Assembly: GCA_902826615.1 (NCBI GenBank)
Contig: CADEFN010000001.1
Coordinates: forward strand, 868,001-932,000
Source: an uncultured Gemmatimonadota bacterium
GTDB taxonomy: Bacteria; Gemmatimonadota; Gemmatimonadetes; Gemmatimonadales; Gemmatimonadaceae
Direction: 5' to 3'
Length of the DNA stretch: 64,000 nt
Shown: piece by piece, positions 1 through 64,000 of the stretch
How positions within the stretch are numbered: position 1 is the first letter of the stretch
How the letters are laid out: each line of letters starts with the position of its first letter
The notes under the pieces: model-generated
What the model was told of the DNA's origin: nothing
Databases searched by the model: none
The model's input: only the letters and a program-made list of their open reading frames with translations
Program-made: the position numbers and the translations under genes

Positions 1-362
1 AACCCGACCGCCTGACGGACGAGGAGTGGGCGCTGATGAAGGCGCATCCCACGTTAGGCGTGGAGTTGCTGGCCGATATCGAGTTCCCCGATGACGTGCT
101 CCCCGTGGTGCAGTCCCATCATGAGCGCTGGGACGGTACCGGCTACCCCAACGGCCTGCGCGGCGGCGAAATCCCGCTGGGCGCGCGCATTCTTGGGGTG
201 GCAGATGTGTACGATGCATTGACCACCGACCGCGCCTACCGCCCCGGACTCGATCATGACGAGGCCATGGCGCTTATGCGGCAGGACGCCGGCACACACT
301 TCGATCCCAGGGTGTTTCAGCAGTTCGAGGCCGTGATGCAGGAACGGGTGGTGATGGGATAG
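1..362 (+). CDS. HD-GYP domain cyclic-di-GMP phosphodiesterase, C-terminal part (5' end outside window)
   Basis: The reading frame is open from base 3, so this is the tail of a gene that starts upstream. The visible 119 residues carry the hallmarks of the second half of an HD-GYP domain: HPTLGVELL, then HHERWDGTGYP (the GYP signature), then GARILGVADVYDALTTDR. Members of this family are metal-dependent c-di-GMP phosphodiesterases and often sit behind a receiver domain in response regulators; whether a receiver is present cannot be seen. The HD dyad itself lies upstream of the window edge. The domain is complete at its C-terminus and the gene stops with TAG at 360-362, 33 bases before the next gene. 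Confidence 0.9.
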   Translation, partial: PDRLTDEEWALMKAHPTLGVELLADIEFPDDVLPVVQSHHERWDGTGYPNGLRGGEIPLGARILGVADVYDALTTDRAYRPGLDHDEAMALMRQDAGTHFDPRVFQQFEAVMQERVVMG

Positions 363-395
363 TTTTCCGGCGTCGCGTCAGCGGAGCCGTGAGTC

Positions 396-665
396 ATGTG
401 CCGGAACATCAAGGTGCTGCACAACTTCGAGCCGCCAGCCACCGAAGATGAGGTGCGCGCCTCGGCGCTTCAGTTTGTGCGGAAGCTGAGTGGGTCGACC
501 CGTCCTTCGCGCGCCAACGAGGCGGCGTTCAACGTGGCGGTGGAGGAGGTGCACGCCGCCGCGCTCAAACTGCTGCGTGGGCTGACCGCACACGCGCCGC
601 CCCGCACGCGCGAAGCCGAGGCGCTCAAGGCGAAGGAGCGGAATCTCAAGCGCTTCGGCGCCTAA
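396..665 (+). CDS. DUF2277 family small protein
   Basis: An 89-residue protein starting MCRNIKVLHNFEPPAT, which is the characteristic opening of the DUF2277 family, followed by ALQFVRKLSG and ANEAAFNVAVEEV. The length is the usual one for the family. It has no signal peptide or membrane segment, so it should be cytosolic. No biochemical function is established for the family. The stop codon TAA is embedded in GCCTAACG, one of the recurrent motifs of this window. The spacing to the HD-GYP gene is short and they may be cotranscribed. Confidence 0.9.
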   Translation: MCRNIKVLHNFEPPATEDEVRASALQFVRKLSGSTRPSRANEAAFNVAVEEVHAAALKLLRGLTAHAPPRTREAEALKAKERNLKRFGA

Positions 666-803
666 CGCCGGATCGCGACCCGTCCACCGGGTCGAATCAC
701 CCGGGTCACACGCCTCATTCGCGACACGTGGCCCATGGCGATCATCAGGGTGCGCAACGGACTTGCGCCTACACCAACCCTGCGCCGATCGAGCGGCGAT
801 GCC

Positions 804-1661
804 ATGTATAACCACTTTCTCCTTCGTGTCGTTCGCGCTGTCATGGGCAGCGCCATGCTGGTCTCCACCATCGTTGCGTGCGGCAAGGAAAGCACGTCAC
901 CCTCGGGTGACCGCCGAGCCTACGGTCCGGCCCAGACCCTGGGTGAGGGCACCGCACGCACCTTTGTCACGGTGGATCGCAGTGGTGCTCCAAAGTCGTT
1001 AGGCGTGGCGCTCTCCGAGTCGGCCATGCGCGGGCTGCCCACTACTCCCATGCCGGGCATGCCCTCGGCGGCCATGCTGGTCCTGCAGCTCCCCTCGGAG
1101 GCGACCACGACCGGCTTCGACCACGTGATGCTGGACTGGAACCCCGCTGGCCACGAACCGCAGCACGTCTACACGCTGCCGCACTTCGACTTTCACTTTT
1201 ACAACATCACGTCGGCCGAGCGCGAGTCGATCGTCCCCACCAACCCAGCCTGGGCCTCCAAAGCGGCCGCCTTCCCGTCTGCCGCGTTTGTGCCGAACGG
1301 GTATGTGGCGTTCTCCGTGCTCGCGGGGGCACCGGCCCCGGCTGTCGCGGTCCCATTCATGGGGATGCACTGGGTAGATCCCACCTCATCGCCCGAACTC
1401 CAGCCGCCGCCAGCTGGCAAGGCATTCACGACCACGTTCCTCTATGGGACCTGGGATGGCCGTTTCATCTTCGCCGAACCCATGATCACCAAGGCCTATA
1501 TCGAGTCCATGAAGGACAAGCCTGAAGGGGTCACGCTGCCGGTCGGAACCGCGCAGAGGGTGTCGAAGGCGGGCATGTATCCCGGCGCCTACTCCATCAA
1601 GTACGACGCCAAGGACAGGGAGTATCGCATCACCCTCGAGAACCTGACCAGCCGCCAGTAG
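804..1661 (+). CDS. DUF5602/TTHB210-like lipoprotein
   Basis: I start the gene at ATG 804 rather than the upstream ATG 735, because 804 gives a clean lipoprotein signal: MYNHFLL, a hydrophobic stretch, then the lipobox IVAC with Cys near residue 26. The mature part contains HFDFHFY, FMGMHWVD and TWDGRFIFAEPM, with His/Trp-rich positions that resemble the TTHB210-like (DUF5602) family of secreted proteins. These are annotated mostly as hypothetical; a metal or ligand role for the histidines is my guess. It lies 124 bases upstream of a two-component system, which might respond to it, but nothing in the sequence proves this. Confidence 0.75.
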   Translation: MYNHFLLRVVRAVMGSAMLVSTIVACGKESTSPSGDRRAYGPAQTLGEGTARTFVTVDRSGAPKSLGVALSESAMRGLPTTPMPGMPSAAMLVLQLPSEATTTGFDHVMLDWNPAGHEPQHVYTLPHFDFHFYNITSAERESIVPTNPAWASKAAAFPSAAFVPNGYVAFSVLAGAPAPAVAVPFMGMHWVDPTSSPELQPPPAGKAFTTTFLYGTWDGRFIFAEPMITKAYIESMKDKPEGVTLPVGTAQRVSKAGMYPGAYSIKYDAKDREYRITLENLTSRQ

Positions 1662-1785
1662 GCCTGCTTGTCAGCGGGGAGGCCGAGGTATGGGTCAAAC
1701 CACCCAAGAGGAGCGCGTCGGGGGGAAGCAGCTTTCAGCGACTATCGCCCCCGTCGCCCTCCGACCGCAAATTGAGCGTGCAGCC

Positions 1786-2391
1786 ATGAAGCGAATCCTC
1801 ATTGTAGAAGACAACGTCGACCTCGCCAACGGCCTCAAGCGCAACCTGGAGCATGAAGGGCACAAGGTCTCGGTGGCCGGTACGGCGAGAGATGCCCTGA
1901 CATGCGTGACGCGCGAGGTACCTGACCTGGTGGTGCTCGATCTGGGTCTTCCCGACCGCGACGGCTACTTTGTGCTCGAACAGATGCGGAGCCGCGGCGT
2001 GCAGTCACCGGTGCTGATTCTGAGTGCCAGAGGGCTGGAGTCGGACAAGGTGAAGGGCTTCCGGCTCGGTGCCGACGACTACGTGACCAAGCCGTTTGGC
2101 GTGGTGGAGCTGATGGCGCGTATTGGCGCACATCTGCGTCGCGCGACCCTCGAGGATGGGCCGCCAACGGGTGGGTCGATGACCGACGAAGCATTGCAGC
2201 AGCAGTACGGGCTCACCGAACGTCAGGTGGAGGTGTCACGACTCCTGGCCCGTGGCATGTCCAACGCCGAGATCGCCGAATCGTTAGGGCTGAGCACCTA
2301 CACGGCCCGCAACCACACCGAGCAGGTGCTCTTCAAGCTGGGCGCGTCCACCCGCGCCCGGGTTGGTGCCATCCTGCGCGGAGAGGCGTGA
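1786..2391 (+). CDS. Response regulator with LuxR/GerE-type HTH
   Basis: ATG 1786 opens MKRILIVEDNVD, the normal start of a receiver; the in-frame upstream extension to 1690 has no receiver features and is rejected. Receiver residues 1-118 show the acidic pocket E8/D9, phospho-acceptor D52 in VVLDLGLPD, the Ser in LILSARG and the Lys in DDYVTKPFG. The C-terminal 65 residues form a GerE HTH (LTERQVEVSRLLARGMSN). The receiver looks OmpR-like while the output is NarL-like. The gene ends in GTGA, overlapping the start of the histidine kinase by four bases, so the two are translationally coupled and are almost certainly cognate partners. Confidence 0.93.
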   Translation: MKRILIVEDNVDLANGLKRNLEHEGHKVSVAGTARDALTCVTREVPDLVVLDLGLPDRDGYFVLEQMRSRGVQSPVLILSARGLESDKVKGFRLGADDYVTKPFGVVELMARIGAHLRRATLEDGPPTGGSMTDEALQQQYGLTERQVEVSRLLARGMSNAEIAESLGLSTYTARNHTEQVLFKLGASTRARVGAILRGEA

Positions 2392-4193
2392 ACCGGCTGC
2401 GTGACCTGTGGAACAGCGACCACCGCCCCGCCGCCGGGACGGTGGTGTTTCTCGTGCTCCTGCTGCTGATGACCGGGTTGTCGGTGGTGAGCGCGATGGC
2501 CTTTCGGTCGCTCAACGAAAGCCGCACCCAGACAGCGGACAAGGCCATTCGCGAGTATGCGAGCCTGGGTGCCCGGCTCTTTGCCGACCGTGCGTTTGGT
2601 GTGTTCGAAGGCACTCGTGTCCGGATTCTGTCCAGCATCTACGGGGCTCGGCCGCGGCCTGGTGAAGCGGCGCCCTCCTTTGCGCGTTTTGTCGAAGATG
2701 CCTCACGCGAGATGGACGCGATCGGGTTTGCCCTGGGCGACGCCAACCGCGGTTTTTTCGTGTTTGATGTGAACACCGGCGCGTATGTCGGTGAGGGGGC
2801 CGCGAGCCGGGACGAGGTGCGGAACGGTGTGCTCGCGCTGCTGCGTGACGCGCCTCCCGCTCGCGATCGCCGTATGGAGCCGATGGTGTGGCTCATCACC
2901 GAACTTCCCGAGCTGCTGTCCATGGCGTCGGCGCCGCTGCGCGACAGCAAGGGTCGTGTGCTCGCCGTGTACGGCTACACCTACACGCGAACAGCTGGGT
3001 GGAAGTCCGTGGGCGACGCCGTGATGCGTGATCTCCCCCTGGTGCCGGCGTCGTTCATTCAGCCCGGCATGGAGCCGGGGAACGTGGCCGCGGGAAACGA
3101 TTCACTCATTGCCATTCGTCTCATCGACCAGGCAGGCGGCATCCTCTACGATTCACGACCTCCGTATCCGGGGCTCGGTGGGGAATCGCCGCGGAACACC
3201 GGGAGTACGGTGCTGCGGGTGCAGGCCACGCTCCACCCCACCCTGCTGGCCGATCTTCGGCTCTCGCTCAAGGGCAGCAATGCGCAGGTGTTCTGGGCCT
3301 TCACGGGCTCGGATGGGGCCGTGAAGTGGAGATTCCCACTTCCGCTCGATTCGCTCCTGCCACTGGTCTCGCTCCTCTTTGCCGTGTTTGCCGGGGTCGC
3401 GCTCTTTCGCGAACAGAAGCTCACCCGTGCACGCCGCGACTTTGTGGCCAGTGTCTCACACGAACTGCGCACCCCACTCGCGCAAATCCGGATGTTCACC
3501 GAAACGCTCCTGCTGCGCCGCGAGCGGGACGACGAAGAGCGCACGCACTGGTTAGGCATCGTGAGTCGTGAGTCGAGGCGGCTCGGTGACCTCGTCGAGA
3601 ACATTCTGCTGTTCTCCCACATCGATGCCGACCGGGTGCGGATCGAGAAGGAACGCACCGATCTGGGCGAACTGATTGAGGAAGTCGTCGAGGGCTACGT
3701 CCAGGTGGCGGCGCAGCGAGGGATGCGGATCGTGGCCGATGCCCCGTCGCGCATCTTTGCGCTGGTTGATCCGCGGGCGATGCGCCAGGTGGTCGTGAAC
3801 CTGATCGACAATGCGCTCAAGTACGGGCCGCGTGGGCAGGTGGTGAACATCGAACTGGAACGCGTGGCTGATCGTGCGCGCTTGACGGTCTCGGATCAGG
3901 GGCCCGGTGTACCGGCCAGCGAGCGAAAACGTGTCTGGGAGCCCTTTGTCCGCTTGGGTGATCGCGGTACCACCGGCGGCAGTGGCATTGGGCTGTCCGT
4001 GGTGCGTGATCTGGTGCTGCAGCATGGCGGCACGATCGAGGTAGGTGACGCGCCGGGAGGTGGGGCGAAGTTCGTTGTCGAGCTTGCGGTGAGCGAGTCG
4101 TCAGACGGACTCCCGATGCGGGCGACGGGGGAGTTTCGGGCCCGTGAGGTCGCGGCGGCGCGAGCCGCCTCTTCGGACCTGCGCGCCGACTGA
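2388..4193 (+). CDS. Membrane sensor histidine kinase
   Basis: A 601-residue kinase beginning with GTG 2388 that overlaps the regulator stop. A first membrane segment lies at about residues 16-38 and a second at about 318-340 (LLPLVSLLFAVFAGVALF), enclosing a ~280-residue extracytoplasmic sensor region that I cannot assign to a named domain. The HisKA motif SVSHELRTPL puts the phospho-histidine at H358. The ATPase domain has the N box (LIDNALKYGP), G1 box (DQGPGVP) and G2 box (GGSGIGLSVV). It should autophosphorylate and transfer to the upstream-encoded regulator. A 68-base gap separates it from the convergent OmpA gene. Confidence 0.93.
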   Translation: MNRLRDLWNSDHRPAAGTVVFLVLLLLMTGLSVVSAMAFRSLNESRTQTADKAIREYASLGARLFADRAFGVFEGTRVRILSSIYGARPRPGEAAPSFARFVEDASREMDAIGFALGDANRGFFVFDVNTGAYVGEGAASRDEVRNGVLALLRDAPPARDRRMEPMVWLITELPELLSMASAPLRDSKGRVLAVYGYTYTRTAGWKSVGDAVMRDLPLVPASFIQPGMEPGNVAAGNDSLIAIRLIDQAGGILYDSRPPYPGLGGESPRNTGSTVLRVQATLHPTLLADLRLSLKGSNAQVFWAFTGSDGAVKWRFPLPLDSLLPLVSLLFAVFAGVALFREQKLTRARRDFVASVSHELRTPLAQIRMFTETLLLRRERDDEERTHWLGIVSRESRRLGDLVENILLFSHIDADRVRIEKERTDLGELIEEVVEGYVQVAAQRGMRIVADAPSRIFALVDPRAMRQVVVNLIDNALKYGPRGQVVNIELERVADRARLTVSDQGPGVPASERKRVWEPFVRLGDRGTTGGSGIGLSVVRDLVLQHGGTIEVGDAPGGGAKFVVELAVSESSDGLPMRATGEFRAREVAAARAASSDLRAD

Positions 4194-4261
4194 TCTGCAA
4201 ACGCAACAAACACGGTGGACGTGGCGCGACCAAGCGCGCGGCACCGCCGGGGTCAATGCGT

Positions 4262-5452
4262 CTAAGGGCTGCTGCATTCCACCGTCTTGAACTCCACGCG
4301 GCGGTCTACGGCGTCGGCCGCGTCATCGGTCCCCGACCCGATGATATTTTCGCGGAAACCGACCCCATTTGCCTTGAGCCGCCGCGACAGCGAACCCACC
4401 TCGCCCACCAGGAGGCGTCGCACTGTCTCGGCCCGAGCGAGGGACAAACGGTCGTTCACTGCTTCGGTTCCGGTTTTGCTGGTGTGGCCAACCACATTCA
4501 GACAGCTCTCGGTGCGCTGCATGGCGCGAGCGACCTGGCGCAGCCACATGGGGTAGACACCGGCCAGATCGCGGCCGGGCCAGAACTCGGCACTGCTCCC
4601 GGGTTTGAAGAGCAGCTTCACGGAGAGATTGTTCGTCGCCAGCCCGAGCGCGGCGATTCGGCCGAAGGCCTCCTCCGCCTCCCGGGTACGGCCGAGTCGG
4701 ATGTTGCTCAGGTAGACGCCATTGAACGTGCGGAGCTGCTGTCCATCGGGCCGAGCTGCTGCCGCGGTGTAGGCGTCGAGCGCCTCCTGCCACTTGGAGG
4801 CGTTGTAGGCGGCCAGCGCCTGGGCGAGCAGTCCCGCGGTGGGGATCTGCGAGACATACAACGCGTCGGCAGCGGAGCCCTTTCTGGTTTCGGAGGTTTT
4901 GACGTAGCCCTCGACGGATCGATCACGGACCAGTGATGGGCTCTCTTCGTAGAAACGTGTGGGCGACGCGTCGGCGCCCTTGGCGACAAAACGCGCTGCG
5001 GTCTGCGCGACCACCAGACCGGTTGGCCGGTCGGTGAGCGAGGCGTTCACCGAAAAGCCATCGGGGGGATTGGTTCGCGACACACTCCCCGCAACGACGT
5101 AGCGCGCCTTGTTCGCACCCTCGGCGTCAAAGGGGAGAATGGTCATTCCCTTGAGCGCTGCGGCGAGCGCCGGAGTCAGCTCGGCTTCGAGCCCGGACGA
5201 CAGTGTGGTCTGCTGCCCCGTGACCTTGTCGATGAGGGGATCGATCACCAGAGTGCGATCACCCGACACGCTGCCGATCTGTTGTGAGAGATCGGCAGCC
5301 ATCTGCTGCGCTGCGCCCTTGGGATCGAGGTCGCCTGCCGGTGTGGGCGTGGCAGCCGGAGCCGGAGCTGACGCACAGCCTGCTCCGAGGGCTGTGAGCA
5401 CCAGGGAGACCTGCAACCCGCGTATCAGCTGACCACTCCAAAGTGAGCGCAT
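4262..5452 (-). CDS. OmpA-family lipoprotein
   Basis: Start chosen at ATG 5452, which gives a signal ending in the lipobox LGAGC; the longer frame to 5512 would overlap the kinase gene and bury the signal. The C-terminal ~100 residues are an OmpA-like peptidoglycan-binding domain: LNVVGHTSKTGTEAVNDRLS, LARAETVRRLL and a terminal DRRVEFKTVEC. The central part includes a helical repeat-like stretch (AYNASKWQEALDAY). It probably anchors the outer membrane to peptidoglycan. It follows the kinase gene 46 bases downstream in the same direction, so kinase and lipoprotein are likely one operon. Confidence 0.85.
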   Translation of the reverse strand: MRSLWSGQLIRGLQVSLVLTALGAGCASAPAPAATPTPAGDLDPKGAAQQMAADLSQQIGSVSGDRTLVIDPLIDKVTGQQTTLSSGLEAELTPALAAALKGMTILPFDAEGANKARYVVAGSVSRTNPPDGFSVNASLTDRPTGLVVAQTAARFVAKGADASPTRFYEESPSLVRDRSVEGYVKTSETRKGSAADALYVSQIPTAGLLAQALAAYNASKWQEALDAYTAAAARPDGQQLRTFNGVYLSNIRLGRTREAEEAFGRIAALGLATNNLSVKLLFKPGSSAEFWPGRDLAGVYPMWLRQVARAMQRTESCLNVVGHTSKTGTEAVNDRLSLARAETVRRLLVGEVGSLSRRLKANGVGFRENIIGSGTDDAADAVDRRVEFKTVECSSP

Positions 5453-5498
5453 ACGTACGAAAACCGGTGAGCGAAGGGTGAACATGTGGAGGCCGATC

Positions 5499-6902
5499 TC
5501 AGGGGCTCCCACGCTTGCAGAATCGACTGAGCCGGGTGGCCTCTCGTTCGGTCAGGGCTTCACCGAGACTGACCCTCTCGAGGAGCCGGGCACATTCGAT
5601 CGCCATACTGTCTCTTTGCGGAGAGGACACCGGGTTGGTGTCACGTGCGACGGCGGTGGTCGCGGTGTCCCGGGTCGCGGCCGGCAGGGGCGCTCTCACG
5701 GCGGCGTCACCCGGGGACTGCTGTGGTGCGGCAGGAACGGCAGGTTCAGGTGCGGGAGTCGATTTCGGGACCGAGTTAGCGACGGAATCTTGAGAAAGCG
5801 CGGCCGGCGCAATGGCGCTTGTTGGGGTGGGGCGCTCTTCCTTGCCCCGACCGAGGAACCAGACCAGCACGAGGAGCGCCGCAGCGCCTGACAGGACTGG
5901 AAGGAGCCAGCGGCCCGTACTTCCAGATGGAGTGCCCACCGCATTGCTCGCTGAGGACACGACCGGGGCGGGATTGTCCTCCACCGGACCGGCTGGTGGT
6001 GGAACAGCGACATCTGATGCGGCCTCGGATACCGGGGCCACCTGGACCGAGGCGGGTGTGCCCCGGCCGCCACGAAGAGCAGCGCGAGCCTCCGTCGCGG
6101 AGGGGAATCGGCTCGGGACTTCAGCCAGCATCCCGGCCAGCGTTTCTTCGAGTGACGCCGAACAATTGAGACGCCCGCGCCAATCGAGCTGGCCCGTTGA
6201 GCGGTCGTGCCACTCCAGGGGATGCTGACCCGAGATCATCTCCAGTGCTGTGGCGCCAAGTGCATACAGGTCGCTGGAAGGTCGCGGCCGTCCCACCGCC
6301 TGCTCGCGGGGTGTGTACCCGGGGGTCCCGATCGCTGTTTGCTGGTCGTCGGCGCCGATGGCTTCCCGCACCGCGCCAAAGTCGATGAGGTAGACCACCC
6401 CATCGTTGCCGACAATGACGTTGGCCGGCTTGATGTCGCGATGGATAACGGGCGGCTCGCGGCCATGAAGGTATTCCAGAACGCCGAGCAGGCTGTCGAC
6501 AATGGAAACCACCTCGATCTCAGAGAGGCGAGTGTCGCGCCTCAAACGCTGGCTGAGCGTTTGTCCCTCGACAAAGTCCTGCACCAGATAGAAACGCCCC
6601 TCCTCCTCGAAGTAGGCATGGAGCGTGGGGATCTGGGGGTGATGCAACTCAAAGAGGAGCCTCGCTTCGCGCTCGAAGAGCCGCCGAGCGACATCGTTCG
6701 AGCGTCGCCCTGGGAGGAGTTCCTTGACCACACAGGGGGCGTTGAAGCGCGCGAGATCGCGAGCCCGGTAGGTGGCGCCAAAACCGCCCGACCCAAGGAG
6801 CTCTCCCACCTCATATCGCTTTGCCAGGACGGTACCTGACACAACCTCTCGGGTGCTCAATCGATGTCTCGGGGGTGCTCGGACCGGTGTGGCGAATGCC
6901 AC
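5499..6902 (-). CDS. Ser/Thr protein kinase with C-terminal membrane segment
   Basis: A 467-residue Hanks-type kinase. The kinase domain spans about residues 28-275: glycine loop LLGSGGFGATY, catalytic Lys in CVVKELL, HRDIKPANV, DFGAVR and GYTPREQA. The DFGAVR and APPEQ-like sequences are typical of a bacterial subgroup common in cyanobacteria and Gemmatimonadota. A proline-rich linker leads to one membrane helix (about residue 333-352) and a ~115-residue tail with no recognised sensor domain. The start is GTG 6902; an alternative GTG at 6842, directly before the kinase domain, is also possible. The downstream gene encodes an OmpA lipoprotein. Confidence 0.9.
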   Translation of the reverse strand: MAFATPVRAPPRHRLSTREVVSGTVLAKRYEVGELLGSGGFGATYRARDLARFNAPCVVKELLPGRRSNDVARRLFEREARLLFELHHPQIPTLHAYFEEEGRFYLVQDFVEGQTLSQRLRRDTRLSEIEVVSIVDSLLGVLEYLHGREPPVIHRDIKPANVIVGNDGVVYLIDFGAVREAIGADDQQTAIGTPGYTPREQAVGRPRPSSDLYALGATALEMISGQHPLEWHDRSTGQLDWRGRLNCSASLEETLAGMLAEVPSRFPSATEARAALRGGRGTPASVQVAPVSEAASDVAVPPPAGPVEDNPAPVVSSASNAVGTPSGSTGRWLLPVLSGAAALLVLVWFLGRGKEERPTPTSAIAPAALSQDSVANSVPKSTPAPEPAVPAAPQQSPGDAAVRAPLPAATRDTATTAVARDTNPVSSPQRDSMAIECARLLERVSLGEALTEREATRLSRFCKRGSP

Positions 6903-7038
6903 CCTTACAGGACGCTAACGTGGGGGGGCGGGGAGAGGGTAGCAAGAGACCGTAAGAGAGTGGCGGTTGGCGTCGTTCTCATGGCAGGAGCGCCGAAATG
7001 GCGCTCGGATCGACCCCAAATCCTCCAGGAGCACTTCC

Positions 7039-7713
7039 ATGACCGCCGACCGAACCACCCGCCGCATCACCCTCATCGCCTCCCCCGCCATCGCACTTGC
7101 CGTGGCGCTCGCCTCTCTGCCGCTCGCGGCACAGGGAAACAGCCAGGCCAATTCACCATTCGCGCGCCAGATCTCCAGCGGTTCGCTCGGCGTGGGTTCG
7201 GCCGACTCCGTTGCGGTCGCCCAGCCACGACGGGCCGCCCCCGGCGTCGAAGGCTTCAAGGAGGGGACGTTTTACATGGGTCCTCGGGTGATCGCTGGCG
7301 GCTATGGCGCGACGGCCATCGGCTTTCAGGTGGAGAAGGGGATCATGCAGAAAAAGGATTGGGGGAATGGACGGATCGGCGTCAGCGGCTCCGTCGACAT
7401 GTTCTCGTACAGCGACGCCTTTGTAGGGTCCCGCTGGTCGTATCGGGTGATCCCCGTCAGCGGGATGGTGAACTACCACTTCACCCTGGAGAACAAAAAG
7501 CTCGACCCGTTCATTGGCGCCGGCCTCGGGTATTGGCTGGTCTCCTCGTCGTACGACGGACCCGGCTCGGCGGGCTACACGGCGCGTGCCAGCACCGTGG
7601 AGTTCGGGGCCCAGCTGGGCGCACGGTACTTCTTCAAGCCAAACCTCGCCGTGCAGGCCCAGACAGGAATGGGCTTCGGTGCCTTCGCACTCGGACTGAC
7701 CTGGAAGCTCTGA
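7039..7713 (+). CDS. Outer-membrane beta-barrel protein
   Basis: ATG 7039 is preceded by AGGAG at a suitable distance and gives a signal peptide ending around AAQG. The remaining ~195 residues alternate hydrophobic and polar residues in short strands (GGYGATAIGFQVEKG, RWSYRVIPVSGMVNYHF, EFGAQLGARYFF) and end in a hydrophobic-aromatic pattern (GLTWKL), typical of small OmpW/OmpX-like barrels. I cannot name a specific substrate. It is divergent from the kinase gene at 6902, with 136 bases between them that must hold both promoters. Confidence 0.8.
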   Translation: MTADRTTRRITLIASPAIALAVALASLPLAAQGNSQANSPFARQISSGSLGVGSADSVAVAQPRRAAPGVEGFKEGTFYMGPRVIAGGYGATAIGFQVEKGIMQKKDWGNGRIGVSGSVDMFSYSDAFVGSRWSYRVIPVSGMVNYHFTLENKKLDPFIGAGLGYWLVSSSYDGPGSAGYTARASTVEFGAQLGARYFFKPNLAVQAQTGMGFGAFALGLTWKL

Positions 7714-7735
7714 GACGAAACGCATCCGGAACGGC

Positions 7736-7762
7736 AGGGTCCACGGGCAAACGTGGGCCCTT
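7736..7762. terminator. Hairpin terminator between convergent genes
   Basis: Arms 7736-7745 (AGGGTCCACG) and 7752-7761 (CGTGGGCCCT) pair over 10 bp with one G-T wobble around a six-base loop and are followed by TTGTCGT. The hairpin sits between the stop codons of the barrel gene and the convergent sigma factor gene and could serve both. Confidence 0.65.
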
Positions 7763-7794
7763 GTCGTCTGCGGGTGTCCACGGCGCGTGATGGT

Positions 7795-8457
7795 TCAGAG
7801 GAAGTCCTGGGAGAGGCCGGACTGAATGAGATCCGAGGGACGCAATCCCATACGCCTGGCTTCTTCCTTGAGTTTGGTGCGCGCACGGTACAGCAGCTGG
7901 GCCACATTGTTCGCGGTGATGCCGAGTTGCCCGGCCACGTCCTGGTCGCTGTAGCCACTCATGTTGAGGAGCCAAACCTCACGTTGCCGTGGGGCGAGGC
8001 AGGCGGCCAGTCGTTCGATGAGGTCGGAGCGCTCAAAGGTGCGTCCGGTGGGTGCGCCTCCCGAGACATCAAAGTCCCCGGGGAGCTGGTCAGGCTGCCG
8101 TTTGCGCTGGCGTCGGCGATCGCGCAGCACGTTGCGGGCAATCACCCAGAGCCAGGCTTCGAACTTCCCCTGCTCCTCGTAGCCGATGAGGGCTGACGGG
8201 AGGCGCATGAAGACGTCAGTGAGGATGGAGTCGGCGGTGACGGTGGAGTCTTCGGCCCCAATACGCCGCAGCAGCGATGGACCGAAGCGTCGCTGCAATT
8301 CTCCCACATGACTTCGCAGGCTGTCTCGCGCCCCTTCGATGAGTTCGTCGAGCGGGAGCGTGTGCACCAGGAGCTCCATAGCGCTCGGTTCCGTAATCAG
8401 TCGTTTGCGATCGTCGTGTTCCGTCATCGAGGCCGAGGGACGAGGACGCTTCGCCAT
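7795..8457 (-). CDS. ECF RNA polymerase sigma factor
   Basis: A 220-residue ECF sigma factor. Region 2 is seen in ILTDVFMRLPSAL and FEAWLWVIARNVLRDRRRQRK; region 4 in LAPRQREVWLLNMSGYSDQDVAGQLGI, an HTH, followed by NNVAQLLYRARTKLKEEARR. The acidic region-2.2 motif is changed to TADSILTDVF, keeping one Asp. No anti-sigma gene is adjacent. The ATG at 8457 is the longest start; ATG 8427 is an alternative and neither has a strong ribosome binding site. It is divergent from the small lipoprotein gene at 8614; the shared 156-base interval is the likely promoter region. Confidence 0.85.
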   Translation of the reverse strand: MAKRPRPSASMTEHDDRKRLITEPSAMELLVHTLPLDELIEGARDSLRSHVGELQRRFGPSLLRRIGAEDSTVTADSILTDVFMRLPSALIGYEEQGKFEAWLWVIARNVLRDRRRQRKRQPDQLPGDFDVSGGAPTGRTFERSDLIERLAACLAPRQREVWLLNMSGYSDQDVAGQLGITANNVAQLLYRARTKLKEEARRMGLRPSDLIQSGLSQDFL

Positions 8458-8613
8458 GGGTGGCGCGCAGCGGGACTGCCGGTCACATGACTAAGCGCAC
8501 AAAACAATTCCGGTCGCACCAAAACGCGATGCACCGTAAGAAAAGTGTGGGAGCCGTCGTTCCCCGGGTGAAGGCGACGCTGACGTCGCTTCATCACCTG
8601 GAGGACGTGTCCC

Positions 8614-8793
8614 ATGAACGGCAGGATCTCGAAGTGTGCATGGTCGATTGCGCTTGTGCTTGGCACTGCGTGCGGGTCACCGACCGGCCCTCACGACCGC
8701 GGTCGCCGCTTGGAGGTGGAAAATCCGGTCAACACACCTATCAAAAGTGTGACAAGTGCGGACGCTTCGCCTGGTCGGCTGCCGACGCCGTGA
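8614..8793 (+). CDS. Small lipoprotein, 59 residues
   Basis: A short gene opening MNGRISKCAWSIAL and running through VLGTACGSPTGP: a positively charged start, a hydrophobic core and a lipobox-like GTAC with Cys at residue 20. GGAGG at 8600-8604 lies nine bases before ATG 8614, a good Shine-Dalgarno site. A small hairpin (arms 8574-8579 and 8584-8589) sits in the leader just upstream. The mature peptide is ~40 residues with no recognised domain. The gene ends three bases before the stop of the convergent fragment at 8797. Because it is divergent from the ECF sigma gene it might be a target of that factor; this is inference. Confidence 0.7.
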   Translation: MNGRISKCAWSIALVLGTACGSPTGPHDRGRRLEVENPVNTPIKSVTSADASPGRLPTP

Positions 8794-8796
8794 GGA

Positions 8797-9150
8797 TCAG
8801 GAAGTGCCTTCGGCATCGGGAAAGGGGCGCGGCGCAGGGGCCGCGCCTCGAGTCGCGTCAGGGCCGTCATCCGCTGCCTCGGATTTGCCCGACAATTGTG
8901 GGTCGAGGTGCGAGGGAAGGTCGATCGGGTCGCTCGATGACAAGAGGGTGGCAAGCACCGGTCCGATTCCGGCGTCGAGTGGGCCGGGGCCAGCCTGATC
9001 GGCCTCGAGAAGTCGCGCCAGCATTGCCGCCACCTTCGCGTCGCCGCCACCGCGTTCGATGACCAGGGCAGCCCGCTCCTCTTCGGACAGGCCCGCGGCC
9101 GCATGAAACAATTCGTTGACCAGCTGCCACTGCCGGTGCGTCAGGTCCAT
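8797..9150 (-). pseudogene. Stranded N-terminal module of a Ser/Thr kinase, kinase domain missing
   Basis: A 117-residue frame starting MDLTHRQWQLVNELFHAAAG. It matches in layout the N-terminal ~80 residues of the two TPR kinases in this window (MDVTPAEWQAIEEAFHELCD in one and the corresponding RWLRVRELFDLALEQP in the other). Those kinases then run into a G-P-Y sequence and a glycine loop. Here the sequence departs after LDPQLSGK into a low-complexity tail (AAPAPRPFPDAEG) and stops. No kinase motif appears in other frames downstream, where the small lipoprotein gene lies. It is best read as a truncated gene left after a deletion; a free-standing regulatory module is the alternative. Confidence 0.55.
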
Positions 9151-9256
9151 GAGGCTGCTGCGTTGCAGTTGGGGGCATGCCGCACCGCCCGTCGGTGCTG
9201 TCACTCTCAGTTGCGCAACAATGCGCGCCGGTCTGTCAGTGCTCGCGAAAAGGTGT

Positions 9257-11791
9257 CTACCGGGAGAGGGAGTCCCCGATTTCCCTCCGATAGCGCGACA
9301 CACTGGCGGTGTCACCCTGCTTCTCGCTAACGCTGAGGAGCGTCCGGCGGGCGGCCGTCATCCACGCGGACTGCGGGACCTTCTGGCCTGCAATGATTTC
9401 CAGGCCACGTTCGGCGGCGGTGCGGGCTTCCCGCAACCGGCCCTGACCAAGAAGGGCGCGTCCCAGTTTGACGTGATGGATGCCCACGTTGAGGTGTCCC
9501 GGAGGGAGTGTCTTTGCGTAGACGGCAAGACCGGCTCGCAATTCCCGCTCGGCTTCTTCGAATCGTCCGACGCTCGTCAGTGCCGACGCCAGGTTGCCGC
9601 GAAAGAGCCCGACGAAGTCATGGTCCTCGCCATATGTCGCGCGATAGATGTCGATGACGCGCTGAAAGAGCGGTACTGCGAGACTGTCGCGATCGCGGAC
9701 CACTTCGATATTTGCCATCTCGTTGAGCAGACTCGCCACCCGCGGGTGCGTGGGACCAAACACCTGCTCGCGCACGGCCAACGCCTTCCGGAATAATGCT
9801 TCGGCCTCGTCGTACCGCTGCAGCGCGAACAACGCGCGACCCCTCGCGGCCCACGCCGATGCGGTCTGGTGGTGATTCGGTCCGTACCATCGCGAGATGA
9901 TCTCGGTACCCCGTTCGGTGTACTGCAACGCCTCGTCGAATTTGCCGCGCTCCTTGGCGGTCGCGCCGAGGTTCAGCCAGGCATCGCCGATTTTGGGGTG
10001 GTTCTCCGGGAGCCGCCCGGGAGCGAAGGCCAGTACCCGCCGGCTGGTGGCGTCGGCACTATCAAACAGACTCTGATAGAAGCCTTCATTGCTCAGGTGC
10101 ATGAGCAGCTCGGCAAAAGCCACCGTGCCGGTGTCACCTCTGGCCACGTCGAACATGACGGCGCGCGACAGCGCGGCCGACGCGGAGTCGTGTGCCCCGG
10201 CCATCTCATGCACACGTCCTTTCGCTTCCCAGGCGCGGGCGAGGGTAACGCCCCCGACGTCGCTGGCGGCCGATACGGCCTCGCGGGCCAGCGCGAGCGC
10301 GGTGTCGGGGACGCCGCCGTCGGACTTGATCAACGCCTGTTCGGCGAGCAGGGCACTGCGCAACGCCGCGTTGGCGCTCACCCCTGGCACTGTACTCGCC
10401 TGGCGAAGCACCGAGTCGGCACGAGCGAGTTTGCCAAGCACCCGAAATGACGTGCCTAACGTGAGAAGGAGTTGGGCCTGCGCCGGGGGATCGTCGGCCA
10501 GCATGGCTGCCTCGCGCACACCACTCTCGAGGAGTGTCGTGACGCGCACGCTGTCGGCCGGACCCGCCACATTCTCGCCCCCCGACAGCAGGTTCAGCAT
10601 GAAACGCTCGATGCGTTGCACGCGTGCCGTCTCGCGTTGTGTTGCGCGATCGGCTTGAATGAGGCGCGCACCCACCAGCGCAGCCGCGATCAGCAGCACC
10701 GACACCGCCGCAATGCCGCGCCGGTTGCGATCCCCGAACTTGCGTAGACGATACCAGGTGGTCGCACGCCGCGCCTCGATCGGGCGTCGCTCGAGCCAGT
10801 GCTGGACGTCACGCTTGAGGGCCTCAGCGGAGGCATATCGCGCTTCAGGTTCGGCGGCGCGCGCCGTCAGGCAGATCAGGTCGAGGTCGTCCCAGTCCAG
10901 TCGAGCCGCCGACCGTGGCAGCGTGGTGTGAGTGGCCAGGGGAAGGCGTCCCGCCACCAGTTGATACAGCAGGACACCCAGGGAGTACACATCGCTCTGG
11001 ACCGACAGGCTCTGCCCGGCGCGTCGCTCCGGCGCCGCGTACGCCGGAGTGAGCATGCGGCCATCCTGATCCGACGCCACGCTACCGACCTGCAACCGCC
11101 CGGACACGCCAAAGTCGAGCAACCGCACACGTTGCGCCCTGTCCAGCAGGACGTTGGACGGTTTGATATCGCCGTGTACGACCAGTTGCCGATGTGCGGC
11201 ACTCACCGCATCGCAGATGTCGGCAAAGGTCTGCAGCCGAGCCCGCAGTGACCAGTTAGTGTCGAGGAGCGCTTGGCTGAGAGGCTGTCCCTCCACGTGT
11301 TCCATGGCGAACCAGGCGGTCCCGTCGTCCTGCACACCGGCGTCATACAGCGGCACAATCCCCGGGTGCCGTAACCCGGCCAGGATGCGCTGCTCTTCGG
11401 CAAAACGTTCGCGGCGACGCGGAGAGAGTGGGGCGTCCCACAACACCTTGAGCGCCACCCGAGCGCCCACATCCTCGCGCTCGGCCAGATAGACCACTCC
11501 CATCCCTCCTTCACCCAGGATTTCCAGCGCGCGGTACGGGCCGAAGCGTCCCTGCGGAATCTGGCCGGCACCCGACCCGTTCAGCACAGCGGCGGCGGTG
11601 CCGCTGAGGTCAGAGTCGGCGGGAGTCGCCGTACGCAGATCCGCCGCAAGCAGGGCAGCCACTTCGTGCGCGACGCGAGGCGCTGTTTGCGACAACCTCG
11701 CGAGTTGGACGTCGCGAGACTCCGGCGGCAGATCGCACAATTCGTGGAACGCCTCTTCGATTGCCTGCCATTCCGCCGGTGTTACGTCCAC
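9257..11791 (-). CDS. Ser/Thr protein kinase with TPR domain (non-RD, HGD motif)
   Basis: An 844-residue kinase. Residues 1-80 form the helical N-terminal module; the kinase domain begins at GPYRALEILGEGGMG (about 84-98) with catalytic K115, catalytic loop VVHGDIKPSN at 205-213 and DFG at 226-228. The usual HRD Arg is Gly, so this is a non-RD kinase that may not need activation-loop phosphorylation. A membrane helix follows at about 355-373 and then a long set of TPR-like repeats (for example ALFRKALAVREQVFGPTHP). The TPRs would lie outside the membrane. The gene follows an ECF sigma gene by 27 bases; the pair is repeated elsewhere in the window (31745-34967). Confidence 0.92.
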   Translation of the reverse strand: MDVTPAEWQAIEEAFHELCDLPPESRDVQLARLSQTAPRVAHEVAALLAADLRTATPADSDLSGTAAAVLNGSGAGQIPQGRFGPYRALEILGEGGMGVVYLAEREDVGARVALKVLWDAPLSPRRRERFAEEQRILAGLRHPGIVPLYDAGVQDDGTAWFAMEHVEGQPLSQALLDTNWSLRARLQTFADICDAVSAAHRQLVVHGDIKPSNVLLDRAQRVRLLDFGVSGRLQVGSVASDQDGRMLTPAYAAPERRAGQSLSVQSDVYSLGVLLYQLVAGRLPLATHTTLPRSAARLDWDDLDLICLTARAAEPEARYASAEALKRDVQHWLERRPIEARRATTWYRLRKFGDRNRRGIAAVSVLLIAAALVGARLIQADRATQRETARVQRIERFMLNLLSGGENVAGPADSVRVTTLLESGVREAAMLADDPPAQAQLLLTLGTSFRVLGKLARADSVLRQASTVPGVSANAALRSALLAEQALIKSDGGVPDTALALAREAVSAASDVGGVTLARAWEAKGRVHEMAGAHDSASAALSRAVMFDVARGDTGTVAFAELLMHLSNEGFYQSLFDSADATSRRVLAFAPGRLPENHPKIGDAWLNLGATAKERGKFDEALQYTERGTEIISRWYGPNHHQTASAWAARGRALFALQRYDEAEALFRKALAVREQVFGPTHPRVASLLNEMANIEVVRDRDSLAVPLFQRVIDIYRATYGEDHDFVGLFRGNLASALTSVGRFEEAERELRAGLAVYAKTLPPGHLNVGIHHVKLGRALLGQGRLREARTAAERGLEIIAGQKVPQSAWMTAARRTLLSVSEKQGDTASVSRYRREIGDSLSR

Positions 11792-11818
11792 ACCCTGCCA
11801 TCCTTCATGACGGTTGCC

Positions 11819-12349
11819 TCATTGCTGCTCGCGTTCCAGTTCCATCGCCAGCCATGCACGCGCGAATCGCCAGTCACGCTGGACCGTCGACTCGGAGATG
11901 GCGAGGAGTTGTGCCGTCTCGGTGACGTCGAGCCCGCCGAAAAACCTGGCTTCCACCACACGCGCCTGTCGCTCATTCACTTCTGAGAGCCGAGTCAGCG
12001 CGCTGTCGATGCTGAGCACCCGTTCTTCGCTGCCGACGTCCACAGGGAGCGAGTCGTCGACCGACACCATGATGCCGGCGCGTTTGACGGCCCGGCGGCG
12101 GCGAGCGCTGTCCACCAGCACCTGACGCATGGCGCGGACCACGATGTGTTTGAAGTGCGCTTCGGTCTCGTAGTTCAGCGACGAGGAACCAGCGAGCTTG
12201 AACCAGGCGTCGTGGACAAGTGACGTGGTGGTCACCGTGGCAAAGGGGTCTCCACGGCGAACCGTGGAGGCGAGGCGCTTGAGCTCGTCGTAGGCACGGC
12301 TGTACAACTCATCCCGGGACGGGGGGAGCGGCGCCGCTGTGTCCGTCAT
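11819..12349 (-). CDS. ECF sigma factor, TIGR02999-type, kinase-linked
   Basis: A 176-residue sigma factor of the group often placed beside kinases. Region 2 contains TTTSLVHDAWFKLAG and HFKHIVVRAMRQVLVDSARRRR; region 4 contains RQARVVEARFFGGLDVTETA and STVQRDWRFARAWL. The position of the usual acidic DAED in region 2.2 reads TTTS, so phosphorylatable Thr/Ser residues replace the acids. In the ECF43 group (EcfP of Vibrio) Thr phosphorylation by the partner kinase restores that charge; the same logic is likely here with the kinase gene directly downstream. The ATG at 12349 overlaps the stop of the upstream dehydrogenase gene by four bases. Confidence 0.9.
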   Translation of the reverse strand: MTDTAAPLPPSRDELYSRAYDELKRLASTVRRGDPFATVTTTSLVHDAWFKLAGSSSLNYETEAHFKHIVVRAMRQVLVDSARRRRAVKRAGIMVSVDDSLPVDVGSEERVLSIDSALTRLSEVNERQARVVEARFFGGLDVTETAQLLAISESTVQRDWRFARAWLAMELEREQQ

Positions 12350-13410
12350 CGCGCGATCCGCCCCGCGATGGAGCGCCCGACGTCCTCGGTGGACGCCGAC
12401 CCACCCATATCGGGCGTGCGTGGTCCCTCGCTGCCTAACGCGGCTTCGATCGCGCCAAGGATGAGTCCGTACCCGTCGGGATGTCCCAGGTGTTCGAGCA
12501 TCATGCCGCCCGACCAGATCATGCCGATCGGATTGGCGATGCCCCGCCCCGCAATGTCGGGCGCCGAGCCGTGCACGGGCTCGAACATCGACGGGAAGCG
12601 ACGTTCCGGGTTGAGGTTGGCCGAGGGCGCGATGCCAATGCTGCCGCAGACGGCGGGGCCAAGATCCGAGAGGATGTCGCCAAAGAGATTGCTCGCCACC
12701 ACCACCTGAAAATGTTCAGGTCGTTTCACGAAATGCGCGGCGAGGATGTCGATGTGAAACTGCTCGTGCTCCAACCCAGGATACCGTGCGGCCGCCGCGG
12801 CAAAACGTTCGTCCCAGAAGGGCATGGAGATGGCAATGCCGTTGGACTTGGTGGCGGACGTCACGCGCCGGTACCCCTTTCGCTGCGCGAGCTGGAAGGC
12901 GTAGTCGATGATGCGATCGACGCCGGTGCGCGTGAAAAGGGCGGTCTGCGTCACCTGCTCACGATCAGTGCCGCTGAACATGCGCCCACCAATGGAGGAA
13001 TACTCGCCCTCCGTGTTCTCGCGTACGATCCAGAAGTCGATGCCGCGCTCATGCGCGCCCACGAGTGGCGACGGGAGTCCCGGCATCACGCGGCAGGGGC
13101 GCAGGTTCACATACAAATCGAACTCGCGGCGAATGGGCATGAGCAGCTGCCAGAGCGACACATGGTCGGGCACGGTTGGCCAGCCCACGGCACCAAGGTA
13201 GATCGCGTCAAAGTCGCGCAGCTGGTCGAGCCCGTTCTCCGGCATCATGCGACCCGTACGCTGGTAGTACTCACAACTCCAGTCGAAGTGGGTGAACTCG
13301 AGCGCAATACCTAACGCATCAGCGGCCGCGTTCACCACGCGGATCCCTTCCGGCATCACCTCGCGGCCAATGCCATCCCCGGCGATGACCGCAATGCGGT
13401 GCGTCGTCAT
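12346..13410 (-). CDS. Tartrate/D-malate/isopropylmalate-type dehydrogenase
   Basis: ATG 13410 opens MTTHRIAVIAGDGIGREVMPEG, the standard start of the beta-decarboxylating dehydrogenase family; the longer frame is rejected. Motifs: REDF-type region replaced by VRENTEGEYSSIGG, substrate Tyr region and Lys in TSATKSNGIA, Asp ligands in VVASNLFGDILSDLG and FEPVHGSAPDIAG. The VGWP and NLRPCRVMPG sequences fit tartrate dehydrogenase/D-malate dehydrogenase (TtuC/DmlA) better than LeuB. It oxidatively decarboxylates a 2-hydroxy-dicarboxylate with NAD. Its start overlaps the stop of the BKACE gene (ATGA), so both are made together. Confidence 0.85.
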   Translation of the reverse strand: MTTHRIAVIAGDGIGREVMPEGIRVVNAAADALGIALEFTHFDWSCEYYQRTGRMMPENGLDQLRDFDAIYLGAVGWPTVPDHVSLWQLLMPIRREFDLYVNLRPCRVMPGLPSPLVGAHERGIDFWIVRENTEGEYSSIGGRMFSGTDREQVTQTALFTRTGVDRIIDYAFQLAQRKGYRRVTSATKSNGIAISMPFWDERFAAAAARYPGLEHEQFHIDILAAHFVKRPEHFQVVVASNLFGDILSDLGPAVCGSIGIAPSANLNPERRFPSMFEPVHGSAPDIAGRGIANPIGMIWSGGMMLEHLGHPDGYGLILGAIEAALGSEGPRTPDMGGSASTEDVGRSIAGRIAR

Positions 13411-14297
13411 GCGGCCACCCGCGGCCGAAGCCCGAGGATTGCGCGCGCCTCGGCGGCCGACGCCACGTGGCATCCTTCTTCGCGTACGATATCGGCGGCG
13501 CGCCTGACGAGCGCTGCGTTGTCCGGCGCAAAGACTCCTTTTTCCAGATAGAGGTTGTCCTCAAGTCCCACACGCACATGCCCGCCCAGCTGTACAGCAG
13601 CGCGTGCGATGGGGAATTGTTCGCGGGAGACGCCGAACGCGGCCCAGGTGCAGCCCTCGGGCAGCAGTGAAAGCATGAACGCCATTGCCTCGCGGGTCGC
13701 CGGCATGGCCCACTTGATCCCGAGACAAAGCTGGAAGTGCCCGGGCGGGGCCAGGTGTCCCTCAGCGATCAGCTGGCGGGCAAGCAGGATGTGCCCCGGT
13801 TCGAACACCTCGATTTCCGGCAGCGACCCCGCCTCACGCGCGCGCGCCGCCATCACCCGAAGGTGCGCCGGGGTGTTGATAAAGGCCGTCTCGCCGAAAT
13901 TGAAAGTGGCCACGTCGTAGCTGCAGATCTCGGGCCGGAGATGCACGATGTGTTTGGTGCGATCCTCGGGCGTGGTGAAGTTCGAGGCGTCGTCGGCGGT
14001 GCGGGGGTTTGTGGCACCGGGAACGAATCGGGCGCCGAACCCTGTGGTGAGGTTGATGATGGTGTCCACGCCGCTGGCCGCGATGCGCTGCACCACCTCC
14101 TCGTACAGCGCGGTGTGGCCAACGGGATCACCCGTGAGCGGATCGCGCACATGGATGTGCACAATGGCCGCCCCTGCCCGCGCCGCATCGATCGATTGAT
14201 CCGCGATTTGCTGCGGGGTGATCGGGATGTTGGGATGGATCTTGAACGAGGGCTGCGAGCCGGTGACGGCGGCAGTGAGGATCACGGGGCGGGACAT
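13407..14297 (-). CDS. BKACE family beta-keto acid cleavage enzyme
   Basis: ATG 14297 gives MSRPVILTAAVTGSQPS, the family start; the frame to 14321 adds only eight unconserved residues. VHIHVRDP carries the His-x-His zinc ligands, INLTTGFG and FEPGHILLARQL the substrate-pocket region, and LCLGIKWAMPA a conserved core segment. The family (PF05853) splits beta-keto acids with acetyl-CoA, the type case being 3-keto-5-aminohexanoate in lysine fermentation, but substrates vary widely and cannot be read from sequence. Coupling with a tartrate/malate-type dehydrogenase and a divergent dicarboxylate-type carrier suggests a short carboxylic acid substrate. Confidence 0.88.
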   Translation of the reverse strand: MSRPVILTAAVTGSQPSFKIHPNIPITPQQIADQSIDAARAGAAIVHIHVRDPLTGDPVGHTALYEEVVQRIAASGVDTIINLTTGFGARFVPGATNPRTADDASNFTTPEDRTKHIVHLRPEICSYDVATFNFGETAFINTPAHLRVMAARAREAGSLPEIEVFEPGHILLARQLIAEGHLAPPGHFQLCLGIKWAMPATREAMAFMLSLLPEGCTWAAFGVSREQFPIARAAVQLGGHVRVGLEDNLYLEKGVFAPDNAALVRRAADIVREEGCHVASAAEARAILGLRPRVAA

Positions 14298-14422
14298 GCC
14301 CAAAACTCCCGCCTGCCGCAACCGGCATCAAGTGGTGCTGGCCGAGGGAGCCACGACCTGTACATTCGCCTCGCCCTCGTCGTCACGCCAACCCGCCTCG
14401 CCATCCCGCCCTTGTCCCTCTC

Positions 14423-15763
14423 GTGACCCTCCGGCTCCCACACCCCGTCCTCCTTCTCCTTGCAGGAGTCGGGATCGCTGCCCTCCTCACCTGGGTGGTG
14501 CCACCGGGAGAGTTCGAGCGAAGGACGGACGCCACCACGGGGCGCGAGCTTGTAGTGGCCGGCACTTATCGGACTGTTACCGCTGCTCCGGTCGGCCCGT
14601 TAGGCGCCCTGGTCGCCGTGCCGCGCGGCATGGTCGCGGCGGGCGAGGTGCTCATCTCCATTCTCCTGGTGGGCGGGGCGTTCGCCCTCGTGGACCAGCT
14701 CGGGACTCTGCGCCGAGGGGCGGCGTGGCTGGTGACGCGGTTTGCGCACCGGGGTCTGTGGGCCATCCCGATGGTCGCCATGCCTTTTGCGGTCTTCGGG
14801 GCCACCGAGAACATGCAGGAGGAGATCGTTGCCCTGGTGCCGGTGCTGCTCGTGCTTGGGCGCGGGCTTGGTGTCGATGCCATCACGGTCGTGGCCATGA
14901 GCGCGGGTTCGGCGGCCGTGGGTGCGACGTTCAGCCCGTCGAATCCCTTTCAGGCGGGAATTGCGCTCCAGCTTGCGCAACTCCCCCTTTCGCAAGGGGC
15001 GTGGCTACGTGGCGCGCTGCTCATCATTGGGTGGATTGTGTGGGTCCTGTGGGTGGTGCGGCATGCCCGCAAAGGCTACACACGACCTGCCTTCCTGGAT
15101 TCTGCGTTGGCAGCCGAGCCAGCGTTCACGCGTACTGATGCGATCATTCTCTTGATCGTCGTCGCCTCGTTCGCCACCTACGTCGCCGGGGTCGCCTTGC
15201 TCGGCTGGGGATTCAACGAGCTATCCGCTCTCTTTTTTATCGCGGGTATTGTGATCGGTATGATCGGCGGCCTCGGGGCCAGCGACGCCACGGCCGCCTT
15301 TCTGCGCGGCATGGAGACCATGGTGGCGCCTGCCATTCTGGTTGGAGTGGCGCGTGCTATCTCGGTCGTGCTCACCGACGGCCGAATCATCGACACCATC
15401 GTGCAGGGACTGGCTGACCCGCTGGTCGGCAAGCCACCGGTGTTTGCCGCGTTGTTGATGATTCCGATCCATTGGGTGATCCACGTGGCCGTGCCGAGTG
15501 TGAGTGGACAGGCCGCCCTGACCATGCCGGTGCTCGTGCCGGCCTCCGATCTCATCGGCCTTTCACGGCAGGCGACCGTGTTTGCCTTTCAGGGCGGTGC
15601 TGGGCTGAGTGAACTGCTCATTCCCACCAACGGCGCGATGATGGCCATTCTCCTTGGTGCCGGCGTGCCATGGACGCGATGGATTCGCTTTGCGTTTGGC
15701 GGGTTTGTCGCCCTGACCGTTGTGGCGGCGGCAGGAACCGTCGTCGCGGCACTCCGGTACTGA
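14423..15763 (+). CDS. YfcC/DcuC-type C4-dicarboxylate or amino-acid carrier
   Basis: A 446-residue integral membrane protein with about 11-12 hydrophobic segments. It starts with GTG 14423 and opens with the family signature LLTWVVPPGEFERR. FGATENMQEEIVALVPVL, SPSNPFQAG and PVLVPASDLIGLSRQ are the conserved loops of the YfcC branch, whose members are annotated as C4-dicarboxylate or arginine/ornithine carriers. The first Pro-Pro-Gly turn and the Asn-Pro-Phe motif are both present, so it looks intact. It is divergent from the BKACE/dehydrogenase operon across a 125-base interval in which I see no clear operator. Confidence 0.85.
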   Translation: MTLRLPHPVLLLLAGVGIAALLTWVVPPGEFERRTDATTGRELVVAGTYRTVTAAPVGPLGALVAVPRGMVAAGEVLISILLVGGAFALVDQLGTLRRGAAWLVTRFAHRGLWAIPMVAMPFAVFGATENMQEEIVALVPVLLVLGRGLGVDAITVVAMSAGSAAVGATFSPSNPFQAGIALQLAQLPLSQGAWLRGALLIIGWIVWVLWVVRHARKGYTRPAFLDSALAAEPAFTRTDAIILLIVVASFATYVAGVALLGWGFNELSALFFIAGIVIGMIGGLGASDATAAFLRGMETMVAPAILVGVARAISVVLTDGRIIDTIVQGLADPLVGKPPVFAALLMIPIHWVIHVAVPSVSGQAALTMPVLVPASDLIGLSRQATVFAFQGGAGLSELLIPTNGAMMAILLGAGVPWTRWIRFAFGGFVALTVVAAAGTVVAALRY

Positions 15764-15815
15764 GTTCCTTGCGGTAGCGGCGGGAAAGATCGGCGCGCAG
15801 GTCGAGAAGGCACCC

Positions 15816-15836
15816 CGGCCCTTCTTGAACGGGCCG
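15816..15836 (+). terminator. Possible terminator after the carrier gene
   Basis: A 6-bp GC stem (CGGCCC at 15816-15821, GGGCCG at 15831-15836) with a nine-base loop lies 50 bases past the carrier stop and 40 before the SDR start. No T-run follows, so it may be a weak or Rho-assisted terminator. Confidence 0.35.
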
Positions 15837-15875
15837 CGTCCCCTTAGTCTCGGCATATCGCCTTCGGACGCAGAT

Positions 15876-16697
15876 ATGACCTTCGTCGCCAACCTGCTGG
15901 CAGGGAAAACCGCCTTCGTTGCGGGAGGCACCAGCGGGATCAATCTCGCCATCGCACGGGGGCTCGCCACATACGGCGCTCGCGTAGGGGTGTTCAGCCG
16001 CAACCCGGAGCGCGTCGCCCATGCCACGGCGGAACTTCAGGCCATCCGACCCGACGCCGCCGGATTTGTGGGCGATGTGCGCGACTATGCCAGCGCCGAG
16101 CAAGCGCTCGCTGCCTTTCATGCCACAGCAGGCCCCATCGACATCGTGGTCTCGGGTGCGGCCGGAAACTTCATCTGTCCCGCCAATCAGCTCTCGCCTA
16201 ACGGCTTTCGCACCGTGGTCGATATCGACCTCATGGGCACCTTCAACGTGTTACGCGCCGCCTATCCCATGCTGCGGCGTCCCGGGGCCTCACTCATCAA
16301 CATCTCCGCACCACAATCCACCGAGGCGTTCTGGGGTCAGGCGCATGTGAGCGCCGCCAAAGCGGGCGTCGACATGCTCACCAAGTCGCTGGCCGTCGAA
16401 TGGGGACGTGAGGGGATTCGGGTGAACGGGATCGTGCCCGGGCCCATCGAGGGCACCGAGGGTGTGTCACGACTCGCGCCGACGCCGGAGATCCGCGAGG
16501 CTTGGGAAAAGGGGAACCCGATGCAACGCATGGGGACCGGCGAAGAGGTGGCGAACACCGCGCTCTTTCTCTGCAGCGCGGCCGCGTCGTATGTGAACGG
16601 CACCATCATCTATTGCGACGGCGGTCAGGTCCTCGGTGGCCCGCGCGACTACAGCGAAAGCTGGCACGCGCTCCAGGCGGCCGCACGCACGAAGTGA
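15876..16697 (+). CDS. SDR oxidoreductase, 2,4-dienoyl-CoA reductase-like
   Basis: ATG 15876 opens directly into the Rossmann fold; the 52-residue upstream extension is not SDR-like. The cofactor loop is GGTSGIN (residues 17-23) instead of TGxxxGIG. The active-site segment NISAPQ, HVSAAKAGVDMLTKSLAVEWG and the signature NGIVPGPIEGTEG match the DECR branch, where the usual catalytic Tyr is not in the YxxxK position and a Lys/Asp arrangement is used. It would reduce an unsaturated acyl-CoA with NADPH. It lies five bases before threonine synthase. Substrate is inferred from family only. Confidence 0.8.
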   Translation: MTFVANLLAGKTAFVAGGTSGINLAIARGLATYGARVGVFSRNPERVAHATAELQAIRPDAAGFVGDVRDYASAEQALAAFHATAGPIDIVVSGAAGNFICPANQLSPNGFRTVVDIDLMGTFNVLRAAYPMLRRPGASLINISAPQSTEAFWGQAHVSAAKAGVDMLTKSLAVEWGREGIRVNGIVPGPIEGTEGVSRLAPTPEIREAWEKGNPMQRMGTGEEVANTALFLCSAAASYVNGTIIYCDGGQVLGGPRDYSESWHALQAAARTK

Positions 16698-16702
16698 GCT
16701 CC

Positions 16703-17986
16703 ATGGAGTTTGTCAGCACTCGCGACCCCGGGCACCGCACGTCGTTTTCCGGCGCGCTTCAGCGCGGTCTCGCCCCGGATGGCGGGCTCTATCTTCCGGC
16801 GAACTCGCCCCGAGTCACGCCCACCGTCCAGTCCCTGAGCGAGACGGCGGCGACAATCATCGCGCCGTTTGCCGAGGGCGACGCACTCGCTCCCATGATC
16901 TCGGCGCTGTGCGAGTCTGCGCTCAATTTTCCCGCGCCATACGTACCACTTTCTGCGGATGGCACCTTCGGGGTGCTGGAACTCTTCCATGGTCCCACCG
17001 CCGCATTCAAGGATGTCGGCGCCCGGTTCCTCGCCGCTTGTCTCGCCCAGCTCCCTGACCCCCACGGACGTGTCACCGACATTCTCGTGGCGACGTCGGG
17101 AGACACCGGTGGGGCAGTGGCCGCGGCATGTGAGGGACACGACGGGCTGCGTGTGACGCTGCTCTTTCCCAAGGGGCGTGTATCACCTACGCAGCAACAG
17201 CAACTCACCTGCTGGGGCAGCAACGTGCGTTCGTGTGCCGTGCGCGGCAGCTTTGACGACTGCCAGCGCATGGTCAAGGAGGCCTTCCAGTCGCCGCAGC
17301 TGCGCGAGCGGTATGCACTGGCCTCGGCCAATTCCATCAACATCGGCCGGCTCCTCCCGCAAGCCGCCTACTACGCCACCACCAGCGCGGTCCACAACGC
17401 CCGTCGCGGCACCGATCTGTCGTTCGTCATTCCAAGCGGGAACCTGGGAAATGCTTTTGCCTGTGTCATCGCGCGCCGGCTTGGCTATCCCATCGGCCGG
17501 ATTCTCCTTGCGCATAACGCCAACACCACCGTCCCCGATTTTCTGGCGACGGGCGAGTGGAATCCGCGTCCCTCCGTGACCACCCTCGCGTCGGCCATGG
17601 ATGTCGGGAATCCGTCAAACATGGAGCGCTTCCGCGCCATCTACCCCGACATCGATACGTTGCGTGCCGAGGTGTCCGCCGCCAGCGTCAACGACGCCGA
17701 CATTCGCCAGCGGATCCGGAGTGACGCAAATCGTTTTGCCCACGTCTGGTGCCCGCACACCGCGGTTGGAGCCGAGGTGCATGCGCGTCTCCCCGGCGTG
17801 ACCCGGGATCTCTCCTGGTGTTTGGTGGCGACGGCTCATCCGGCCAAGTTTCCCGAGGTGGTCGAGCGTGCCCTTGGCCGAAGCATCGTCGTGCCGGCAT
17901 CGCTCGCCAAGCTCAGCTCGCGTGCCACACACGTCACCGAAATCGACGCCTCACTCGCTGCGCTGGAGCAGGTGCTCGCACGTTAG
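16703..17986 (+). CDS. thrC: Threonine synthase
   Basis: ATG 16703 yields MEFVSTRDPGHRTSFSGALQ, the expected N-terminus, followed by GLAPDGGLYLP. PLP-lysine is K103 in HGPTAAFKDVG; the phosphate-binding segment is ATSGDTGGAVAAA and the second loop is IPSGNLGNAFA. At 427 residues it is the normal size. It converts O-phosphohomoserine to threonine. It follows the SDR gene by five bases. The stop codon TAG lies inside CGTTAGGC, one of the recurrent motifs of this window. The gene ends six bases from the stop of the convergent oxidoreductase. Confidence 0.95.
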   Translation: MEFVSTRDPGHRTSFSGALQRGLAPDGGLYLPANSPRVTPTVQSLSETAATIIAPFAEGDALAPMISALCESALNFPAPYVPLSADGTFGVLELFHGPTAAFKDVGARFLAACLAQLPDPHGRVTDILVATSGDTGGAVAAACEGHDGLRVTLLFPKGRVSPTQQQQLTCWGSNVRSCAVRGSFDDCQRMVKEAFQSPQLRERYALASANSINIGRLLPQAAYYATTSAVHNARRGTDLSFVIPSGNLGNAFACVIARRLGYPIGRILLAHNANTTVPDFLATGEWNPRPSVTTLASAMDVGNPSNMERFRAIYPDIDTLRAEVSAASVNDADIRQRIRSDANRFAHVWCPHTAVGAEVHARLPGVTRDLSWCLVATAHPAKFPEVVERALGRSIVVPASLAKLSSRATHVTEIDASLAALEQVLAR

Positions 17987-17992
17987 GCCGGG

Positions 17993-19012
17993 TCAGCTCA
18001 GCCGCACCAGCTGCTTCCCGAAATTTTCACCCTTCAGCAAACCGATGAATGCCGCGGGCGCCGAGTCGAGCCCCTCGGCGATGCTCTCGCGGTACTTGAG
18101 GCCCCCCGACGCAACGAGTCCGCTGAGTTCTGCGAGGGCCGGGGGCCAGGCTTCCATGTGCTCGCTGATGATGAAGCCCTGCACCTTCATGCGGTTGGTG
18201 AGGAGCAGCTGCGGATACGCCATGGGAATGGGTGCGCCATCATAACCCGAGATCATCCCACAGAGTGCGATTCGCGCAAAGGCATTGGCGCGCAGCATCG
18301 CGGCGTCGAGCACCATGCCTCCCACATTCTCGAAGATGCCGTCGACACCATCGGGGCAGACAGCGGCCAGGGCTTTGGCCAGTGAACCTGCCGACGCATG
18401 CTCTTTGTAGTCGAGGCAGGCGTCGAACCCGAGTTGGTCGCGTACCCATGCACACTTGGCCGGGCCACCCGCAATGCCGACGGCGCGCACGCCCCGTTGT
18501 CGTGCGAGCTGCCCCACCACACTTCCCACGGCGCCACTCGCGGCGCTGACAACAATGGTCTTGCCGGCGGCGGGCTCGAGAATGTGGTGCAGTCCGTACC
18601 AGGCAGTGACCCCCGGCATGCCCACCGCGCCGAGGTACGCCGAAAGGGGAACCCCTTGCGTGTCGACACGGCGCAGGGCACCGGGCCACTCGGCGTTCAC
18701 GATCGAGTATGTCTGCCATCCACCAAACCCGACCACCTGGTCGCCCTCATTGAACCGCGCACTGCGTGAGGCCACAACCGTTCCCACCGTGCCCCCCACC
18801 ATCACCTCGCCAACCACCTGGGGCGCGGCATAACTCCGACCTTCGTTCATTCGGCCGCGCATGTATGGGTCCAGGCTCAGAAAGGCATGCCGAACGAGCA
18901 CTTCACCTTCGGCGAGCTCGCGCAGGGCCTCTTCTTCGAGGCGGAATGCTTCTGGCGTTACCGGGCCTTGGGGGCGTGCGGCGAGCACGATACGTCTGTT
19001 TGTGGTTGTCAT
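17993..19012 (-). CDS. NADP-dependent MDR oxidoreductase (CurA/LTB4-dehydrogenase type)
   Basis: Start at ATG 19012, giving 339 residues, normal for the family; the longer frame reaches into the intergenic region. Family features: FLSLDPYMRGRMN, the NADP-binding AASGAVGSVVGQLARQRG and VDGIFENVGG, and a C-terminal KYRESIAEGLDSAPAAFIGLL then NFGKQLVRL. There are no zinc-ligand cysteines, consistent with the zinc-free PTGR/CurA branch. These enzymes reduce alpha,beta-unsaturated ketones and aldehydes, so a detoxification role is likely. It is a single gene with no operon partner. Confidence 0.9.
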   Translation of the reverse strand: MTTTNRRIVLAARPQGPVTPEAFRLEEEALRELAEGEVLVRHAFLSLDPYMRGRMNEGRSYAAPQVVGEVMVGGTVGTVVASRSARFNEGDQVVGFGGWQTYSIVNAEWPGALRRVDTQGVPLSAYLGAVGMPGVTAWYGLHHILEPAAGKTIVVSAASGAVGSVVGQLARQRGVRAVGIAGGPAKCAWVRDQLGFDACLDYKEHASAGSLAKALAAVCPDGVDGIFENVGGMVLDAAMLRANAFARIALCGMISGYDGAPIPMAYPQLLLTNRMKVQGFIISEHMEAWPPALAELSGLVASGGLKYRESIAEGLDSAPAAFIGLLKGENFGKQLVRLS

Positions 19013-19442
19013 GGACCTCAGATGAAGTGTCCGGATGGTGGTGGGCTGCCAGTCGGGCAGCAAACGGCCGGATCCTCGTGGCGGAACGTTTCGTGACAGC
19101 GTGATACGGGGCGATCCATTCGCCCAGCTCGCCAAAAGCGGGGAGCTCGTTGTCCCTCAACGAGTTAAGGCGACGTCAGGAGCCGGAACAGCCCTTGCAC
19201 CCTGTTTCTCGATACCCCCTGAGCGAATCACGACTATTTCCACCTGCGCAGCAAGGCCACCCTACTCTCGACTCGCGACTTCGCGCGCGGCGTCGCTCGT
19301 GCTCGTTCGGGAGCCGGTCGCCGGGGGGGTGACCACTGTCACAGATGGGTTCGTCGCACCAAATCCGCCTTTGGTCGCCACTTCGGCGCCATTCGCCGCG
19401 CGGCGTAACGGGGTGTTGCACCTCGATCCATACGTTGCCGCC
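19013..19442. other. 430-base divergent intergenic region
   Basis: No gene is evident here. The frame of the sigma-54 activator is open leftwards to 19035 but the 136 extra residues are low-complexity and unlike its receiver-like domain, so I treat them as noncoding. A weak GG-N10-GC match (19185-19198, with TTGC) could be a sigma-54 site, but the -24 half is poor. Confidence 0.5.
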
Positions 19443-20801
19443 ATGTCAACGCTGCTCATCTATCGACTCAGCGACGCCTTCTCGGGACTCTGGCAAGAAC
19501 TCGCCTCGGCGAGTGGGCTGGAGCTCTCCGAGGCCAGTGCGCCGGCTGAACTCGCGACGCACCGTGGCCTGGTGCTTGTCGCGGCGGGGGGAGAGGAGGT
19601 GGCGGCTCTTGAGGCTGTGCGTGCTGCAGGGGAAACGGCTTCATCGCTTGTGGTCGTCGGTGCATCGGCGGATCACCGGCTTTCGGCGGCGCTCATACGC
19701 GCCGGGGCGCGGGAGTACTTCGCGCTGCCTCAGGACATCGACCTGCTGCGGGCCTGGGTCAAGGCGGAGGCGGGCGACCCCGAAGTCAAAGAGCGCCGCG
19801 TCGGTTTCGCGCGCGACCAGGGGCACCGATACGCCATGCGCGAAATCGTGGGTGGCAACAAAGACCTGCAAGAGGCCCTGGGCATGGCGGAGCGCGTCAT
19901 CGCGCACCCGCAGGTCACCATCCTGATCACCGGCGAAACGGGGACGGGCAAGGAGTTGGTTGCCCGCGCCATCCACTATCACGGACCGCGGCGCGAAGCC
20001 GCCTTTGTCGACATCAACTGCGCCGCCATTCCCGAGAATCTGCTCGAGAGTGAGCTGTTTGGGCATGAACGCGGGGCCTTCACTGGAGCGACCACGGCCA
20101 AACCCGGGCTTTTTGAAGTGGCCAATGGGGGCACGGTCTTTCTCGACGAAATCGGTCATCTGGCGTTGTCGCTGCAGGGGAAAATCCTGCGCGCACTCGA
20201 GGAACGCACCATCAGGCGGGTGGGTGGTCAGCGCACCATCAAGATCGATGTGCGAGTGGTCGCCGCCACACACGTGGACCTCGCGAAGGCGGTCCGCGAG
20301 GGAACGTTCCGCGCCGACCTCTTTCACCGTCTCAATGTCATTCCGCTCGCTCTGCCACCACTTCGGCAGCGGCGAGACGATGTGCTTCCGCTGGCGAAGC
20401 ATTTCCTGACACGCCTGGCGCGAGACTATGGCCGTTCGGTGCCGAGTCTGACAAGTGAAGCAGAGCAGGTGCTGCTTGCCAATCCATGGCCGGGCAATGT
20501 GCGCGAGTTGCGTAATGCCCTGGAGCGCGCGCTCCTTCTGTCGCCAGGCGACGATATCACGGCGCACGATCTGGCCTTTCTCTCCCGGTCTGCTCAAGAG
20601 CCGGGTCACTCTTCCGGGCCCCTGGCGTTTCCGGGCCCGCTCAATGTCCTGGTCCGGAGCGCGGCCACCGAGATGATCACCATCTGTGGTGGCAACAAAA
20701 GTGAAGCAGCGCGCCGCCTGGGCATCTCCCGTCCGCGACTGTTGCGTCTGACCAGTCCCGGATCAACCCCGTCAGACGCATTTGGAGAAGACGATGATTA
20801 A
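19443..20801 (+). CDS. Sigma-54-dependent activator with degenerate receiver domain
   Basis: A 452-residue AAA+ activator starting at ATG 19443. Residues 1-125 look like a receiver fold but the phospho-acceptor strand reads [11 protein letters not shown], with no Asp, so it is a pseudo-receiver. The AAA+ core has Walker A GETGTGKE, the sigma-54 contact loop GAFTGA, Walker [10 protein letters not shown] and the sensor region PWPGNVREL. The C-terminus is a Fis-type HTH ([19 protein letters not shown]). It should remodel sigma-54 RNA polymerase and be controlled by something other than Asp phosphorylation. Its stop overlaps the next start by eight bases. Confidence 0.92.
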
Positions 20802-21435
20802 CGCCCGCTGCATGCGCTGGCCTGCTGCCATGGCGCTGGCCCTGGCGTCGGCTTGCGCTACCGACACCAGACTCCCGTCAGAGCCGACCCTCGCCGCCGC
20901 CACCAGTCACGGGAGTTCGGCTCCCGTATTTCTCGCACTCGCCGAGGGTGCGCCTCCGCTCGCGCAGATGCAAGCGAGCTTTTACGCCGTCAAGGGAGAG
21001 GATCGCGAGATCATCCTCTGGTACGCGCCAGACGCCGGTGCCACGGACTCGTCCAAGTTCCTTCGCTTCAAGGTGAGCAAGAAGTCGTTATGCAAACGCC
21101 CGGACGGGACAAACATTGCCAGCGGCGACTCGCTCCTCATCTCGCTGACGGTGACAGACCCGCAGCGTCAGATCGTGCAATTCGAGCCCTCGGGGCTCAC
21201 GTTCTGCTCCGGGCGACCGGCCAAGCTCAACATGTGGTACCTGGAAGCGGATCACGACTTCGACGACGATGGCGACATCGATGCCTCCGACGCTGCTTTC
21301 GAGAGCGGACTTCGCATCTGGAAGCAGGAAGACGCTTTTTCACCGTGGATCGCCCTGACAAGCATCCTTGATGTAGTCGAGGACGAGGTCGAGGCGTCGA
21401 TCACCGGGTTTACGAACTACGTGGTTGCGTACTGA
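20794..21435 (+). CDS. Lipoprotein with EF-hand/dockerin-like calcium motif
   Basis: The ATG at 20794 lies inside the end of the activator gene, so translation is coupled; ATG 20782 is an alternative four residues longer. A signal sequence runs to LASACAT (lipobox Cys near residue 24). The mature protein has DHDFDDDGDIDASDAAF, a 12-residue acidic loop of the EF-hand/dockerin type, around two thirds along. No enzyme domain is recognised. Coupling to a sigma-54 activator and a TPR protein suggests a cell-surface role in one regulated unit, but the function is unknown. Confidence 0.75.
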   Translation: MINARCMRWPAAMALALASACATDTRLPSEPTLAAATSHGSSAPVFLALAEGAPPLAQMQASFYAVKGEDREIILWYAPDAGATDSSKFLRFKVSKKSLCKRPDGTNIASGDSLLISLTVTDPQRQIVQFEPSGLTFCSGRPAKLNMWYLEADHDFDDDGDIDASDAAFESGLRIWKQEDAFSPWIALTSILDVVEDEVEASITGFTNYVVAY

Positions 21436-21451
21436 GGCAGCAGGCGACGTG

Positions 21452-22429
21452 ATGATGTCCGCACTCCGAACCGAAGCACGGCTCCTCGCGAGCCGCGGCA
21501 GCTGGCACGAGGTCTGTGCCTTGCTGCGTAATGCTGCGCGTTCGCCCGATGCGGAAGTTCGCGTGTTGCTGGGTGAGGCGCTGCTGCGCACCGGACAGCC
21601 GATGGAGGCTCGCGAGGTGCTCACGGGCCTGGTATCGGACTTCCCGGCCCTCGGCGGCGATCCCGTCATGCGGCGTGGTGTGAACCTGTGTGGGGCTGCC
21701 CACTTCGAGATTGGGGAACTCGATGAGGCGCAGGCTGCGTTCGCGCGAGCGGGAGAACTCGCGCGGGCAGATGGGGACGACCTCCTGGGTGCACAAACGA
21801 GCAACAACATGGCGCTGATCGCGAACATCCGCGGGCATCATGAAGAGGCGCTGGCGTTGTACCGCCTCGCCCTCCCGGCGTATCAGCGTCTGGGGAGCGC
21901 GGTCGGGCTGTCGCAGAGTCTGCACAACATGGCCATCACCTATCGCGATACGGCGGCGCTCGATGCGGCCGACGATCACGAGCAGCGGGCCGCCGACTGT
22001 GCCAGGACGGCGGGTGACGAGCGCATGGTGGCCATCGCCATGGTGGGGCGGGCCGAGATTCAGCTTCTTCGTGGTGACATCGCCATGGCGGAGGCGACGG
22101 CGCGTTACGCGGCCAGTTGCTTTGAACGTATTCCCGATCCCGCTCGCCAGGCCGACGCCCTGCGTCTCGCAGGCGCGGCGCTGAGCACAGGAGGGAATGG
22201 CAGCAGAGGGCTGGAACTCCTGAACATCGCGGTCACCATGGCGCGAGCCTGTGGCGCTGCACTTATCGAGGCCGAAAGCCTCCGCTCCCGGGCAGAGGCC
22301 AATCGCTGGCTTGGCGATCTGACATTTGCCCGGCAGGACGGCGAGGAAGCTCGCGCGCTCTTCTCGCGCCTCAAGGCGCATCGCGAAGAGGCCGCCATGC
22401 GCGGCTGGCTGGAGCAGCTGCCGGGGTAG
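21452..22429 (+). CDS. TPR-repeat protein
   Basis: About 325 residues made of helical repeats: EVCALLRNAARSPDAEVRVLLG, ALALYRLALPAYQRLGSAVG, SLHNMAITYRDTAALDAADDH and similar TPR units with Ala/Gly at the small-residue positions. There is no signal peptide, so it is probably cytosolic and scaffolds protein contacts. I choose ATG 21452 over a TTG at 21425 that would overlap the lipoprotein stop; ATG 21455 is equally possible. It lies 16 bases after the lipoprotein gene and is likely the third gene of the activator operon. Confidence 0.8.
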   Translation: MMSALRTEARLLASRGSWHEVCALLRNAARSPDAEVRVLLGEALLRTGQPMEAREVLTGLVSDFPALGGDPVMRRGVNLCGAAHFEIGELDEAQAAFARAGELARADGDDLLGAQTSNNMALIANIRGHHEEALALYRLALPAYQRLGSAVGLSQSLHNMAITYRDTAALDAADDHEQRAADCARTAGDERMVAIAMVGRAEIQLLRGDIAMAEATARYAASCFERIPDPARQADALRLAGAALSTGGNGSRGLELLNIAVTMARACGAALIEAESLRSRAEANRWLGDLTFARQDGEEARALFSRLKAHREEAAMRGWLEQLPG

Positions 22430-22498
22430 TCGGTGGGGGTTCGCGGTGAGGGACCGCGCTCTACTTTAGGGCAGTCCCATCTCCCGCTTCGTCCTCAC

Positions 22499-25400
22499 AT
22501 GACCCACATCTCTCGTTTCTCGTTGCTCCTGCTCTTCGGCCAAGGCGTTCTGCCGGTCGTGGCGGGAGCTCAAGGTGCGCGGCCAGCTGCCCGCGCCGTG
22601 GCCATGGCGCCCATGGCCAATGTCGACACCATGCTCTTCAATGGACTCCGCTGGCGCGAGGTCGGCCCCGCACGGGGGGGACGCTCGGTGGCGGTTGCCG
22701 GTTCGGTCCAGCGGCCCAACGAGTACTGGATGGGCACTACTGGTGGCGGTGTCTTCAAAACCACCGATGGCGGACAAAACTGGGCCGCCGCGACCGACAA
22801 ATACTTCGGCGGCACCATCGGGGCCATCGCGGTGGACCCCCAGAACGCCGACATCGTCTGGGTGGGCGGCGGCGAAACCGACATCCGCGGCAACACCGCG
22901 GGGGGCGACGGACTCTGGAAGTCCACAGACGCCGGACGCACCTGGAGTTACCTCGGCTGGAAGTACGAACACATCTCCACCATCCGGGTGCACCCCACCA
23001 ACAACAACGTCGCGTGGATCGGGGTGTTCGGCGACCCGTTCCGTGCGGGTGACCGCGGACTCTACAAAACCGCAGATGGCGGCAAGACCTTCACCCGGGT
23101 TCTGCATGTCAACGACTCGACCGGCGTGATCGATGTCGCCCTCGACCCGTCCAACCCCGACGTGATGTACGCGGCGATGTGGCAGGCCTGGCGCTCCCCG
23201 TGGGGCATGTCGTCAGGGGGCATTCACTCGGCGATCTACAAGTCAGTGGATGGGGGCGCGACGTGGACCAATCTCATGAAGACGGCCAGGGGACTGCCGG
23301 CCGGCCCGGTGGGAAAGATCGGGCTGGCGGTATCACCGGCAAAGGCAAGCCGTGTGTGGGCCATCATCGAGCATGACTCGGGTGGGGTGTACCGCAGCGA
23401 TGACGCCGGGGCCACCTGGAGCTACATCAATCGTGATCGCAAGCTGCGCCAGCGTGCCTGGTACTACTCGCAGCTCGCGGCGGACCCGAAAGACACCAAT
23501 ACGGTCTATGCGCTCAACGTGGGCTTGTATCGCTCGCGCGATGGGGGCAAGACGTTCCGCGAGTCGATCAACGTGCCGCACGGCGACAATCACGATCTCT
23601 GGATAGCGCCTGACAATCCGCAACGCATGGTCGAGGGCAATGACGGGGGCGCCACCGTGTCAACCAATGGCGGGCGCAGCTGGACCGATCAGGAGTTTCC
23701 CACGGCGCAGTGGTATCACGTGGATGTCAGCAACGATTTTCCCTACAAGATTTGTGGCGCCCAGCAGGACAACTCCACGCTCTGCGGGCCGAGCCGCAAG
23801 CCGGGACGTGTGAATCTGAGCGACTGGGAGGACTCCGGTGGTGGCGAGTCGGGGTATGTCACGCCGCATCCCACCAAACCGTGGATTGTATTCGCCGGCA
23901 GTTATGGCGGTCTGCTGACGCGAAAGGACATGCGCACCGGCTTTACCCGCGATGTCACCGTGTACCCCAACAATCCGATGGGTGAGTCGTCGGAAGACAT
24001 CAAGATCCGCTTCCAGTGGACCTTTCCGATCGTGTTCTCACGGCATAACCCGACTGTGATTTACGCCGGAGGGTCGCGCCTCTTCCGTTCCACCAACGAA
24101 GGCGAAAGCTGGACGATGATTGGCCCCGAGTTCTCGCGTGCCGACAAACGCACCATGGGAGCGAGTGGTGGCCCGATCACCAAGGACCAGACTGGTGTCG
24201 AGACCTATGCCCTGATTTTTGCCTTTGACGAGTCACCGGTGAAACCGGGCGTGCTCTGGGTGGGCTCCGACGACGGCCTCGTGTGGGTGTCGCAGAACAA
24301 TGGTCTCACCTGGACCAATGTCACGCCAAAGGACATCGGCGATTTCACCCGCATCTCGATCATCGAGCCGTCCAGCTTTGACGCCGGCACCGCGTACATT
24401 GCCGCCAATCGGTATCAGCAGGGTGACAAGAGCCCGATTCTCTACAAGACCACAGACTACGGCCGCACCTGGTCGAAGATTGTCAACGGCATTGCCCCCG
24501 ATCACTTCCTGCGGGTGGTCCGCGAGGACCCCAAACGTCGCGGCATGCTGATGGCGGGCACGGAACGCGGTGTCTATCTGTCGTTTGACGATGGACAGAA
24601 CTGGCAGTCGATGCGCCGCAACCTCCCCCTCGTCCCGGTGCATGATCTGCGGTTCAAGGACAACGATATCGTTCTCGCCACACACGGGCGCGGTTTCTGG
24701 GTGATGGATAACATCTCGGCGTTGCGAGACCTGAACGCCACTGTCGCGGCCAAGCCGGTGCACCTCTTCAAGCCGGCCGAAGCCTACCGGACGGATTTCA
24801 GTGGTGGCTTCTTTGCGCAGCTCATGGCCATGATGGGTGGTGGGGGATCGCAACTTGGCGCCAACCCGCCGGGCGGGACGCTGGTGCAGTACTACCTGAA
24901 GGAGGCCAATCAGCGTGTGCAGCTCGAGTTCCTGGATGTCGCTGGCAAGACCATCAAGACCTTCACCAGCGAGCAGGACTCCGAAACCGCCGCCGACTCG
25001 CTGCGCATGGAAGGAATGAAAGCCGCCATGGCCGACTCCCTGGTGAAAACCGGTCTGGCGCGTGATTCGGCGGTCAAGGTGGCCACCGCTCGCATGAGCG
25101 ACCCGGCGACCCTGATGCAGATGGTGGATATCGAGGAGTTCTTCTCGCGTCCGCCGCGTCCCGCCCGGGTGCCTAACAAGGTCGGGCTCAACACCTTCTC
25201 CTGGGACATGCGGTATCCCGACGCTGAACGCTTTCAGGGACTCATCATGTGGGCGGCGGGCACCACCGGACCCCTCGCCCCTCCCGGGACCTTCTCGGTA
25301 CGCCTCACCGCCGGTGGAACCGCCGAGACGCAGACCTTCCGGCTGCGCAAAGACCCCCGCGCCGAGGCCACCGATGCCGACCTGCAGGAGCAGTTCCGCC

Positions 25401-25870
25401 TGCTGATGGCCATTCGCGACAAAACCACCGAAGCCAACAATGCCGTGCGCCTCGCGCGCAACATGCGCTTCAATGTGGACGATCGCACGGGCAAACTCAC
25501 GGCGCAGCAGCAGGCCGAGTTCAAGGCCATTGCCGATCGCATGATGTCGGCGGTGGCGGAGAACGAGAACGAGGTCTACCAGACGAAGAACCAGTCCTCG
25601 CAGGACCCGCTCAACTACCCTATCAAGCTCAACAACAAGATTGCAGCGCTGGCGGGTACGGTGAGCAGTGGCGAATACCGTCCCACCAAACAGAGTCGTG
25701 AGGTGTTCACCGAACTGGTCACCAAACTCGATGCCCAGACGCGGGCGATGAACAAGGTGATGGACGACAACCTGCCGAAGCTCAACGCCATCCTCAAGGC
25801 CGCGGGGCTCCCCGAACTCCGCAAAAGCTTCGAGGAGATCAAACCGGCCAAGCCCGCAGTGGCGATGTAA
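22499..25870 (+). CDS. Secreted BNR/VPS10 (sortilin-like) repeat protein
   Basis: An 1123-residue protein. ATG 22499 gives a signal peptide ending near AGAQG; the longer frame is rejected. Residues ~40-740 are BNR/Asp-box repeats of a beta-propeller, seen as SxDxGxTW-like units (STDAGRTW, SVDGGATW, STNEGESW, TTDYGRTW, SFDDGQNW). The remaining ~380 residues contain helical and Ig-like segments and a charged coiled region (ATDADLQEQFRLLMAIRDK). This layout is common in Gemmatimonadota, Acidobacteriota and Bacteroidota, and is often annotated glycosyl hydrolase, but no catalytic residues are evident. Periplasmic or cell surface. It converges with the kinase gene with no bases between the stops. 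Confidence 0.85.
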   Translation: MTHISRFSLLLLFGQGVLPVVAGAQGARPAARAVAMAPMANVDTMLFNGLRWREVGPARGGRSVAVAGSVQRPNEYWMGTTGGGVFKTTDGGQNWAAATDKYFGGTIGAIAVDPQNADIVWVGGGETDIRGNTAGGDGLWKSTDAGRTWSYLGWKYEHISTIRVHPTNNNVAWIGVFGDPFRAGDRGLYKTADGGKTFTRVLHVNDSTGVIDVALDPSNPDVMYAAMWQAWRSPWGMSSGGIHSAIYKSVDGGATWTNLMKTARGLPAGPVGKIGLAVSPAKASRVWAIIEHDSGGVYRSDDAGATWSYINRDRKLRQRAWYYSQLAADPKDTNTVYALNVGLYRSRDGGKTFRESINVPHGDNHDLWIAPDNPQRMVEGNDGGATVSTNGGRSWTDQEFPTAQWYHVDVSNDFPYKICGAQQDNSTLCGPSRKPGRVNLSDWEDSGGGESGYVTPHPTKPWIVFAGSYGGLLTRKDMRTGFTRDVTVYPNNPMGESSEDIKIRFQWTFPIVFSRHNPTVIYAGGSRLFRSTNEGESWTMIGPEFSRADKRTMGASGGPITKDQTGVETYALIFAFDESPVKPGVLWVGSDDGLVWVSQNNGLTWTNVTPKDIGDFTRISIIEPSSFDAGTAYIAANRYQQGDKSPILYKTTDYGRTWSKIVNGIAPDHFLRVVREDPKRRGMLMAGTERGVYLSFDDGQNWQSMRRNLPLVPVHDLRFKDNDIVLATHGRGFWVMDNISALRDLNATVAAKPVHLFKPAEAYRTDFSGGFFAQLMAMMGGGGSQLGANPPGGTLVQYYLKEANQRVQLEFLDVAGKTIKTFTSEQDSETAADSLRMEGMKAAMADSLVKTGLARDSAVKVATARMSDPATLMQMVDIEEFFSRPPRPARVPNKVGLNTFSWDMRYPDAERFQGLIMWAAGTTGPLAPPGTFSVRLTAGGTAETQTFRLRKDPRAEATDADLQEQFRLLMAIRDKTTEANNAVRLARNMRFNVDDRTGKLTAQQQAEFKAIADRMMSAVAENENEVYQTKNQSSQDPLNYPIKLNNKIAALAGTVSSGEYRPTKQSREVFTELVTKLDAQTRAMNKVMDDNLPKLNAILKAAGLPELRKSFEEIKPAKPAVAM

Positions 25871-27664
25871 CTACTTGAGGTCGAGTTTGCCGGAGGGCCG
25901 GAGGGAGCGCAGTCGCCACGAGTTGCCACTGCGCTCCAGGTCCGCGACAAACGAAGCACTGCTTTTCCGGTTGGCGCCGAATGCCGTCCGTGCGGTAAGT
26001 GTGGCGGCAAAGCGTGCCGTGGCCCGGCTGCCGTCGACGTCGATGTCCGGGGCGCCTGAGAGACTCATGCTCAGGCGCCCTTCGCGCATCAGCGAGATCC
26101 ACTGCGCTTCCGCGCCGCCCTGCAGCACACTCCCCACGAAGCTTGTGTTGCCACTACCGACCGCGTCGGCAAAGCGGTCCAGTGCTTCGGCGATACCAGC
26201 CGATGCAGCGCGACCGTTGTCAGGGGGTGTTCGCTCCTCCGGCTCCGGTGGCTGCGGTCGCACCGGGGTCTGCGGCTCCGGCTCTGCGACGGACGAAGGC
26301 TTGGGGTCGGTCCCTCCCTGCGGCGTCGGCGCAACCTTCCCGCTCTTCGGCGGTCGAACGGGTGCTGCCGCACGCTCGGCGGGGCGCAGCGTGACGACGC
26401 GCTCTGGAGGGTCGATTGGGGCGGGCACCACGCCACCAGCCGGAGGAAGGTCGGCGGCAGGCACGGTCGCGGGAGTTTCCGGTGTGCGTGCGCTGTCCGG
26501 CGCCTGCGGCACCACCGCAGCTGTGTCTGGTTTGTCATCACCGCCGGTCCGCGCCGGCGTGTCGTTCGGGTTCAGGATGCGCAACGCGACCGCCAGCACC
26601 GCGAAGAGGCCAGCCGTTCCGGCCCACGTGCGCCAATCCTCCAGCCATGCCCTGACGCGGTCCCCCGTGCCGATGGAGTGCCTCGCGTCACGCGAAGGCA
26701 CAACATCGGCGAGTTGCGTGACAGGCACCGCGGCCACGGGATGATCGGCAGTCACGGCGACTGGCGGTGTTGCGGCCGCACGCGCCGGGGTGGGTGGCGC
26801 GACGTCGGCAAGCCTGGTGGCTGGGGCCGGACGTGAAGGAGCCGTGCCCTGGGCGGCAATGGTCGCGCGAAAGCTGGCCGCGAGTGCGCGGGCGTTAGGC
26901 GCGCGGTCCTGGGGCTGCTTGGCCATCGCGTGCTGGATGAGCGCATCCACCGCGTCGGGCACGTCGGGGACGGCCTCGCGCACCGGCGGTGCCGGCTCAT
27001 GCAGCTGCTTCATCATGAGCTCGTAGTCACTGTCCGCCTCGAACGCCACACGACCCGTGATGAGTTCGTACACCACCGCGCCTAACGAATACAGATCGCT
27101 GCGCCCATCCACCTCCTCGCCGCGCAACTGTTCGGGGGACATGTACATCGGCGTCCCAACCGCCGCTCCCACGCGCGTCTGACGACTGCGCCCGAGAATA
27201 CGCGCAATGCCGAAGTCCATCACCTTCACCACGCCGTCGCGGGTGAGCATGATGTTGGCCGGCTTGATGTCGCGATGGACGACACCCTTGTCGTGGGCAT
27301 GATCCAGGGCATCGGCAACGGCGGCCGCAAGCTCCAGCGCACGCGGCCAGGCAAGGCGCCCAGACCGCTGCACTATCGACTCCAGTGTTTCGCCGCGGAT
27401 GAACTCCATCACCAGCACAGCGTCGCTCCCCGACCGCTCCAGCCCGAACACCGCCGCAATATTGGGATGGCTGAGTCGAGCCAGTGCCACCGCCTCCTGC
27501 CGAAAGCGTTCACTCAATGCCGCCTGCCGTGCGAGGTCGGGGCGCATCACCTTGAGCGCCACCTCACGATCGAGCATTTCATCGAGACCGCGATACACGG
27601 TCCCCATGCCACCATCACCGATCCGCTCGAGGATGCGGTAGTTGCCCACCGTGGTGCCGATCAT
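25871..27664 (-). CDS. Ser/Thr protein kinase, last gene of phosphosignalling operon
   Basis: A 597-residue kinase: glycine loop RIGDGGMGTVY, catalytic Lys in VALKVM, HRDIKPAN at 130-137, DFG at 150-152. The activation loop reads RQTRVGAAVGTPMYMSPEQ with T163 in a T-R-V-G setting that recurs in its operon partners. After the kinase domain (~265) comes a Pro/Ala-rich linker, a membrane helix at about 335-355, a long proline-rich stretch, and a ~125-residue C-terminal domain (DRFADAVGSGN, SNSWRLRSLRPSG end) that resembles periplasmic NTF2-like folds; that last point is a guess. ATG 27664 overlaps the PP2C stop (ATGA). Confidence 0.93.
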   Translation of the reverse strand: MIGTTVGNYRILERIGDGGMGTVYRGLDEMLDREVALKVMRPDLARQAALSERFRQEAVALARLSHPNIAAVFGLERSGSDAVLVMEFIRGETLESIVQRSGRLAWPRALELAAAVADALDHAHDKGVVHRDIKPANIMLTRDGVVKVMDFGIARILGRSRQTRVGAAVGTPMYMSPEQLRGEEVDGRSDLYSLGAVVYELITGRVAFEADSDYELMMKQLHEPAPPVREAVPDVPDAVDALIQHAMAKQPQDRAPNARALAASFRATIAAQGTAPSRPAPATRLADVAPPTPARAAATPPVAVTADHPVAAVPVTQLADVVPSRDARHSIGTGDRVRAWLEDWRTWAGTAGLFAVLAVALRILNPNDTPARTGGDDKPDTAAVVPQAPDSARTPETPATVPAADLPPAGGVVPAPIDPPERVVTLRPAERAAAPVRPPKSGKVAPTPQGGTDPKPSSVAEPEPQTPVRPQPPEPEERTPPDNGRAASAGIAEALDRFADAVGSGNTSFVGSVLQGGAEAQWISLMREGRLSMSLSGAPDIDVDGSRATARFAATLTARTAFGANRKSSASFVADLERSGNSWRLRSLRPSGKLDLK

Positions 27665-28521
27665 GCAGCGCCTCCCACCCGCGTGGTGCGCACCTCGCGC
27701 GGCTCGACGGCGACTTCGATGACAGCAACAGAGATGTTGTCAAACCCACCGGCCTCCCGCGCCAGCTCCACCAGCCGGTCACACGCCTCCTGCGGCCCCA
27801 GCGACAGCACCACACCGCGCACGACCTCGTCGGCGACCAGGTCGTACAACCCATCGGAGCACAGCATCAGGCGGTCTCCGGCGCGGAGACGGAGCGCCTG
27901 TGGCCAGTGCGTCACCTCCACTCTGCGATGGCTGCCGAGCGCCCGGGAGATGACGTTCTTGTCGGGATGCGAGCGTGCCTCCTCCCGCGTGATCGCGCCC
28001 TTGCGCACCAGCTCCATCACCGCCGAGTGATCCTCGGTCATGAGCAGGAGATCGTCGTCGCGAATCATGTAGCAGCGGCTGTCGCCGACATGGGCGCAGT
28101 ACGCCATCCCCTGCCGGATGAGGACCGCCGTGCACGTCGTGCCCATCCCTCGCAAACGCGGCTCTCGGTCGGCCGCGGCAAAGACCGCCGTGTTGGCCGC
28201 TTCCGTCGCCCGCACCAGCAAGGCATGACCGTCTCGTTCGGTGGCGTTGAGGCCGGCAAGCAGCGACTCCATGGCCAGATGGCTCGCCACCTCACCACCT
28301 TCGTGACCTCCCATGCCGTCGCACACGACGATCAGCATGGTGTCAGGGCTGGTGGCGGATTGCGCGATTCGAATGGCGTCCTCGTTGATGGCGCGGACGC
28401 AGCCGACGTTGGTGGCCACCCCCGTGACGATGCGCAACCCGCCAGGTGCTGCACGCAGCTCGGTGGTCGGGCGTACCACCTCGGCCGGCGAGCGGGAGAA
28501 CAACCGCGACAGAATACTCAT
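27661..28521 (-). CDS. PP2C-type Ser/Thr phosphatase
   Basis: A 286-residue PPM phosphatase. Metal-binding motifs are all present: INEDA at ~45-49, VVCDGMGGHEGGEVAS with D68, CAHVGDSRCY, MTEDHS, LCSDGLYD and FDNISVAV. It has no membrane segment and should be a soluble cytosolic phosphatase reversing the partner kinases. Its last residues (RTTRVGGAA) contain the same T-R-V-G as the activation loop of the next kinase. It overlaps the upstream kinase stop and the downstream kinase start by four bases each, so the three proteins are made in coupled amounts. Confidence 0.95.
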   Translation of the reverse strand: MSILSRLFSRSPAEVVRPTTELRAAPGGLRIVTGVATNVGCVRAINEDAIRIAQSATSPDTMLIVVCDGMGGHEGGEVASHLAMESLLAGLNATERDGHALLVRATEAANTAVFAAADREPRLRGMGTTCTAVLIRQGMAYCAHVGDSRCYMIRDDDLLLMTEDHSAVMELVRKGAITREEARSHPDKNVISRALGSHRRVEVTHWPQALRLRAGDRLMLCSDGLYDLVADEVVRGVVLSLGPQEACDRLVELAREAGGFDNISVAVIEVAVEPREVRTTRVGGAA

Positions 28522-29822
28522 GGAGTGCCTGACGAGAAGGAGGCAGCGCCTGCGTCGCTGCGAGGAGGAGCAGAGGGGAGAGACGATCGCTGCATGGTGT
28601 ACTGAAACTCATTCGGGCCATCGCTCACCTGGAAACGCTGCCGGAGATCCTCAAAGCCGGACTGCCGGAGGGTGACGTCGAGCCATTCGCCGATGGGTGC
28701 GTCCATGGTGAACGGAGTGTGGCCGATGACCGCGCCGTTCCGGAGCACCTCGGCGGTTCCCTCGAAGATCTTGATCACTACACTGCGGCGCTCCGGTTTT
28801 GACGGAGTCTGCCCGGTGCGAAGGATCCCGGTATCCGGGGCAGGATCAGGCGCCGGAGTGGGCACAACGGGGAGGGGCGCCGGGGCACAACAGAGCCGCT
28901 GGCTCTCCCGCCACACGAAGGTGCCTGCCACCAACGCCGCTCCTGCCGAGAGGATCAGTGACCACCGATGCCAAGGCGCGCGCGGGTTAAGGAGTGGTGG
29001 CGGGGCGAGCAGGCGTCTGACTTCGTCGCGCAACACACCGGCAGAGAGAAAGCGGTCCTTCGGGTCCACTTTCAGGCATCGGGCAATCAGGCGTTCGGTG
29101 TCAGCAGCGATGCCGGCATGGTGCAGCGATGGGGCCTCATAGGCGCCCTTGAGGATCCGTGCCATCACGACCGTAAAGGAGTCGCCGCGAAAGGGCACAT
29201 GTCCGGTCAGCATTTCATAGAGCAATACTCCCAGTGCCCACACATCCGACGCCGGGGTCACGGGCTCGCCCCGCACCTGTTCTGGAGAGAGGTAATGAAG
29301 CGTGCCCACCACACTGCCGTCTGTCGTGAGTTTGGGTGAGTCGGCCGCCTTGGCGATCCCGAAGTCGAGGAGCTTGAGCACACCCTGCTCGTCGATCTTG
29401 ACGTTGTTGGCCTTGAGGTCGCGATGAATGATCCCGCGATCGTGAATGTGGGCCACCGCGTCACAGAGAGTCGCAAACAACGGAAGCGCTTCACCGGGAC
29501 TCAGGGCCCCGTACTGGAGACGATGCTCCAGCGTGTGACCCGTGACGTACTCCATCACGATCCCCGGCCGCCCGTCGGTTTCGACCGTGTCGTACCAGGC
29601 CGCAATGTTCGGGTGCTGCAAGGTGGAGAGAATGCGCGCTTCGTTGCGAAACCGCTCGACAAATGACGGAGAGCGATGCGAGGTGGTGAGGATCTTGAGC
29701 GCGGCCACCTGGCCACTCTGGAGGTGTACCGCCCGGTACACCTCCCCCATGCCGCCGGCCCCCAGGAAATCGACCAGCCGCCAGGAGCCAGCGGTCCAGC
29801 GCAGGTAGGTACCGGCGGGCAT
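28518..29822 (-). CDS. Ser/Thr protein kinase with PEGA domain
   Basis: A 434-residue kinase. Kinase domain: FLGAGGMGEVY, catalytic Lys in AALKIL, HRDLKANNV, DFGIAK and GTLHYLSPEQ. A membrane helix lies near residues 285-303 (WSLILSAGAALVAGTFVW), preceded by a short linker. The extracytoplasmic tail ends in a PEGA domain (IKIFEGTAEVLRNGAVIGHTP), a fold often associated with surface sensing. GGAG precedes the ATG. It lies 15 bases after the FHA-protease gene and overlaps PP2C by four bases. It would phosphorylate Thr/Ser on operon partners, with PP2C as eraser. Confidence 0.93.
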   Translation of the reverse strand: MPAGTYLRWTAGSWRLVDFLGAGGMGEVYRAVHLQSGQVAALKILTTSHRSPSFVERFRNEARILSTLQHPNIAAWYDTVETDGRPGIVMEYVTGHTLEHRLQYGALSPGEALPLFATLCDAVAHIHDRGIIHRDLKANNVKIDEQGVLKLLDFGIAKAADSPKLTTDGSVVGTLHYLSPEQVRGEPVTPASDVWALGVLLYEMLTGHVPFRGDSFTVVMARILKGAYEAPSLHHAGIAADTERLIARCLKVDPKDRFLSAGVLRDEVRRLLAPPPLLNPRAPWHRWSLILSAGAALVAGTFVWRESQRLCCAPAPLPVVPTPAPDPAPDTGILRTGQTPSKPERRSVVIKIFEGTAEVLRNGAVIGHTPFTMDAPIGEWLDVTLRQSGFEDLRQRFQVSDGPNEFQYTMQRSSLPSAPPRSDAGAASFSSGTP

Positions 29823-29837
29823 GGGTGAACTCCGCTA

Positions 29838-31607
29838 CTACTTCGTGTTGGGTGTCACGGTCATCAGCTGCATGCCGAACTGGATCGGCACCGCAAAGCT
29901 GACCTGGGCATCGGCGGAACGGCCGGCGAAGTAGATCCCGATGACCCGCCCGGTGTTGTCGAACATCGGTCCACCGCTGTTCCCGCCGCCGGTCGAGTTG
30001 ATGGTGAGCTGGTAGCGGTCGCCGTACGGCGCATACGTCGCGTAGGCATCGGTGGCGGGGCCGTCGGCGGCACGCAGGATCTTGCCGATATTGCCGGCGG
30101 ACAGGGTCGGGTCGGGCACCGTACGCACCTGCGCTTCGCGATTGAAGGTGTCCTTCGACTTCACCACCGCCACCACTTCATCGGACAGACCGGGGTAGCC
30201 GAGCACCGTGACCTGGTCACCCACCTGCAGCGTTTTGTAGTTGTCGTTCAGCACGACCGGCTCGAGCGAGGACGGTGTTTCGATCTTCATGAGCGCCACA
30301 TCGTGCTGGTCGCTGACGCGCGCCACGGTAGCATCCACCGGGTTGGTATTCTTGCGGAATCGCACGTAGAGGTATTCCTGCCGACCACGAAACGCCTCGA
30401 TTTCGCCCTTGGGACCCGTTTGTCTCGTTTCCGACGGCACCCAGCGTTGCGGCGGGTTGGTGGTCATCACGTTCCCCTGCCGGTCCAGCAACACCTCGCC
30501 ATTCGCATTCACCAGCACGCCGCCATCGTTGTCCCCGAAGCGGTAGGGCGCGCGCCAGTTGGCGGCCACGTGACGGTTGGTCAGAATGAAACCCGTGCTG
30601 GTGACAACAAAACCGCTGCCGGATCCATTCACGGCGATCGGTGAACCGCTGCTGGCATCGAGCGTCAGGTACGGCTCCACCTGATCGTCAGTGACCGCGA
30701 TGTAGGCCGGAATGGTGCTGCCAGCGCCGGCGATCAGCGGCACGGTACGCCCGTTGCGAAGCTTGATGGCGTTTGGCACGTACCGGTGGAACACCTGAGC
30801 GCCGGTTGGCGCGTAGATCAGGTTCCAGCTGAAGTCGACGGCCACGGTGGCGTTGGAGTACCGTGCCGCGATTTCGGTGGGGGTGATCCCGGCGCGGGCA
30901 CTGTTGGCGCGGTTCACGCTGTCCAGCCGCGCGCGTTCGGCCTCCAGCTTGCGCTGCATCTCGCTCTGGCTGTCCTTCTTTTGCTGGTCCACATCGTCCT
31001 GCAGCCGGTTCTTCTGGGCCTGCGACCACGCCACCACGGCCATCAGCATCGCCGCGGCCACGCCGCCCACGAGTTGCAGCCGCCGGTTGGTCTGCCGCTT
31101 GGTGTCGGTAATCATGCGCTCGACGGTGGCCTTCCCGATGCCACCGGCCGGTGCACCGCCCACGGCCCCCGACACCGGCGCCGGCGCGGAGCCCACGCGC
31201 GTCTCGTTCACCTGGGCCGTCGCGCCAGGGGCGCCGACATTCCCGAGTCGCGTTGCCTTGAGGTAGGCAGCAGGCAATGGGTCGATATCAAACTGGATTT
31301 CAGGGCCGCCCGCGCCGAGCTGGATCACGTCCCCGGGCAGCAGCGGCATGTCGCCGACCACGCGAAGTTTGTTGAGATAGGTGCCGTTGCGGCTGTTCAG
31401 GTCCACCAGCTTGAAGCGGTAGGGGTCGTTCGGCTCGCGGACGATGCGCGCGTGCTGGCGACCCACCAGGTCATCCTTGTCGGGATCGAACCGGACATTG
31501 GAGCCGGGGTCGCGGCCGAACACGAGTTCGGCAAACTCCTGCAGGGGAAACTCTTCGAGCTGACTGGCCTTCGAGCCTTTCAGATGACGGAGAATGACGC
31601 GTTCCAT
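29838..31607 (-). CDS. FHA domain-trypsin-like protease fusion, membrane anchored
   Basis: A 589-residue fusion with three parts. Residues ~20-105 are an FHA phosphothreonine-binding domain (FGRDPGSN, GRQHARI, NSRNGTYLN). A linker holds KATRLG (T119) and NETRVG (T136). One membrane helix is at about 178-194, followed by a charged coiled coil (~196-232). Residues ~245-585 are a trypsin-fold protease with triad H346 (TNRHVAA), D436 (HDVALMKI) and S544 (GGGNSGGPMF), so it should be active in the periplasm. The FHA part faces the cytosol where the kinases act. First gene of a four-gene operon; its Shine-Dalgarno lies in a potential stem described separately. Confidence 0.93.
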   Translation of the reverse strand: MERVILRHLKGSKASQLEEFPLQEFAELVFGRDPGSNVRFDPDKDDLVGRQHARIVREPNDPYRFKLVDLNSRNGTYLNKLRVVGDMPLLPGDVIQLGAGGPEIQFDIDPLPAAYLKATRLGNVGAPGATAQVNETRVGSAPAPVSGAVGGAPAGGIGKATVERMITDTKRQTNRRLQLVGGVAAAMLMAVVAWSQAQKNRLQDDVDQQKKDSQSEMQRKLEAERARLDSVNRANSARAGITPTEIAARYSNATVAVDFSWNLIYAPTGAQVFHRYVPNAIKLRNGRTVPLIAGAGSTIPAYIAVTDDQVEPYLTLDASSGSPIAVNGSGSGFVVTSTGFILTNRHVAANWRAPYRFGDNDGGVLVNANGEVLLDRQGNVMTTNPPQRWVPSETRQTGPKGEIEAFRGRQEYLYVRFRKNTNPVDATVARVSDQHDVALMKIETPSSLEPVVLNDNYKTLQVGDQVTVLGYPGLSDEVVAVVKSKDTFNREAQVRTVPDPTLSAGNIGKILRAADGPATDAYATYAPYGDRYQLTINSTGGGNSGGPMFDNTGRVIGIYFAGRSADAQVSFAVPIQFGMQLMTVTPNTK

Positions 31608-31701
31608 CGTGGCGTGTCCTCGTGGGAATGGCAGCCGGGAGGGGGCTGCGGTGGCGGTTCATGCGGCCTTCGGAAAGACAAGCGCAGGAACCCACGAGGA
31701 C
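31608..31701 (-). promoter_or_regulatory. Structured leader that can pair the FHA-protease ribosome binding site
   Basis: In the minus-strand transcript GUCCUCGUGGG (31701-31691) is followed 64 bases later by its exact complement CCCACGAGGAC (31626-31616). The second arm contains GAGGA (31621-31617), nine bases before the AUG at 31607, so the stem would hide the Shine-Dalgarno. Inside the loop a second hairpin (arms 31649-31644 and 31636-31631) can form. I do not recognise a known riboswitch or thermometer class. The complementarity is seen in the sequence; the folding and its role are inference. Confidence 0.5.
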
Positions 31702-31744
31702 AGATCACGCGGCGTTCGGCCCCGGGCAGGCCTCGGTATCTGGG

Positions 31745-34265
<2,521 letters not shown>

Positions 34266-34273
<8 letters not shown>

Positions 34274-34967
34274 CGAGCTCTCGCTGCAGGAAGGCTTTGG
34301 CAAAGGTCCAGTCGCGTTTTACGGTCGCTGGCGAAATACCCAGTACCTCGGCCACTTCCTCCACCTCGAGCCCGCCGAAGAATCGCAGCTCCACCACACG
34401 GGCGTATCGCGAATCCACAGTGGCCAGCTTGGACAGTGCATCGTCGAGCGCGATCACATCCAGGGCGCGTCCGGCGTCGCCCGTGTCCGCGAGGGCATTG
34501 TCCTCCAGCGTTACGCGCTCTCCGCCCTCACGTTTGGCAGCACTGCGCCGTCTCGCGTGATCCACCAGGATGCGTCGCATTGCCTGCGCGGCCACCCCAT
34601 AAAAGTGGGAACGCCCCTGCCACGTCACGCCCCGCTGATCGCTAAGGCGCAGATAGACCTCACTCACCAGGGCCGTGGGCTGCAGCGTGTGTCCCTCGCG
34701 TTCGCCGCGCATGTAGTGCGCCGCGAGATCATGCAGCTCCTTATAAACGAGGGCGATCAGCTGCTCCGAGGCATTCTGGTCGCCTTGCTGCACGGCCAGC
34801 AGGAGCCGTGTGACTTCGTGGGATGGATCTGACGCCGACACCGGGGAATGCGCGAAAGGAGACGAACTCAGCACTAAGGAATCAGTTGCAACTAATGGAC
34901 CGCAAGGGCTCAGGGGTCCATGAGCCGTGCGGGCGACTTCCTTCGCCTGAAGGGAAGACCAGGACAT
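34266..34967 (-). CDS. ECF sigma factor, TIGR02999-type, kinase-linked
   Basis: Region 2 shows LQPTALVSEVYLRLSDQRG and HFYGVAAQAMRRILVDHARRRSAAKREGG; region 4 shows YARVVELRFFGGLEVEEVAEVLGISPATVKRDW. The usual DAED of region 2.2 reads QPTA, placing a Thr there as in kinase-controlled ECF43 factors. ATG 34967 is preceded by GGAGGAG six bases upstream, which decides this start. However, residues 1-42 are unlike the family and include two TTA codons in unusual context, so GTG 34841 is a real alternative. The downstream kinase gene overlaps by eight bases. The upstream end is only 22 bases from a divergent barrel gene. Confidence 0.88.
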
Positions 34968-34989
34968 CGCAACTCCTCCCCGACCCTCC

Positions 34990-35610
34990 ATGCGACGACC
35001 ACTCATTTTCCTAAGCGCCGTAACGTTCATAGCTGCAACAGCTTCCACTACTCACGCGCAGTCGGCACAGCGCTGGTCCCTGCAGGTCTCCGGCATCGGC
35101 GTTGGGGTCCAGGGGGAGGCCTACGAGGGTTTGTCCTCCGGCCCCGGTTTGGAGGCACAGGTCAGATTGACGCCCAGTGTCTGGTCGTTTGGCCTCGGGC
35201 TACAAGCCTCGACTCACTCCATCGACCTTGGCGACGGCAGCTCAGAGGACGTGGCACTCGCCGGGATTTTTCTCGAACCGCGCCGAGTCATCGATGTGGG
35301 CAGTTCCACCTTCGCTCCGTACGTCTCCGCACGCCTCTCCTTCCTGCAGCAGTCCCTTGAACTCGACGCCGGCAACGGTTCCACGGTGTCGGCGAGCGCG
35401 AGTGGCGCGCAGATCAATGGCGGAGGGGGCCTTCTGTTCCGGTTGTCGCCACGGGTGAACCTTGATCTTGGCGCCACCTACGGCCTCATCAACTTTGGTG
35501 ACGTCGTTGTGAGCGCCACTGGGCTGGGCACGGTGACTGTCGACGGAAGCTCCGGCACCGGCCGCAACCTGGTCATGCGACTCGGTCTGGCGATCGGGCT
35601 CGGGAAGTAG
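34990..35610 (+). CDS. Outer-membrane beta-barrel protein
   Basis: A 206-residue protein with a signal peptide (MRRPLIFLSAVTFIAATAS, cleavage after THAQ). The mature part is a run of amphipathic strands (LQVSGIGVGVQGEAYEG, WSFGLGLQAS, APYVSARLSFL, VNLDLGATYGLINFG) ending in LVMRLGLAIGLGK. It is a small barrel with no substrate clue. No purine-rich ribosome binding site precedes ATG 34990, which suggests leaderless translation or an upstream start. It is divergent from the ECF sigma gene and may be its target, but that is speculation. Confidence 0.78.
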   Translation: MRRPLIFLSAVTFIAATASTTHAQSAQRWSLQVSGIGVGVQGEAYEGLSSGPGLEAQVRLTPSVWSFGLGLQASTHSIDLGDGSSEDVALAGIFLEPRRVIDVGSSTFAPYVSARLSFLQQSLELDAGNGSTVSASASGAQINGGGGLLFRLSPRVNLDLGATYGLINFGDVVVSATGLGTVTVDGSSGTGRNLVMRLGLAIGLGK

Positions 35611-35643
35611 GAGCGCCGAAGCTCCCACAAGAGCGATGGAAAC

Positions 35644-35668
35644 GGTGGCACCATGCCGCGGTGCCACC
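35644..35668. terminator. Hairpin terminator between convergent genes
   Basis: Arms GGTGGCACC (35644-35652) and GGTGCCACC (35660-35668) pair perfectly over 9 bp with a seven-base loop. It lies between the stops of the barrel gene and the convergent cardiolipin synthase gene. Confidence 0.7.
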
Positions 35669-35694
35669 CGCAGTTTGCCTCCTCGCCTCTTCTC

Positions 35695-37041
35695 TCAGGG
35701 CGCGCCCGCGCCCGAATCGCGTCCCGGAAGGTCGAAAGAATCTCCCTGATCTTCCTGCGGCAGCCGCAACCGATGGTCGCCGGGCGCCGACGAGGGCACC
35801 AGTGCGCTCGATCCCTCGGGCAGGAGCGCCGGAAGGGCCGCATGCGGGGGGCGAGCAGGGCCCGGGACGACGTGCCGGCGTCGCACAAAGATCTCCCTCG
35901 ACTGCTCCAGATCGTCCAGAAACATCTCTTCGGCCTGCGCACCTAACGATGCATCTTCGATGAAGGCATCGAGTTCGTAGTTGATGGCAATACCAAGCAG
36001 GTTGAAGTCGGTGGAGCCGACACGCACCCAGCGGCCATCAACCACGTTGGTCTTGGCGTGCATCATTTCCCCGCGCCACTCCCACACCCGCACGCCGCTG
36101 CCGATGAGACGCCGGATGTACGGCACGATCAGCGTGCGCAGCCAGGGATGGTCGTAGGTGCTCGGCACCAGGACCCGCACGTCCACACCGTCACGCGCAG
36201 CGCCAGCGAGCGCTTCCGCCAGGCTCCACGACGGCGCAAAGTAGGCGCTGGCCAGCCACATGTTGCGCTCGGCGCCTAACGCCTGCATCTGCAGGGCGCG
36301 CGAGAGGCGCAGCCGACCCGGTTCTCCTTCCACGATCCCCACCAGGGCCGGCGGGTCGAAGTACGGATCGAGGTGAGATGCCCGCGGAGAGCGTACCTCC
36401 CGGAACTTGAGGAGCCGGCGCCCGCCCGCGCGCTCCCACATCCGCTCGAACGACTCGGCGAGGTCGAGCGCCGCCTGCCCAGCGATGAGCACCCCGGTGT
36501 CGCGCCACGGCGATCGTCGTTTGCGCACCACGCCCTTTTGCCACTGGTCGCCAATGCCAATGCCGCCCGTGATGCCGGCCTGGCGGTCCACCACCAGCAG
36601 CTTGCGATGATCGCGCGGGAGAATGCCGCCCCAGCTGCGGAAGCCCGGGGGATGAAAAATGCGCACCTCGGCGCCAGCGGCGCGCAGCGGCGCAAAGAAC
36701 GATCGTGGAGTGCCCATTCGTCCAACCCAGTCGAGCAACACCCGCACCCGCACGCCACGCGCGGCCGCGGCCGTGAGGGCATCACGGAAACGCAGCCCCG
36801 TCCGGTCATCGCGATAGATGTACTGCTCGAACTCCACACTCTCGCGTGCGCCCTCGATCAGGCCGATCATCGCACTGAATGTGCTCGCGCCTTCGCGGAG
36901 CAGGGTGACCGCGTTGCCCGCCGACACATCGGCCGCGGCAATTCTCCAGAGCCCGCGTGCGTAGGTCCGTGTCTGGTGCACCCGCGACAGAATGGCGGGG
37001 GCGCCTGCGGTCAGGTCGGACGGGTCGGCGTGACGGCTCAT
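35695..37041 (-). CDS. Cardiolipin synthase/phospholipase D-family protein
   Basis: A 448-residue protein with two HKD motifs. The first is DHRKLLVVDRQAGITGG (about residues 143-159), the second MHAKTNVVDGRWVRVGSTDFN (about 327-347). EQYIYRDDRTGLRFRDAL and FAPSWSLAEAL are conserved core parts of bacterial cardiolipin synthases. It has no clear N-terminal membrane segments, like the ClsB/ClsC type. It joins two phosphatidylglycerol molecules or a PG and a PE, though substrate is not visible. The Pro-rich C-terminal ~60 residues are unconserved. Its ATG is one base after the stop of the upstream ThrE-type gene, so they form an operon. Confidence 0.9.
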   Translation of the reverse strand: MSRHADPSDLTAGAPAILSRVHQTRTYARGLWRIAAADVSAGNAVTLLREGASTFSAMIGLIEGARESVEFEQYIYRDDRTGLRFRDALTAAAARGVRVRVLLDWVGRMGTPRSFFAPLRAAGAEVRIFHPPGFRSWGGILPRDHRKLLVVDRQAGITGGIGIGDQWQKGVVRKRRSPWRDTGVLIAGQAALDLAESFERMWERAGGRRLLKFREVRSPRASHLDPYFDPPALVGIVEGEPGRLRLSRALQMQALGAERNMWLASAYFAPSWSLAEALAGAARDGVDVRVLVPSTYDHPWLRTLIVPYIRRLIGSGVRVWEWRGEMMHAKTNVVDGRWVRVGSTDFNLLGIAINYELDAFIEDASLGAQAEEMFLDDLEQSREIFVRRRHVVPGPARPPHAALPALLPEGSSALVPSSAPGDHRLRLPQEDQGDSFDLPGRDSGAGAP

Positions 37042-37042
37042 C

Positions 37043-38425
37043 TTACCGCGACACCGGCCGGGTGCGATCCGACGCCCGGGCCGTCAGCGGCCGCAGCGCC
37101 ACCTGGGCCACCATCGCGCCTAACGCGAGAGTCAGCGCCACAAAGAGCATCTGGAATCCCGTCTGGATGGCCGTGGTCACGTTGCGGTTGAGCAGCGAAC
37201 TCATGCTGAGGAAGCCGACACTTCCCGGCACAAGGAGCACCGTCGCCGGTTGCTGCAGCACGGGGTAGGGCAGGTTGCGCTTGAGGGCGAGTACGGCCCC
37301 CACGGCCATCGCTGTGAAGCCACCCACAAACGCACTGGCCGTCGAGCCAAGAAAGCGTCCCCCGAGATAGGCCGCCAGCGACGTAAGCACACACACCACC
37401 GCAATCGACACCGCATCGCGCCGTCGCGCGTTGAAGAGCTGGGTCATCGCCAGCGACGCCATCAGCGGCGACAACACGCGCACCCACCCCGGCACATTGC
37501 CAAACGAGGTCAGCACCAGCCGGTCAGAAGATTGCACGGCCTGCTGTCCGACCACGACACCAACAATCAGCAGCAGCAAGGTGGTAATCGCGGCCAGAAA
37601 ACGACCCGCGCCCGAGGTCCAGTGACCCTGCGCCAGCTCCGTCATGGCAATCGTGAGCCGCCACCCCGGCAGAAAAATCACCAGCCCCGCGATGAGGAGA
37701 GGGACGGGACGCACCGCTTCGATACCGACGTCATCGGCGGCAAACGCCACCGCTGACGCCAGCCCGGCCATGACAAAGGGTGCCAGCGGCTCCAGGTGCG
37801 GTCGCCGGCCCACAAAGACCAGCACCCACCCGACCAGCAGGCCAAACGACACTGCCAGGAGTAGCTCCTGTCCCTGGGCGCGAAGCAGCAGCCCCGCCGA
37901 CAGACTCAGCAGACCGCTGGCCGCCATCGTCCGCCATGTCGATGACACCCCCTGCCAGTCAAGCAGCTTTTGCAGCCGCTCCGCACCTTCGTCCGGGGTG
38001 AGTGACCCGGTCCGCACGTGGGCCAGCAAACGGTGGAGCGCCACGGCGCGCGCAAAATCGGGCGCTGCCGGTCGCGTTCGAATCACCTCAGTCCACTGCT
38101 CCTTACCCCGACCAAGGGTGAGAAACACCCCCGTGCCCGTAGCGTTCACACTCGAGTCGAAGCCAAGTGACTCGGCCAGGCGCGTCACCCCGTCCTCGAT
38201 GCGGTCCGGCACTTCGTCGACCGCGGCATAGGCCCGCGCCGCCAGCCGGATGCAGCGAACTCCCCCCTCCTCGGTGTTCGCAAGGAGAGACGACGGTGTT
38301 TCGTAGAGGGAGGTGAGGGTGTGCAACAGACGCCTGGTAAGTGGTACAAGGTAGGATAATCTCGCCGCCTTCCCCCAGTCGCCCTCCCAGGTTCGCGTCT
38401 CGCGTTCCCGCCCTCTCGCGTCCAC
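37043..38425 (-). CDS. ThrE-family threonine/serine exporter
   Basis: A 460-residue protein with a soluble N-terminal part (VNATGTGVFLTLGRG is the ThrE signature region) and then about ten hydrophobic segments, joining both halves of the ThrE (DUF1212 and DUF3815) fold in one chain, as in actinobacterial ThrE. It likely exports threonine/serine or small peptides. The start is uncertain: ATG 38425 leaves ~40 unconserved residues that overlap the fabI promoter side, and a downstream TTG/GTG near 38320 is more plausible. Conserved sequence begins around 38280. Confidence 0.85.
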   Translation of the reverse strand: MDARGRERETRTWEGDWGKAARLSYLVPLTRRLLHTLTSLYETPSSLLANTEEGGVRCIRLAARAYAAVDEVPDRIEDGVTRLAESLGFDSSVNATGTGVFLTLGRGKEQWTEVIRTRPAAPDFARAVALHRLLAHVRTGSLTPDEGAERLQKLLDWQGVSSTWRTMAASGLLSLSAGLLLRAQGQELLLAVSFGLLVGWVLVFVGRRPHLEPLAPFVMAGLASAVAFAADDVGIEAVRPVPLLIAGLVIFLPGWRLTIAMTELAQGHWTSGAGRFLAAITTLLLLIVGVVVGQQAVQSSDRLVLTSFGNVPGWVRVLSPLMASLAMTQLFNARRRDAVSIAVVCVLTSLAAYLGGRFLGSTASAFVGGFTAMAVGAVLALKRNLPYPVLQQPATVLLVPGSVGFLSMSSLLNRNVTTAIQTGFQMLFVALTLALGAMVAQVALRPLTARASDRTRPVSR

Positions 38426-38452
38426 GCCCCCGCCGCCTTCTAGATTCCCTTC

Positions 38453-39352
38453 ATGCTCTCAATCAACCTCTCCGGTCGCCGCGCCCTGGTTGCAGGGGTG
38501 GCCGACGACGGCGGCTTCGGCTTTCAGATTGCCAAATCCCTCGCCGAGGCTGGTGCATCGGTGTGCGTGGCCACCTGGCCACCGGCGCTGAACATCTTTC
38601 TCAACCTGCTGGAACGCGGAAAGATCGACGACTCACGCCGCATGGCGGACGGGTCGCTTCTCCAGTTCGAGCGCATCTACCCGCTCGACGCCGCCTTCGA
38701 CACCATCGACGCCGCCCCCGAAGACATTCGCACCAACAAGCGCTACAAGGATGTCGGAGACTTCTCCATCCAGGGGCTCGCCGACCGCCTGACGAGTGAC
38801 TTCGGCTCACCTGCCTTCGACGTCCTTGTGCACTGTCTGGCCAACGGCCCCGAGGTGAAAAAACCCCTCCTCGAGGTGTCACGCGCCGGCTACCTCTCGG
38901 CAGTGAGTGTCAGTGCCTACTCTCTCATCGGAATGCTGCAGCGACTCGGTCCCCATATGCGCGAAGGGGGCAGCATCATCTCCCTCACGTACATGGCGAG
39001 CGAGCGCGCGATCCCGGGCTATGGTGGTGGCATGTCGTCCGCCAAGGCCGCGCTGGAGAGCGACACGCGCACGCTGGCGTTCGAGGCGGGGCGACGTTGG
39101 GGACTGCGCGTGAACACCGTGTCGGCGGGTCCCTACGCGTCGCGAGCGGCCAGCGCCATTGGCATCATCGATCGGATGGTGCAGTACTGCGCAAAAAACA
39201 CCCCGATCCCTGTCGCCTTGACGGCCGAAGAGGTCGGGACGGCTTCTGCGTTCCTCTGCTCCCCGCTGGCGAGCGGCATCACGGGGAGCACGGTCTATGT
39301 GGACAAGGGGTATCACGCCATGGGCATGGCGGTCGACGCCTTGGACCCCTGA
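38453..39352 (+). CDS. fabI: Enoyl-ACP reductase, plant/chloroplast-like long type
   Basis: A 299-residue enoyl-ACP reductase. The NAD loop is [22 protein letters not shown] ~30-residue insertion ([19 protein letters not shown] and [14 protein letters not shown]) is a mark of plant-type Fab[39 protein letters not shown] holds the active-site Tyr and Lys, and [14 protein letters not shown] the substrate loop. It reduces trans-2-enoyl-ACP in fatty acid synthesis. No Shine-Dalgarno is seen before ATG 38453; a leaderless or weakly translated start is possible. It converges closely with the TonB fusion gene (seven bases). Confidence 0.93.
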
Positions 39353-39359
39353 GCGCCGT

Positions 39360-40511
39360 CTACCGACGCCGCCGAGTCACGCTCGAGTCAGGGACGAAGT
39401 CGAACGGCTGCTGCACCACCTGCTGCACAGAATTGCCGTTCCGGCGCGCCGGTTTGTACCGCTGATCCTTCACCGCCCGGCGCACCGCTTCGCCTAACGC
39501 CGGGTGGGTGGTGGTCACCACGCTGAAGGTGTCCATCAGCACGTCGCCCCGGGCGTCGACCACAAACTCCACGGTCACTCGCCCGGCCACCGCGTTCTGG
39601 AAGAGCGAGTCGGGATAGACGGGGCGGATCAGATCAGACGAATCGGGCGCGGCCGGATTCTCCACCTCGTTGGCGGTGAACACCGTCTTCTGCTCGACCA
39701 TGCGCTCAATGATCGCGGCCGCCGACGGCTCATCCTTCTTTCGTTTGCGCGCGCGAGGTTCTCCCTGGCGTGTCCACAGGATGATCGTCCCGCCCGTGCT
39801 ACTGATGGCGCGATTGCCCAGGAACTCGGCCGGCACACTGGCGGGACCCGAGTAGATCTCCACGCCTTCGAACGAACGGGGGTCCACGGAATCGAGGTCG
39901 AACTCCCCAGCGTAGAGCGGGGTCCCGTCGAGCCAGACGAGCGGGGCGTTTCGTGCGCCCCGGAACCGCACCACCTGCTGGCCAAAGCCGCGCGTTTCCA
40001 CCCGCGCTCCGGGAATCATGCGAAAGAGATCCGTCATGTTCATCGGATTGCGCTTCTCGATCTGCTCACGGGTGAGAAAGTGCCCCATCCCGCGTCCGAG
40101 TCGTTCGTAAAATCCGGCGAAACGTCCTGTCAGGTTGCTGCGGCCATACACAATCAGCGGGTCCAGCTCCACGGCCACACGCGTGAGCACCACGTCGGCA
40201 GGAATGGTCTGACCTGCCAGCACATTCACGCGAAGTGTGTCGGGCCTGAAGCCGATGCGGCGGACACGGATCGAAGTCGCACCCACTGCGGCTTTGGCGA
40301 GAAGGAACTCCCCGTTTTCGTCCGTCTCGACCGCGAGGGTGGTCCCGCCGATCAGGATCTGCGCACCGGCGATCGCGATGCCTAACGAATCCTTGACCGA
40401 GCCCTTGATGCCCCCGGTGCCGATTTCGCCCGGTTGCGCCTGGGCCGCTGGGGCCACCCCAAGTACGAACGCAACAAGGGTTGCGCCCATCCCCCTCAAT
40501 AGTGCACGCAT
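39360..40511 (-). CDS. Carboxypeptidase-regulatory/TonB-plug/TonB C-terminal fusion, without barrel
   Basis: A 383-residue protein. A signal peptide (residues 1-26) is followed by a carboxypeptidase-regulatory-like domain (GGIKGSVKDSLG, ~33-115), a TonB-receptor plug domain (~125-255; FRGARNAPLVWLDGTPLY and SSTGGTIILWTRQG), a charged linker (ARKRKKDE), and a TonB_C domain (~295-375; IRPVYPDSLFQNAVAGRVTVEFVVDA, YKPARRNG). No beta-barrel is present. It joins a receptor gate to the energy-transducer domain that normally opens it. GGAGG precedes the ATG. It is divergent from the M28 peptidase gene. Confidence 0.8.
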   Translation of the reverse strand: MRALLRGMGATLVAFVLGVAPAAQAQPGEIGTGGIKGSVKDSLGIAIAGAQILIGGTTLAVETDENGEFLLAKAAVGATSIRVRRIGFRPDTLRVNVLAGQTIPADVVLTRVAVELDPLIVYGRSNLTGRFAGFYERLGRGMGHFLTREQIEKRNPMNMTDLFRMIPGARVETRGFGQQVVRFRGARNAPLVWLDGTPLYAGEFDLDSVDPRSFEGVEIYSGPASVPAEFLGNRAISSTGGTIILWTRQGEPRARKRKKDEPSAAAIIERMVEQKTVFTANEVENPAAPDSSDLIRPVYPDSLFQNAVAGRVTVEFVVDARGDVLMDTFSVVTTTHPALGEAVRRAVKDQRYKPARRNGNSVQQVVQQPFDFVPDSSVTRRRR

Positions 40512-40618
40512 GCGATCCTCCGACCTCGCCTGGCCGCGTGAATGCGGGCCGGCTGTCAGTTAGAACACCGTTGATACCCCGCGGAATCCCGTGAGGCTCG
40601 CGAGGCGGGTGGGGGTCC

Positions 40619-40647
40619 GTGACGCGTTACGCCCAAGCTAGCGTCAC
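40619..40647. promoter_or_regulatory. Inverted repeat in the TonB-fusion/M28 intergenic region
   Basis: GTGACGC (40619-40625) and GCGTCAC (40641-40647) are perfect 7-bp inverted arms 15 bases apart in the 253-base region between divergent genes. It may be an operator of a dimeric regulator or chance; no partner is known. The rest of the interval (40512-40764) holds no gene. Confidence 0.3.
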
Positions 40648-40764
40648 CCTGCCTCGCACTCCAGAGCGCTTCATCCCAACACCCTCTGGCCCCGAGAACG
40701 CCTCCAACCCAACTTGGCCCCACGAGAAGGCCGTCTCACGTGCCTCGGCAACACCCCGACCCCT

Positions 40765-43020
40765 ATGTCCTTGTCACTCAAGAGCTTGTATCGCTTGCTG
40801 TCCCTGTTGCTGGTGGTGGCTGCACCCGCCGGCGCCCAGTCCATCAGGGGGTTCACAACATCCGGCGTCGCCCCACAACGAGAGTGGGAAGCCCGCTACC
40901 AGCAGATTCCCGATCCGATGCGGCAGCGAGAGTATCTGCGCCGGTTGAGCGCGCGCCCGCACCACGTGGGCTCCCCGTACCAGCGACAAAATGCAGAGTA
41001 CATGCGGGATTTGTTCACCTCATGGGGATGGGACGCGACTCTGGCGGAGTATCACGTGCTTTTTCCGACACCAAAGGTTCGGCGTCTGGAGCTGACGGCA
41101 CCCACCCGGTACGTGGCCAAACTGCAGGAGCCCTCCCTCAAGAACGATCCCGCCACGGCGTTCATGGCCGAGCAACTCCCGAGTTACAACGCCTTCTCGG
41201 GTGACGGGGATGTCTCCGGCCCCCTGGTGTACGTGAACTACGGGGTACCTGCCGACTACGACGAACTCGAGAAGCGCGGGATTTCGGTGCGTGGGGCCAT
41301 TGTGATCGCGCGGTACGGCGGCAGCTGGCGCGGCATCAAGCCAAAGGTGGCCTTCGAGCATGGCGCGGTGGGCTGCATCATCTACTCCGATCCCCGTGAT
41401 GACGGCTACGCCCAGGGCGATGTCTATCCCAATGGTCCCTGGCGCCCCAAAGATGGCGTGCAGCGCGGGAGTGTACTCGATATGCCTGTGGCGCCGGGTG
41501 ATCCGCTCACCATCGGCACCGGCGCAACGCCCGACGCGCCACGCATCGATCGCAAGGACGCCACCACGATCATGAAGATCCCGGTGCTCCCCATCTCGTA
41601 TGAAGATGCGCAGCCCCTTCTTGCCGCCATGGGTGGACCCGTGGCCCCGGAAAGCTGGCGTGGTGCGCTCCCCATTACGTACCGCCTCGGTGGCAGTGGC
41701 CCGGCCCGCGTACGTCTTGCCGTCGAGCACGACTGGAAGCTGACCCCGGCCTTCAATGTCATTGCCACACTCAAGGGCAGCGCGGCGCCTGACGAGTGGA
41801 TCGTGCGGGGCAACCACATCGACGGCTGGGTGAATGGCGCGCAGGATCCCATCGCCGGCATGGCCGCCGAGCTGGAGGAAGCACGCGCGTTAGGCGAGCT
41901 GGCACGGCAGGGCTGGCGACCAAAACGGACCATCGTCTACGCCGGCTGGGACGCCGAAGAGCCGGCACTGCTCGGCTCCACCGAGTGGGTGGAGCACCAC
42001 GCCCCCGAATTGCGGCAGAAGGCCGTAGCCTACATCAATACTGACGGCAACGGGCGTGGCTTCCTGGGCGCTGGCGGGTCGCATTCGCTCGAACGCTTCA
42101 TCAACGAGGTGGCCCGCGAAGTGCGCGACCCCGAGACCGGGCTGACGGTCTGGCAGCGGCTTCAGGCCCAAACCATTCGTAACGGAAGCCCACAGGCCAA
42201 ACGCGAGGCACGCGAGCGCGGCGATCTGCGGATCGGGGCCCTCGGCTCGGGCTCCGACTACACTCCCTTCATTCAGCACCTGGGGATCGCCTCGCTCAAC
42301 CTGGGTTTTGGTGGTGAGGATGGCGGTGGCATCTACCACTCCATCTATGATACCCCGCGGTGGTACGAGACCTTCAGCGACAGCAACTATGTCTACGGAC
42401 GGGCGTTGTCCCAGGTGGTCGGTCTGGCGGTGATGCGTCTGGCCAGCGCCGATGTGCTCCCCTACCAGTTCACCAACCTCGCCGAAACACTTCGTGGGTA
42501 CGCCGGCGAAGTGAAAGTGCTGCGCGACGAGCTCTCGGCGCGCGCCGCCGAGACCAACCGCATGCTCGATGATGGGGTGATCGCGGCAACCGAGGACCCG
42601 CGCGCTCCGCTCAAGCCCCCAGCGCGAGAAGCCCTGGTGCCGTACCTCAACTTCGCGCCGCTCGACAATGCCATCGAAGCGTTTGGCCGCGCGGCGTCCG
42701 GCTACGAACGCTCGTTAGGCTCGGCGCTGCAGCGTGCGCCTGATGGCGCAGCGCTGACACGCGCCAATGCCATGTTGCGCGACACCGAACGGCAGTTTTC
42801 CTCTCCCGAAGGACTGCCACGCCGCCCCTGGTACAAACACCTGCTCTACGCCCCGGGGCTCTACACCGGGTATGGTGTGAAAACACTCCCGGGAGTGCGC
42901 GAGGCCATCGAGCAGAAGGACTGGGACACCGTCGCGCGCGAGGTGACACGCCTGGCGCAAGCCATCGATCGTGCGGCCACACATGTGGCAGCAATATCCG
43001 CCGTGCTGGAGGGAAAATGA
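40765..43020 (+). CDS. Secreted M28 peptidase (glutamate carboxypeptidase II-like)
   Basis: About 751 residues. ATG 40765 gives a signal peptide (to APAGAQS); the longer frame is rejected. After a protease-associated region (~200-290: VYVNYGVPADYDELEKRGI, GAIVIARYGG) the M28 core has zinc ligands in NHIDGW, GAQDPIAG, DAEEPALLG, NTDGNG and the His of GIYHSIYDTP. The last ~120 residues fit the transferrin-receptor-like dimerisation domain. The architecture is that of GCPII/NAALADase. It removes terminal, often acidic, residues from peptides in the periplasm or outside. It overlaps the next D-aminoacylase gene by four bases. Confidence 0.93.
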   Translation: MSLSLKSLYRLLSLLLVVAAPAGAQSIRGFTTSGVAPQREWEARYQQIPDPMRQREYLRRLSARPHHVGSPYQRQNAEYMRDLFTSWGWDATLAEYHVLFPTPKVRRLELTAPTRYVAKLQEPSLKNDPATAFMAEQLPSYNAFSGDGDVSGPLVYVNYGVPADYDELEKRGISVRGAIVIARYGGSWRGIKPKVAFEHGAVGCIIYSDPRDDGYAQGDVYPNGPWRPKDGVQRGSVLDMPVAPGDPLTIGTGATPDAPRIDRKDATTIMKIPVLPISYEDAQPLLAAMGGPVAPESWRGALPITYRLGGSGPARVRLAVEHDWKLTPAFNVIATLKGSAAPDEWIVRGNHIDGWVNGAQDPIAGMAAELEEARALGELARQGWRPKRTIVYAGWDAEEPALLGSTEWVEHHAPELRQKAVAYINTDGNGRGFLGAGGSHSLERFINEVAREVRDPETGLTVWQRLQAQTIRNGSPQAKREARERGDLRIGALGSGSDYTPFIQHLGIASLNLGFGGEDGGGIYHSIYDTPRWYETFSDSNYVYGRALSQVVGLAVMRLASADVLPYQFTNLAETLRGYAGEVKVLRDELSARAAETNRMLDDGVIAATEDPRAPLKPPAREALVPYLNFAPLDNAIEAFGRAASGYERSLGSALQRAPDGAALTRANAMLRDTERQFSSPEGLPRRPWYKHLLYAPGLYTGYGVKTLPGVREAIEQKDWDTVAREVTRLAQAIDRAATHVAAISAVLEGK

Positions 43021-44747
43021 ACAACGCTGGATCACACGCGCCTCGAGTCGCGCGCCTCGCATGTGCTGTCTTCTGCCTCGCGGCCTGCGCCCCACCCGCT
43101 TCGCTCAGCACACCCGCCGCCGGTGGTGCCTACGACATCGTGATCGAAAACGGCAAGATCGTCGATGGCACCGGGAATCCTTTCTTCTACGGCGATGTAG
43201 GGATACGGGGCGACCGGATTGCGGCGGTGCTGCCGCGCGGGGCACTCAACGGCGTATCGGCACGTGAGCACATCGATGCGCGTGGTCAGGTGGTGGCGCC
43301 CGGATTCATCGATATCCAGGGCCACTCGTGGGAGGCGGTGCTCTGGCAGGATGGCCGCGTGGTGTCGATGGCCACGCAGGGTGTCACCTCACAGATTCTC
43401 GGCGAGGCCACCACACCTGCCCCATCCAATGACGCCCTCGAGGCCATGGAAGACATCAGCTCCATGCCACCTCGCCGCGCCGCCCTGCAACGCTCCTTCA
43501 GAGGACCGCGCGGGTTCGACACCTGGCTGAGGGCCGTCGAAGCCAATGGCAGCTCGGTCAACATCGGCTCCTACCTGGGCGCAACCACGGTGCGAGCCTA
43601 TGCCATGGGCCAGGCGCCTGGCATACCCGACGCCGCACGGCTCGACACCATGCGCGCGGTGGTGCGCAACGCCATGCGTGATGGCGCCTTCGGCATCTCC
43701 AGTGCCCTCATCTATCCGCCGGGTGCCTACGCGTCGACAGCGGAGTTGATCGAGATGGCCAAGGCGATGGCACCCTTTCACGGGAACTACATCACCCACA
43801 TGCGCTCCGAGGACGACTCCCTCTTCGAGGCCATGGACGAAGCCCTCCGGATTGCCAGGGAAGGTGGGGTCGCGCTCAACATCTATCACCTCAAGGCGTC
43901 CAACCGCCGCAACTGGCACAAGGCGCCCGGCATGATGAGCAAGATCGACTCGGCGCGGGCCACCGGGTTTGACGTCGCCGGCACCATGTACCCCTATCCC
44001 TTCAGCGGCAACAATCTGGGGGAGTGCATCCCCGACTGGGCATCGGAGAATGGACAGCTCTTTGCCAACATGCGAAATGCTGACACCCGCGCCCGGATGC
44101 TCAAGGACATGACCGATCCGGCCGGGGCCCCACTCTGTCAGCTGGAAGGACCCACCGCCTACATGGTGGCGGACTTCCGCAAACCCGAACACGCCAAGTA
44201 CGAGGGCAAGCGGCTGAGCGAGATCTCGGCGGACATGGCCAAACCGTGGGCCGAGACCATTCTCGACCTGATGCTGGCGGAGGGGCGCGATCTCTCGAAG
44301 ATCAACTTCACCATGTCGGAGGAAAACGTCCGCATGCAGCTGCGGTATCCCTTTGTGGTCATCGGGACCGACGCCGGGGGGGTGGATCCTGATTCCACCA
44401 AGGCCGTGGTGCACCCGCGGTCGTATGGCACCTACCCCCGGATTCTCGGACGCTACGTACGAGAACAGCGGCTCCTCTCCCTCGAGGACGCCATCCGCCG
44501 CATGACCTCCGCCGTCGCGGCCCGGCTGAACCTTCGCGACCGTGGCACCCTGCGCGAGGGGCTCAAAGCGGACCTGGTCATCTTTGATGAGAAAGAGGTC
44601 ATCGACCTGGCAACACCCGAAAAGCCCCACCAGATCAGCCGCGGGGTGTCCCAGGTCTGGGTGAATGGCGTGCGGGTGATTCGGGACGGAAAACACACCA
44701 ACGCCAAGCCGGGCCGGGCGTTGCGGGGGCCCGGGTACGCTCCGTAG
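43017..44747 (+). CDS. Secreted N-acyl-D-amino-acid deacylase-like amidohydrolase
   Basis: A 576-residue amidohydrolase with a lipobox (CLAACAP). Family features: YDIVIENGKIVDGTGNPFF, APGFIDIQGHS, THMRSEDDS (metal His), NIYHLKASN (metal His) and GTDAGGVDPDS (catalytic Asp). Two ligands differ from the structural type enzyme of Alcaligenes: the first His of HxH is Gln, and Cys of the bridging/beta site is Glu (TSQILGEATT). It should remove acyl groups from, or cleave amides at, D-amino acids. It is the first of three paralogs, coupled to the M28 peptidase (ATGA overlap), so peptide trimming and deacylation are linked. Confidence 0.88.
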   Translation: MNNAGSHAPRVARLACAVFCLAACAPPASLSTPAAGGAYDIVIENGKIVDGTGNPFFYGDVGIRGDRIAAVLPRGALNGVSAREHIDARGQVVAPGFIDIQGHSWEAVLWQDGRVVSMATQGVTSQILGEATTPAPSNDALEAMEDISSMPPRRAALQRSFRGPRGFDTWLRAVEANGSSVNIGSYLGATTVRAYAMGQAPGIPDAARLDTMRAVVRNAMRDGAFGISSALIYPPGAYASTAELIEMAKAMAPFHGNYITHMRSEDDSLFEAMDEALRIAREGGVALNIYHLKASNRRNWHKAPGMMSKIDSARATGFDVAGTMYPYPFSGNNLGECIPDWASENGQLFANMRNADTRARMLKDMTDPAGAPLCQLEGPTAYMVADFRKPEHAKYEGKRLSEISADMAKPWAETILDLMLAEGRDLSKINFTMSEENVRMQLRYPFVVIGTDAGGVDPDSTKAVVHPRSYGTYPRILGRYVREQRLLSLEDAIRRMTSAVAARLNLRDRGTLREGLKADLVIFDEKEVIDLATPEKPHQISRGVSQVWVNGVRVIRDGKHTNAKPGRALRGPGYAP

Positions 44748-44867
44748 GGGCTACCACGCAGGCTGGTGCGGAGATTGCTTTGACGGGAGTTTAACCAGCC
44801 CGATTCAGCGCCCTCCGCCCTCGTGGCCCCACCCGGGGGCGTACCACGGTTTGATCCGCGTTCCCTG

Positions 44868-47438
44868 ATGGAGTCAAAGACCTGTCCGCAGTGTGGTAAG
44901 GTGTACGGCGCCGACGATCGGTTTTGCACGATCGATGGCGCCGCGCTTGTCGCGGCTTCGGGTGGCTCGCTCATCGGGACGGTGCTCGCCGACCGGTTCC
45001 TGGTCATGGACAAGCTGGGCGAGGGGGGCATGGGCGAGGTGTACCTCGCTGAACACGTGCGCATGAAGCGCAAGGTGGCGCTCAAACTCATGCGCCCCTG
45101 GATGCTGGGTGATCCGGTGGCGGTCGGTCGCTTTCACCGAGAGGCCGAAAATGCGAGCCAGATCTCGCATCCCAACGTGGCGCAGGTCTACGACTTCGGC
45201 GAAACGGCAGAGCGGGTGGTGTACCTCGCCATGGAGTTTGTGGAAGGCGAACCGCTCTCGCGTATCCTCGACCGCGAACAGCGGGTCAATCTGGTGCGGG
45301 CGACCGAAATCGTGCGCCAGATCGGCGAGGCGCTGACAGCCGCCCATGCGTTAGGCATCCTGCACCGCGACCTCAAGCCCGACAATGTCATGGTGGGACG
45401 CACCCGCTATGGCACCGACCAGATCAAACTCGTCGACTTCGGCATCGCGCGGGCGATGAACCGCACCACGCAGCAGTTCACGTCCACGGGGCTGGTGGTC
45501 GGGACACCCGACTACATGAGCCCCGAACAGCTTTCGGGTGATGAACTCGATGGCCGGAGCGACCTGTACGCCCTGGCGCTGATTGCCTTCCGCCTGCTGA
45601 CTGGCGGAAGCGCCTACTCCGAGAGCTCGAGCGGCGAGTCCCTGGTCTCTCGCCTGACGGGGAAGCCCAAGCCACTCGGCGCCTTGCGCCCCGATGTCGT
45701 GTGGCCCGATTCGCTGCAGGCTGCGTTCAACCGGGCCCTTGCTCCCGATCCGGCCGACCGTTTTGCCGACGCCATGGAGTTTGTGGCCGAACTCGACGCG
45801 GCCGTGCAGGAAATGCCGTTGGGCAGCGACGAGCAGTCGTACCTGGTGGCCCTGTCGCAGCGGCATCCCACGCCGGCGCGAGGTGGACTGGTGCTCGACA
45901 CCGCGACACCGGTACGCCCGTCGTCAGCCGTCCGCCTGCCAACACCGCCCACCGGTACCATGGCCGAGGCCCCCGCGCGCCAGGTTACCGAAGCGCGCGA
46001 AGAGGCGCGCGAAGTTCCTCGGCAGCCGATGCTGGAAGTCCCGGCGCCGAGTGAGACTCCTCCAGCCCCGGCACCGAAGCGAGGCGCTGAGCAGTCAGTC
46101 GCAGCAACGGTCACGCCGTCCCGCTCCGGTTCGCGCGTCGGCATCGGAGCTGGTGTTGCGGTCGCGGCGGCAGCCGCGATCTGGTTTGCCACACGCGGAG
46201 GCAGCGCACCCGAGCCCCCCGCCGAAGTGGCCGCTGTGGAGACTCCCGCTCCTGCGGCGGCACCCATCACGCCTGCGGCCCCAGCACCCAAGGCCGCCGG
46301 CGTCAGCATCGACTCCGCCGCGTTACAAACCGCCCGGCGCGCCACAGTTGCGGTGTGGGGCGTGGCCGGTGCCAGGGGGGCCGCGGTGATTGTCGACTCA
46401 TCGGGGCTCGCGTTCACGGCGGCGTCGCTGGTGCCGCCCGATTCGGTTGTGAGTGTTTTTCTCGACCCCAACACCCGACTCAAGGCCACGGTTCTGACGG
46501 TCGACAGAGCGAAGGGGATCGCTACCCTCCTCCTCCCGCTCCGCCGTTGTACTCCCCGCTGCGCCGTGGTTGTCCCGCCGGCGGCTGACCCCAGCGCAGG
46601 CGATTCAGCGGCCTGGCTTCCGCCATCCGCTCGTGGGGACGGCGAAACGCGACGCACGACCATCACCACCTTTGATGGAGCCACCATCGCCACGGCTGTC
46701 ACCAACCGCCCCGCGGCGGGGACGCCTCTCGTCTCGGCTGCCGGTGGTTTGGTCGGGCTCGCGGCGGGCAATCGCCTTATTCCACCAACCGCATTGCGCG
46801 ACGAACTGGTGCGCGGGCGTGCCGCCGCAAAGGGACGTTCCCCGGGCGAAGAGACCATTCCCATCTGGCCAGAGCGCGTGGTTCCTAACGGCCAGCTGGA
46901 CTCGGCGGCCACCGACCGCGCCAGGTCACGCCTGACCGTCTACCAGCTCCCCGACCAGAAGGATCTGCGCGTCCTGGCCATGACCCCGCAGGTCATGAAG
47001 TACCGCGTCGACCGCGCCACCGACCCGATGAACCTGTCGGCGGCGGACCCCATCGCCGCCTGGGGCCCGTGGAAGACCTATCTCGCCGAACGCCGGGCGG
47101 TGGTGATGCTCAACGCGGCCCACAAGGATGCCTCATTTCCTAACTGGCCACAGAAGCCGGTGAACATCAAGAATGGCGATGTGAGCGAAGTGCGCCTCTT
47201 CCGCAATGACTCCCTGCTGGCGCCCATCGATGCCGGGACATTCAAGGGGCTGGTGAACAATGGCGACCGTTCAGTGCCAATGTCCGCGGTGGGTGCCTGG
47301 TCGGCTTTCGACTTTCTTCCGCAGGGCACGTACCGGGTGGAGGTGCTGAACAACTCCGGCACACCAGTGGTAGTGCAACCGCTACCCCCCGGCACCCTCG
47401 AAGCCATCCGCATCGACTTCGCCTGGCTTTTCAGGTAG
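44868..47438 (+). CDS. Ser/Thr protein kinase with N-terminal zinc ribbon and degenerate trypsin-like domain
   Basis: 856 residues from ATG 44868 (a GTG at 44823 is possible). C6, C9 and C20 in TCPQCGKVY and RFCTIDG form a short zinc-ribbon. Kinase: LGEGGMGEVY, catalytic Lys in VALKLM, HRDLKPDNV, DFGIAR, GTPDYMSPEQ. A long Pro/Ala linker and one membrane helix (GVAVAAAAAIWFA) follow. Residues ~480-655 look like a trypsin fold that lost its catalytic residues (FTAASLV where AAH is expected, GIATLLL, and GTPLVSAAGGLVGLA where GNSGGP is expected). The C-terminal ~200 residues (PLLTVYQLPDQKDLRVLA onward) match no domain I know. It stands alone in the D-amino-acid region. Confidence 0.9.
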   Translation: MESKTCPQCGKVYGADDRFCTIDGAALVAASGGSLIGTVLADRFLVMDKLGEGGMGEVYLAEHVRMKRKVALKLMRPWMLGDPVAVGRFHREAENASQISHPNVAQVYDFGETAERVVYLAMEFVEGEPLSRILDREQRVNLVRATEIVRQIGEALTAAHALGILHRDLKPDNVMVGRTRYGTDQIKLVDFGIARAMNRTTQQFTSTGLVVGTPDYMSPEQLSGDELDGRSDLYALALIAFRLLTGGSAYSESSSGESLVSRLTGKPKPLGALRPDVVWPDSLQAAFNRALAPDPADRFADAMEFVAELDAAVQEMPLGSDEQSYLVALSQRHPTPARGGLVLDTATPVRPSSAVRLPTPPTGTMAEAPARQVTEAREEAREVPRQPMLEVPAPSETPPAPAPKRGAEQSVAATVTPSRSGSRVGIGAGVAVAAAAAIWFATRGGSAPEPPAEVAAVETPAPAAAPITPAAPAPKAAGVSIDSAALQTARRATVAVWGVAGARGAAVIVDSSGLAFTAASLVPPDSVVSVFLDPNTRLKATVLTVDRAKGIATLLLPLRRCTPRCAVVVPPAADPSAGDSAAWLPPSARGDGETRRTTITTFDGATIATAVTNRPAAGTPLVSAAGGLVGLAAGNRLIPPTALRDELVRGRAAAKGRSPGEETIPIWPERVVPNGQLDSAATDRARSRLTVYQLPDQKDLRVLAMTPQVMKYRVDRATDPMNLSAADPIAAWGPWKTYLAERRAVVMLNAAHKDASFPNWPQKPVNIKNGDVSEVRLFRNDSLLAPIDAGTFKGLVNNGDRSVPMSAVGAWSAFDFLPQGTYRVEVLNNSGTPVVVQPLPPGTLEAIRIDFAWLFR

Positions 47439-47450
47439 CGGGCCGACGCT

Positions 47451-47470
47451 CCCCGGACATGATCCCGGGG
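47451..47470. terminator. Hairpin between convergent kinase and M20 genes
   Basis: CCCCGG (47451-47456) pairs with CCGGGG (47465-47470) around an eight-base loop; GACG and CGTC extend the stem with bulges. It lies 13 bases past the kinase stop and 18 before the M20 stop. Confidence 0.45.
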
Positions 47471-47487
47471 CCAACGTCGTCAGCGCG

Positions 47488-48678
47488 TCAGGCTCCCGCA
47501 CTCGCCTGGCGCGCGCACTCCGCCAGCACGGCACCGCCCACAAAAATCGCCCCTTCTGCTGCATGAAACCGTGGCGAGTGGGCGGCGGTCCGCTCCCCAC
47601 CGGCTTCGCGGGCCCCGATGCGCATGAAACACCCCGGGATACGCTCCATATAGAAGGCAAAGTCCTCGCCTCCCATGTTGGTGATCCCGAACGGGACCAC
47701 CGTCCCGGCGCCTAACGCCAACTCGGCAGCGGTGCGGGCCACTGCCGCTTCGCGCTCCGGGTTCACGATCGGGGGTGTGCCCCGTTCCATCTCGGCACGC
47801 ACTGTCACTCCGTGCGCTTCACCAACCGCCACCGACAGCCGCGCCACCTCGTCGAGCAGACGTTGCCGGGTCACCGGATCCATCGCACGCAATGTCCCCG
47901 TCATCGTCACCCGTTCGGGAATGACATTCGACGCCACGCCACCGTGGATCGAGCCGACCGACACCACCGCGGGCGCGGCAGGATCGAGCCTGCGAGCAAC
48001 GACAGTTTGCAGCGCGGTCACAATCGCGGCGGCGGCCACAATCGGGTCGGCCGACTCATGCGGTCGCGCGCCATGTGCCCCTCGCCCGATCACCTCGAGC
48101 GTGAACGAATCGGCCGAGGCGGCAAGGGCGCCGGCTTCGGCCACCACCTCTCCGACGGCAAAGCGCCGGTCGACGTGCCCGCCAAAAATGGCTGCCACTC
48201 CATCCAGGGCCCCACTTTCCAGGATGGCGCTTGCCCCGGCGCCCACTTCTTCGGCCGGCTGCAGCACCAGCACCACGTCGCCCTCCGCGGGCGAGGCCAG
48301 CAAACGCAAGGCAGCAGCCACGGTCCAGGTGGCGTGAACATCATGTCCGCAGGCATGCATGACGCCCGGCACTAACGACGCGTAGTCGAGGCCGGTTTCC
48401 TCGTGAATCGGGAGGGCATCGATGTCGCCACGCAACGCGACGGTTAGCGCCCCACCGCGTGTTCCGGGAATACGCGCCACCACACCCGTGCCCGCCACAC
48501 GGCGGACGTCGTGAGCGCCCGCCGCTTGAAGCGTGGCGGCAAGCCGTGCGGCGGTCTGCTCTTCCTTCCACGACAGTTCCGGCTCCCGGTGCAGCGCGCG
48601 CCGCAGCTCCAGGAGTTGCGAACGCTCGGCGCTGCTGAAGAGCGCTGCGGCCCGCGCGGCTGATTCGGCGGCGCCCAT
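47488..48678 (-). CDS. M20 family amidohydrolase (N-acyl-L-amino-acid deacylase)
   Basis: Start at ATG 48678, giving 396 residues; the longer frame would overlap the racemase gene. M20D features: RRALHREPELSWKEEQTAARL, RGDIDALPIHEETGLDY, ACGHDVH (metal His), LQPAEEVGAGA (Glu ligands), RGAHGARPH and RFHAAEGAIFVGG (metal His). M20D enzymes hydrolyse N-acyl amino acids such as hippurate, N-acetyl or N-succinyl amino acids. In the inversion pathway it would take N-acyl-L-amino acid to the free L-amino acid. It follows the racemase with five bases between. Confidence 0.9.
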   Translation of the reverse strand: MGAAESAARAAALFSSAERSQLLELRRALHREPELSWKEEQTAARLAATLQAAGAHDVRRVAGTGVVARIPGTRGGALTVALRGDIDALPIHEETGLDYASLVPGVMHACGHDVHATWTVAAALRLLASPAEGDVVLVLQPAEEVGAGASAILESGALDGVAAIFGGHVDRRFAVGEVVAEAGALAASADSFTLEVIGRGAHGARPHESADPIVAAAAIVTALQTVVARRLDPAAPAVVSVGSIHGGVASNVIPERVTMTGTLRAMDPVTRQRLLDEVARLSVAVGEAHGVTVRAEMERGTPPIVNPEREAAVARTAAELALGAGTVVPFGITNMGGEDFAFYMERIPGCFMRIGAREAGGERTAAHSPRFHAAEGAIFVGGAVLAECARQASAGA

Positions 48679-48683
48679 CGCGC

Positions 48684-49805
48684 CTAACGCCCGAGCTGCA
48701 GGGTCCGGACCGTCAGGTCGTCCACCCGGTCCCGGTCCACGGCGACGCCGATCCCCGGGGTGTCCAGCGGGACCCGGGTCGTGCCATCGGGCTGCATGGT
48801 CCACTCGGGGGTGATCACGTCGCGCGTCCAGTACCGCGAGCTCGGGCTGATATCGCCAGGCTTCTTGAAGTTGGGGAGTGAAGCAAGCGCCACGTTATAC
48901 GCGCGGCCCACCCCGCTTTCGAGCATCCCGCCGCACCACACCGGCATACCCTGCGACTCGAGGAAATCATGGATGGCAATCGACTGCGAGAACCCACCCA
49001 CCCGCCCCGGCTTGATGTTGATCATGCGTCCGCTGCCGAGCGTAACCATGTCCTGTGCCCGTTCGAGTGACGTGATCGACTCGTCGAGACAGACCGGTGT
49101 CTGCAGCCGCTTTTGCAACTCCGCATGCCGCACGAGATCGTCCCAGGCCAGCGGCTGCTCGAACATCATGAGCTTCTGATCGTCCATGGCCACCAGCGCG
49201 TCGATATCATCGAGTGTGTAGGCGTTGTTGGCGTCCGCCATGAGTGGGGCATCGGGAAAGGCCGCCCGCACCGCGCGCACATAGGCCACGTCCTTCCCGG
49301 GTTTGATCTTGAGCTTGATCTTGCGGTACCCCTGTGCCAGGGCGCCGCGCACCTTCTCCACCAGCGCTTCGGGTGTCGCCTGGATACCCAGCGAGATTCC
49401 GACATCGACCACTTCCCGGGTGCCGCCGATGAGCCGGGCGAGTGGAATGCCAAGCCGCTCGGCCTCCAGCCCCCACATGCCCATTTCCACGGCGGCTTTT
49501 GCCATTTGGTGTCCGCGGAAGTCGCTTTCGAGGGCGGCGTGCACGTCACCTGGGGCGGCGAAACGCTGTCCGAGCACACGCGGCGCCACCCACTTTTCGA
49601 TCACCGGCCACGCCGTGTCCACGATCTCGGGGAGATAGTTCGGAGCGTCGTCGCAGACACACTCGCTCCAGGTGGAGGCCCCGCTCCGGTCTTCGAGCTC
49701 CAGCAGCACGATGCGCCGCTCGGTCATGGTGCCGGAGGAAATCTGGAAGGGTTCCCGCAGCGGAAGCCGGATCTCGCGCAGGGTGAGGCGGACAAGTTCA
49801 AGCAT
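48684..49805 (-). CDS. N-acylamino-acid racemase / o-succinylbenzoate synthase family (enolase superfamily)
   Basis: ATG 49805 gives LELVRLTLREIRLPLREPF, the usual NSAR/OSBS start, and overlaps the GNAT stop by eight bases. Catalytic features: KIKLKIKPG (paired Lys), PLMADANNAY (Asp), MFEQPL (Glu), VCLDESI (Asp) and NIKPGRVGG (second acid/base Lys). All metal ligands are present. Members racemise N-succinyl or N-acyl amino acids, or make o-succinylbenzoate in menaquinone synthesis. No menaquinone gene is nearby, while GNAT and M20 neighbours are exactly the Geobacillus D-amino-acid inversion set, so racemase is favoured. Confidence 0.9.
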   Translation of the reverse strand: MLELVRLTLREIRLPLREPFQISSGTMTERRIVLLELEDRSGASTWSECVCDDAPNYLPEIVDTAWPVIEKWVAPRVLGQRFAAPGDVHAALESDFRGHQMAKAAVEMGMWGLEAERLGIPLARLIGGTREVVDVGISLGIQATPEALVEKVRGALAQGYRKIKLKIKPGKDVAYVRAVRAAFPDAPLMADANNAYTLDDIDALVAMDDQKLMMFEQPLAWDDLVRHAELQKRLQTPVCLDESITSLERAQDMVTLGSGRMINIKPGRVGGFSQSIAIHDFLESQGMPVWCGGMLESGVGRAYNVALASLPNFKKPGDISPSSRYWTRDVITPEWTMQPDGTTRVPLDTPGIGVAVDRDRVDDLTVRTLQLGR

Positions 49806-50613
49806 CGGGTGTTCGTGAAAGGACGTAGTAGGGAAGGCTGCCTTCATGGGCGCGGACCACCCGCGTCAGGGCATAGCCGTCACGAAGCAGTGGAACCACC
49901 GCCTGACGAACAGCGAGCCGCCAGCGCAGCGGGTGATCAGCGCCCTGGGCAGCCAGCGTCGCGGCATCGAGCGGGACCTGCACTCGAACCGTGCTCGCGT
50001 GTGAGGAGCGAAAGACGGGGAGGCCGTGATCGTCGAGCGGATTGAGCAGGGGAATCGCCGGGTCCGTGCCTAACGGCACGTCGGCGTCCCGCCGCGGGGT
50101 GAAGGGCTGCCGCAGTTCCCACGCCGCCACAAAACGATCGGTGGGGATTGAACCGTGCAGGGTGCTCCCCGTGTTGGAGCCGTACATGTCCTCGACATAC
50201 TCGGAGACATAGGCTCCGAGCTTGTTGATGTTGAGGTGCGCATTGCGAGCCACGAGAGGATCAAACGTCCAGAACATGACTTCGATGCCCAGCTGCAGCA
50301 CGCGTTCGCGCTGGTAATGCTTGAGTTGCTCGCCGATGTTCTGGCCCCGGGCCTCCTCGCGGACAGCGAGCATGTCCGACCAGTGCGCCAGGCGACCGTT
50401 ACGCACGCCTGTGAGCCCGAACACAAAACCCAGCATGCGTCCATTCGGAGCAAAAGCGCCGGCGGTGACACCGCCGATTTTCTGCCCGACCCGCAGGATG
50501 GCGGCCGGTACGCGTTCGGAAAAGCCGCGACCCCACGTTTCCTCCTGGATCTCACAGCATTCCTGATACTCGGCCAGAGTGTCCAGTTCGCGGATGAGAA
50601 GCGGAGGCGTCAT
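49798..50613 (-). CDS. GNAT-family N-acyltransferase, NSAR-operon type
   Basis: A 271-residue predicted GNAT of the COG3375 type. MLGFVFGLTGV, HWSDMLAVREEARGQNIGEQL (the acetyl-CoA loop) and FTFDP-like FWTFDPLVARNAHLNINKLGA are visible. The second half (MYGSNTGSTLHG, DRFVAAWEL) is typical for this branch. In Geobacillus kaustophilus the GNAT in this operon is a succinyl-CoA:D-amino acid N-succinyltransferase; the same role is inferred here. It is the first gene of the GNAT-racemase-M20 operon and its start is 96 bases from the divergent D-aminoacylase operon. Confidence 0.88.
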   Translation of the reverse strand: MTPPLLIRELDTLAEYQECCEIQEETWGRGFSERVPAAILRVGQKIGGVTAGAFAPNGRMLGFVFGLTGVRNGRLAHWSDMLAVREEARGQNIGEQLKHYQRERVLQLGIEVMFWTFDPLVARNAHLNINKLGAYVSEYVEDMYGSNTGSTLHGSIPTDRFVAAWELRQPFTPRRDADVPLGTDPAIPLLNPLDDHGLPVFRSSHASTVRVQVPLDAATLAAQGADHPLRWRLAVRQAVVPLLRDGYALTRVVRAHEGSLPYYVLSRTPDA

Positions 50614-50709
50614 TCAGGTGGGTGGTGGGCTTGCGGGCCGCAGGGGAGAGTGTAGATCATCAGGACAGAATTGTATACAATTCCAGCAAGAATGACAGGA
50701 GTCTCGGAC
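50614..50709. promoter_or_regulatory. Bidirectional promoter region of the two D-amino-acid operons
   Basis: The 96-base interval between the GNAT operon (leftward) and the D-aminoacylase operon (rightward) must hold both promoters and contains the palindrome at 50668-50683. AGGAG at 50697-50701 is the ribosome binding site for ATG 50710, which decides that start over ATG 50692. Confidence 0.6.
50668..50683. promoter_or_regulatory. Perfect 16-bp palindrome, candidate GntR-FCD operator
   Basis: GAATTGTATACAATTC is its own reverse complement. TTGTATACAA fits the TnGTATACnA pattern bound by many FadR/FCD-branch GntR regulators, and the operon to the right encodes exactly such a regulator as its second gene. 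Its position between two divergent start codons would let one dimer control both operons. Confidence 0.7.
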
Positions 50710-52443
50710 ATGCGCAAGACGTTGTGGGTCGTGGGTCTCGGTGTCGTCCTGGCGGCGTGCGGCGGGACAAGCGGGTCGCCCGGTGCGGCCGCGTCCAGTG
50801 CACGTGGCGACTACGATATCGTGCTGCTCAATGGAAGGATTATCGATGGATCGGGGAACGGCTGGTTCCTGGGCGACGTCGGTGTACGGGGCGACCGGAT
50901 TGCCAGGATCACCCCGGCCGGCCTCCTCAAGAATGCCGTGGCCCGCGACACCATCAACGCCACCGGACTTGTGGTGGCGCCGGGGTTCATCGACATCCAG
51001 AGTCATTCGCGCGACATGTTCCTGCTGGGTGACGGTCGGGTTGTCAGCAAGATCAGTCAGGGGATTACCACCGAGATCATGGGGGAGGGGTGGACCAACG
51101 CCCCGGCAAACGAGAAAACACTCGCCATGCTCTCGGCCGTTGATCCGTCGAATGCGGCAGACTCGCTCGCGCGCCGGTTTGCGGGGGCCCGCGGCTTTGA
51201 TGCCTGGCTGACCGCGATGGAGAAACACGGCGTCTCTCCCAATGTCGGGTCGTTCATCGGCGCCACGACCATTCGTGGCTTTGCCAAGGGTTCGTCTGAG
51301 GGAGCGGCCTCGCCCGCCGAGCTGGACTCGATGCGAGCCGCCACTCGGCGTGGTATGGAAGACGGTGCCTTCGGGATCGCGAGCGCGCTGATCTATCCTC
51401 CCGGCAACTTTGCCAGCACCGAAGAACTCGTGGAGGTCGCCAAGGCCATGGCACCCTACGGCGGTGTCTACATCTCACACATGCGTTCCGAGGCCGATGG
51501 CTATCTCGAGGCCATCGACGAGCTGCTGCGGATCGGGCGTGAGGGTGGGGTGGCCACCGAGATCTACCATCTCAAGGCTGGCGGTGTGCGTAACTGGCCT
51601 AAAGGTGTACAGGCGGTGGCCAAGATCGATTCGGCTCGCCGGGCGGGCCAGGACGTTCAGGCCAACATGTATCCCTACGTGGCGGGCGGCACCGGACTCG
51701 CGGCTTGCACGCCCCCGTGGGCGTCAGCCGACGACAAACTGCTGCAGAACCTGCGTGATCCCGCCATCCGGGCCAGGGTGATCGCCGAGATGAAGCAGGA
51801 GCGGACACCGTGGGAGAACCTCTGCAGTCTGGCGACGCCGGCCGGTGTCATGACCGTGGGCTACACCAAGGATGCCCTCAAGAAGTATGAAGGCAAGCGG
51901 ATCGCCGAGATCGCGGCCGAGCGCAAGACCGACTGGGCCAACACGGTGGTCGACCTGGTACTCGAGACGGACGGTGCTGTCGGCATGCTGGTCTTCATGA
52001 TGTCTGAAGCCAACGTCGAAATGCAGATGAAGCAGCCGTGGATGAAATTCGGCACCGATGCAGACGGCGTCGACCCCGACTCGGTCAAGGGAATGACCCA
52101 TCCTCGCACCTATGGCACCTTCCCGCGGATCCTGGGTTACTACGTGCGCGAACGCGGCGTGATGCCGCTGGAGGAGGCCGTACGCAAAGCATCGTCGGCG
52201 GTGGCAACCCGGCTTGGCATTCGCGAACGCGGGTTGCTCAAGGAAGGCTTCTACGCCGATGTGGCCGTCTTCGATCCTCTGACTATCGGGGACAAGGCGA
52301 CCTTCACGGCACCACATCAGATCTCCACTGGCATGCAGTACGTCTTTGTGAATGGCACGGCGGTATGGCGCAACGGCAAACACACCGGGGCAAAGCCCGG
52401 TCGTGTGGTGCGCGGACCCGGATGGACGGGCTGGCAGCCATGA
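50710..52443 (+). CDS. Secreted N-acyl-D-amino-acid deacylase-like amidohydrolase
   Basis: About 577 residues. The start MRKTLWVVGLGVVLAACGG has a lipobox (LAAC) and a good ribosome binding site. YDIVLLNGRIIDGSGN, APGFIDIQSHS, ISHMRSEAD, EIYHLKAGGVRNW, GTDADGVDPDS are the family marks. As in its paralog at 43017, the first HxH His is Gln and the Cys ligand is Glu (TTEIMGEGWTN). The protein is ~50-60% alike by eye to the 43017 paralog in the core motifs. It opens a likely seven-gene operon ending at 60942 and its stop overlaps the GntR start (ATGA). Confidence 0.88.
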   Translation: MRKTLWVVGLGVVLAACGGTSGSPGAAASSARGDYDIVLLNGRIIDGSGNGWFLGDVGVRGDRIARITPAGLLKNAVARDTINATGLVVAPGFIDIQSHSRDMFLLGDGRVVSKISQGITTEIMGEGWTNAPANEKTLAMLSAVDPSNAADSLARRFAGARGFDAWLTAMEKHGVSPNVGSFIGATTIRGFAKGSSEGAASPAELDSMRAATRRGMEDGAFGIASALIYPPGNFASTEELVEVAKAMAPYGGVYISHMRSEADGYLEAIDELLRIGREGGVATEIYHLKAGGVRNWPKGVQAVAKIDSARRAGQDVQANMYPYVAGGTGLAACTPPWASADDKLLQNLRDPAIRARVIAEMKQERTPWENLCSLATPAGVMTVGYTKDALKKYEGKRIAEIAAERKTDWANTVVDLVLETDGAVGMLVFMMSEANVEMQMKQPWMKFGTDADGVDPDSVKGMTHPRTYGTFPRILGYYVRERGVMPLEEAVRKASSAVATRLGIRERGLLKEGFYADVAVFDPLTIGDKATFTAPHQISTGMQYVFVNGTAVWRNGKHTGAKPGRVVRGPGWTGWQP

Positions 52444-53153
52444 GACCCGCCGTTCGCCGAGCAGGAAAACGCACCGCCCGTCCCGAGCAGGTCTACCAGA
52501 AGCTCCGGTCGCTGATTGTGCGGGGACAGCTCGCTCCCGGCGCACGCATCATCGAAACCGATGTGGCGGCACGGCTGGGGGTGAGCCGGACCCCTGTGCG
52601 GGGGGCGTTGCAGCGATTGCACCAGGAGGGGTACGTGGTCGAGTCCCCGCGCTTGCAACAATCGCGACCCCTGGTGGCGCCCCTCACGCAAGAAGATGCC
52701 CGCGAGCTGTTTTCCATCGTTGCCGAAATCGAAGGGCTCGCCGCGCGCGAGGCGGCCGGGCTCAGTGCGAGTGACCGGGAAGCCCTCTTCAAGGATCTCA
52801 CCCGCATCAATGAGGAATTCAAGCGAGTGTCGCAGGCCCGCATTCCCGATCACAATCGGGTGTGGGAGCTGGATGAGACTTTTCATCGGCGCTACGTGGA
52901 TGCGGCAGCGGGCCCGCGGCTCCTCGCGCTGCACGATGCGGTCAAACCGCAAGCCGAACGGTACGAGCGGCTGTACGTGAGCCTGCTCTCGCGCGACATC
53001 GGCCTCTCGGCCACCGAACACGGGGTCATTGCCAAGGCCATTCGCAGTGGCAACGCCGACGCGGCACAGTTTGCGGTGCAAACCAACTGGCGGAATGCGG
53101 CGACCCGTCTTGGCTCGGTGATTGAATCGGTGGGAGAACGCGGGTCGTGGTAG
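52440..53153 (+). CDS. GntR-family regulator, FadR/FCD branch
   Basis: ATG 52440 overlaps the D-aminoacylase stop; the frame is open further left but that is the other gene's territory. 237 residues. The N-terminal winged helix shows QVYQKLRSLIVRGQLAPGARI and VSRTPVRGALQRLHQEGYV. The FCD domain shows EIEGLAAREAAGLS, the DETFHRRY metal pair and a TEHGVIAKAI His; the third family His is replaced around AVQTNWRN, which may alter ligand or metal binding. It should repress until an acidic ligand, perhaps an amino-acid derivative, binds. The palindrome at 50668-50683 is its likely operator. Confidence 0.92.
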   Translation: MRPAVRRAGKRTARPEQVYQKLRSLIVRGQLAPGARIIETDVAARLGVSRTPVRGALQRLHQEGYVVESPRLQQSRPLVAPLTQEDARELFSIVAEIEGLAAREAAGLSASDREALFKDLTRINEEFKRVSQARIPDHNRVWELDETFHRRYVDAAAGPRLLALHDAVKPQAERYERLYVSLLSRDIGLSATEHGVIAKAIRSGNADAAQFAVQTNWRNAATRLGSVIESVGERGSW

Positions 53154-54754
53154 CTGCGGTGGCGCCGGGCGGTGTGAGTGGCTCGCTGGTGGCAGAGACA
53201 CTCGGGCACCTGCTGCGCCAGCGTACCTCCACTCATGGTGGCCGGGAGTTTCTCCGATGTGAGGGGCGCTCCATGAGTTTCGCCGAGACCGACCGGCGCT
53301 CCGATCAGGTGGCGGCGTGGCTCAAGACGCTGGGTGTGGCCCGTGGCGACCGTGTGGCGGTGATGATGCCTAACGGTTTGGAGTTTCCGGTCTGCTGGCT
53401 GGGGATCGGGAAGGCAGGCGCCATCATGGTACCGGTCAACGTGCAGTATCAGGCCCGCGACCTCGTCTACACACTCGCCGACTCCGGTGCATCGCTTGCC
53501 CTGGTGGCCCCACATCTGGTGGAAGCGGTCGAGACCGCACGGGCGCAGTGCCCCGCGCTCCGTCGTGTTGTTGCGGTCCCGGCCGGCACCATGGCGGACG
53601 ACACAACCGGCGAACTGCAATCGGTACTCGATGCCATGCCGACCGGTGGGGCCATCGATGCCGGGCACGATGATCTGTTCAACATCCAGTACACCTCGGG
53701 CACCACTGGTGACCCCAAGGGGTGCATGCTCACACATGAGTACTGGGTGTTACTCGGGCAGCGGGCGGCCCACTTCGCGCGAATGCAGGCGGACGACGTC
53801 GCCCTGACGGCGCAGCCCTTCTATTACATGGACCCGCAGTGGAATGTGGCCATGTGCCTGGTGGCAGGTGCGACGCTGGTGATCCTGCCACGGTTCTCGG
53901 CGACCACCTTCTGGAAGTCGGTGCGGGACAGTGGCGCCACCTTCTTCTATGTCCTTGGCACCATGCCGGTCTTCCTCCTCAAACAGCCCCCTGATCCTCT
54001 GGTGGATCGCACACATCGTGTGCGTTTTGTGGCCTGCTCGGGCATTGTGCCGTCGCTGCATGCCGACATCGAGGAACGCTGGGGCGTGCCATGGCGTGAG
54101 GTGTTCGGGATGACCGAAACCGGCGCGGACCTCATGGTTCCCGTCGAGGAGAGCCAGTCGGTTGGGACGGGGTGGATGGGCCGACCCATCGTTGGCAAGG
54201 AAGCCTGTGTCATGGATGACACCGGCAAGGCGTTAGGCGACGGCGAACCTGGCGAGCTCTGTGTGCGCGGACGAGGCCTGATGCGCGGTTACTGGAACCG
54301 TCCCGAGGCGACGGCCGAGCGACTTCGAGGCGGGTGGTTGCACACGGGTGACCTGGTCGTGCGCGAGGCGTCGGGCCACTATCGCATGGTCGGCCGGCTG
54401 AAGGACATGATCCGCCGAGGGGGCGAGAATATCTCGGCGGCCGAGGTGGAGGGCGTCCTGGCAGAACACCCGGCGGTGCGCGCAGCAGCGGTGGTGCCGG
54501 TGCCTGACGAGTTGCGCGGAGAAGAGGTGAAGGCCTTTGTGCAGCTGCAGGAGCCGAGCACCCCTCCAGCGCCGGACCAGCTGCTGGCCTTTGTGCGTGA
54601 ACGGCTGGCGCTCTTCAAGTCGCCACGGTTCATCGAGTTTGTCGACGAGTTTCCGCGTACGCCGTCCGAGCGGATCGAAAAACACAAGCTGCTGGCGGGA
54701 CGCAGTGACCAGCGGCGCGGCGCGTGGGATGCGTCCACGGGAGCATGGGGATGA
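53147..54754 (+). CDS. AMP-forming acyl-CoA ligase (class I adenylating, CaiC-like)
   Basis: A 535-residue ligase starting at GTG 53147, overlapping the GntR stop. A3 motif YTSGTTGDPKGCMLTH, A5 EVFGMTETG, A7 GGWLHTGD and A8 with GRLKDMIRRGGENISAAEVE are present; the last catalytic Lys falls in ERIEKHKL. The sequence is closest to crotonobetaine/carnitine-CoA or 3-(methylthio)propionyl-CoA ligases. It activates a carboxylic acid as AMP then CoA ester. In this operon the substrate may be the carbon skeleton left after deamination or the acyl group released by the deacylases; neither can be proven from sequence. Confidence 0.9.
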   Translation: MVAAVAPGGVSGSLVAETLGHLLRQRTSTHGGREFLRCEGRSMSFAETDRRSDQVAAWLKTLGVARGDRVAVMMPNGLEFPVCWLGIGKAGAIMVPVNVQYQARDLVYTLADSGASLALVAPHLVEAVETARAQCPALRRVVAVPAGTMADDTTGELQSVLDAMPTGGAIDAGHDDLFNIQYTSGTTGDPKGCMLTHEYWVLLGQRAAHFARMQADDVALTAQPFYYMDPQWNVAMCLVAGATLVILPRFSATTFWKSVRDSGATFFYVLGTMPVFLLKQPPDPLVDRTHRVRFVACSGIVPSLHADIEERWGVPWREVFGMTETGADLMVPVEESQSVGTGWMGRPIVGKEACVMDDTGKALGDGEPGELCVRGRGLMRGYWNRPEATAERLRGGWLHTGDLVVREASGHYRMVGRLKDMIRRGGENISAAEVEGVLAEHPAVRAAAVVPVPDELRGEEVKAFVQLQEPSTPPAPDQLLAFVRERLALFKSPRFIEFVDEFPRTPSERIEKHKLLAGRSDQRRGAWDASTGAWG

Positions 54755-55542
54755 GCGAGACCTTTGTTGCCACGCGAACCGAGGGTGTGCTGACCCTCAC
54801 CTTCAATCGTCCCGAGCGCCTGAACGCATTCCGGCGGAGTGAGTACCATCAGCTGCACGCCATCCTTGGTGAGATCGAGCAGGATGCGCAGGTACGGGTC
54901 GTGGTACTGACTGGCAGTGGGCGCGGTTTCTGTGCGGGGGAAGACCTCAAGGAGCTCGAAGGCGAAGGCGACACCATCGACCTCGAACAGATGCGCGCCA
55001 ACGTGGAGGTGCTGCAGGACATCACCCGCCGGATCGTGATGAGCAGCAAGATCTATGTGGCGGCGGTGAATGGCGTGGCGGCGGGGTTCGGCGCCGAGCT
55101 GGCGGTGGCCTGTGATCTGCGGATGGGAAGTGAGAGTGCGCGTCTGCTCTTTCCCGAAGTGCGTCGCGGGCTCTTCGTGACCAATGGTGTGTCGGCCCTG
55201 CTTCCGCGGATCGTTGGCCGCACCTGGGCATCGACCCTCCTGCTCTCGGGACAGCCGGTGGACGCCGCGACCGCCGAACGCATCGGCCTGCTGACGCATC
55301 GGGTGCCTGACGAAGCCCTGGGCGAGGTGGTGGCGTCCATGGCCGCCGCGCTGGCGGCGAATGCTCCGACGGCCATGCAGCTGACCAAACGCATTCTGCG
55401 CGACGAACTGGCCGAAGAACTCGAGCGCGCGCTGGCGCGTGAGACCGACTACATCACGACAACACTGGAAAGCGGTGAATACCTGGAAGGTGCGCGTGCC
55501 TTTGTCGAGAAGCGCGCTCCTCGCTTTGGTACCGGAGCCTGA
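54751..55542 (+). CDS. Enoyl-CoA hydratase/isomerase family protein
   Basis: ATG 54751 overlaps the ligase stop (ATGA); 263 residues. Crotonase motifs: LTFNRPERLNAF, oxyanion-hole LTGSGRGFCAGEDL, and VAAGFGAELAVACDLRMGSESARLLFPEVRRGLF with the conserved Glu of FPEV. It would hydrate or isomerise the CoA ester made by the upstream ligase. The genes are strictly coupled, implying a stoichiometric two-step sequence. The C-terminus (KSGEYLEGARAFVEKRAPRF-type end) is standard. Confidence 0.9.
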   Translation: MSETFVATRTEGVLTLTFNRPERLNAFRRSEYHQLHAILGEIEQDAQVRVVVLTGSGRGFCAGEDLKELEGEGDTIDLEQMRANVEVLQDITRRIVMSSKIYVAAVNGVAAGFGAELAVACDLRMGSESARLLFPEVRRGLFVTNGVSALLPRIVGRTWASTLLLSGQPVDAATAERIGLLTHRVPDEALGEVVASMAAALAANAPTAMQLTKRILRDELAEELERALARETDYITTTLESGEYLEGARAFVEKRAPRFGTGA

Positions 55543-55578
55543 GCGCATGAGACGGTCTCACCCGACCGAGGTGGCAGA

Positions 55579-57474
55579 ATGAAACGGATACTCAAGGTTG
55601 TCGGCGTCCTGTTGCTCGCGCTGTGTGCTGTCGTCGCCGCGCTGGTCTCCGTGCGCAAAACGGCAGGTGAGCGTCGCGTGCCCGCCGGCCTGGTCCGCAA
55701 CACGGCGCAGTATCTGGTGATGCGCGACAGTGTCCGGATTGCGATCGATCTGTGGCTTCCCGCGACACTCGAGGCGGGCGCGAAAATTCCGGCCCTGGTG
55801 AACGCCACTCGTTATGTGCGCGCCAATTCCCTCGGACCCCTGGCACGCTGGGGTATGCGCCTCTCGGGTGGAAGTGAGGCGGATCGCGAGACCGAGTGGC
55901 ACAACAACGCCGGCTATGCCGTGGTAAAAGTTGATGCGCGCGGGAGTGGCGCCTCCACAGGCTCTCGGCAGATCGAATGGTCGCCTGACGAGGTGGAAGA
56001 CTACGGTGAGGTGGTGGACTGGATCGTCAGGCAGCCCTGGTCGAATGGTCGCGTGGGGGCGTACGGTGTGTCATATGAAGGCAACACCGCTGAACTGCTG
56101 GCGGCCACCGGCCGCGAGGCTGTCAAGGCGGTGGCACCGCTCTACGACGACTTCGACCCGTCCACCAACATCGCATTCATGGGGGGCGTGCTCAACGAAG
56201 ACTTTCTGCGTCAGTGGGGTCGCCTCAACGCACTTCTTGATCAAAGTGACTTCTGTTCGCTCGCCGAGTTGAAAGGGATCGCATGCCGCCTGATGCCACT
56301 GGTGTATGGCGGGATCAAGCCCGTCGACGCCGACCGGGGTGGGCGCGAACTCAAACGGATTCTTGCCGAACGGCGGAACTATGATGTACTCGGGGCGATG
56401 CAGTCCCTGGCGAGTCCGCGCGACACCTTTCCAGGTACGAAGCTGACCTTTGTTGATGTGAGTCCCTACGGCCTGCGCGAGCGCATCGAGCGGTTCCGCA
56501 CGCCCATGCTGGTGAGGATTGGCTGGGAAGATGGCGGCACGATGAACGTGGCGCTGAGTCGCTTTTTCACCTTCTCCAATCCGCAGCAGCTGGAGCTTGG
56601 CCCCTGGAGTCATGGGGGCGGGCATCATGTGGACCCCTTCCTCCCGGACAGTACTCCGACCGATCCCTCGAGACTGGAACAGATGAAGGGGCTCACCACC
56701 TTCTTCGATCGCTATCTGAAGGACGGCGCCGCACAATCACCGCCCACGCACGAGATTCGCTACTACACGATGAACGACGGCCGCTGGCGCACCAGCACGC
56801 AGTGGCCTCCCGCCGGCATGACGGCGGTTCGCTGGTACGCGGGCACCGGTGGCACGTTAGGCAAGGTTGCGCCGGTCGCTGCCGAGGGAACGGACGCCTA
56901 TCAGGTCGATACCACGGCGAGCACCGGGAAAGCGACCACGCGGTGGCACACGCAGCTGGGTGGTGGCGACGTGCACTACGATGACCGCGCCACGGAAGAC
57001 CGCAAGCTGCTGACCTATACGTCGGCACCGCTGGCGGAGGATGTGGAGATATCCGGGGTGCCAGTGGTGCACCTGGAGGTGGCGTCGACCCACCGGGATG
57101 GGGGCTTCTTCGGGTACCTGGAGGATGTCGCACCGGATGGCCGGGTTACCTACATCACCGAAGGGATGATGCGTGCGCTGCACCGCAAGGAGTCGGCGGC
57201 ATTGCCACCGTACCACCTCTTTGGCCCCAACCGGAGCTACACCTCCGCCGACACCAGCGCTCTCGTGCCGGGAGAGGTCACCCCGATGCGCTTCGAACTG
57301 TTTGCCACATCGGTCCGCATCAAGGCCGGTCATCGCATTCGGCTGGCCCTGGCCGGGGCCGATCGCCCGCTGATGGGTCTCTATCCACCCGGCGCGGCAC
57401 CGGTGTGGACCGTTCATCGCACCGCCGTCAAACCGTCATGGATCGACCTCCCCATGGGTCCGGTTGCTCCGTGA
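55579..57474 (+). CDS. CocE/NonD (S15) family X-Pro dipeptidyl-peptidase-like hydrolase
   Basis: A 631-residue hydrolase with an N-terminal membrane helix (residues ~7-25), so it is anchored with its catalytic part outside the cytoplasm. The alpha/beta-hydrolase core has RGSGASTGSRQ, the nucleophile elbow GAYGVSYEGN, the acid region around VRIGWEDGG and the His in GPWSHGGGHH. The last ~200 residues are the galactose-binding-like beta domain of CocE/S15 proteins (ISGVPVVHLEVAS). S15 enzymes remove Xaa-Pro dipeptides; CocE relatives cleave esters. It fits a secreted peptide-breakdown role here. A palindromic TGAGACGGTCTCA lies just before its ATG. Confidence 0.88.
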   Translation: MKRILKVVGVLLLALCAVVAALVSVRKTAGERRVPAGLVRNTAQYLVMRDSVRIAIDLWLPATLEAGAKIPALVNATRYVRANSLGPLARWGMRLSGGSEADRETEWHNNAGYAVVKVDARGSGASTGSRQIEWSPDEVEDYGEVVDWIVRQPWSNGRVGAYGVSYEGNTAELLAATGREAVKAVAPLYDDFDPSTNIAFMGGVLNEDFLRQWGRLNALLDQSDFCSLAELKGIACRLMPLVYGGIKPVDADRGGRELKRILAERRNYDVLGAMQSLASPRDTFPGTKLTFVDVSPYGLRERIERFRTPMLVRIGWEDGGTMNVALSRFFTFSNPQQLELGPWSHGGGHHVDPFLPDSTPTDPSRLEQMKGLTTFFDRYLKDGAAQSPPTHEIRYYTMNDGRWRTSTQWPPAGMTAVRWYAGTGGTLGKVAPVAAEGTDAYQVDTTASTGKATTRWHTQLGGGDVHYDDRATEDRKLLTYTSAPLAEDVEISGVPVVHLEVASTHRDGGFFGYLEDVAPDGRVTYITEGMMRALHRKESAALPPYHLFGPNRSYTSADTSALVPGEVTPMRFELFATSVRIKAGHRIRLALAGADRPLMGLYPPGAAPVWTVHRTAVKPSWIDLPMGPVAP

Positions 57475-57496
57475 AGTACTCCACCGGAGAATGAAG

Positions 57497-59119
57497 ATGC
57501 GTCACCGTGTTGTGCGGGCTGCTGTCGCGTTGTTGAGTGCCACCCCGTTCCTCCTGCCGGCGCAGGGTGGGACCTATGACGTCGTGATCCGGAATGGACG
57601 GGTGCTCGATGGAATGGGGAATCCCTGGATTCTCGCCGATGTCGCCATCCGCGATGGGCGGTTCGTCAAGATCGGGCGTGTGACCGAGCGCGGTACGCGT
57701 GAGATTGACGCCAGGGGGTTGTACGTCTCGCCCGGATGGATCGACATGATGGACCAGTCGGGGAGTGTGCTGCTGCGCAACGGCAACGCCGACAACAAAC
57801 TGCGCATGGGTGTGACCACCGCCATTGGCGGTGAGGGCGGGTTTCCGGTGCCGGCGTCTCGTATTCCCGAGTACTTCGCGACGCTGGAGCGGCAGGGCAT
57901 CAGCATCAACTTCGGCAACTACTATTCGCAGACGCAGGCCCGAGTGGGGGCGATGGGATATGTCGCTCGCAAACCCACGCCTGACGAGATGGCAAAGATG
58001 AAGGCGTCGATGGACACGGCGATGCGTGCCGGTGCCATGGGGATGACCACCGCCCTGATTTATCCGCCCAGCTCCTACACCACGACCGACGAACTCGTGG
58101 AAGTGGCCAAGGTGGCAGCGCAATATGGAGGAACGTACGCCAGCCACATTCGCGGCGAGGGAGCCGAAGTGGTGCAGTCGGTGAGAGAACTGGTCGAGAT
58201 TGCCGAACGTGCGGGGCTCGCTGGTGAGGTGTTTCATCTCAAGGTGGCGCACAAACCCGGATGGGGTGTGCTGATGGACAGCATTCGTCAGGTAGTCGAA
58301 GCGGCGCGCGCCCGCAATGTCGATGTCGCTGCCGATATGTATGTCTACACGGCTGGGGGCACGGGTCTCGAAGCCACCGTTCCCAGCTGGGCGCAGGAGG
58401 GTGGAGGCGATTCCCTCAAGATGCGTCTGCGTGATCCCGCCATCCGTGCGCGGCTCAAGCGGGAACTGCAAACCGGATCGCCGGGATGGTGGAACATCAT
58501 CGAGGCTGCTGGTGGCTGGGACGGTGTAGTCCTCGCCAACCCGGCGAACCCGGCCAACATGAAATACGTCGGCAAGACACTGACCCAGATTGCGCGCGAG
58601 ATGGGGAAAGAGCCCGCCGACGCGGCCTGGGACCTGGTCCTCGACGGGACCGGCCGCGTGACCGCGATCTATCACATGATGAGTGAACCCGACATCGAGA
58701 CGGCACTGCGTTTTCCGTGGACCTCGATCGGGAGTGACGCGGGCGCGGCGGCCATGCCTGGCAAGGACGACGGTGTGCTGCCGCATCCGCGTGCCTACGG
58801 CAACGCCACCCGCGTGATCTCTCGTTATGTGCGCGACCGGAAAGCCATCACCCTCGAAGAGGCGGTGCGCAAGCAGACTGGATGGCCGGCCACCCGCATG
58901 AAACTCGCCGCGCGTGGTTCGATCAAGGAAGGCAACTGGGCCGACGTCACCATCTTCAACCTCGAAACGCTGGATGATGGCGCCACGTACGAAAAGCCGC
59001 TGACCTTTCCCACAGGAATCGAATTCGTGCTCGTGAACGGTGTTGTGACCATCGAACGTGGTCAGCACACCGGCGTACGAGCTGGTAAAGTGTTGTACGG
59101 ACCCGGGAGAACACCATGA
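57497..59119 (+). CDS. Secreted N-acyl-D-amino-acid deacylase-like amidohydrolase, divergent third copy
   Basis: About 540 residues. I prefer ATG 57497 over 57491 because GGAGA (57485-57489) then has proper spacing. A signal peptide ends at LLPAQG. Core marks: YDVVIRNGRVLDGMGN, SPGWIDMMDQSG, ASHIRGEGAE, EVFHLKVAHK, GSDAGAAAMPG. Both His of the usual HxH are absent (Met, Gln) and the Cys ligand is Glu (TTAIGGEGGFP), while the two metal His of the beta site and the Asp remain. It is the most divergent paralog and may have changed chemistry. Its stop overlaps the next start (ATGA). Confidence 0.85.
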   Translation: MRHRVVRAAVALLSATPFLLPAQGGTYDVVIRNGRVLDGMGNPWILADVAIRDGRFVKIGRVTERGTREIDARGLYVSPGWIDMMDQSGSVLLRNGNADNKLRMGVTTAIGGEGGFPVPASRIPEYFATLERQGISINFGNYYSQTQARVGAMGYVARKPTPDEMAKMKASMDTAMRAGAMGMTTALIYPPSSYTTTDELVEVAKVAAQYGGTYASHIRGEGAEVVQSVRELVEIAERAGLAGEVFHLKVAHKPGWGVLMDSIRQVVEAARARNVDVAADMYVYTAGGTGLEATVPSWAQEGGGDSLKMRLRDPAIRARLKRELQTGSPGWWNIIEAAGGWDGVVLANPANPANMKYVGKTLTQIAREMGKEPADAAWDLVLDGTGRVTAIYHMMSEPDIETALRFPWTSIGSDAGAAAMPGKDDGVLPHPRAYGNATRVISRYVRDRKAITLEEAVRKQTGWPATRMKLAARGSIKEGNWADVTIFNLETLDDGATYEKPLTFPTGIEFVLVNGVVTIERGQHTGVRAGKVLYGPGRTP

Positions 59120-60942
59120 AACTGACACGCACCTTCATTGCCCTTGGACTACTCACGGTTGCCGCGACAACCGAGGCGCAGCGCAAGCCGCCAGCCACGC
59201 GGCTCACCCCCCTCGACGCCTATGTCGCTGGCGTCATGAAGGACTGGAAAGTCCCCGGCATCGCCATTGCCATCGTCAAGGACGACTCGGTTGTCTTTTC
59301 GAAGGGGTACGGTGTTCGCACCGTTGGCAGCACCGATGCCGTGGATCCCACCACCCTCTTCGCCATCGGCTCCTCGTCCAAGGCGTTCACTTCCGCGTTG
59401 GTCGCCATGGCTGTCGACGAAGGGAAGATGCGCTGGGACGAGAAGGTCACGCACTATCTCCCGAGCCTTCAGCTCAACGATCTCTACGCCTCGCGCGATC
59501 TCACCATCCGCGACGCACTCTCGCATCGGAGTGGCCTGGCACGGGGAGACCTGATGTGGTACGTCGCGGGTTTCTCGCGTGAGGAAATCCTGCGACGGGT
59601 CCGCTACCTCGAGCCCAGCTGGGGATTCCGTGCGCTGTTCGGCTATCAGAACATCATGTATCTCGCGGCCGGCGAAGCGGTGGCGAAGGCGCAAGGTGCC
59701 TCCTGGGACGACCTGATCGCGCGCCGCATTTTCCAGCCGTTAGGCATGGGTGCATCATCCACCTCGATCACGGCGCTGGCCGGCAAGCCCAATGTGGCGA
59801 CGCCGCACGCCGAGCAAGACTCTGCGGTGATCGCCATCCCATGGAAGAACATCGACAATATCGCCCCGGCGGGATCGATCAACTCGAATGTGCTCGACAT
59901 GACCCGCTGGTTGCGTCTCCAGCTGGGAAAAGGAAAGTTCGGCGGCAAGACCATCATCTCCAGCGGCAACCATGCCGACATGTGGCAGGCCAACACCCAC
60001 ATCCGCCTCGAGGGACCCACGGCAGCCTATCTCGCGCCAGGGGCCAACCTGTCGTCGTACGGCATGGGATGGTTCCTGCAGGATTTTGACGGGCGCCTCG
60101 CCGTGCATCATGGCGGCAACATCGACGGCTTCTCGGCCATGGTCGCCATGCTCCCCGCCGAGCAGTTGGGGGTGGTGATTCTCACCAACAAGGATGGCAG
60201 TCCCGCGCCTAACGCCTTGTTCCCGTACATCTTTGATCTCTATACCCGAGCGACGCCGCGTGACTGGAGTGGAGAGTACCGCAAGATGCTGGGTGGGTTG
60301 ACCGGTGCCGTTGCCCAGGCGGAGTCGGCTCTGGTGAAGGGGCGTGCCATGGGCACGCGACCGTCACTGGCGCTCGATGGCTACGTCGGCACCTACAGCG
60401 ACTCGATGTACGGTGACGTACAGGTCTCCAAACAAGGCGACAAACTCGCCGTGAAGTTTGGCATCCTCAACGGCACACTCGAGCACTGGCACTACGACAC
60501 CTTCCGGGCGACCATGACACCGGCTCGGCTCGGCAAGATGATGGTGAGCTTCACGCTCGATCCGGCCGGCAAACCAGCCGAGCTCAAACTCGAGACAACT
60601 CCTGAGGCGACCTACCGGTATGCACCACCCGCAGCCGATACTCGCGCGTCCGTGACGCTCTCGGCGGAGCAGCTGCGCAGCCTCACCGGGACCTTTGTGG
60701 CGGAGATGGCGCCCCTGGAGCTGCAGGTGGAAATCGTGGGTGATGCGCTCAAACTCACCGTGCCAGGCCAGCCGGCCTACACGCTTGTTGCTCTGAGTCC
60801 CACTCGCTTTCGGCTCACCGGCCCAACGGGAATGCCCGACGGCTTCTACTTCCAGTATGAGATGAGCGGGAGCAGTGTCGTCGGGGCCACACTCGAGCAA
60901 CCCGCTCCGCGCCCACCGCTCAAAGTGAAGAAGAAACAGTAG
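59116..60942 (+). CDS. Secreted serine hydrolase, class-C beta-lactamase/D-aminopeptidase fold, DUF3471
   Basis: A 608-residue protein with signal peptide (to TTEAQ). The beta-lactamase fold has SSSK (Ser-x-x-Lys: IGSSSKAFTSALV), the Tyr motif FGYQNIMYLA, and HHGGNIDGFSAM for the KTG-like box. The C-terminal ~200 residues are repeated DUF3471-like beta domains (DGYVGTYSDSMYG, RSLTGTFVAEMAP). Relatives include D-aminopeptidase, esterases and DD-peptidases; D-stereospecific peptide cleavage is plausible in this neighbourhood. It is the last gene of the operon, 22 bases ahead of a strong terminator. Confidence 0.88.
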   Translation: MKLTRTFIALGLLTVAATTEAQRKPPATRLTPLDAYVAGVMKDWKVPGIAIAIVKDDSVVFSKGYGVRTVGSTDAVDPTTLFAIGSSSKAFTSALVAMAVDEGKMRWDEKVTHYLPSLQLNDLYASRDLTIRDALSHRSGLARGDLMWYVAGFSREEILRRVRYLEPSWGFRALFGYQNIMYLAAGEAVAKAQGASWDDLIARRIFQPLGMGASSTSITALAGKPNVATPHAEQDSAVIAIPWKNIDNIAPAGSINSNVLDMTRWLRLQLGKGKFGGKTIISSGNHADMWQANTHIRLEGPTAAYLAPGANLSSYGMGWFLQDFDGRLAVHHGGNIDGFSAMVAMLPAEQLGVVILTNKDGSPAPNALFPYIFDLYTRATPRDWSGEYRKMLGGLTGAVAQAESALVKGRAMGTRPSLALDGYVGTYSDSMYGDVQVSKQGDKLAVKFGILNGTLEHWHYDTFRATMTPARLGKMMVSFTLDPAGKPAELKLETTPEATYRYAPPAADTRASVTLSAEQLRSLTGTFVAEMAPLELQVEIVGDALKLTVPGQPAYTLVALSPTRFRLTGPTGMPDGFYFQYEMSGSSVVGATLEQPAPRPPLKVKKKQ

Positions 60943-60964
60943 CCGAAGCACAATGAGTGGTTGT

Positions 60965-61009
60965 CACATCCCTGTCGTGACGCGAACCCCGCGTCGCGAC
61001 AGGGATGTG
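60965..61009. terminator. Strong bidirectional terminator
   Basis: Two 20-base arms (60965-60984 and 60990-61009) pair with only one G-U wobble around the loop AACCC; the arms begin CACATCCCTG and end CAGGGATGTG. It lies between the stops of the serine hydrolase gene and the convergent PLP enzyme gene and should end both transcripts. Confidence 0.85.
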
Positions 61010-61014
61010 TCGTT

Positions 61015-61998
61015 CTAGGCGAGCACGCCGACCTGCCCGCCCGTGTGCCAGAACAGCACGGTATCCCCGTCCTTGAACTGGCCTGATCGCCCGTAGGCCA
61101 CCACCGCGGCAAGGGCCTTGGCCGTGTACCAGTGATCGGTGAAGAGCGCCTCGCTATGCGCGGCCAGGCCTTGTGCCTCGCGGCTGGCCTCTGTCGGTAC
61201 GCCATACCCCTCGCCAACAAACGAGGCATCGGCTTCAAAGCGAGCGCGACCGCCTAACGTTCCATGGGCAAGGCCGAGTCGGTCTTCCATGCCCTCGGAG
61301 ATCTCGGCGACGACGCGGCCGATCTCCTCAACAGGATCGTCGGCGCTGATCCCGATCACTCGCGACTTCATTTCGAACAGGGCGCACCCGGCGATCAGCC
61401 CCGCCTGGGTGCCACCTGACGACGACGCCGAGATGATCACGTCTGGCACAAATCCCTGGTGCACCAGCTCACCCACACCACGCGCGAATCCCATGGCGCC
61501 CAGGGGATTGGATGCGCCGAGCGGAATGACATACGGCGATTGCCCGGCGGCCCGTAGCTCCTCGGCCACCCGCTGCATGGTGGGATTTCGCTCCGTTCGA
61601 TCGTTGACGTAGGTGACCTCGGCGCCTAACAACTGCAACAGCCGAGCGTTGCCCGTCGGATGGGTGGGACGCGTGCCGTTGGCCACGATGTGACAGGACA
61701 TGCCGAGTTTGGCCGCGGCCGCCGCCGTGGCACGGCAGTGGTTGGACTGCACGCCCCCGCAGGTGATCAGGGTGTCGGCGCCCTGGTCGCGCGCCTCGGC
61801 GCCGACCAGCGTGAGTTTGCGCACCTTGTTGCCCCCGAATCCAAACGGCAGCGCGTCGTCGCGTTTGACAAAGAGGCGGCCGCCCATGCCGATGGCATCG
61901 CGCAGGCGCCAGGCGGCGTCGATGGGTGTGGGGAGTGCGCCCAGCTCCACACTGGGCATGGCGAGCAGGCGATCGCGGGCGGTGGCGATGTTCGGCAC
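61015..61998 (-). CDS. D-cysteine desulfhydrase/ACC deaminase-family PLP enzyme
   Basis: About 327 residues from GTG 61998; ATG 61959 is an alternative that would cut the conserved segment RDRLLAMPSVELGALPTPID. PLP-Lys lies in GFGGNKVRKL; the PLP-phosphate loop is SSGGTQAGL; GGVQSNHCRATAAAAAKLG follows the ACC-deaminase/DcyD pattern. Family members act on D-cysteine, ACC or other D-amino acids by beta-elimination or ring opening, releasing ammonia. It adds a second route for D-amino acids and is divergent from a carrier gene at 62097. Confidence 0.9.
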   Translation of the reverse strand: MPNIATARDRLLAMPSVELGALPTPIDAAWRLRDAIGMGGRLFVKRDDALPFGFGGNKVRKLTLVGAEARDQGADTLITCGGVQSNHCRATAAAAAKLGMSCHIVANGTRPTHPTGNARLLQLLGAEVTYVNDRTERNPTMQRVAEELRAAGQSPYVIPLGASNPLGAMGFARGVGELVHQGFVPDVIISASSSGGTQAGLIAGCALFEMKSRVIGISADDPVEEIGRVVAEISEGMEDRLGLAHGTLGGRARFEADASFVGEGYGVPTEASREAQGLAAHSEALFTDHWYTAKALAAVVAYGRSGQFKDGDTVLFWHTGGQVGVLA

Positions 61999-62096
61999 GG
62001 GACGTGGCTGAAGTTTCCGCGAACCTAGCGCGACGAGCGTTCGGGCGCGACCGTTGTCCCGCGCGTGACGTTGCCGTCTCCCCCTGCACGCATTCC

Positions 62097-63563
62097 GTGA
62101 CCGATCTCGAAACACGCTCGGGCCTTCCGGCCTGGACACGCGCCGAACTGCCAGCACCGCCCAATCCTCGAGGTTTGCAGTGGCTTGGTGTGGTGGGACC
62201 CGGTGTGATTGTGCTCGGTGCATCGATTGGCAGCGGGGAGTTTCTGCTCGGGCCTGCCGCCTTTGTGAAGTACGGGCTCACGATGTTGTGGGTCGCCGGT
62301 GTAGCCATGGTGCTGCAGACGCTGTTCAACCAGGAGCTCATGCGGTACACCTTGGCAACGGGTGAGCCGGCGGTCACCGGGTTCATGCGCACGCGCCCGC
62401 GAGCGGGATTCTGGGCGTGGACGTACGCGTTGCTCTATTTCCTGCAGGTTGGCTGGCCGGCGTGGGCCGGCACTGCGGCGGGGGCGTTCTTCTTTCTCTT
62501 TACCAAACGCCTGGCTGCAGCTGCCGATACCGGAACGGTCTACGCCATTGCGATCATCCTGTTCCTGGTGTGTGTCAGCGTGCTGCTGGTGGGCAAACGC
62601 ATCGAACGCACCCTCGAAATGCTCAACTGGGTGCTGGTGGTCTGCATTCTCGGCTCCTTCACGGTGCTCACCGTGTGGCTGGTGTCGGGTGAGACGTTAG
62701 GTGCGGCACTGGCAGGGATGGTGGGATACTCGACGTCGGCTCGCGAATTCCGCTTTATTCCCGAAGGGGCCGACTTCTTTCTCATCTCCGCCTTTGCCGG
62801 ATACAGCGGCGCCGGCGGCGTCATCAACATCACCTTGTCCAACTGGGCGCGCGATCGCGGCTACGGTATGGGCGGAGTTGCCGGATTCATCCCGTCGGCG
62901 GTAGGCGGTGAAAAACAGACCCTGGCCCACAGCGGGTTCCGCTTTGACAACACGCCGGCGGAACTCGCCAAGTGGCGCGGTTGGTGGCGTGTGGTGGCGG
63001 CCGATCAGTGGGGCGTGTTTTTTCTCGGTGCCATTCTCGGCATGCTCCTCCCCGCGATGTTGTACGTGACCTTCATTCCACCCGGGACTGATATTCGCGG
63101 GTATGGCATTGCCGCGGCGCTGGCGCAGGGGATGGTCGACGCCGGCACACCGTTACTAGGCGGTCTGGTTGCCCTGATTGGCGCCTGGGTCCTGTTCAAG
63201 ACGCAGCTCGATATTGTCGAGGGCATGGCGCGCGCCATCACCGACATCATCTGGACGGGGAGTGCGCGCGTGCGAAGCTGGCGTGGGGGCGATGTACGCG
63301 TGGTGTACTACGCGGTGCTGGCCGCGCTGGTGTGCTGGGGCATCGTGGCGCTCAAGCTGGCACAACCCGTCTTTCTGCTGCAGCTCGGGGCCAACATCGC
63401 GGGTGTCGTCTTTGTCATCTCATCGCTGCAGCTGTTGTACGTCAACACCACGCTGCTCCCCGAGCACTGTCGTCCCCCGCTCTGGCGACGTGTTGGTCTG
63501 GTGTTGGTGGCGCTTTTCTATGGAACGTTTGTCATCATGTGGTTGCGCGGCGTGTTCAGCTGA
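62097..63563 (+). CDS. Nramp-related membrane transporter without canonical metal motifs
   Basis: 488 residues from GTG 62097; the upstream frame lies across the intergenic region. About 11 membrane segments. The TM1 region (GPGVIVLGASIGSGEFLLGP) resembles Nramp, but the metal-binding Asp-Pro-Gly-Asn is replaced by GASIGSGEF, and TM6 lacks the Met-Pro-His (GYSGAGGVINITLSNW). So transition-metal binding as in MntH is unlikely. The APC-superfamily fold also includes amino-acid carriers, and the neighbours argue for an amino-acid or organic substrate. Direction and coupling ion are unknown. Confidence 0.8.
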   Translation: MTDLETRSGLPAWTRAELPAPPNPRGLQWLGVVGPGVIVLGASIGSGEFLLGPAAFVKYGLTMLWVAGVAMVLQTLFNQELMRYTLATGEPAVTGFMRTRPRAGFWAWTYALLYFLQVGWPAWAGTAAGAFFFLFTKRLAAAADTGTVYAIAIILFLVCVSVLLVGKRIERTLEMLNWVLVVCILGSFTVLTVWLVSGETLGAALAGMVGYSTSAREFRFIPEGADFFLISAFAGYSGAGGVINITLSNWARDRGYGMGGVAGFIPSAVGGEKQTLAHSGFRFDNTPAELAKWRGWWRVVAADQWGVFFLGAILGMLLPAMLYVTFIPPGTDIRGYGIAAALAQGMVDAGTPLLGGLVALIGAWVLFKTQLDIVEGMARAITDIIWTGSARVRSWRGGDVRVVYYAVLAALVCWGIVALKLAQPVFLLQLGANIAGVVFVISSLQLLYVNTTLLPEHCRPPLWRRVGLVLVALFYGTFVIMWLRGVFS

Positions 63564-63569
63564 TCACTG

Positions 63570-64000
63570 TCAGTCAGATTGCGGAGCGTTGCGGTACCGT
63601 CGCTGAACCACACGCGCTCCCGCCGTCCACACCAGCAGGTAGACGATGGCTGCCAGGCAGCTGAGAACGCTGATGGACCAAGGGCCACTGGTGCGCGTCC
63701 GATACCACGCGAGCACGCCCAGCAGGGGGATGGTCACCGCGGCCAGTCGCTGGACAAACAGAGCGGCACGAACAACCCGCTGGTTGCGTAGGGCTTCAAG
63801 CGCCCGATAGTCCTTCAGCGTGTTGCCCGCGGCTCGCCACGTGCCACGGCGGTTGCGGATCGTAAAGACGCCCATGACGACCGTGAAGACAGTCAGACCG
63901 CCGACAACAAGCCACGCGTCCCAGGAGTTGGCCGTTCGAGCCGCAAAACCAAGGGCGATCACCGCCGCGGTGGTGAAGACCACCTCCAGAAACACGAGCA
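63570..64000 (-). CDS. Membrane protein of unknown function, N-terminus outside window
   Basis: The frame is open to the right edge, so the true start is probably beyond 64000. The 143 visible residues carry about four hydrophobic segments (VVFTTAAVIALGFA, WLVVGGLTVFTVVMGVF, LAAVTIPLLGVLAW, SVLSCLAAIVYLLVW) separated by a charged loop (KDYRALEALRNQRVV). I recognise no family. The stop is seven bases from the convergent transporter stop. Confidence 0.6.
   Translation of the reverse strand, partial: LVFLEVVFTTAAVIALGFAARTANSWDAWLVVGGLTVFTVVMGVFTIRNRRGTWRAAGNTLKDYRALEALRNQRVVRAALFVQRLAAVTIPLLGVLAWYRTRTSGPWSISVLSCLAAIVYLLVWTAGARVVQRRYRNAPQSD

Follow-up and report, generated by a model that had tools for sequence, protein, structure and literature searches.

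Several described systems share individual parts with the gene cluster reported here. ECF43-type systems, in which an ECF sigma factor is encoded beside a transmembrane Ser/Thr kinase of the Hanks type, are represented by EcfP/PknT of Vibrio parahaemolyticus and EcfK/PknS of Xanthomonas citri. Their sigma factors are defined by the absence of the acidic DxxD motif from region sigma-2.2 and the presence of a Thr in a QTTA-like motif, and the description of these systems mentions neither FHA domains nor PP2C (PMC13147305). In the sigma-E/DegS pathway of E. coli, a membrane HtrA-type protease, an ECF sigma factor and an outer-membrane protein are part of one circuit. FHA domains beside Thr sites occur in GarA and OdhI of actinobacteria, a group that also has membrane-anchored extracytoplasmic trypsin-fold proteases of the MarP type. 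We know of no established case in which cytosolic phosphorylation controls a periplasmic protease. Searches of a paper library for FHA domains together with periplasmic proteases returned nothing beyond the isolated listing of an FHA-FHA-trypsin protein from Bacteroides thetaiotaomicron (NP_811686.1), given as a single case without operon or mechanism (PMC2605481).

Composition of the gene cluster

Within the window, i.e. the whole stretch of 64,000 nucleotides from an uncultured Gemmatimonadota bacterium that was analysed, four genes on the minus strand form one operon encoding, in transcription order, an FHA-TM-HtrA-type protease, a first kinase (K1), a PP2C phosphatase and a second kinase (K2). 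The original prediction placed four genes at 25871-31607, where all are indeed found on this strand, and held that the last three overlap by four bases; the overlaps are 4 nt at both K1/PP2C and PP2C/K2, while a gap of 15 nt separates the protease and K1 genes. These coordinates were nevertheless too narrow, leaving out three further members of the same unit, namely a TPR kinase gene, the gene for an ECF sigma factor and a beta-barrel gene in divergent orientation.

The serine protease (589 aa; 29838..31607, minus strand) matches the Pfam models FHA (5e-15) and Trypsin_2 (7e-20). Its FHA domain (residues 1-110; 31278..31607, minus strand) is predicted to be cytosolic, is modelled with pLDDT >90 and keeps G31, R32, H52, N74, G75 and T76. 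A disordered cytosolic linker follows (residues 111-176; 31080..31277, minus strand; pLDDT <50 at 117-184), containing the Thr motifs ATRLG (T119) and ETRVG (T136), then a transmembrane helix (residues 177-195; 31023..31079, minus strand), evident from hydropathy in 9/9 orthologs, and a predicted periplasmic protease domain (residues 239-589; 29841..30893, minus strand) supported by Pfam, Foldseek and the catalytic triad. The triad residues H346 (30572-30570), D436 (30302-30300) and S544 (29978-29976), on the minus strand, are conserved in all nine window-type proteins aligned. The Pfam domains, helix and triad uphold the earlier description of an FHA domain joined through a membrane helix to an intact trypsin-type protease. 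Hydropathy, the basic residues preceding the helix and the AlphaFold model, for which an alignment of 26 sequences gave a pLDDT of 76 and one of 9 sequences a pLDDT of 52, support a predicted topology with the FHA domain inside, a single transmembrane helix and the protease outside. Foldseek assigned the protein to the HtrA fold (rank-1 E 1.9e-12), its best matches including HtrA1, AlgW, DegP and DegS. Of the features of DegS and HtrA, the HtrA fold, the His-Asp-Ser triad and the N-terminal membrane anchor (9/9 orthologs) are present and the C-terminal PDZ domain is absent, with no Pfam match to PDZ in the protease and a score of 31 bits against the DegS model, the cut-off of which is 423.

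K1 (28518..29822, minus strand) is a Hanks-type Ser/Thr kinase with a weak transmembrane segment, which is predicted in orthologs, and a PEGA-like C-terminal region. It had been named a PEGA kinase; the kinase assignment stands (Pkinase 8e-59), while the PEGA match (E=0.006, 17.0 bits) lies under the cut-off of 20.8. The phosphatase (27661..28521, minus strand) is a cytosolic PP2C of the Stp1 type (NCBIfam NF033484, 244.5 bits, above the cut-off of 230), and K2 (25871..27664, minus strand) is a Hanks-type kinase (Pkinase 1e-52) with a transmembrane segment and an extracytoplasmic SnoaL_4-like domain. PASTA repeats, as in PknB-type kinases, were not matched in the operon kinases, which score under the NF033483 cut-off.

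Upstream of the protease and in the same orientation lies the TPR kinase (31745..34273, minus strand), a conserved neighbour with the arrangement kinase-TM-TPR, a likely ATG at 34273 and a reading frame open from 34303. This Hanks-type kinase directly follows the ECF sigma factor (34266..34874, minus strand; likely GTG start at 34874), which matches PF07638 (3e-57) and TIGR02999 (228 bits, above the cut-off of 126), and the pair is kept in relatives. Region sigma-2.2 reads LQPTALVSE, with the Thr (Thr67 when counted from the GTG) at 34676-34674; the acidic DxxD is absent, and LQPTAL with its Thr is kept in 9/9 sequences. Judged from this motif, the adjoining kinase and the TIGR02999/PF07638 membership, the sigma factor is probably of the kinase-activated type; no anti-sigma factor gene was recognised in the cluster. 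On the plus strand, the divergent gene (34990..35610) encodes a predicted outer-membrane beta-barrel protein whose match to OMP_b-brl (3.9e-5) is under the cut-off; the homolog at one related locus (L027) scores 1.7e-8. In 5 relatives its homologs, 50-68% identical, likewise point away from the cluster.

Conservation among relatives and a second class of module

The order protease-K1-PP2C-K2 is kept in relatives at 45-70% identity, and the longer order ECF-TPR kinase-FHA-protease-K1-PP2C-K2 is conserved in several genera, another family included; in three genomes where the ECF gene is not adjacent, it is located within about 15 kb. Separation of the four genes in all relatives would have counted against the original prediction; on checking, the cluster was found to be conserved. 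The arrangement goes beyond chance, because the identical order recurs in several other genera. It could be supposed that the kinases, phosphatase and protease are only co-transcribed and act on unrelated substrates. Direct evidence for mere co-location was not found, and the conserved order, the fusion of K1 to PP2C in two genomes and the recurrence of these components in a second neighbourhood, known from many genera, make such a loose co-location very unlikely.

When contigs were searched with the window protease alone, one named relative was returned, a Gemmatimonadetes MAG. A related kinase-PP2C-FHA-protease module is widespread in the phylum Gemmatimonadota, and matches to the FHA-TM-protease family were found in about a third of its sampled genomes. 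This second class, present in many genera, consists of a zinc-ribbon FHA protein, a kinase, PP2C and an FHA-TM-trypsin protein. It resembles the window's cluster in the domain order of the protease and in its kinase and phosphatase partners, but differs in gene order and in that the ECF-TPR kinase pair is not adjacent in the loci read. The two proteases are about 26% identical, and the canonical FHA Ser is kept in the second-class domains read. In a plasmid collection the window protease was unmatched, and the second-class protein gave only partial, single-domain matches.

In PADLOC the PD-T4-6 kinase and RT-protease models gave matches, which would accord with an anti-phage defence operon built on a kinase and a protease. 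These matches, however, reflect generic kinase and trypsin domains only, and the defence reading by PADLOC was rejected on that ground; the cluster is also kept among related genera and linked to an ECF sigma factor and an outer-membrane protein, with no partner of any known defence system recognised, so that a role in defence is hardly credible. A ternary conflict system with a trypsin peptidase (PMC7159879) was likewise set aside, since the cluster has no recognised partner of the MoxR, vWA or NTPase kind.

Candidate regulatory links

A promoter-like motif, TGATCTGTCCTCGTGGGTTCCTGCGCTTG, lies upstream of the protease ATG (31679..31707, minus strand). It is bipartite, 29 nt long and of fixed spacing, TGAGCC-N14-CTGCGCGTG, and with the same spacing it precedes the protease gene in 13/13 window-type loci examined (twelve distinct), against a background of about 2.6e-4 per 220-nt region. 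A second copy, with 2 mismatches to the consensus, is found upstream of the divergent beta-barrel gene (34921..34949, plus strand), and the motif precedes this gene exactly in 5/5 relatives. Across 7 window-type genomes the tight form of the motif has 16 matches, of which 9 lie at the locus, compared to 0.35 per other genome. The copies within the window are degenerate and their total there is not above chance; a loose pattern run across the window's genome gave 4 matches, as did the reversed-pattern control (4), and therefore no regulon is claimed in this genome. Several additional matches in relatives' genomes look intragenic. The motif may be a promoter common to the protease operon and the barrel gene. 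In view of the ECF/TPR-kinase pair, the beta-barrel gene and this shared element, the locus is better read as a kinase-driven envelope regulon than as an 'inside-out protease switch' standing alone.

The presence of a membrane HtrA-type protease in an ECF operon, alongside an outer-membrane protein with the same motif, resembles the logic of sigma-E/DegS (DegS: PMC8103513). Signalling might accordingly run from the outside in, the protease sensing misfolded envelope proteins and informing K2/PP2C or the TPR kinase via its linker and FHA domain, a site-1-like route into the ECF circuit, perhaps by cutting the extracytoplasmic TPR part of the kinase. The missing PDZ sensor domain and the lack of a recognised anti-sigma factor gene in the cluster make this quite unlikely, as does the fact that ECF factors of the kinase-activated type require no proteolysis.

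The motif T-R-[LVI] is strongly overrepresented in the protease linker of 9 orthologs (17 observed against 0.65 expected, reached by 0/2000 shuffles) and in the K2 juxtamembrane segment of orthologs (12 against 0.81), counts that come from sequences not independent of one another; in the extracytoplasmic control region of K2 it is not (1 against 1.5). In the window's K2 it occurs in the activation loop (T163) and twice in the juxtamembrane segment (T283 and T316). Enrichment in the window proteins alone is modest (p 0.004 and 0.012). At one locus, L028, the protease has the motif and K2 is without it in the juxtamembrane segment; K1 is absent there too.

The FHA domain is the most conserved part of the protease protein (mean identity of 76% to orthologs), exceeding the protease domain, and its binding-loop residues Gly-Arg, His and Asn (G31, R32, H52 and N74) are invariant in the aligned window-type proteins. 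Ser85 of Rad53 is counted among FHA recognition residues (PMC5549992), and the canonical phosphate-contact Ser (SxxH) is replaced by Gly in 12/12 window-type FHA domains (G49 here). The inside-out phospho-control initially proposed finds partial support, the predicted topology agreeing with it and the Gly at this position speaking against straightforward phosphothreonine reading by the FHA domain. This substitution would suit a purely transcriptional link, in which the TPR kinase-ECF pair has the protease and kinase/phosphatase genes made under envelope stress, the FHA is a degenerate interaction module and there is no phosphothreonine gating; the promoter-like motif by itself would explain co-expression. 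Such an explanation seems unlikely given the retained Arg, His and Asn-Gly-Thr, the better conservation of the FHA than of the protease domain, the Thr motifs in the adjoining linker, and the second-class protein, which keeps the Ser and likewise lies beside PP2C and a kinase.

The reading we favour, a serious possibility that stops short of being probable, is a phospho-wired envelope-response module, in which a membrane HtrA protease lacking PDZ would be under the control of phosphorylation by K2, countered by PP2C, and its operon under that of a kinase-activated ECF factor. The content and order of the genes, their conservation, the predicted topology, the triad, the enrichment of the Thr motif, the shared DNA motif and the ECF motif are read from the sequence; the steps that follow, whether phosphorylation, binding, promoter activity or control of the protease, are all inferred. 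The TPR kinase, with its TPR part outside the inner membrane, would sense an envelope condition and phosphorylate the ECF factor on the Thr of LQPTAL, as in EcfP/PknT, the phosphate supplying the negative charge needed for RNA polymerase binding. The sigma factor would then transcribe the barrel gene and the protease-K1-PP2C-K2 operon from the bipartite promoter. K2, and perhaps K1, would phosphorylate the Thr of T-R-[LVI] in the activation loop and juxtamembrane segment of K2 and in the FHA-protease linker, and PP2C would strip these phosphates. The FHA domain would bind one such site, either in cis within the linker that follows it or in trans on K2, and so shift the clustering or position of the membrane-anchored protease and thereby its activity on periplasmic or outer-membrane clients.

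This module is supported because the gene order is conserved, with K1-PP2C fusions, a motif at every window-type locus examined and Thr-motif enrichment; because an ECF factor without DxxD keeps its Thr and the barrel gene is divergent with the motif in 5 relatives; and because the FHA is the most conserved part and a second class repeats the kinase-PP2C-FHA-protease neighbourhood. It is weakened by the Gly at the FHA Ser position, the modest Thr enrichment in the window alone, the K2 lacking the motif at L028 and the degenerate motif copies of the window, not above chance there. The Gemmatimonadota cluster suggests, but does not prove, that intracellular signals control proteolysis outside the inner membrane.

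Comparison with described systems

The FHA-FHA-trypsin protein of Bacteroides likewise has FHA N-terminal to a trypsin-family protease, but with two FHA domains. The likeness to MarP-type proteases is weak (NCBIfam, 42 bits, far under the family cut-off of 250), and the window protein differs in its FHA domain and single transmembrane helix. As in GarA and OdhI, the FHA domain adjoins Thr sites that are candidates for phosphorylation by a Hanks kinase and FHA binding in cis; here, however, these are C-terminal to the FHA domain and of the form TR[LVI], not N-terminal ETTS, and a membrane protease would take the place of a metabolic regulator as the output.

ECF43-type systems share with the locus the replacement of the acidic sigma-2.2 motif by a Thr-bearing QxTA and the lack of a recognised anti-sigma gene, whereas here the kinase has TPR repeats, and an FHA-protease, two further kinases, PP2C and a barrel gene are added. 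The resemblance to sigma-E/DegS is by analogy: in the window there is neither PDZ domain nor recognised anti-sigma factor, a cytosolic FHA stands in place of the periplasmic sensor domain, and activation of the ECF factor by a kinase is expected.

If the proposed module is correct, a single locus gives a defined set of kinases, phosphatase, Thr sites, FHA domain, protease, sigma factor and promoter motif, and points to a function for the FHA-TM-protease family of a large, poorly studied phylum. More tentatively still, the locus might encode an envelope stress pathway in which Ser/Thr phosphorylation stands in for the anti-sigma factor as well as for the PDZ sensor, with a kinase-activated ECF factor controlling, and K2/PP2C gating from the cytosol through the FHA domain, a PDZ-less membrane HtrA protease; the FHA-TM-protease would then be an output device found in two classes across the phylum.

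The operon and its FHA-protease

As the original prediction had it, all four genes of the operon are found on the minus strand. Domain searches confirm an FHA domain joined through a transmembrane (TM) segment to a trypsin-type protease (FHA and Trypsin_2; 31607-29838), two Hanks-type kinases, K1 (29822-28518) and K2 (27664-25871), and an Stp1-type PP2C phosphatase (28521-27661), separated by two 4-nt overlaps and one 15-nt gap. K1 had been described as a PEGA kinase; the kinase assignment stands, but its C-terminal part is no more than PEGA-like (0.006, below the cut-off). The protease is intact, the catalytic triad being retained in nine aligned proteins of the window's type. Beside the operon end, a secreted Sortilin/BNR-repeat protein is encoded convergently (22433-25870, +), and a 66% identical homolog also follows the operon in a relative (L026).

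By structure the protease domain is HtrA (Foldseek best E 1.9e-12; HtrA1, AlgW, DegP and DegS among the matches), without a PDZ domain in the window protein. An AlphaFold model built from 26 sequences (mean pLDDT 76) consists of a confident FHA domain (pLDDT >90), a disordered linker (residues 117-184), a long helix comprising the TM segment plus coiled coil (185-238), and a protease domain modelled for the most part with confidence, its weak loops lying around 470-490 and 511-530. Conservation is highest in the FHA domain, with a mean of 76%; the corresponding means are 56% in the protease and 51% in the linker. In every window-type domain checked the canonical FHA Ser is replaced by Gly, while the remaining binding loops are invariant. 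This substitution is the chief doubt over the working model, in which phosphorylation read by the FHA domain would control the protease.

Window-type proteases show enrichment of a Thr motif, T-R-[LVI], in their cytosolic linker (17 seen against 0.65 expected from shuffles, 0/2000), as does K2 in its juxtamembrane segment (12 against 0.81), counts whose shuffles overstate independence as the sequences are related; in the window alone, p is 0.004 and 0.012. No enrichment is observed in the K2 extracytoplasmic part (1 against 1.5 expected) or with Ser-variant and reversed-motif controls. The motif also occurs in the window's PP2C tail (T280) and K2 activation loop (SRQTRVG, T163); by our own count the latter lines up with Thr171 of mycobacterial PknB, a known autophosphorylation site. 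This pattern, including the activation-loop site, makes K2 the best candidate kinase for the protease linker.

Distribution and gene order

The closest named record to the window protein is a Gemmatimonadetes MAG, and full-length window-type proteins occur in 8 of 249 sampled genomes of the phylum. The neighbourhood recurs: the order ECF sigma factor, TPR kinase, FHA-protease, K1, PP2C, K2 is read in loci L024 and L027, and in L030, from another family, with K1 and PP2C fused in a single reading frame (6834-9074, +). L026 agrees as far as its contig reaches, beginning inside the TPR kinase. In L029 the FHA-protease is followed by a fused K1-PP2C (8584-10740, +) and then a kinase, and the L028 cluster lacks K1; in L025, L028 and L029 the ECF is not adjacent, and a member of its subfamily is encoded no more than about 15 kb away.

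Some other genomes carry ECF, TPR kinase and a short FHA protein, without a protease. In an FHA-domain tree, poorly resolved inside this group, the short proteins join the window type (97/96), separate from a second class. Weakly matching PP2C-like proteins lie beside ECF-TPR kinase pairs in L031 (8883-9653, +) and L130 (near 5807, -), the latter with the promoter-like motif just upstream.

Second-class FHA-TM-trypsin proteins are shorter, at about 460-500 aa, and share about 26% identity with the window protein; a pattern check over 12 rows, one of them unread, finds the canonical FHA Ser retained in 11. With one member as query, 91/249 genomes and 46/112 genera matched at E<=1e-20, including some fragments or protease-only matches. 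In the loci read, the gene comes after PP2C and kinase, often preceded by a zinc-ribbon FHA gene. Both types occur in G167, a genome of another family, and none of the family's seven window-type genomes in the sample gave a second-class match. Given this spread and these neighbourhoods, kinase-PP2C-FHA-protease is a theme widespread across the phylum, and the window represents a version of it linked to an ECF circuit.

Several second-class proteases (e.g. L072 5939-7366, -) read DELA opposite the window-type catalytic-Asp HDVA, others VDLA; judged by eye, Glu seems to occupy the catalytic Asp position in the DELA forms. The window's genome also encodes an FHA-TM-SLT transglycosylase protein (G000:C1 near 1140455; L038, 9399-10799, +), its second architecture of cytosolic FHA and extracytoplasmic enzyme.

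The proposed ECF circuit and known systems

The pattern TGA[GT]C-N16-TGCGC-N-T[GC], of constant length (29 nt), starts 73-126 nt ahead of the protease ATG in 13/13 window-type loci examined, 12 of them distinct since L049 duplicates the L023 stretch. Across whole genomes this loose form has a background of about 1.2e-6 per position and strand, which amounts to 2.6e-4 for a region of 220 nt. Seven window-type genomes contain 16 matches to the tight form, TGAGCC-N14-[CT]TGCGCGTG; 9 of these fall at the locus, where 0.009 would be expected by chance, and 101 other genomes of the family hold 35. The case for the motif rests on the relatives, because in the window itself the copies are degenerate and the pattern, taken there alone, is not above chance.

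An opposite-strand copy precedes the divergent β-barrel gene (34990-35610, +). The barrel proteins of the window and five relatives share about 50-68% identity, and that of one relative passes Pfam OMP_b-brl. The constant spacing and location of the motif point to an ECF promoter, which the window's ECF sigma factor (likely 34874-34266, -; TIGR02999, 228 bits) would read. The longest ECF ORF opens at 35048, and its extra stretch (34874-35048, -) runs into the barrel gene; the conserved domain and motif position suggest a GTG start at 34874. Twelve matches to this factor, counting itself, occur in its genome at E<=1e-15. In three relatives, from three genera, a tight match is found 5-56 nt upstream of a gene whose product is a large surface protein of Ig-like or lipoprotein-like type (L123 2038, +; L124 2923, -; L128 3008, -), and these genes are possible further regulon members.

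Precedents exist separately for ECF-kinase pairs, for FHA/kinase/PP2C clusters and for membrane HtrA proteases. A literature search of limited coverage found no description of a kinase/phosphatase-linked FHA-TM-protease; a 2008 survey lists a single FHA-FHA-trypsin, without mechanism (PMC2605481). Kinase-activated ECF43 factors have a σ2.2 region with Thr in place of the acidic DxxD (PMC13147305; PMC8999054). The window's ECF, with LQPTALVSE in σ2.2, likewise lacks DxxD and retains the Thr (9/9), and so matches the pattern of these factors at this motif.

Follow-up and report, generated by a model that had tools for sequence, protein, structure and literature searches.

The window analysed here, the whole stretch of 64,000 nucleotides, carries at 39360-40511 a gene for a 383-aa protein. 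As read from the sequence, GGAGG is followed by five bases and then by the ATG that starts the open reading frame. The gene and its parts were delimited as follows.

39360..40511, minus strand: whole gene, 383 aa, with signal-peptide-like start, CarboxypepD_reg, barrel-free plug and TonB_C (open reading frame translation and Pfam)
40434..40511, minus strand: probable signal peptide, residues 1-26, a hydrophobic run ending in AQAQ (by inspection)
40182..40409, minus strand: CarboxypepD_reg, residues 35-110 (Pfam; Foldseek to SusC NTE 9hfj)
40140..40172, minus strand: place corresponding to the receptor TonB box, here degenerate, residues 114-124 (VELDPLIVYGR; three-way alignment)
40077..40112, minus strand: family motif preceding the plug, residues 134-145, with F134, R137 and G143 invariant (alignment)
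39762..40076, minus strand: plug domain, residues 146-250, continuing to IILWTRQG (Pfam 146-226; alignments)
39849..39851, minus strand: S221, aligned with the barrel-locking K/R of receptor plugs (alignments)
39732..39761, minus strand: basic linker following the plug, residues 251-260 (EPRARKRKKD; seen in the sequence, with many relatives also basic here by eye)
39393..39626, minus strand: TonB_C, residues 296-373 (Pfam; Foldseek 6i97_D)
39393..39431, minus strand: last strand of TonB_C, residues 361-373 (SVQQVVQQPFDFV; alignments)

Pfam matched CarboxypepD_reg at residues 35-110 (51.3 bits; cutoff 32.3), Plug at 146-226 (54.6 bits; cutoff 23.9) and TonB_C at 296-373 (44.5 bits; cutoff 24.6), and the NCBIfam model tonB_Cterm was matched with 36.1 bits (cutoff 27.1). 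Neither a barrel family (PF00593 included, at E ≤ 1) nor a signalling domain was matched by Pfam in the window protein. The order of signal peptide, carboxypeptidase-regulatory-like domain, plug and TonB_C proposed in the initial annotation was borne out, with three matches above cutoff and a start that is signal-peptide-like by inspection. At the level of domain profiles, the reading of the open reading frame as plug and TonB_C in one chain without a barrel was confirmed. The remark that such a combination is unusual was right. In the genome of origin, by coordinates, this is the only gene holding both a Plug (57 matches) and a TonB_C (7 matches).

The N-terminus ending in AQAQ looks cleavable by inspection, the starts of relatives are similar, and a lipobox scan of residues 1-26 gave no lipobox. 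Hydropathy did not single out this region, as the best 19-residue stretch (1.81) starts at residue 43, inside the carboxypeptidase domain, and the N-terminal maximum is 1.67. A proline-rich periplasm-spanning region was absent from residues 251-295 by inspection. We infer that the fusion protein is exported and soluble in the periplasm. The gene is flanked upstream by an M28 peptidase gene with a TFR-dimer domain (40765-43020, plus strand) and downstream by a convergent gene for a FabI-like reductase (38453-39352, plus strand). No split receptor adjoins 39360-40511 within the window, and with these two flanking genes the frameshifted full receptor considered in the initial annotation was not encountered.

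The family profile matched solved SusC homologues over the carboxypeptidase domain and plug, the best being 9gbc (E = 3.8e-13); further profile matches were to the BtuB plug, the Cir plug and TonB C-terminal domains. The full-length AlphaFold model had a mean pLDDT of 51.4, with the plug near 35, and the model of the carboxypeptidase domain plus plug reached 58.7, with the plug mostly under 60. Using the full-length model, Foldseek supported the carboxypeptidase domain (match to SusC NTE 9hfj) and TonB_C (match to 6i97_D, E = 4e-4). Most Foldseek matches listed were to beta-sandwich domains, carboxypeptidase-type ones included, joined for the first model by TonB; no plug fold was among the 50 matches listed for either model. 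Given the low model confidence for this region and the lack of a plug among the fold matches listed, the plug assignment depends on sequence profiles, which identify the segment as a plug and not as the unrelated fold that had earlier been considered.

CarboxypepD_reg, Plug and TonB_C were matched by Pfam in 27 of 27 aligned members, the window protein included. No barrel was present in the matched stretches of these 27, and their frames stop soon after TonB_C. Within the window's genus, the gene was found in four of five genomes (the own genome counted) at 73-100% identity. Among the 99 genomes of the window's taxonomic family, with 19 first-look candidates scored per genome, 65 gave a match at E ≤ 1e-30 and 48 a match into TonB_C (residue 338 or beyond), 47 of these to residue 360 or beyond. 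The other 51 family genomes, some of them incomplete, gave no TonB_C-reaching match at E ≤ 1e-30; the fusion is therefore not essential to TonB transport. Across the phylum, the family profile matched 220 of 298 genomes at E ≤ 1e-30 (6 candidates scored per genome), and among the matches listed those reaching TonB_C were all in the window's family. Similarly, TonB_C was reached by none of the 50 matches from family f2 (31 genomes, up to 64 candidates per genome) and by none of the 56 from family f5 (29 genomes, up to 69 candidates per genome), all of which stop no later than profile position 261 of 367, close to where the plug ends. The whole-genome searches were confined to Gemmatimonadota. 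In a scan of named genomes, which covers close relatives only, whole-protein relatives occurred solely in Gemmatimonadota records (L012-L014), and four partial ones were found elsewhere (L015-L018). Viral contigs gave no relative. By title or abstract start, no description of a barrel-free plug-TonB_C protein was found among the papers listed from the open-licence PMC literature.

Whole-gene dN/dS was 0.06-0.50 in 10 pairs, and every computed domain value was below 1 (highest 0.64). For the three pairs within the window's genus, in which synonymous sites are partly saturated and two box-region values were not computable, dN/dS was 0.06-0.07 for the plug, 0.05-0.11 for TonB_C and 0.30-0.44 for the carboxypeptidase domain, the plug lying below TonB_C in two of the three. 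Judged by these comparisons, the fusion is a real, conserved family under purifying selection.

Twenty-five CarboxypepD-plug proteins without a barrel were examined, five from the own genome (L002-L006) and 20 from elsewhere (L131-L150). The chain ends 1-14 residues past the plug in 23 of them and 32 residues past it in L146; L133, which is without the search motif, by eye ends there too. L002, L003 and L004 were among the Pfam Plug matches of the own genome at E ≤ 0.001. These Gemmatimonadota proteins have in common with the fusions Tyr220 (25/25), Trp246 (24/25) and F134/R137/G143, and differ from them in being without TonB_C and stopping shortly past the plug.

For the alignments, 30 of 33 fusion rows were kept (L009, L011 and L019 were dropped as copies of L012, L013 and L014), and 27 receptor rows were obtained from 30 loci of the own genome, three loci giving no profile match. 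A quick tree of the carboxypeptidase domain plus plug was built from the 78 of 82 rows that were long enough, with SH-aLRT support and no bootstrap. In this tree, 23 own receptors are split with SH-aLRT 100 from the 55 fusion and barrel-free rows (30 + 25), as expected of barrel-free plug proteins forming a clade apart from receptors. The fusions cluster within the barrel-free group, on a branch with support 92 that holds all fusions and seven barrel-free rows; the barrel-free row L131 lies in an unresolved fork with fusions, and the fusion label needs two changes. On this evidence, the plug is a descendant of barrel-free CarboxypepD-plug proteins occurring across the phylum, an older plug family that is absent from the initial annotation, and TonB_C was most likely acquired in the window's family by a plug that already had no barrel, perhaps in a single gain. 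PDB 9gbc_A, a TonB-linked outer membrane receptor and the best solved match to profile A2, shows EVYRG..VPVGF, the fusions EVYSG..VP.EF. Receptors of the 9gbc type may be the lineage source of the barrel-free plugs.

The barrel-lock place at position 221, which by numbering we take to be FhuA R133, is K/R in none of the 30 fusions, in all 19 own receptors that have a letter there (the position is a gap in 8 of the 27 receptor rows) and in 6 of the 25 barrel-free rows; in the profile alignments Cir shows R and SusC shows K. According to the excerpt used of PMC11658791, a conserved K/R of the plug bonds plug to barrel, and the FepA plug, when isolated, showed unfolded behaviour. R184, the other arginine, is conserved in 30/30 fusions and 25/25 receptors with a letter. 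Tyr220 and Trp246 occur in 30/30 fusions and, respectively, in 0/19 and 0/21 receptors with a letter, and F134, R137 and G143 are invariant in 55/55 fusion and barrel-free rows.

Cysteines at 188 (within two columns) and 240 are both present in 24 of the 30 fusions and both absent from six, with no mixed case. The pair occurs in 25/25 barrel-free rows and in 0/22 receptors with letters at both places (five receptor rows are without letters there). It does not strictly define the fusions, and it is absent from the window protein and its genus. The six cysteine-less fusions form two clades on the tree, one of which is the window's genus, a pattern suggestive of two losses, each of both cysteines together; where present, the pair probably forms a disulfide. 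If the plug folds alone, the cysteine pair might offset unfolding, the window's genus doing without it. The TonB-box threonine (position 122) was found in 3/30 fusions, 5/25 barrel-free rows and 22/25 receptors, and positions 116, 119 and 121 of the box strand are largely hydrophobic.

Seven TonB_C matches were obtained in the own genome, that of L051 being below the curated cutoff. By inspection, L046, L047 and L049 have an anchor-like start; L048, L050 and the lipoprotein-like L051 are short and without an anchor; the fusion completes the set. The fusion TonB_C shows a YP motif, as does the own TonB L047. Its last strand (residues 361-373), presumably the strand that pairs with the TonB box in TonB structures, carries V-x-Q-[VL]-[VML] in 29 of 30 fusions, the remaining one being cut by a contig end. 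Identity to the fusion over the last-strand stretch (14 positions) was 8 for L047, L049 and L048, 6 for L046 and 3 for L050 and L051, and over the TonB_C body (59 positions) 25 for L047, 18 for L049, 27 for L048, 20 for L046, 26 for L050 and 14 for L051. Since the last strand is equally close (8/14) in the anchorless L048, its conservation may reflect the fold and not box binding. In the FhuA and BtuB co-crystals, as given in the excerpt used of PMC9249621, the TonB box adds a strand to the C-terminal sheet of TonB, and box binding is placed around TonB residue 160. A little ahead of TonB_C, the mature N-terminus of L048 (own genome, C1:1054702-1057938) holds RVVITATSSVGRR, which resembles the TonB box of receptors; L048 is possibly a minimal box-plus-TonB_C protein.

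Compared with known systems, the fusion has the same N-terminal order as SusC/Oar-type receptors, with profile matches to the SusC homologues 5t3r and 8aa4, but it has TonB_C instead of a barrel, its lock K/R is lost and its TonB box is degenerate. Of the traits of a TonB-dependent receptor it thus shows the plug and neither barrel nor lock K/R, and the SusC/RagA model TIGR04056 gave 28.2 bits against a cutoff of 368.25. With TonB energy transducers it shares a C-terminal domain with the YP motif and a last strand as in L047; unlike them, it has a signal-peptide-like start with no evident anchor, no proline-rich spacer, and a plug and carboxypeptidase domain in front. The model for MxcH, the myxochelin receptor (NCBIfam NF038079, 792 positions), is by name and length a full receptor with a TonB_C-like part in front. 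Residues 289-375 of the fusion (TonB_C) matched its start (positions 2-86) with 33.5 bits against a cutoff of 925, the fusion having no barrel.

Our tentative preference is for a periplasmic protein that, without being energised, serves receptor TonB boxes as adaptor or cap, a role that the sequence makes quite possible if short of probable. The exported protein would stay soluble in the periplasm, and its TonB_C, similar to the own TonBs but without an evident inner-membrane anchor, would pair with outer-membrane receptors at their TonB boxes; of the 57 own-genome Plug matches, 52 lie in receptor-sized frames. The plug and carboxypeptidase domain would supply a second binding surface, and the fusion would compete with energised TonB, or hand over to it, and so tune receptor use. 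An adaptor or cap is favoured because the box-receiving side is kept and the box-offering side degraded. It is weakened by the equally close last strand of L048, by the unfolded behaviour of the FepA plug on its own, by the six of 25 barrel-free relatives that keep the lock K/R, by the family genomes without a TonB_C-reaching match, by the low-confidence plug fold in both AlphaFold models, and by the carboxypeptidase domain, which may itself contact TonB. In the excerpt used of PMC12204202, this domain of Bacteroides receptor(s) is implicated in TonB interaction, which leaves a decoy that captures TonB with some likelihood. A decoy working through its own TonB box is disfavoured by the degeneracy of the box. 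The initial suggestion of a decoy, adaptor or signalling part is thus partly supported overall: an adaptor (or cap) acting on receptors through TonB_C is compatible with the data, the box decoy is disfavoured, and signalling found no specific support.

Alternatively, TonB_C and the basic linker and tail could bind peptidoglycan or outer-membrane lipid as an envelope tether, with the plug as scaffold or oligomerisation module. This slimmer possibility would suit the linker EPRARKRKKD and the tail RRRR, alike in many relatives by eye, and the occurrence of TonB_C in other anchorless or lipoprotein-like products of the genome (L048, L050, L051), but constraint on the plug is strong (dN/dS 0.06-0.07 for the pairs of the window's genus), beyond the apparent need of a scaffold, and no Pfam peptidoglycan-binding domain was found among the family members scanned. 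Self-association is unlikely. Here TonB_C would pair with the pre-plug strand (114-124) of its own molecule or of an adjacent one, producing closed monomers or chains; strand position and TonB_C do stand in one chain, with 116, 119 and 121 largely hydrophobic. However, the box threonine is as rare in fusions as stated above (3/30 vs 22/25 in receptors), a similar strand persists in the barrel-free relatives, which have no TonB_C, and therefore needs no TonB_C partner, and the full-length model is too poor for docking. A role in signalling or regulation, such as in an ECF sigma pathway, is distinctly improbable: an ECF sigma factor gene lies at 34266-34841 in the window with kinase-like genes nearby, but it is 4.5 kb from the fusion gene and in none of the 25 neighbour clusters listed for the window and 20 relatives, and the fusion is without a signalling domain. 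It is scarcely conceivable that the gene is what is left of a TonB-dependent receptor after truncation or a frameshift. Its parts do stem from receptor and transducer families, but a broken receptor was ruled out by the 48/99 genomes, purifying selection, unrelated flanks and the SH-aLRT of 100 in the tree.

The adaptor or cap can be put in a more specific, and doubtful, form: a secreted, anchorless TonB-box-binding protein would throttle or distribute TonB-dependent uptake, TonB_C capping and the repurposed plug docking. In this equally doubtful sense, the fusion would act on the Ton system as its genetically encoded antagonist or adaptor, built on an older lineage of plugs that had left the barrel. 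In E. coli, the periplasmic part of TonB expressed alone reportedly inhibits transport; if true, this is the effect expected of a natural fusion. If TonB_C binds receptor boxes, bacteria would control TonB-dependent uptake by a dedicated soluble protein. Plugs are known as parts sitting inside a barrel. Conserved plugs in which the barrel-contact residue is lost and, in most, a cysteine pair gained allow a free-standing plug domain to be tested.

Gene neighbourhoods of 20 relatives (10 to 14 kb each) were compared. Six of the 20 (L052-L056, L062), which are nearer relatives, share FabI-like, M28, PLD or ThrE neighbours with the window, and the clade L057-L061 has its own, different set. The neighbourhoods of L070 and L071 are uninformative, wrong frames having been called in very high-GC stretches and the fusion itself missed. 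As to function, the neighbourhoods are uninformative; as neighbours vary between clades, the fusion probably acts in trans.

Within the window, 22499-25870 encodes a large Sortilin/Vps10-type BNR-repeat protein, whose sequence cluster recurs in the fusion neighbourhoods of 4 of 20 relatives, and 25871-34841 contains a series of genes that are kinase-like as judged from sequence clusters and appearance, with the ECF sigma factor, of the PF07638 type, after them. At L060:7548-10868, tandem barrel-free multi-CarboxypepD plug proteins lie beside the fusion, the third being a short fragment. In 5/5 neighbourhoods examined from genus g23, the gene immediately downstream of the fusion, in the same direction, encodes a ~130-aa protein, in several cases with a signal-like start; its positions are as follows.

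L057:7172-7570, g23 ~130-aa protein
L058:7149-7562, g23 ~130-aa protein
L059:5592-5984, g23 ~130-aa protein
L060:7180-7563, g23 ~130-aa protein
L061:5563-5940, g23 ~130-aa protein
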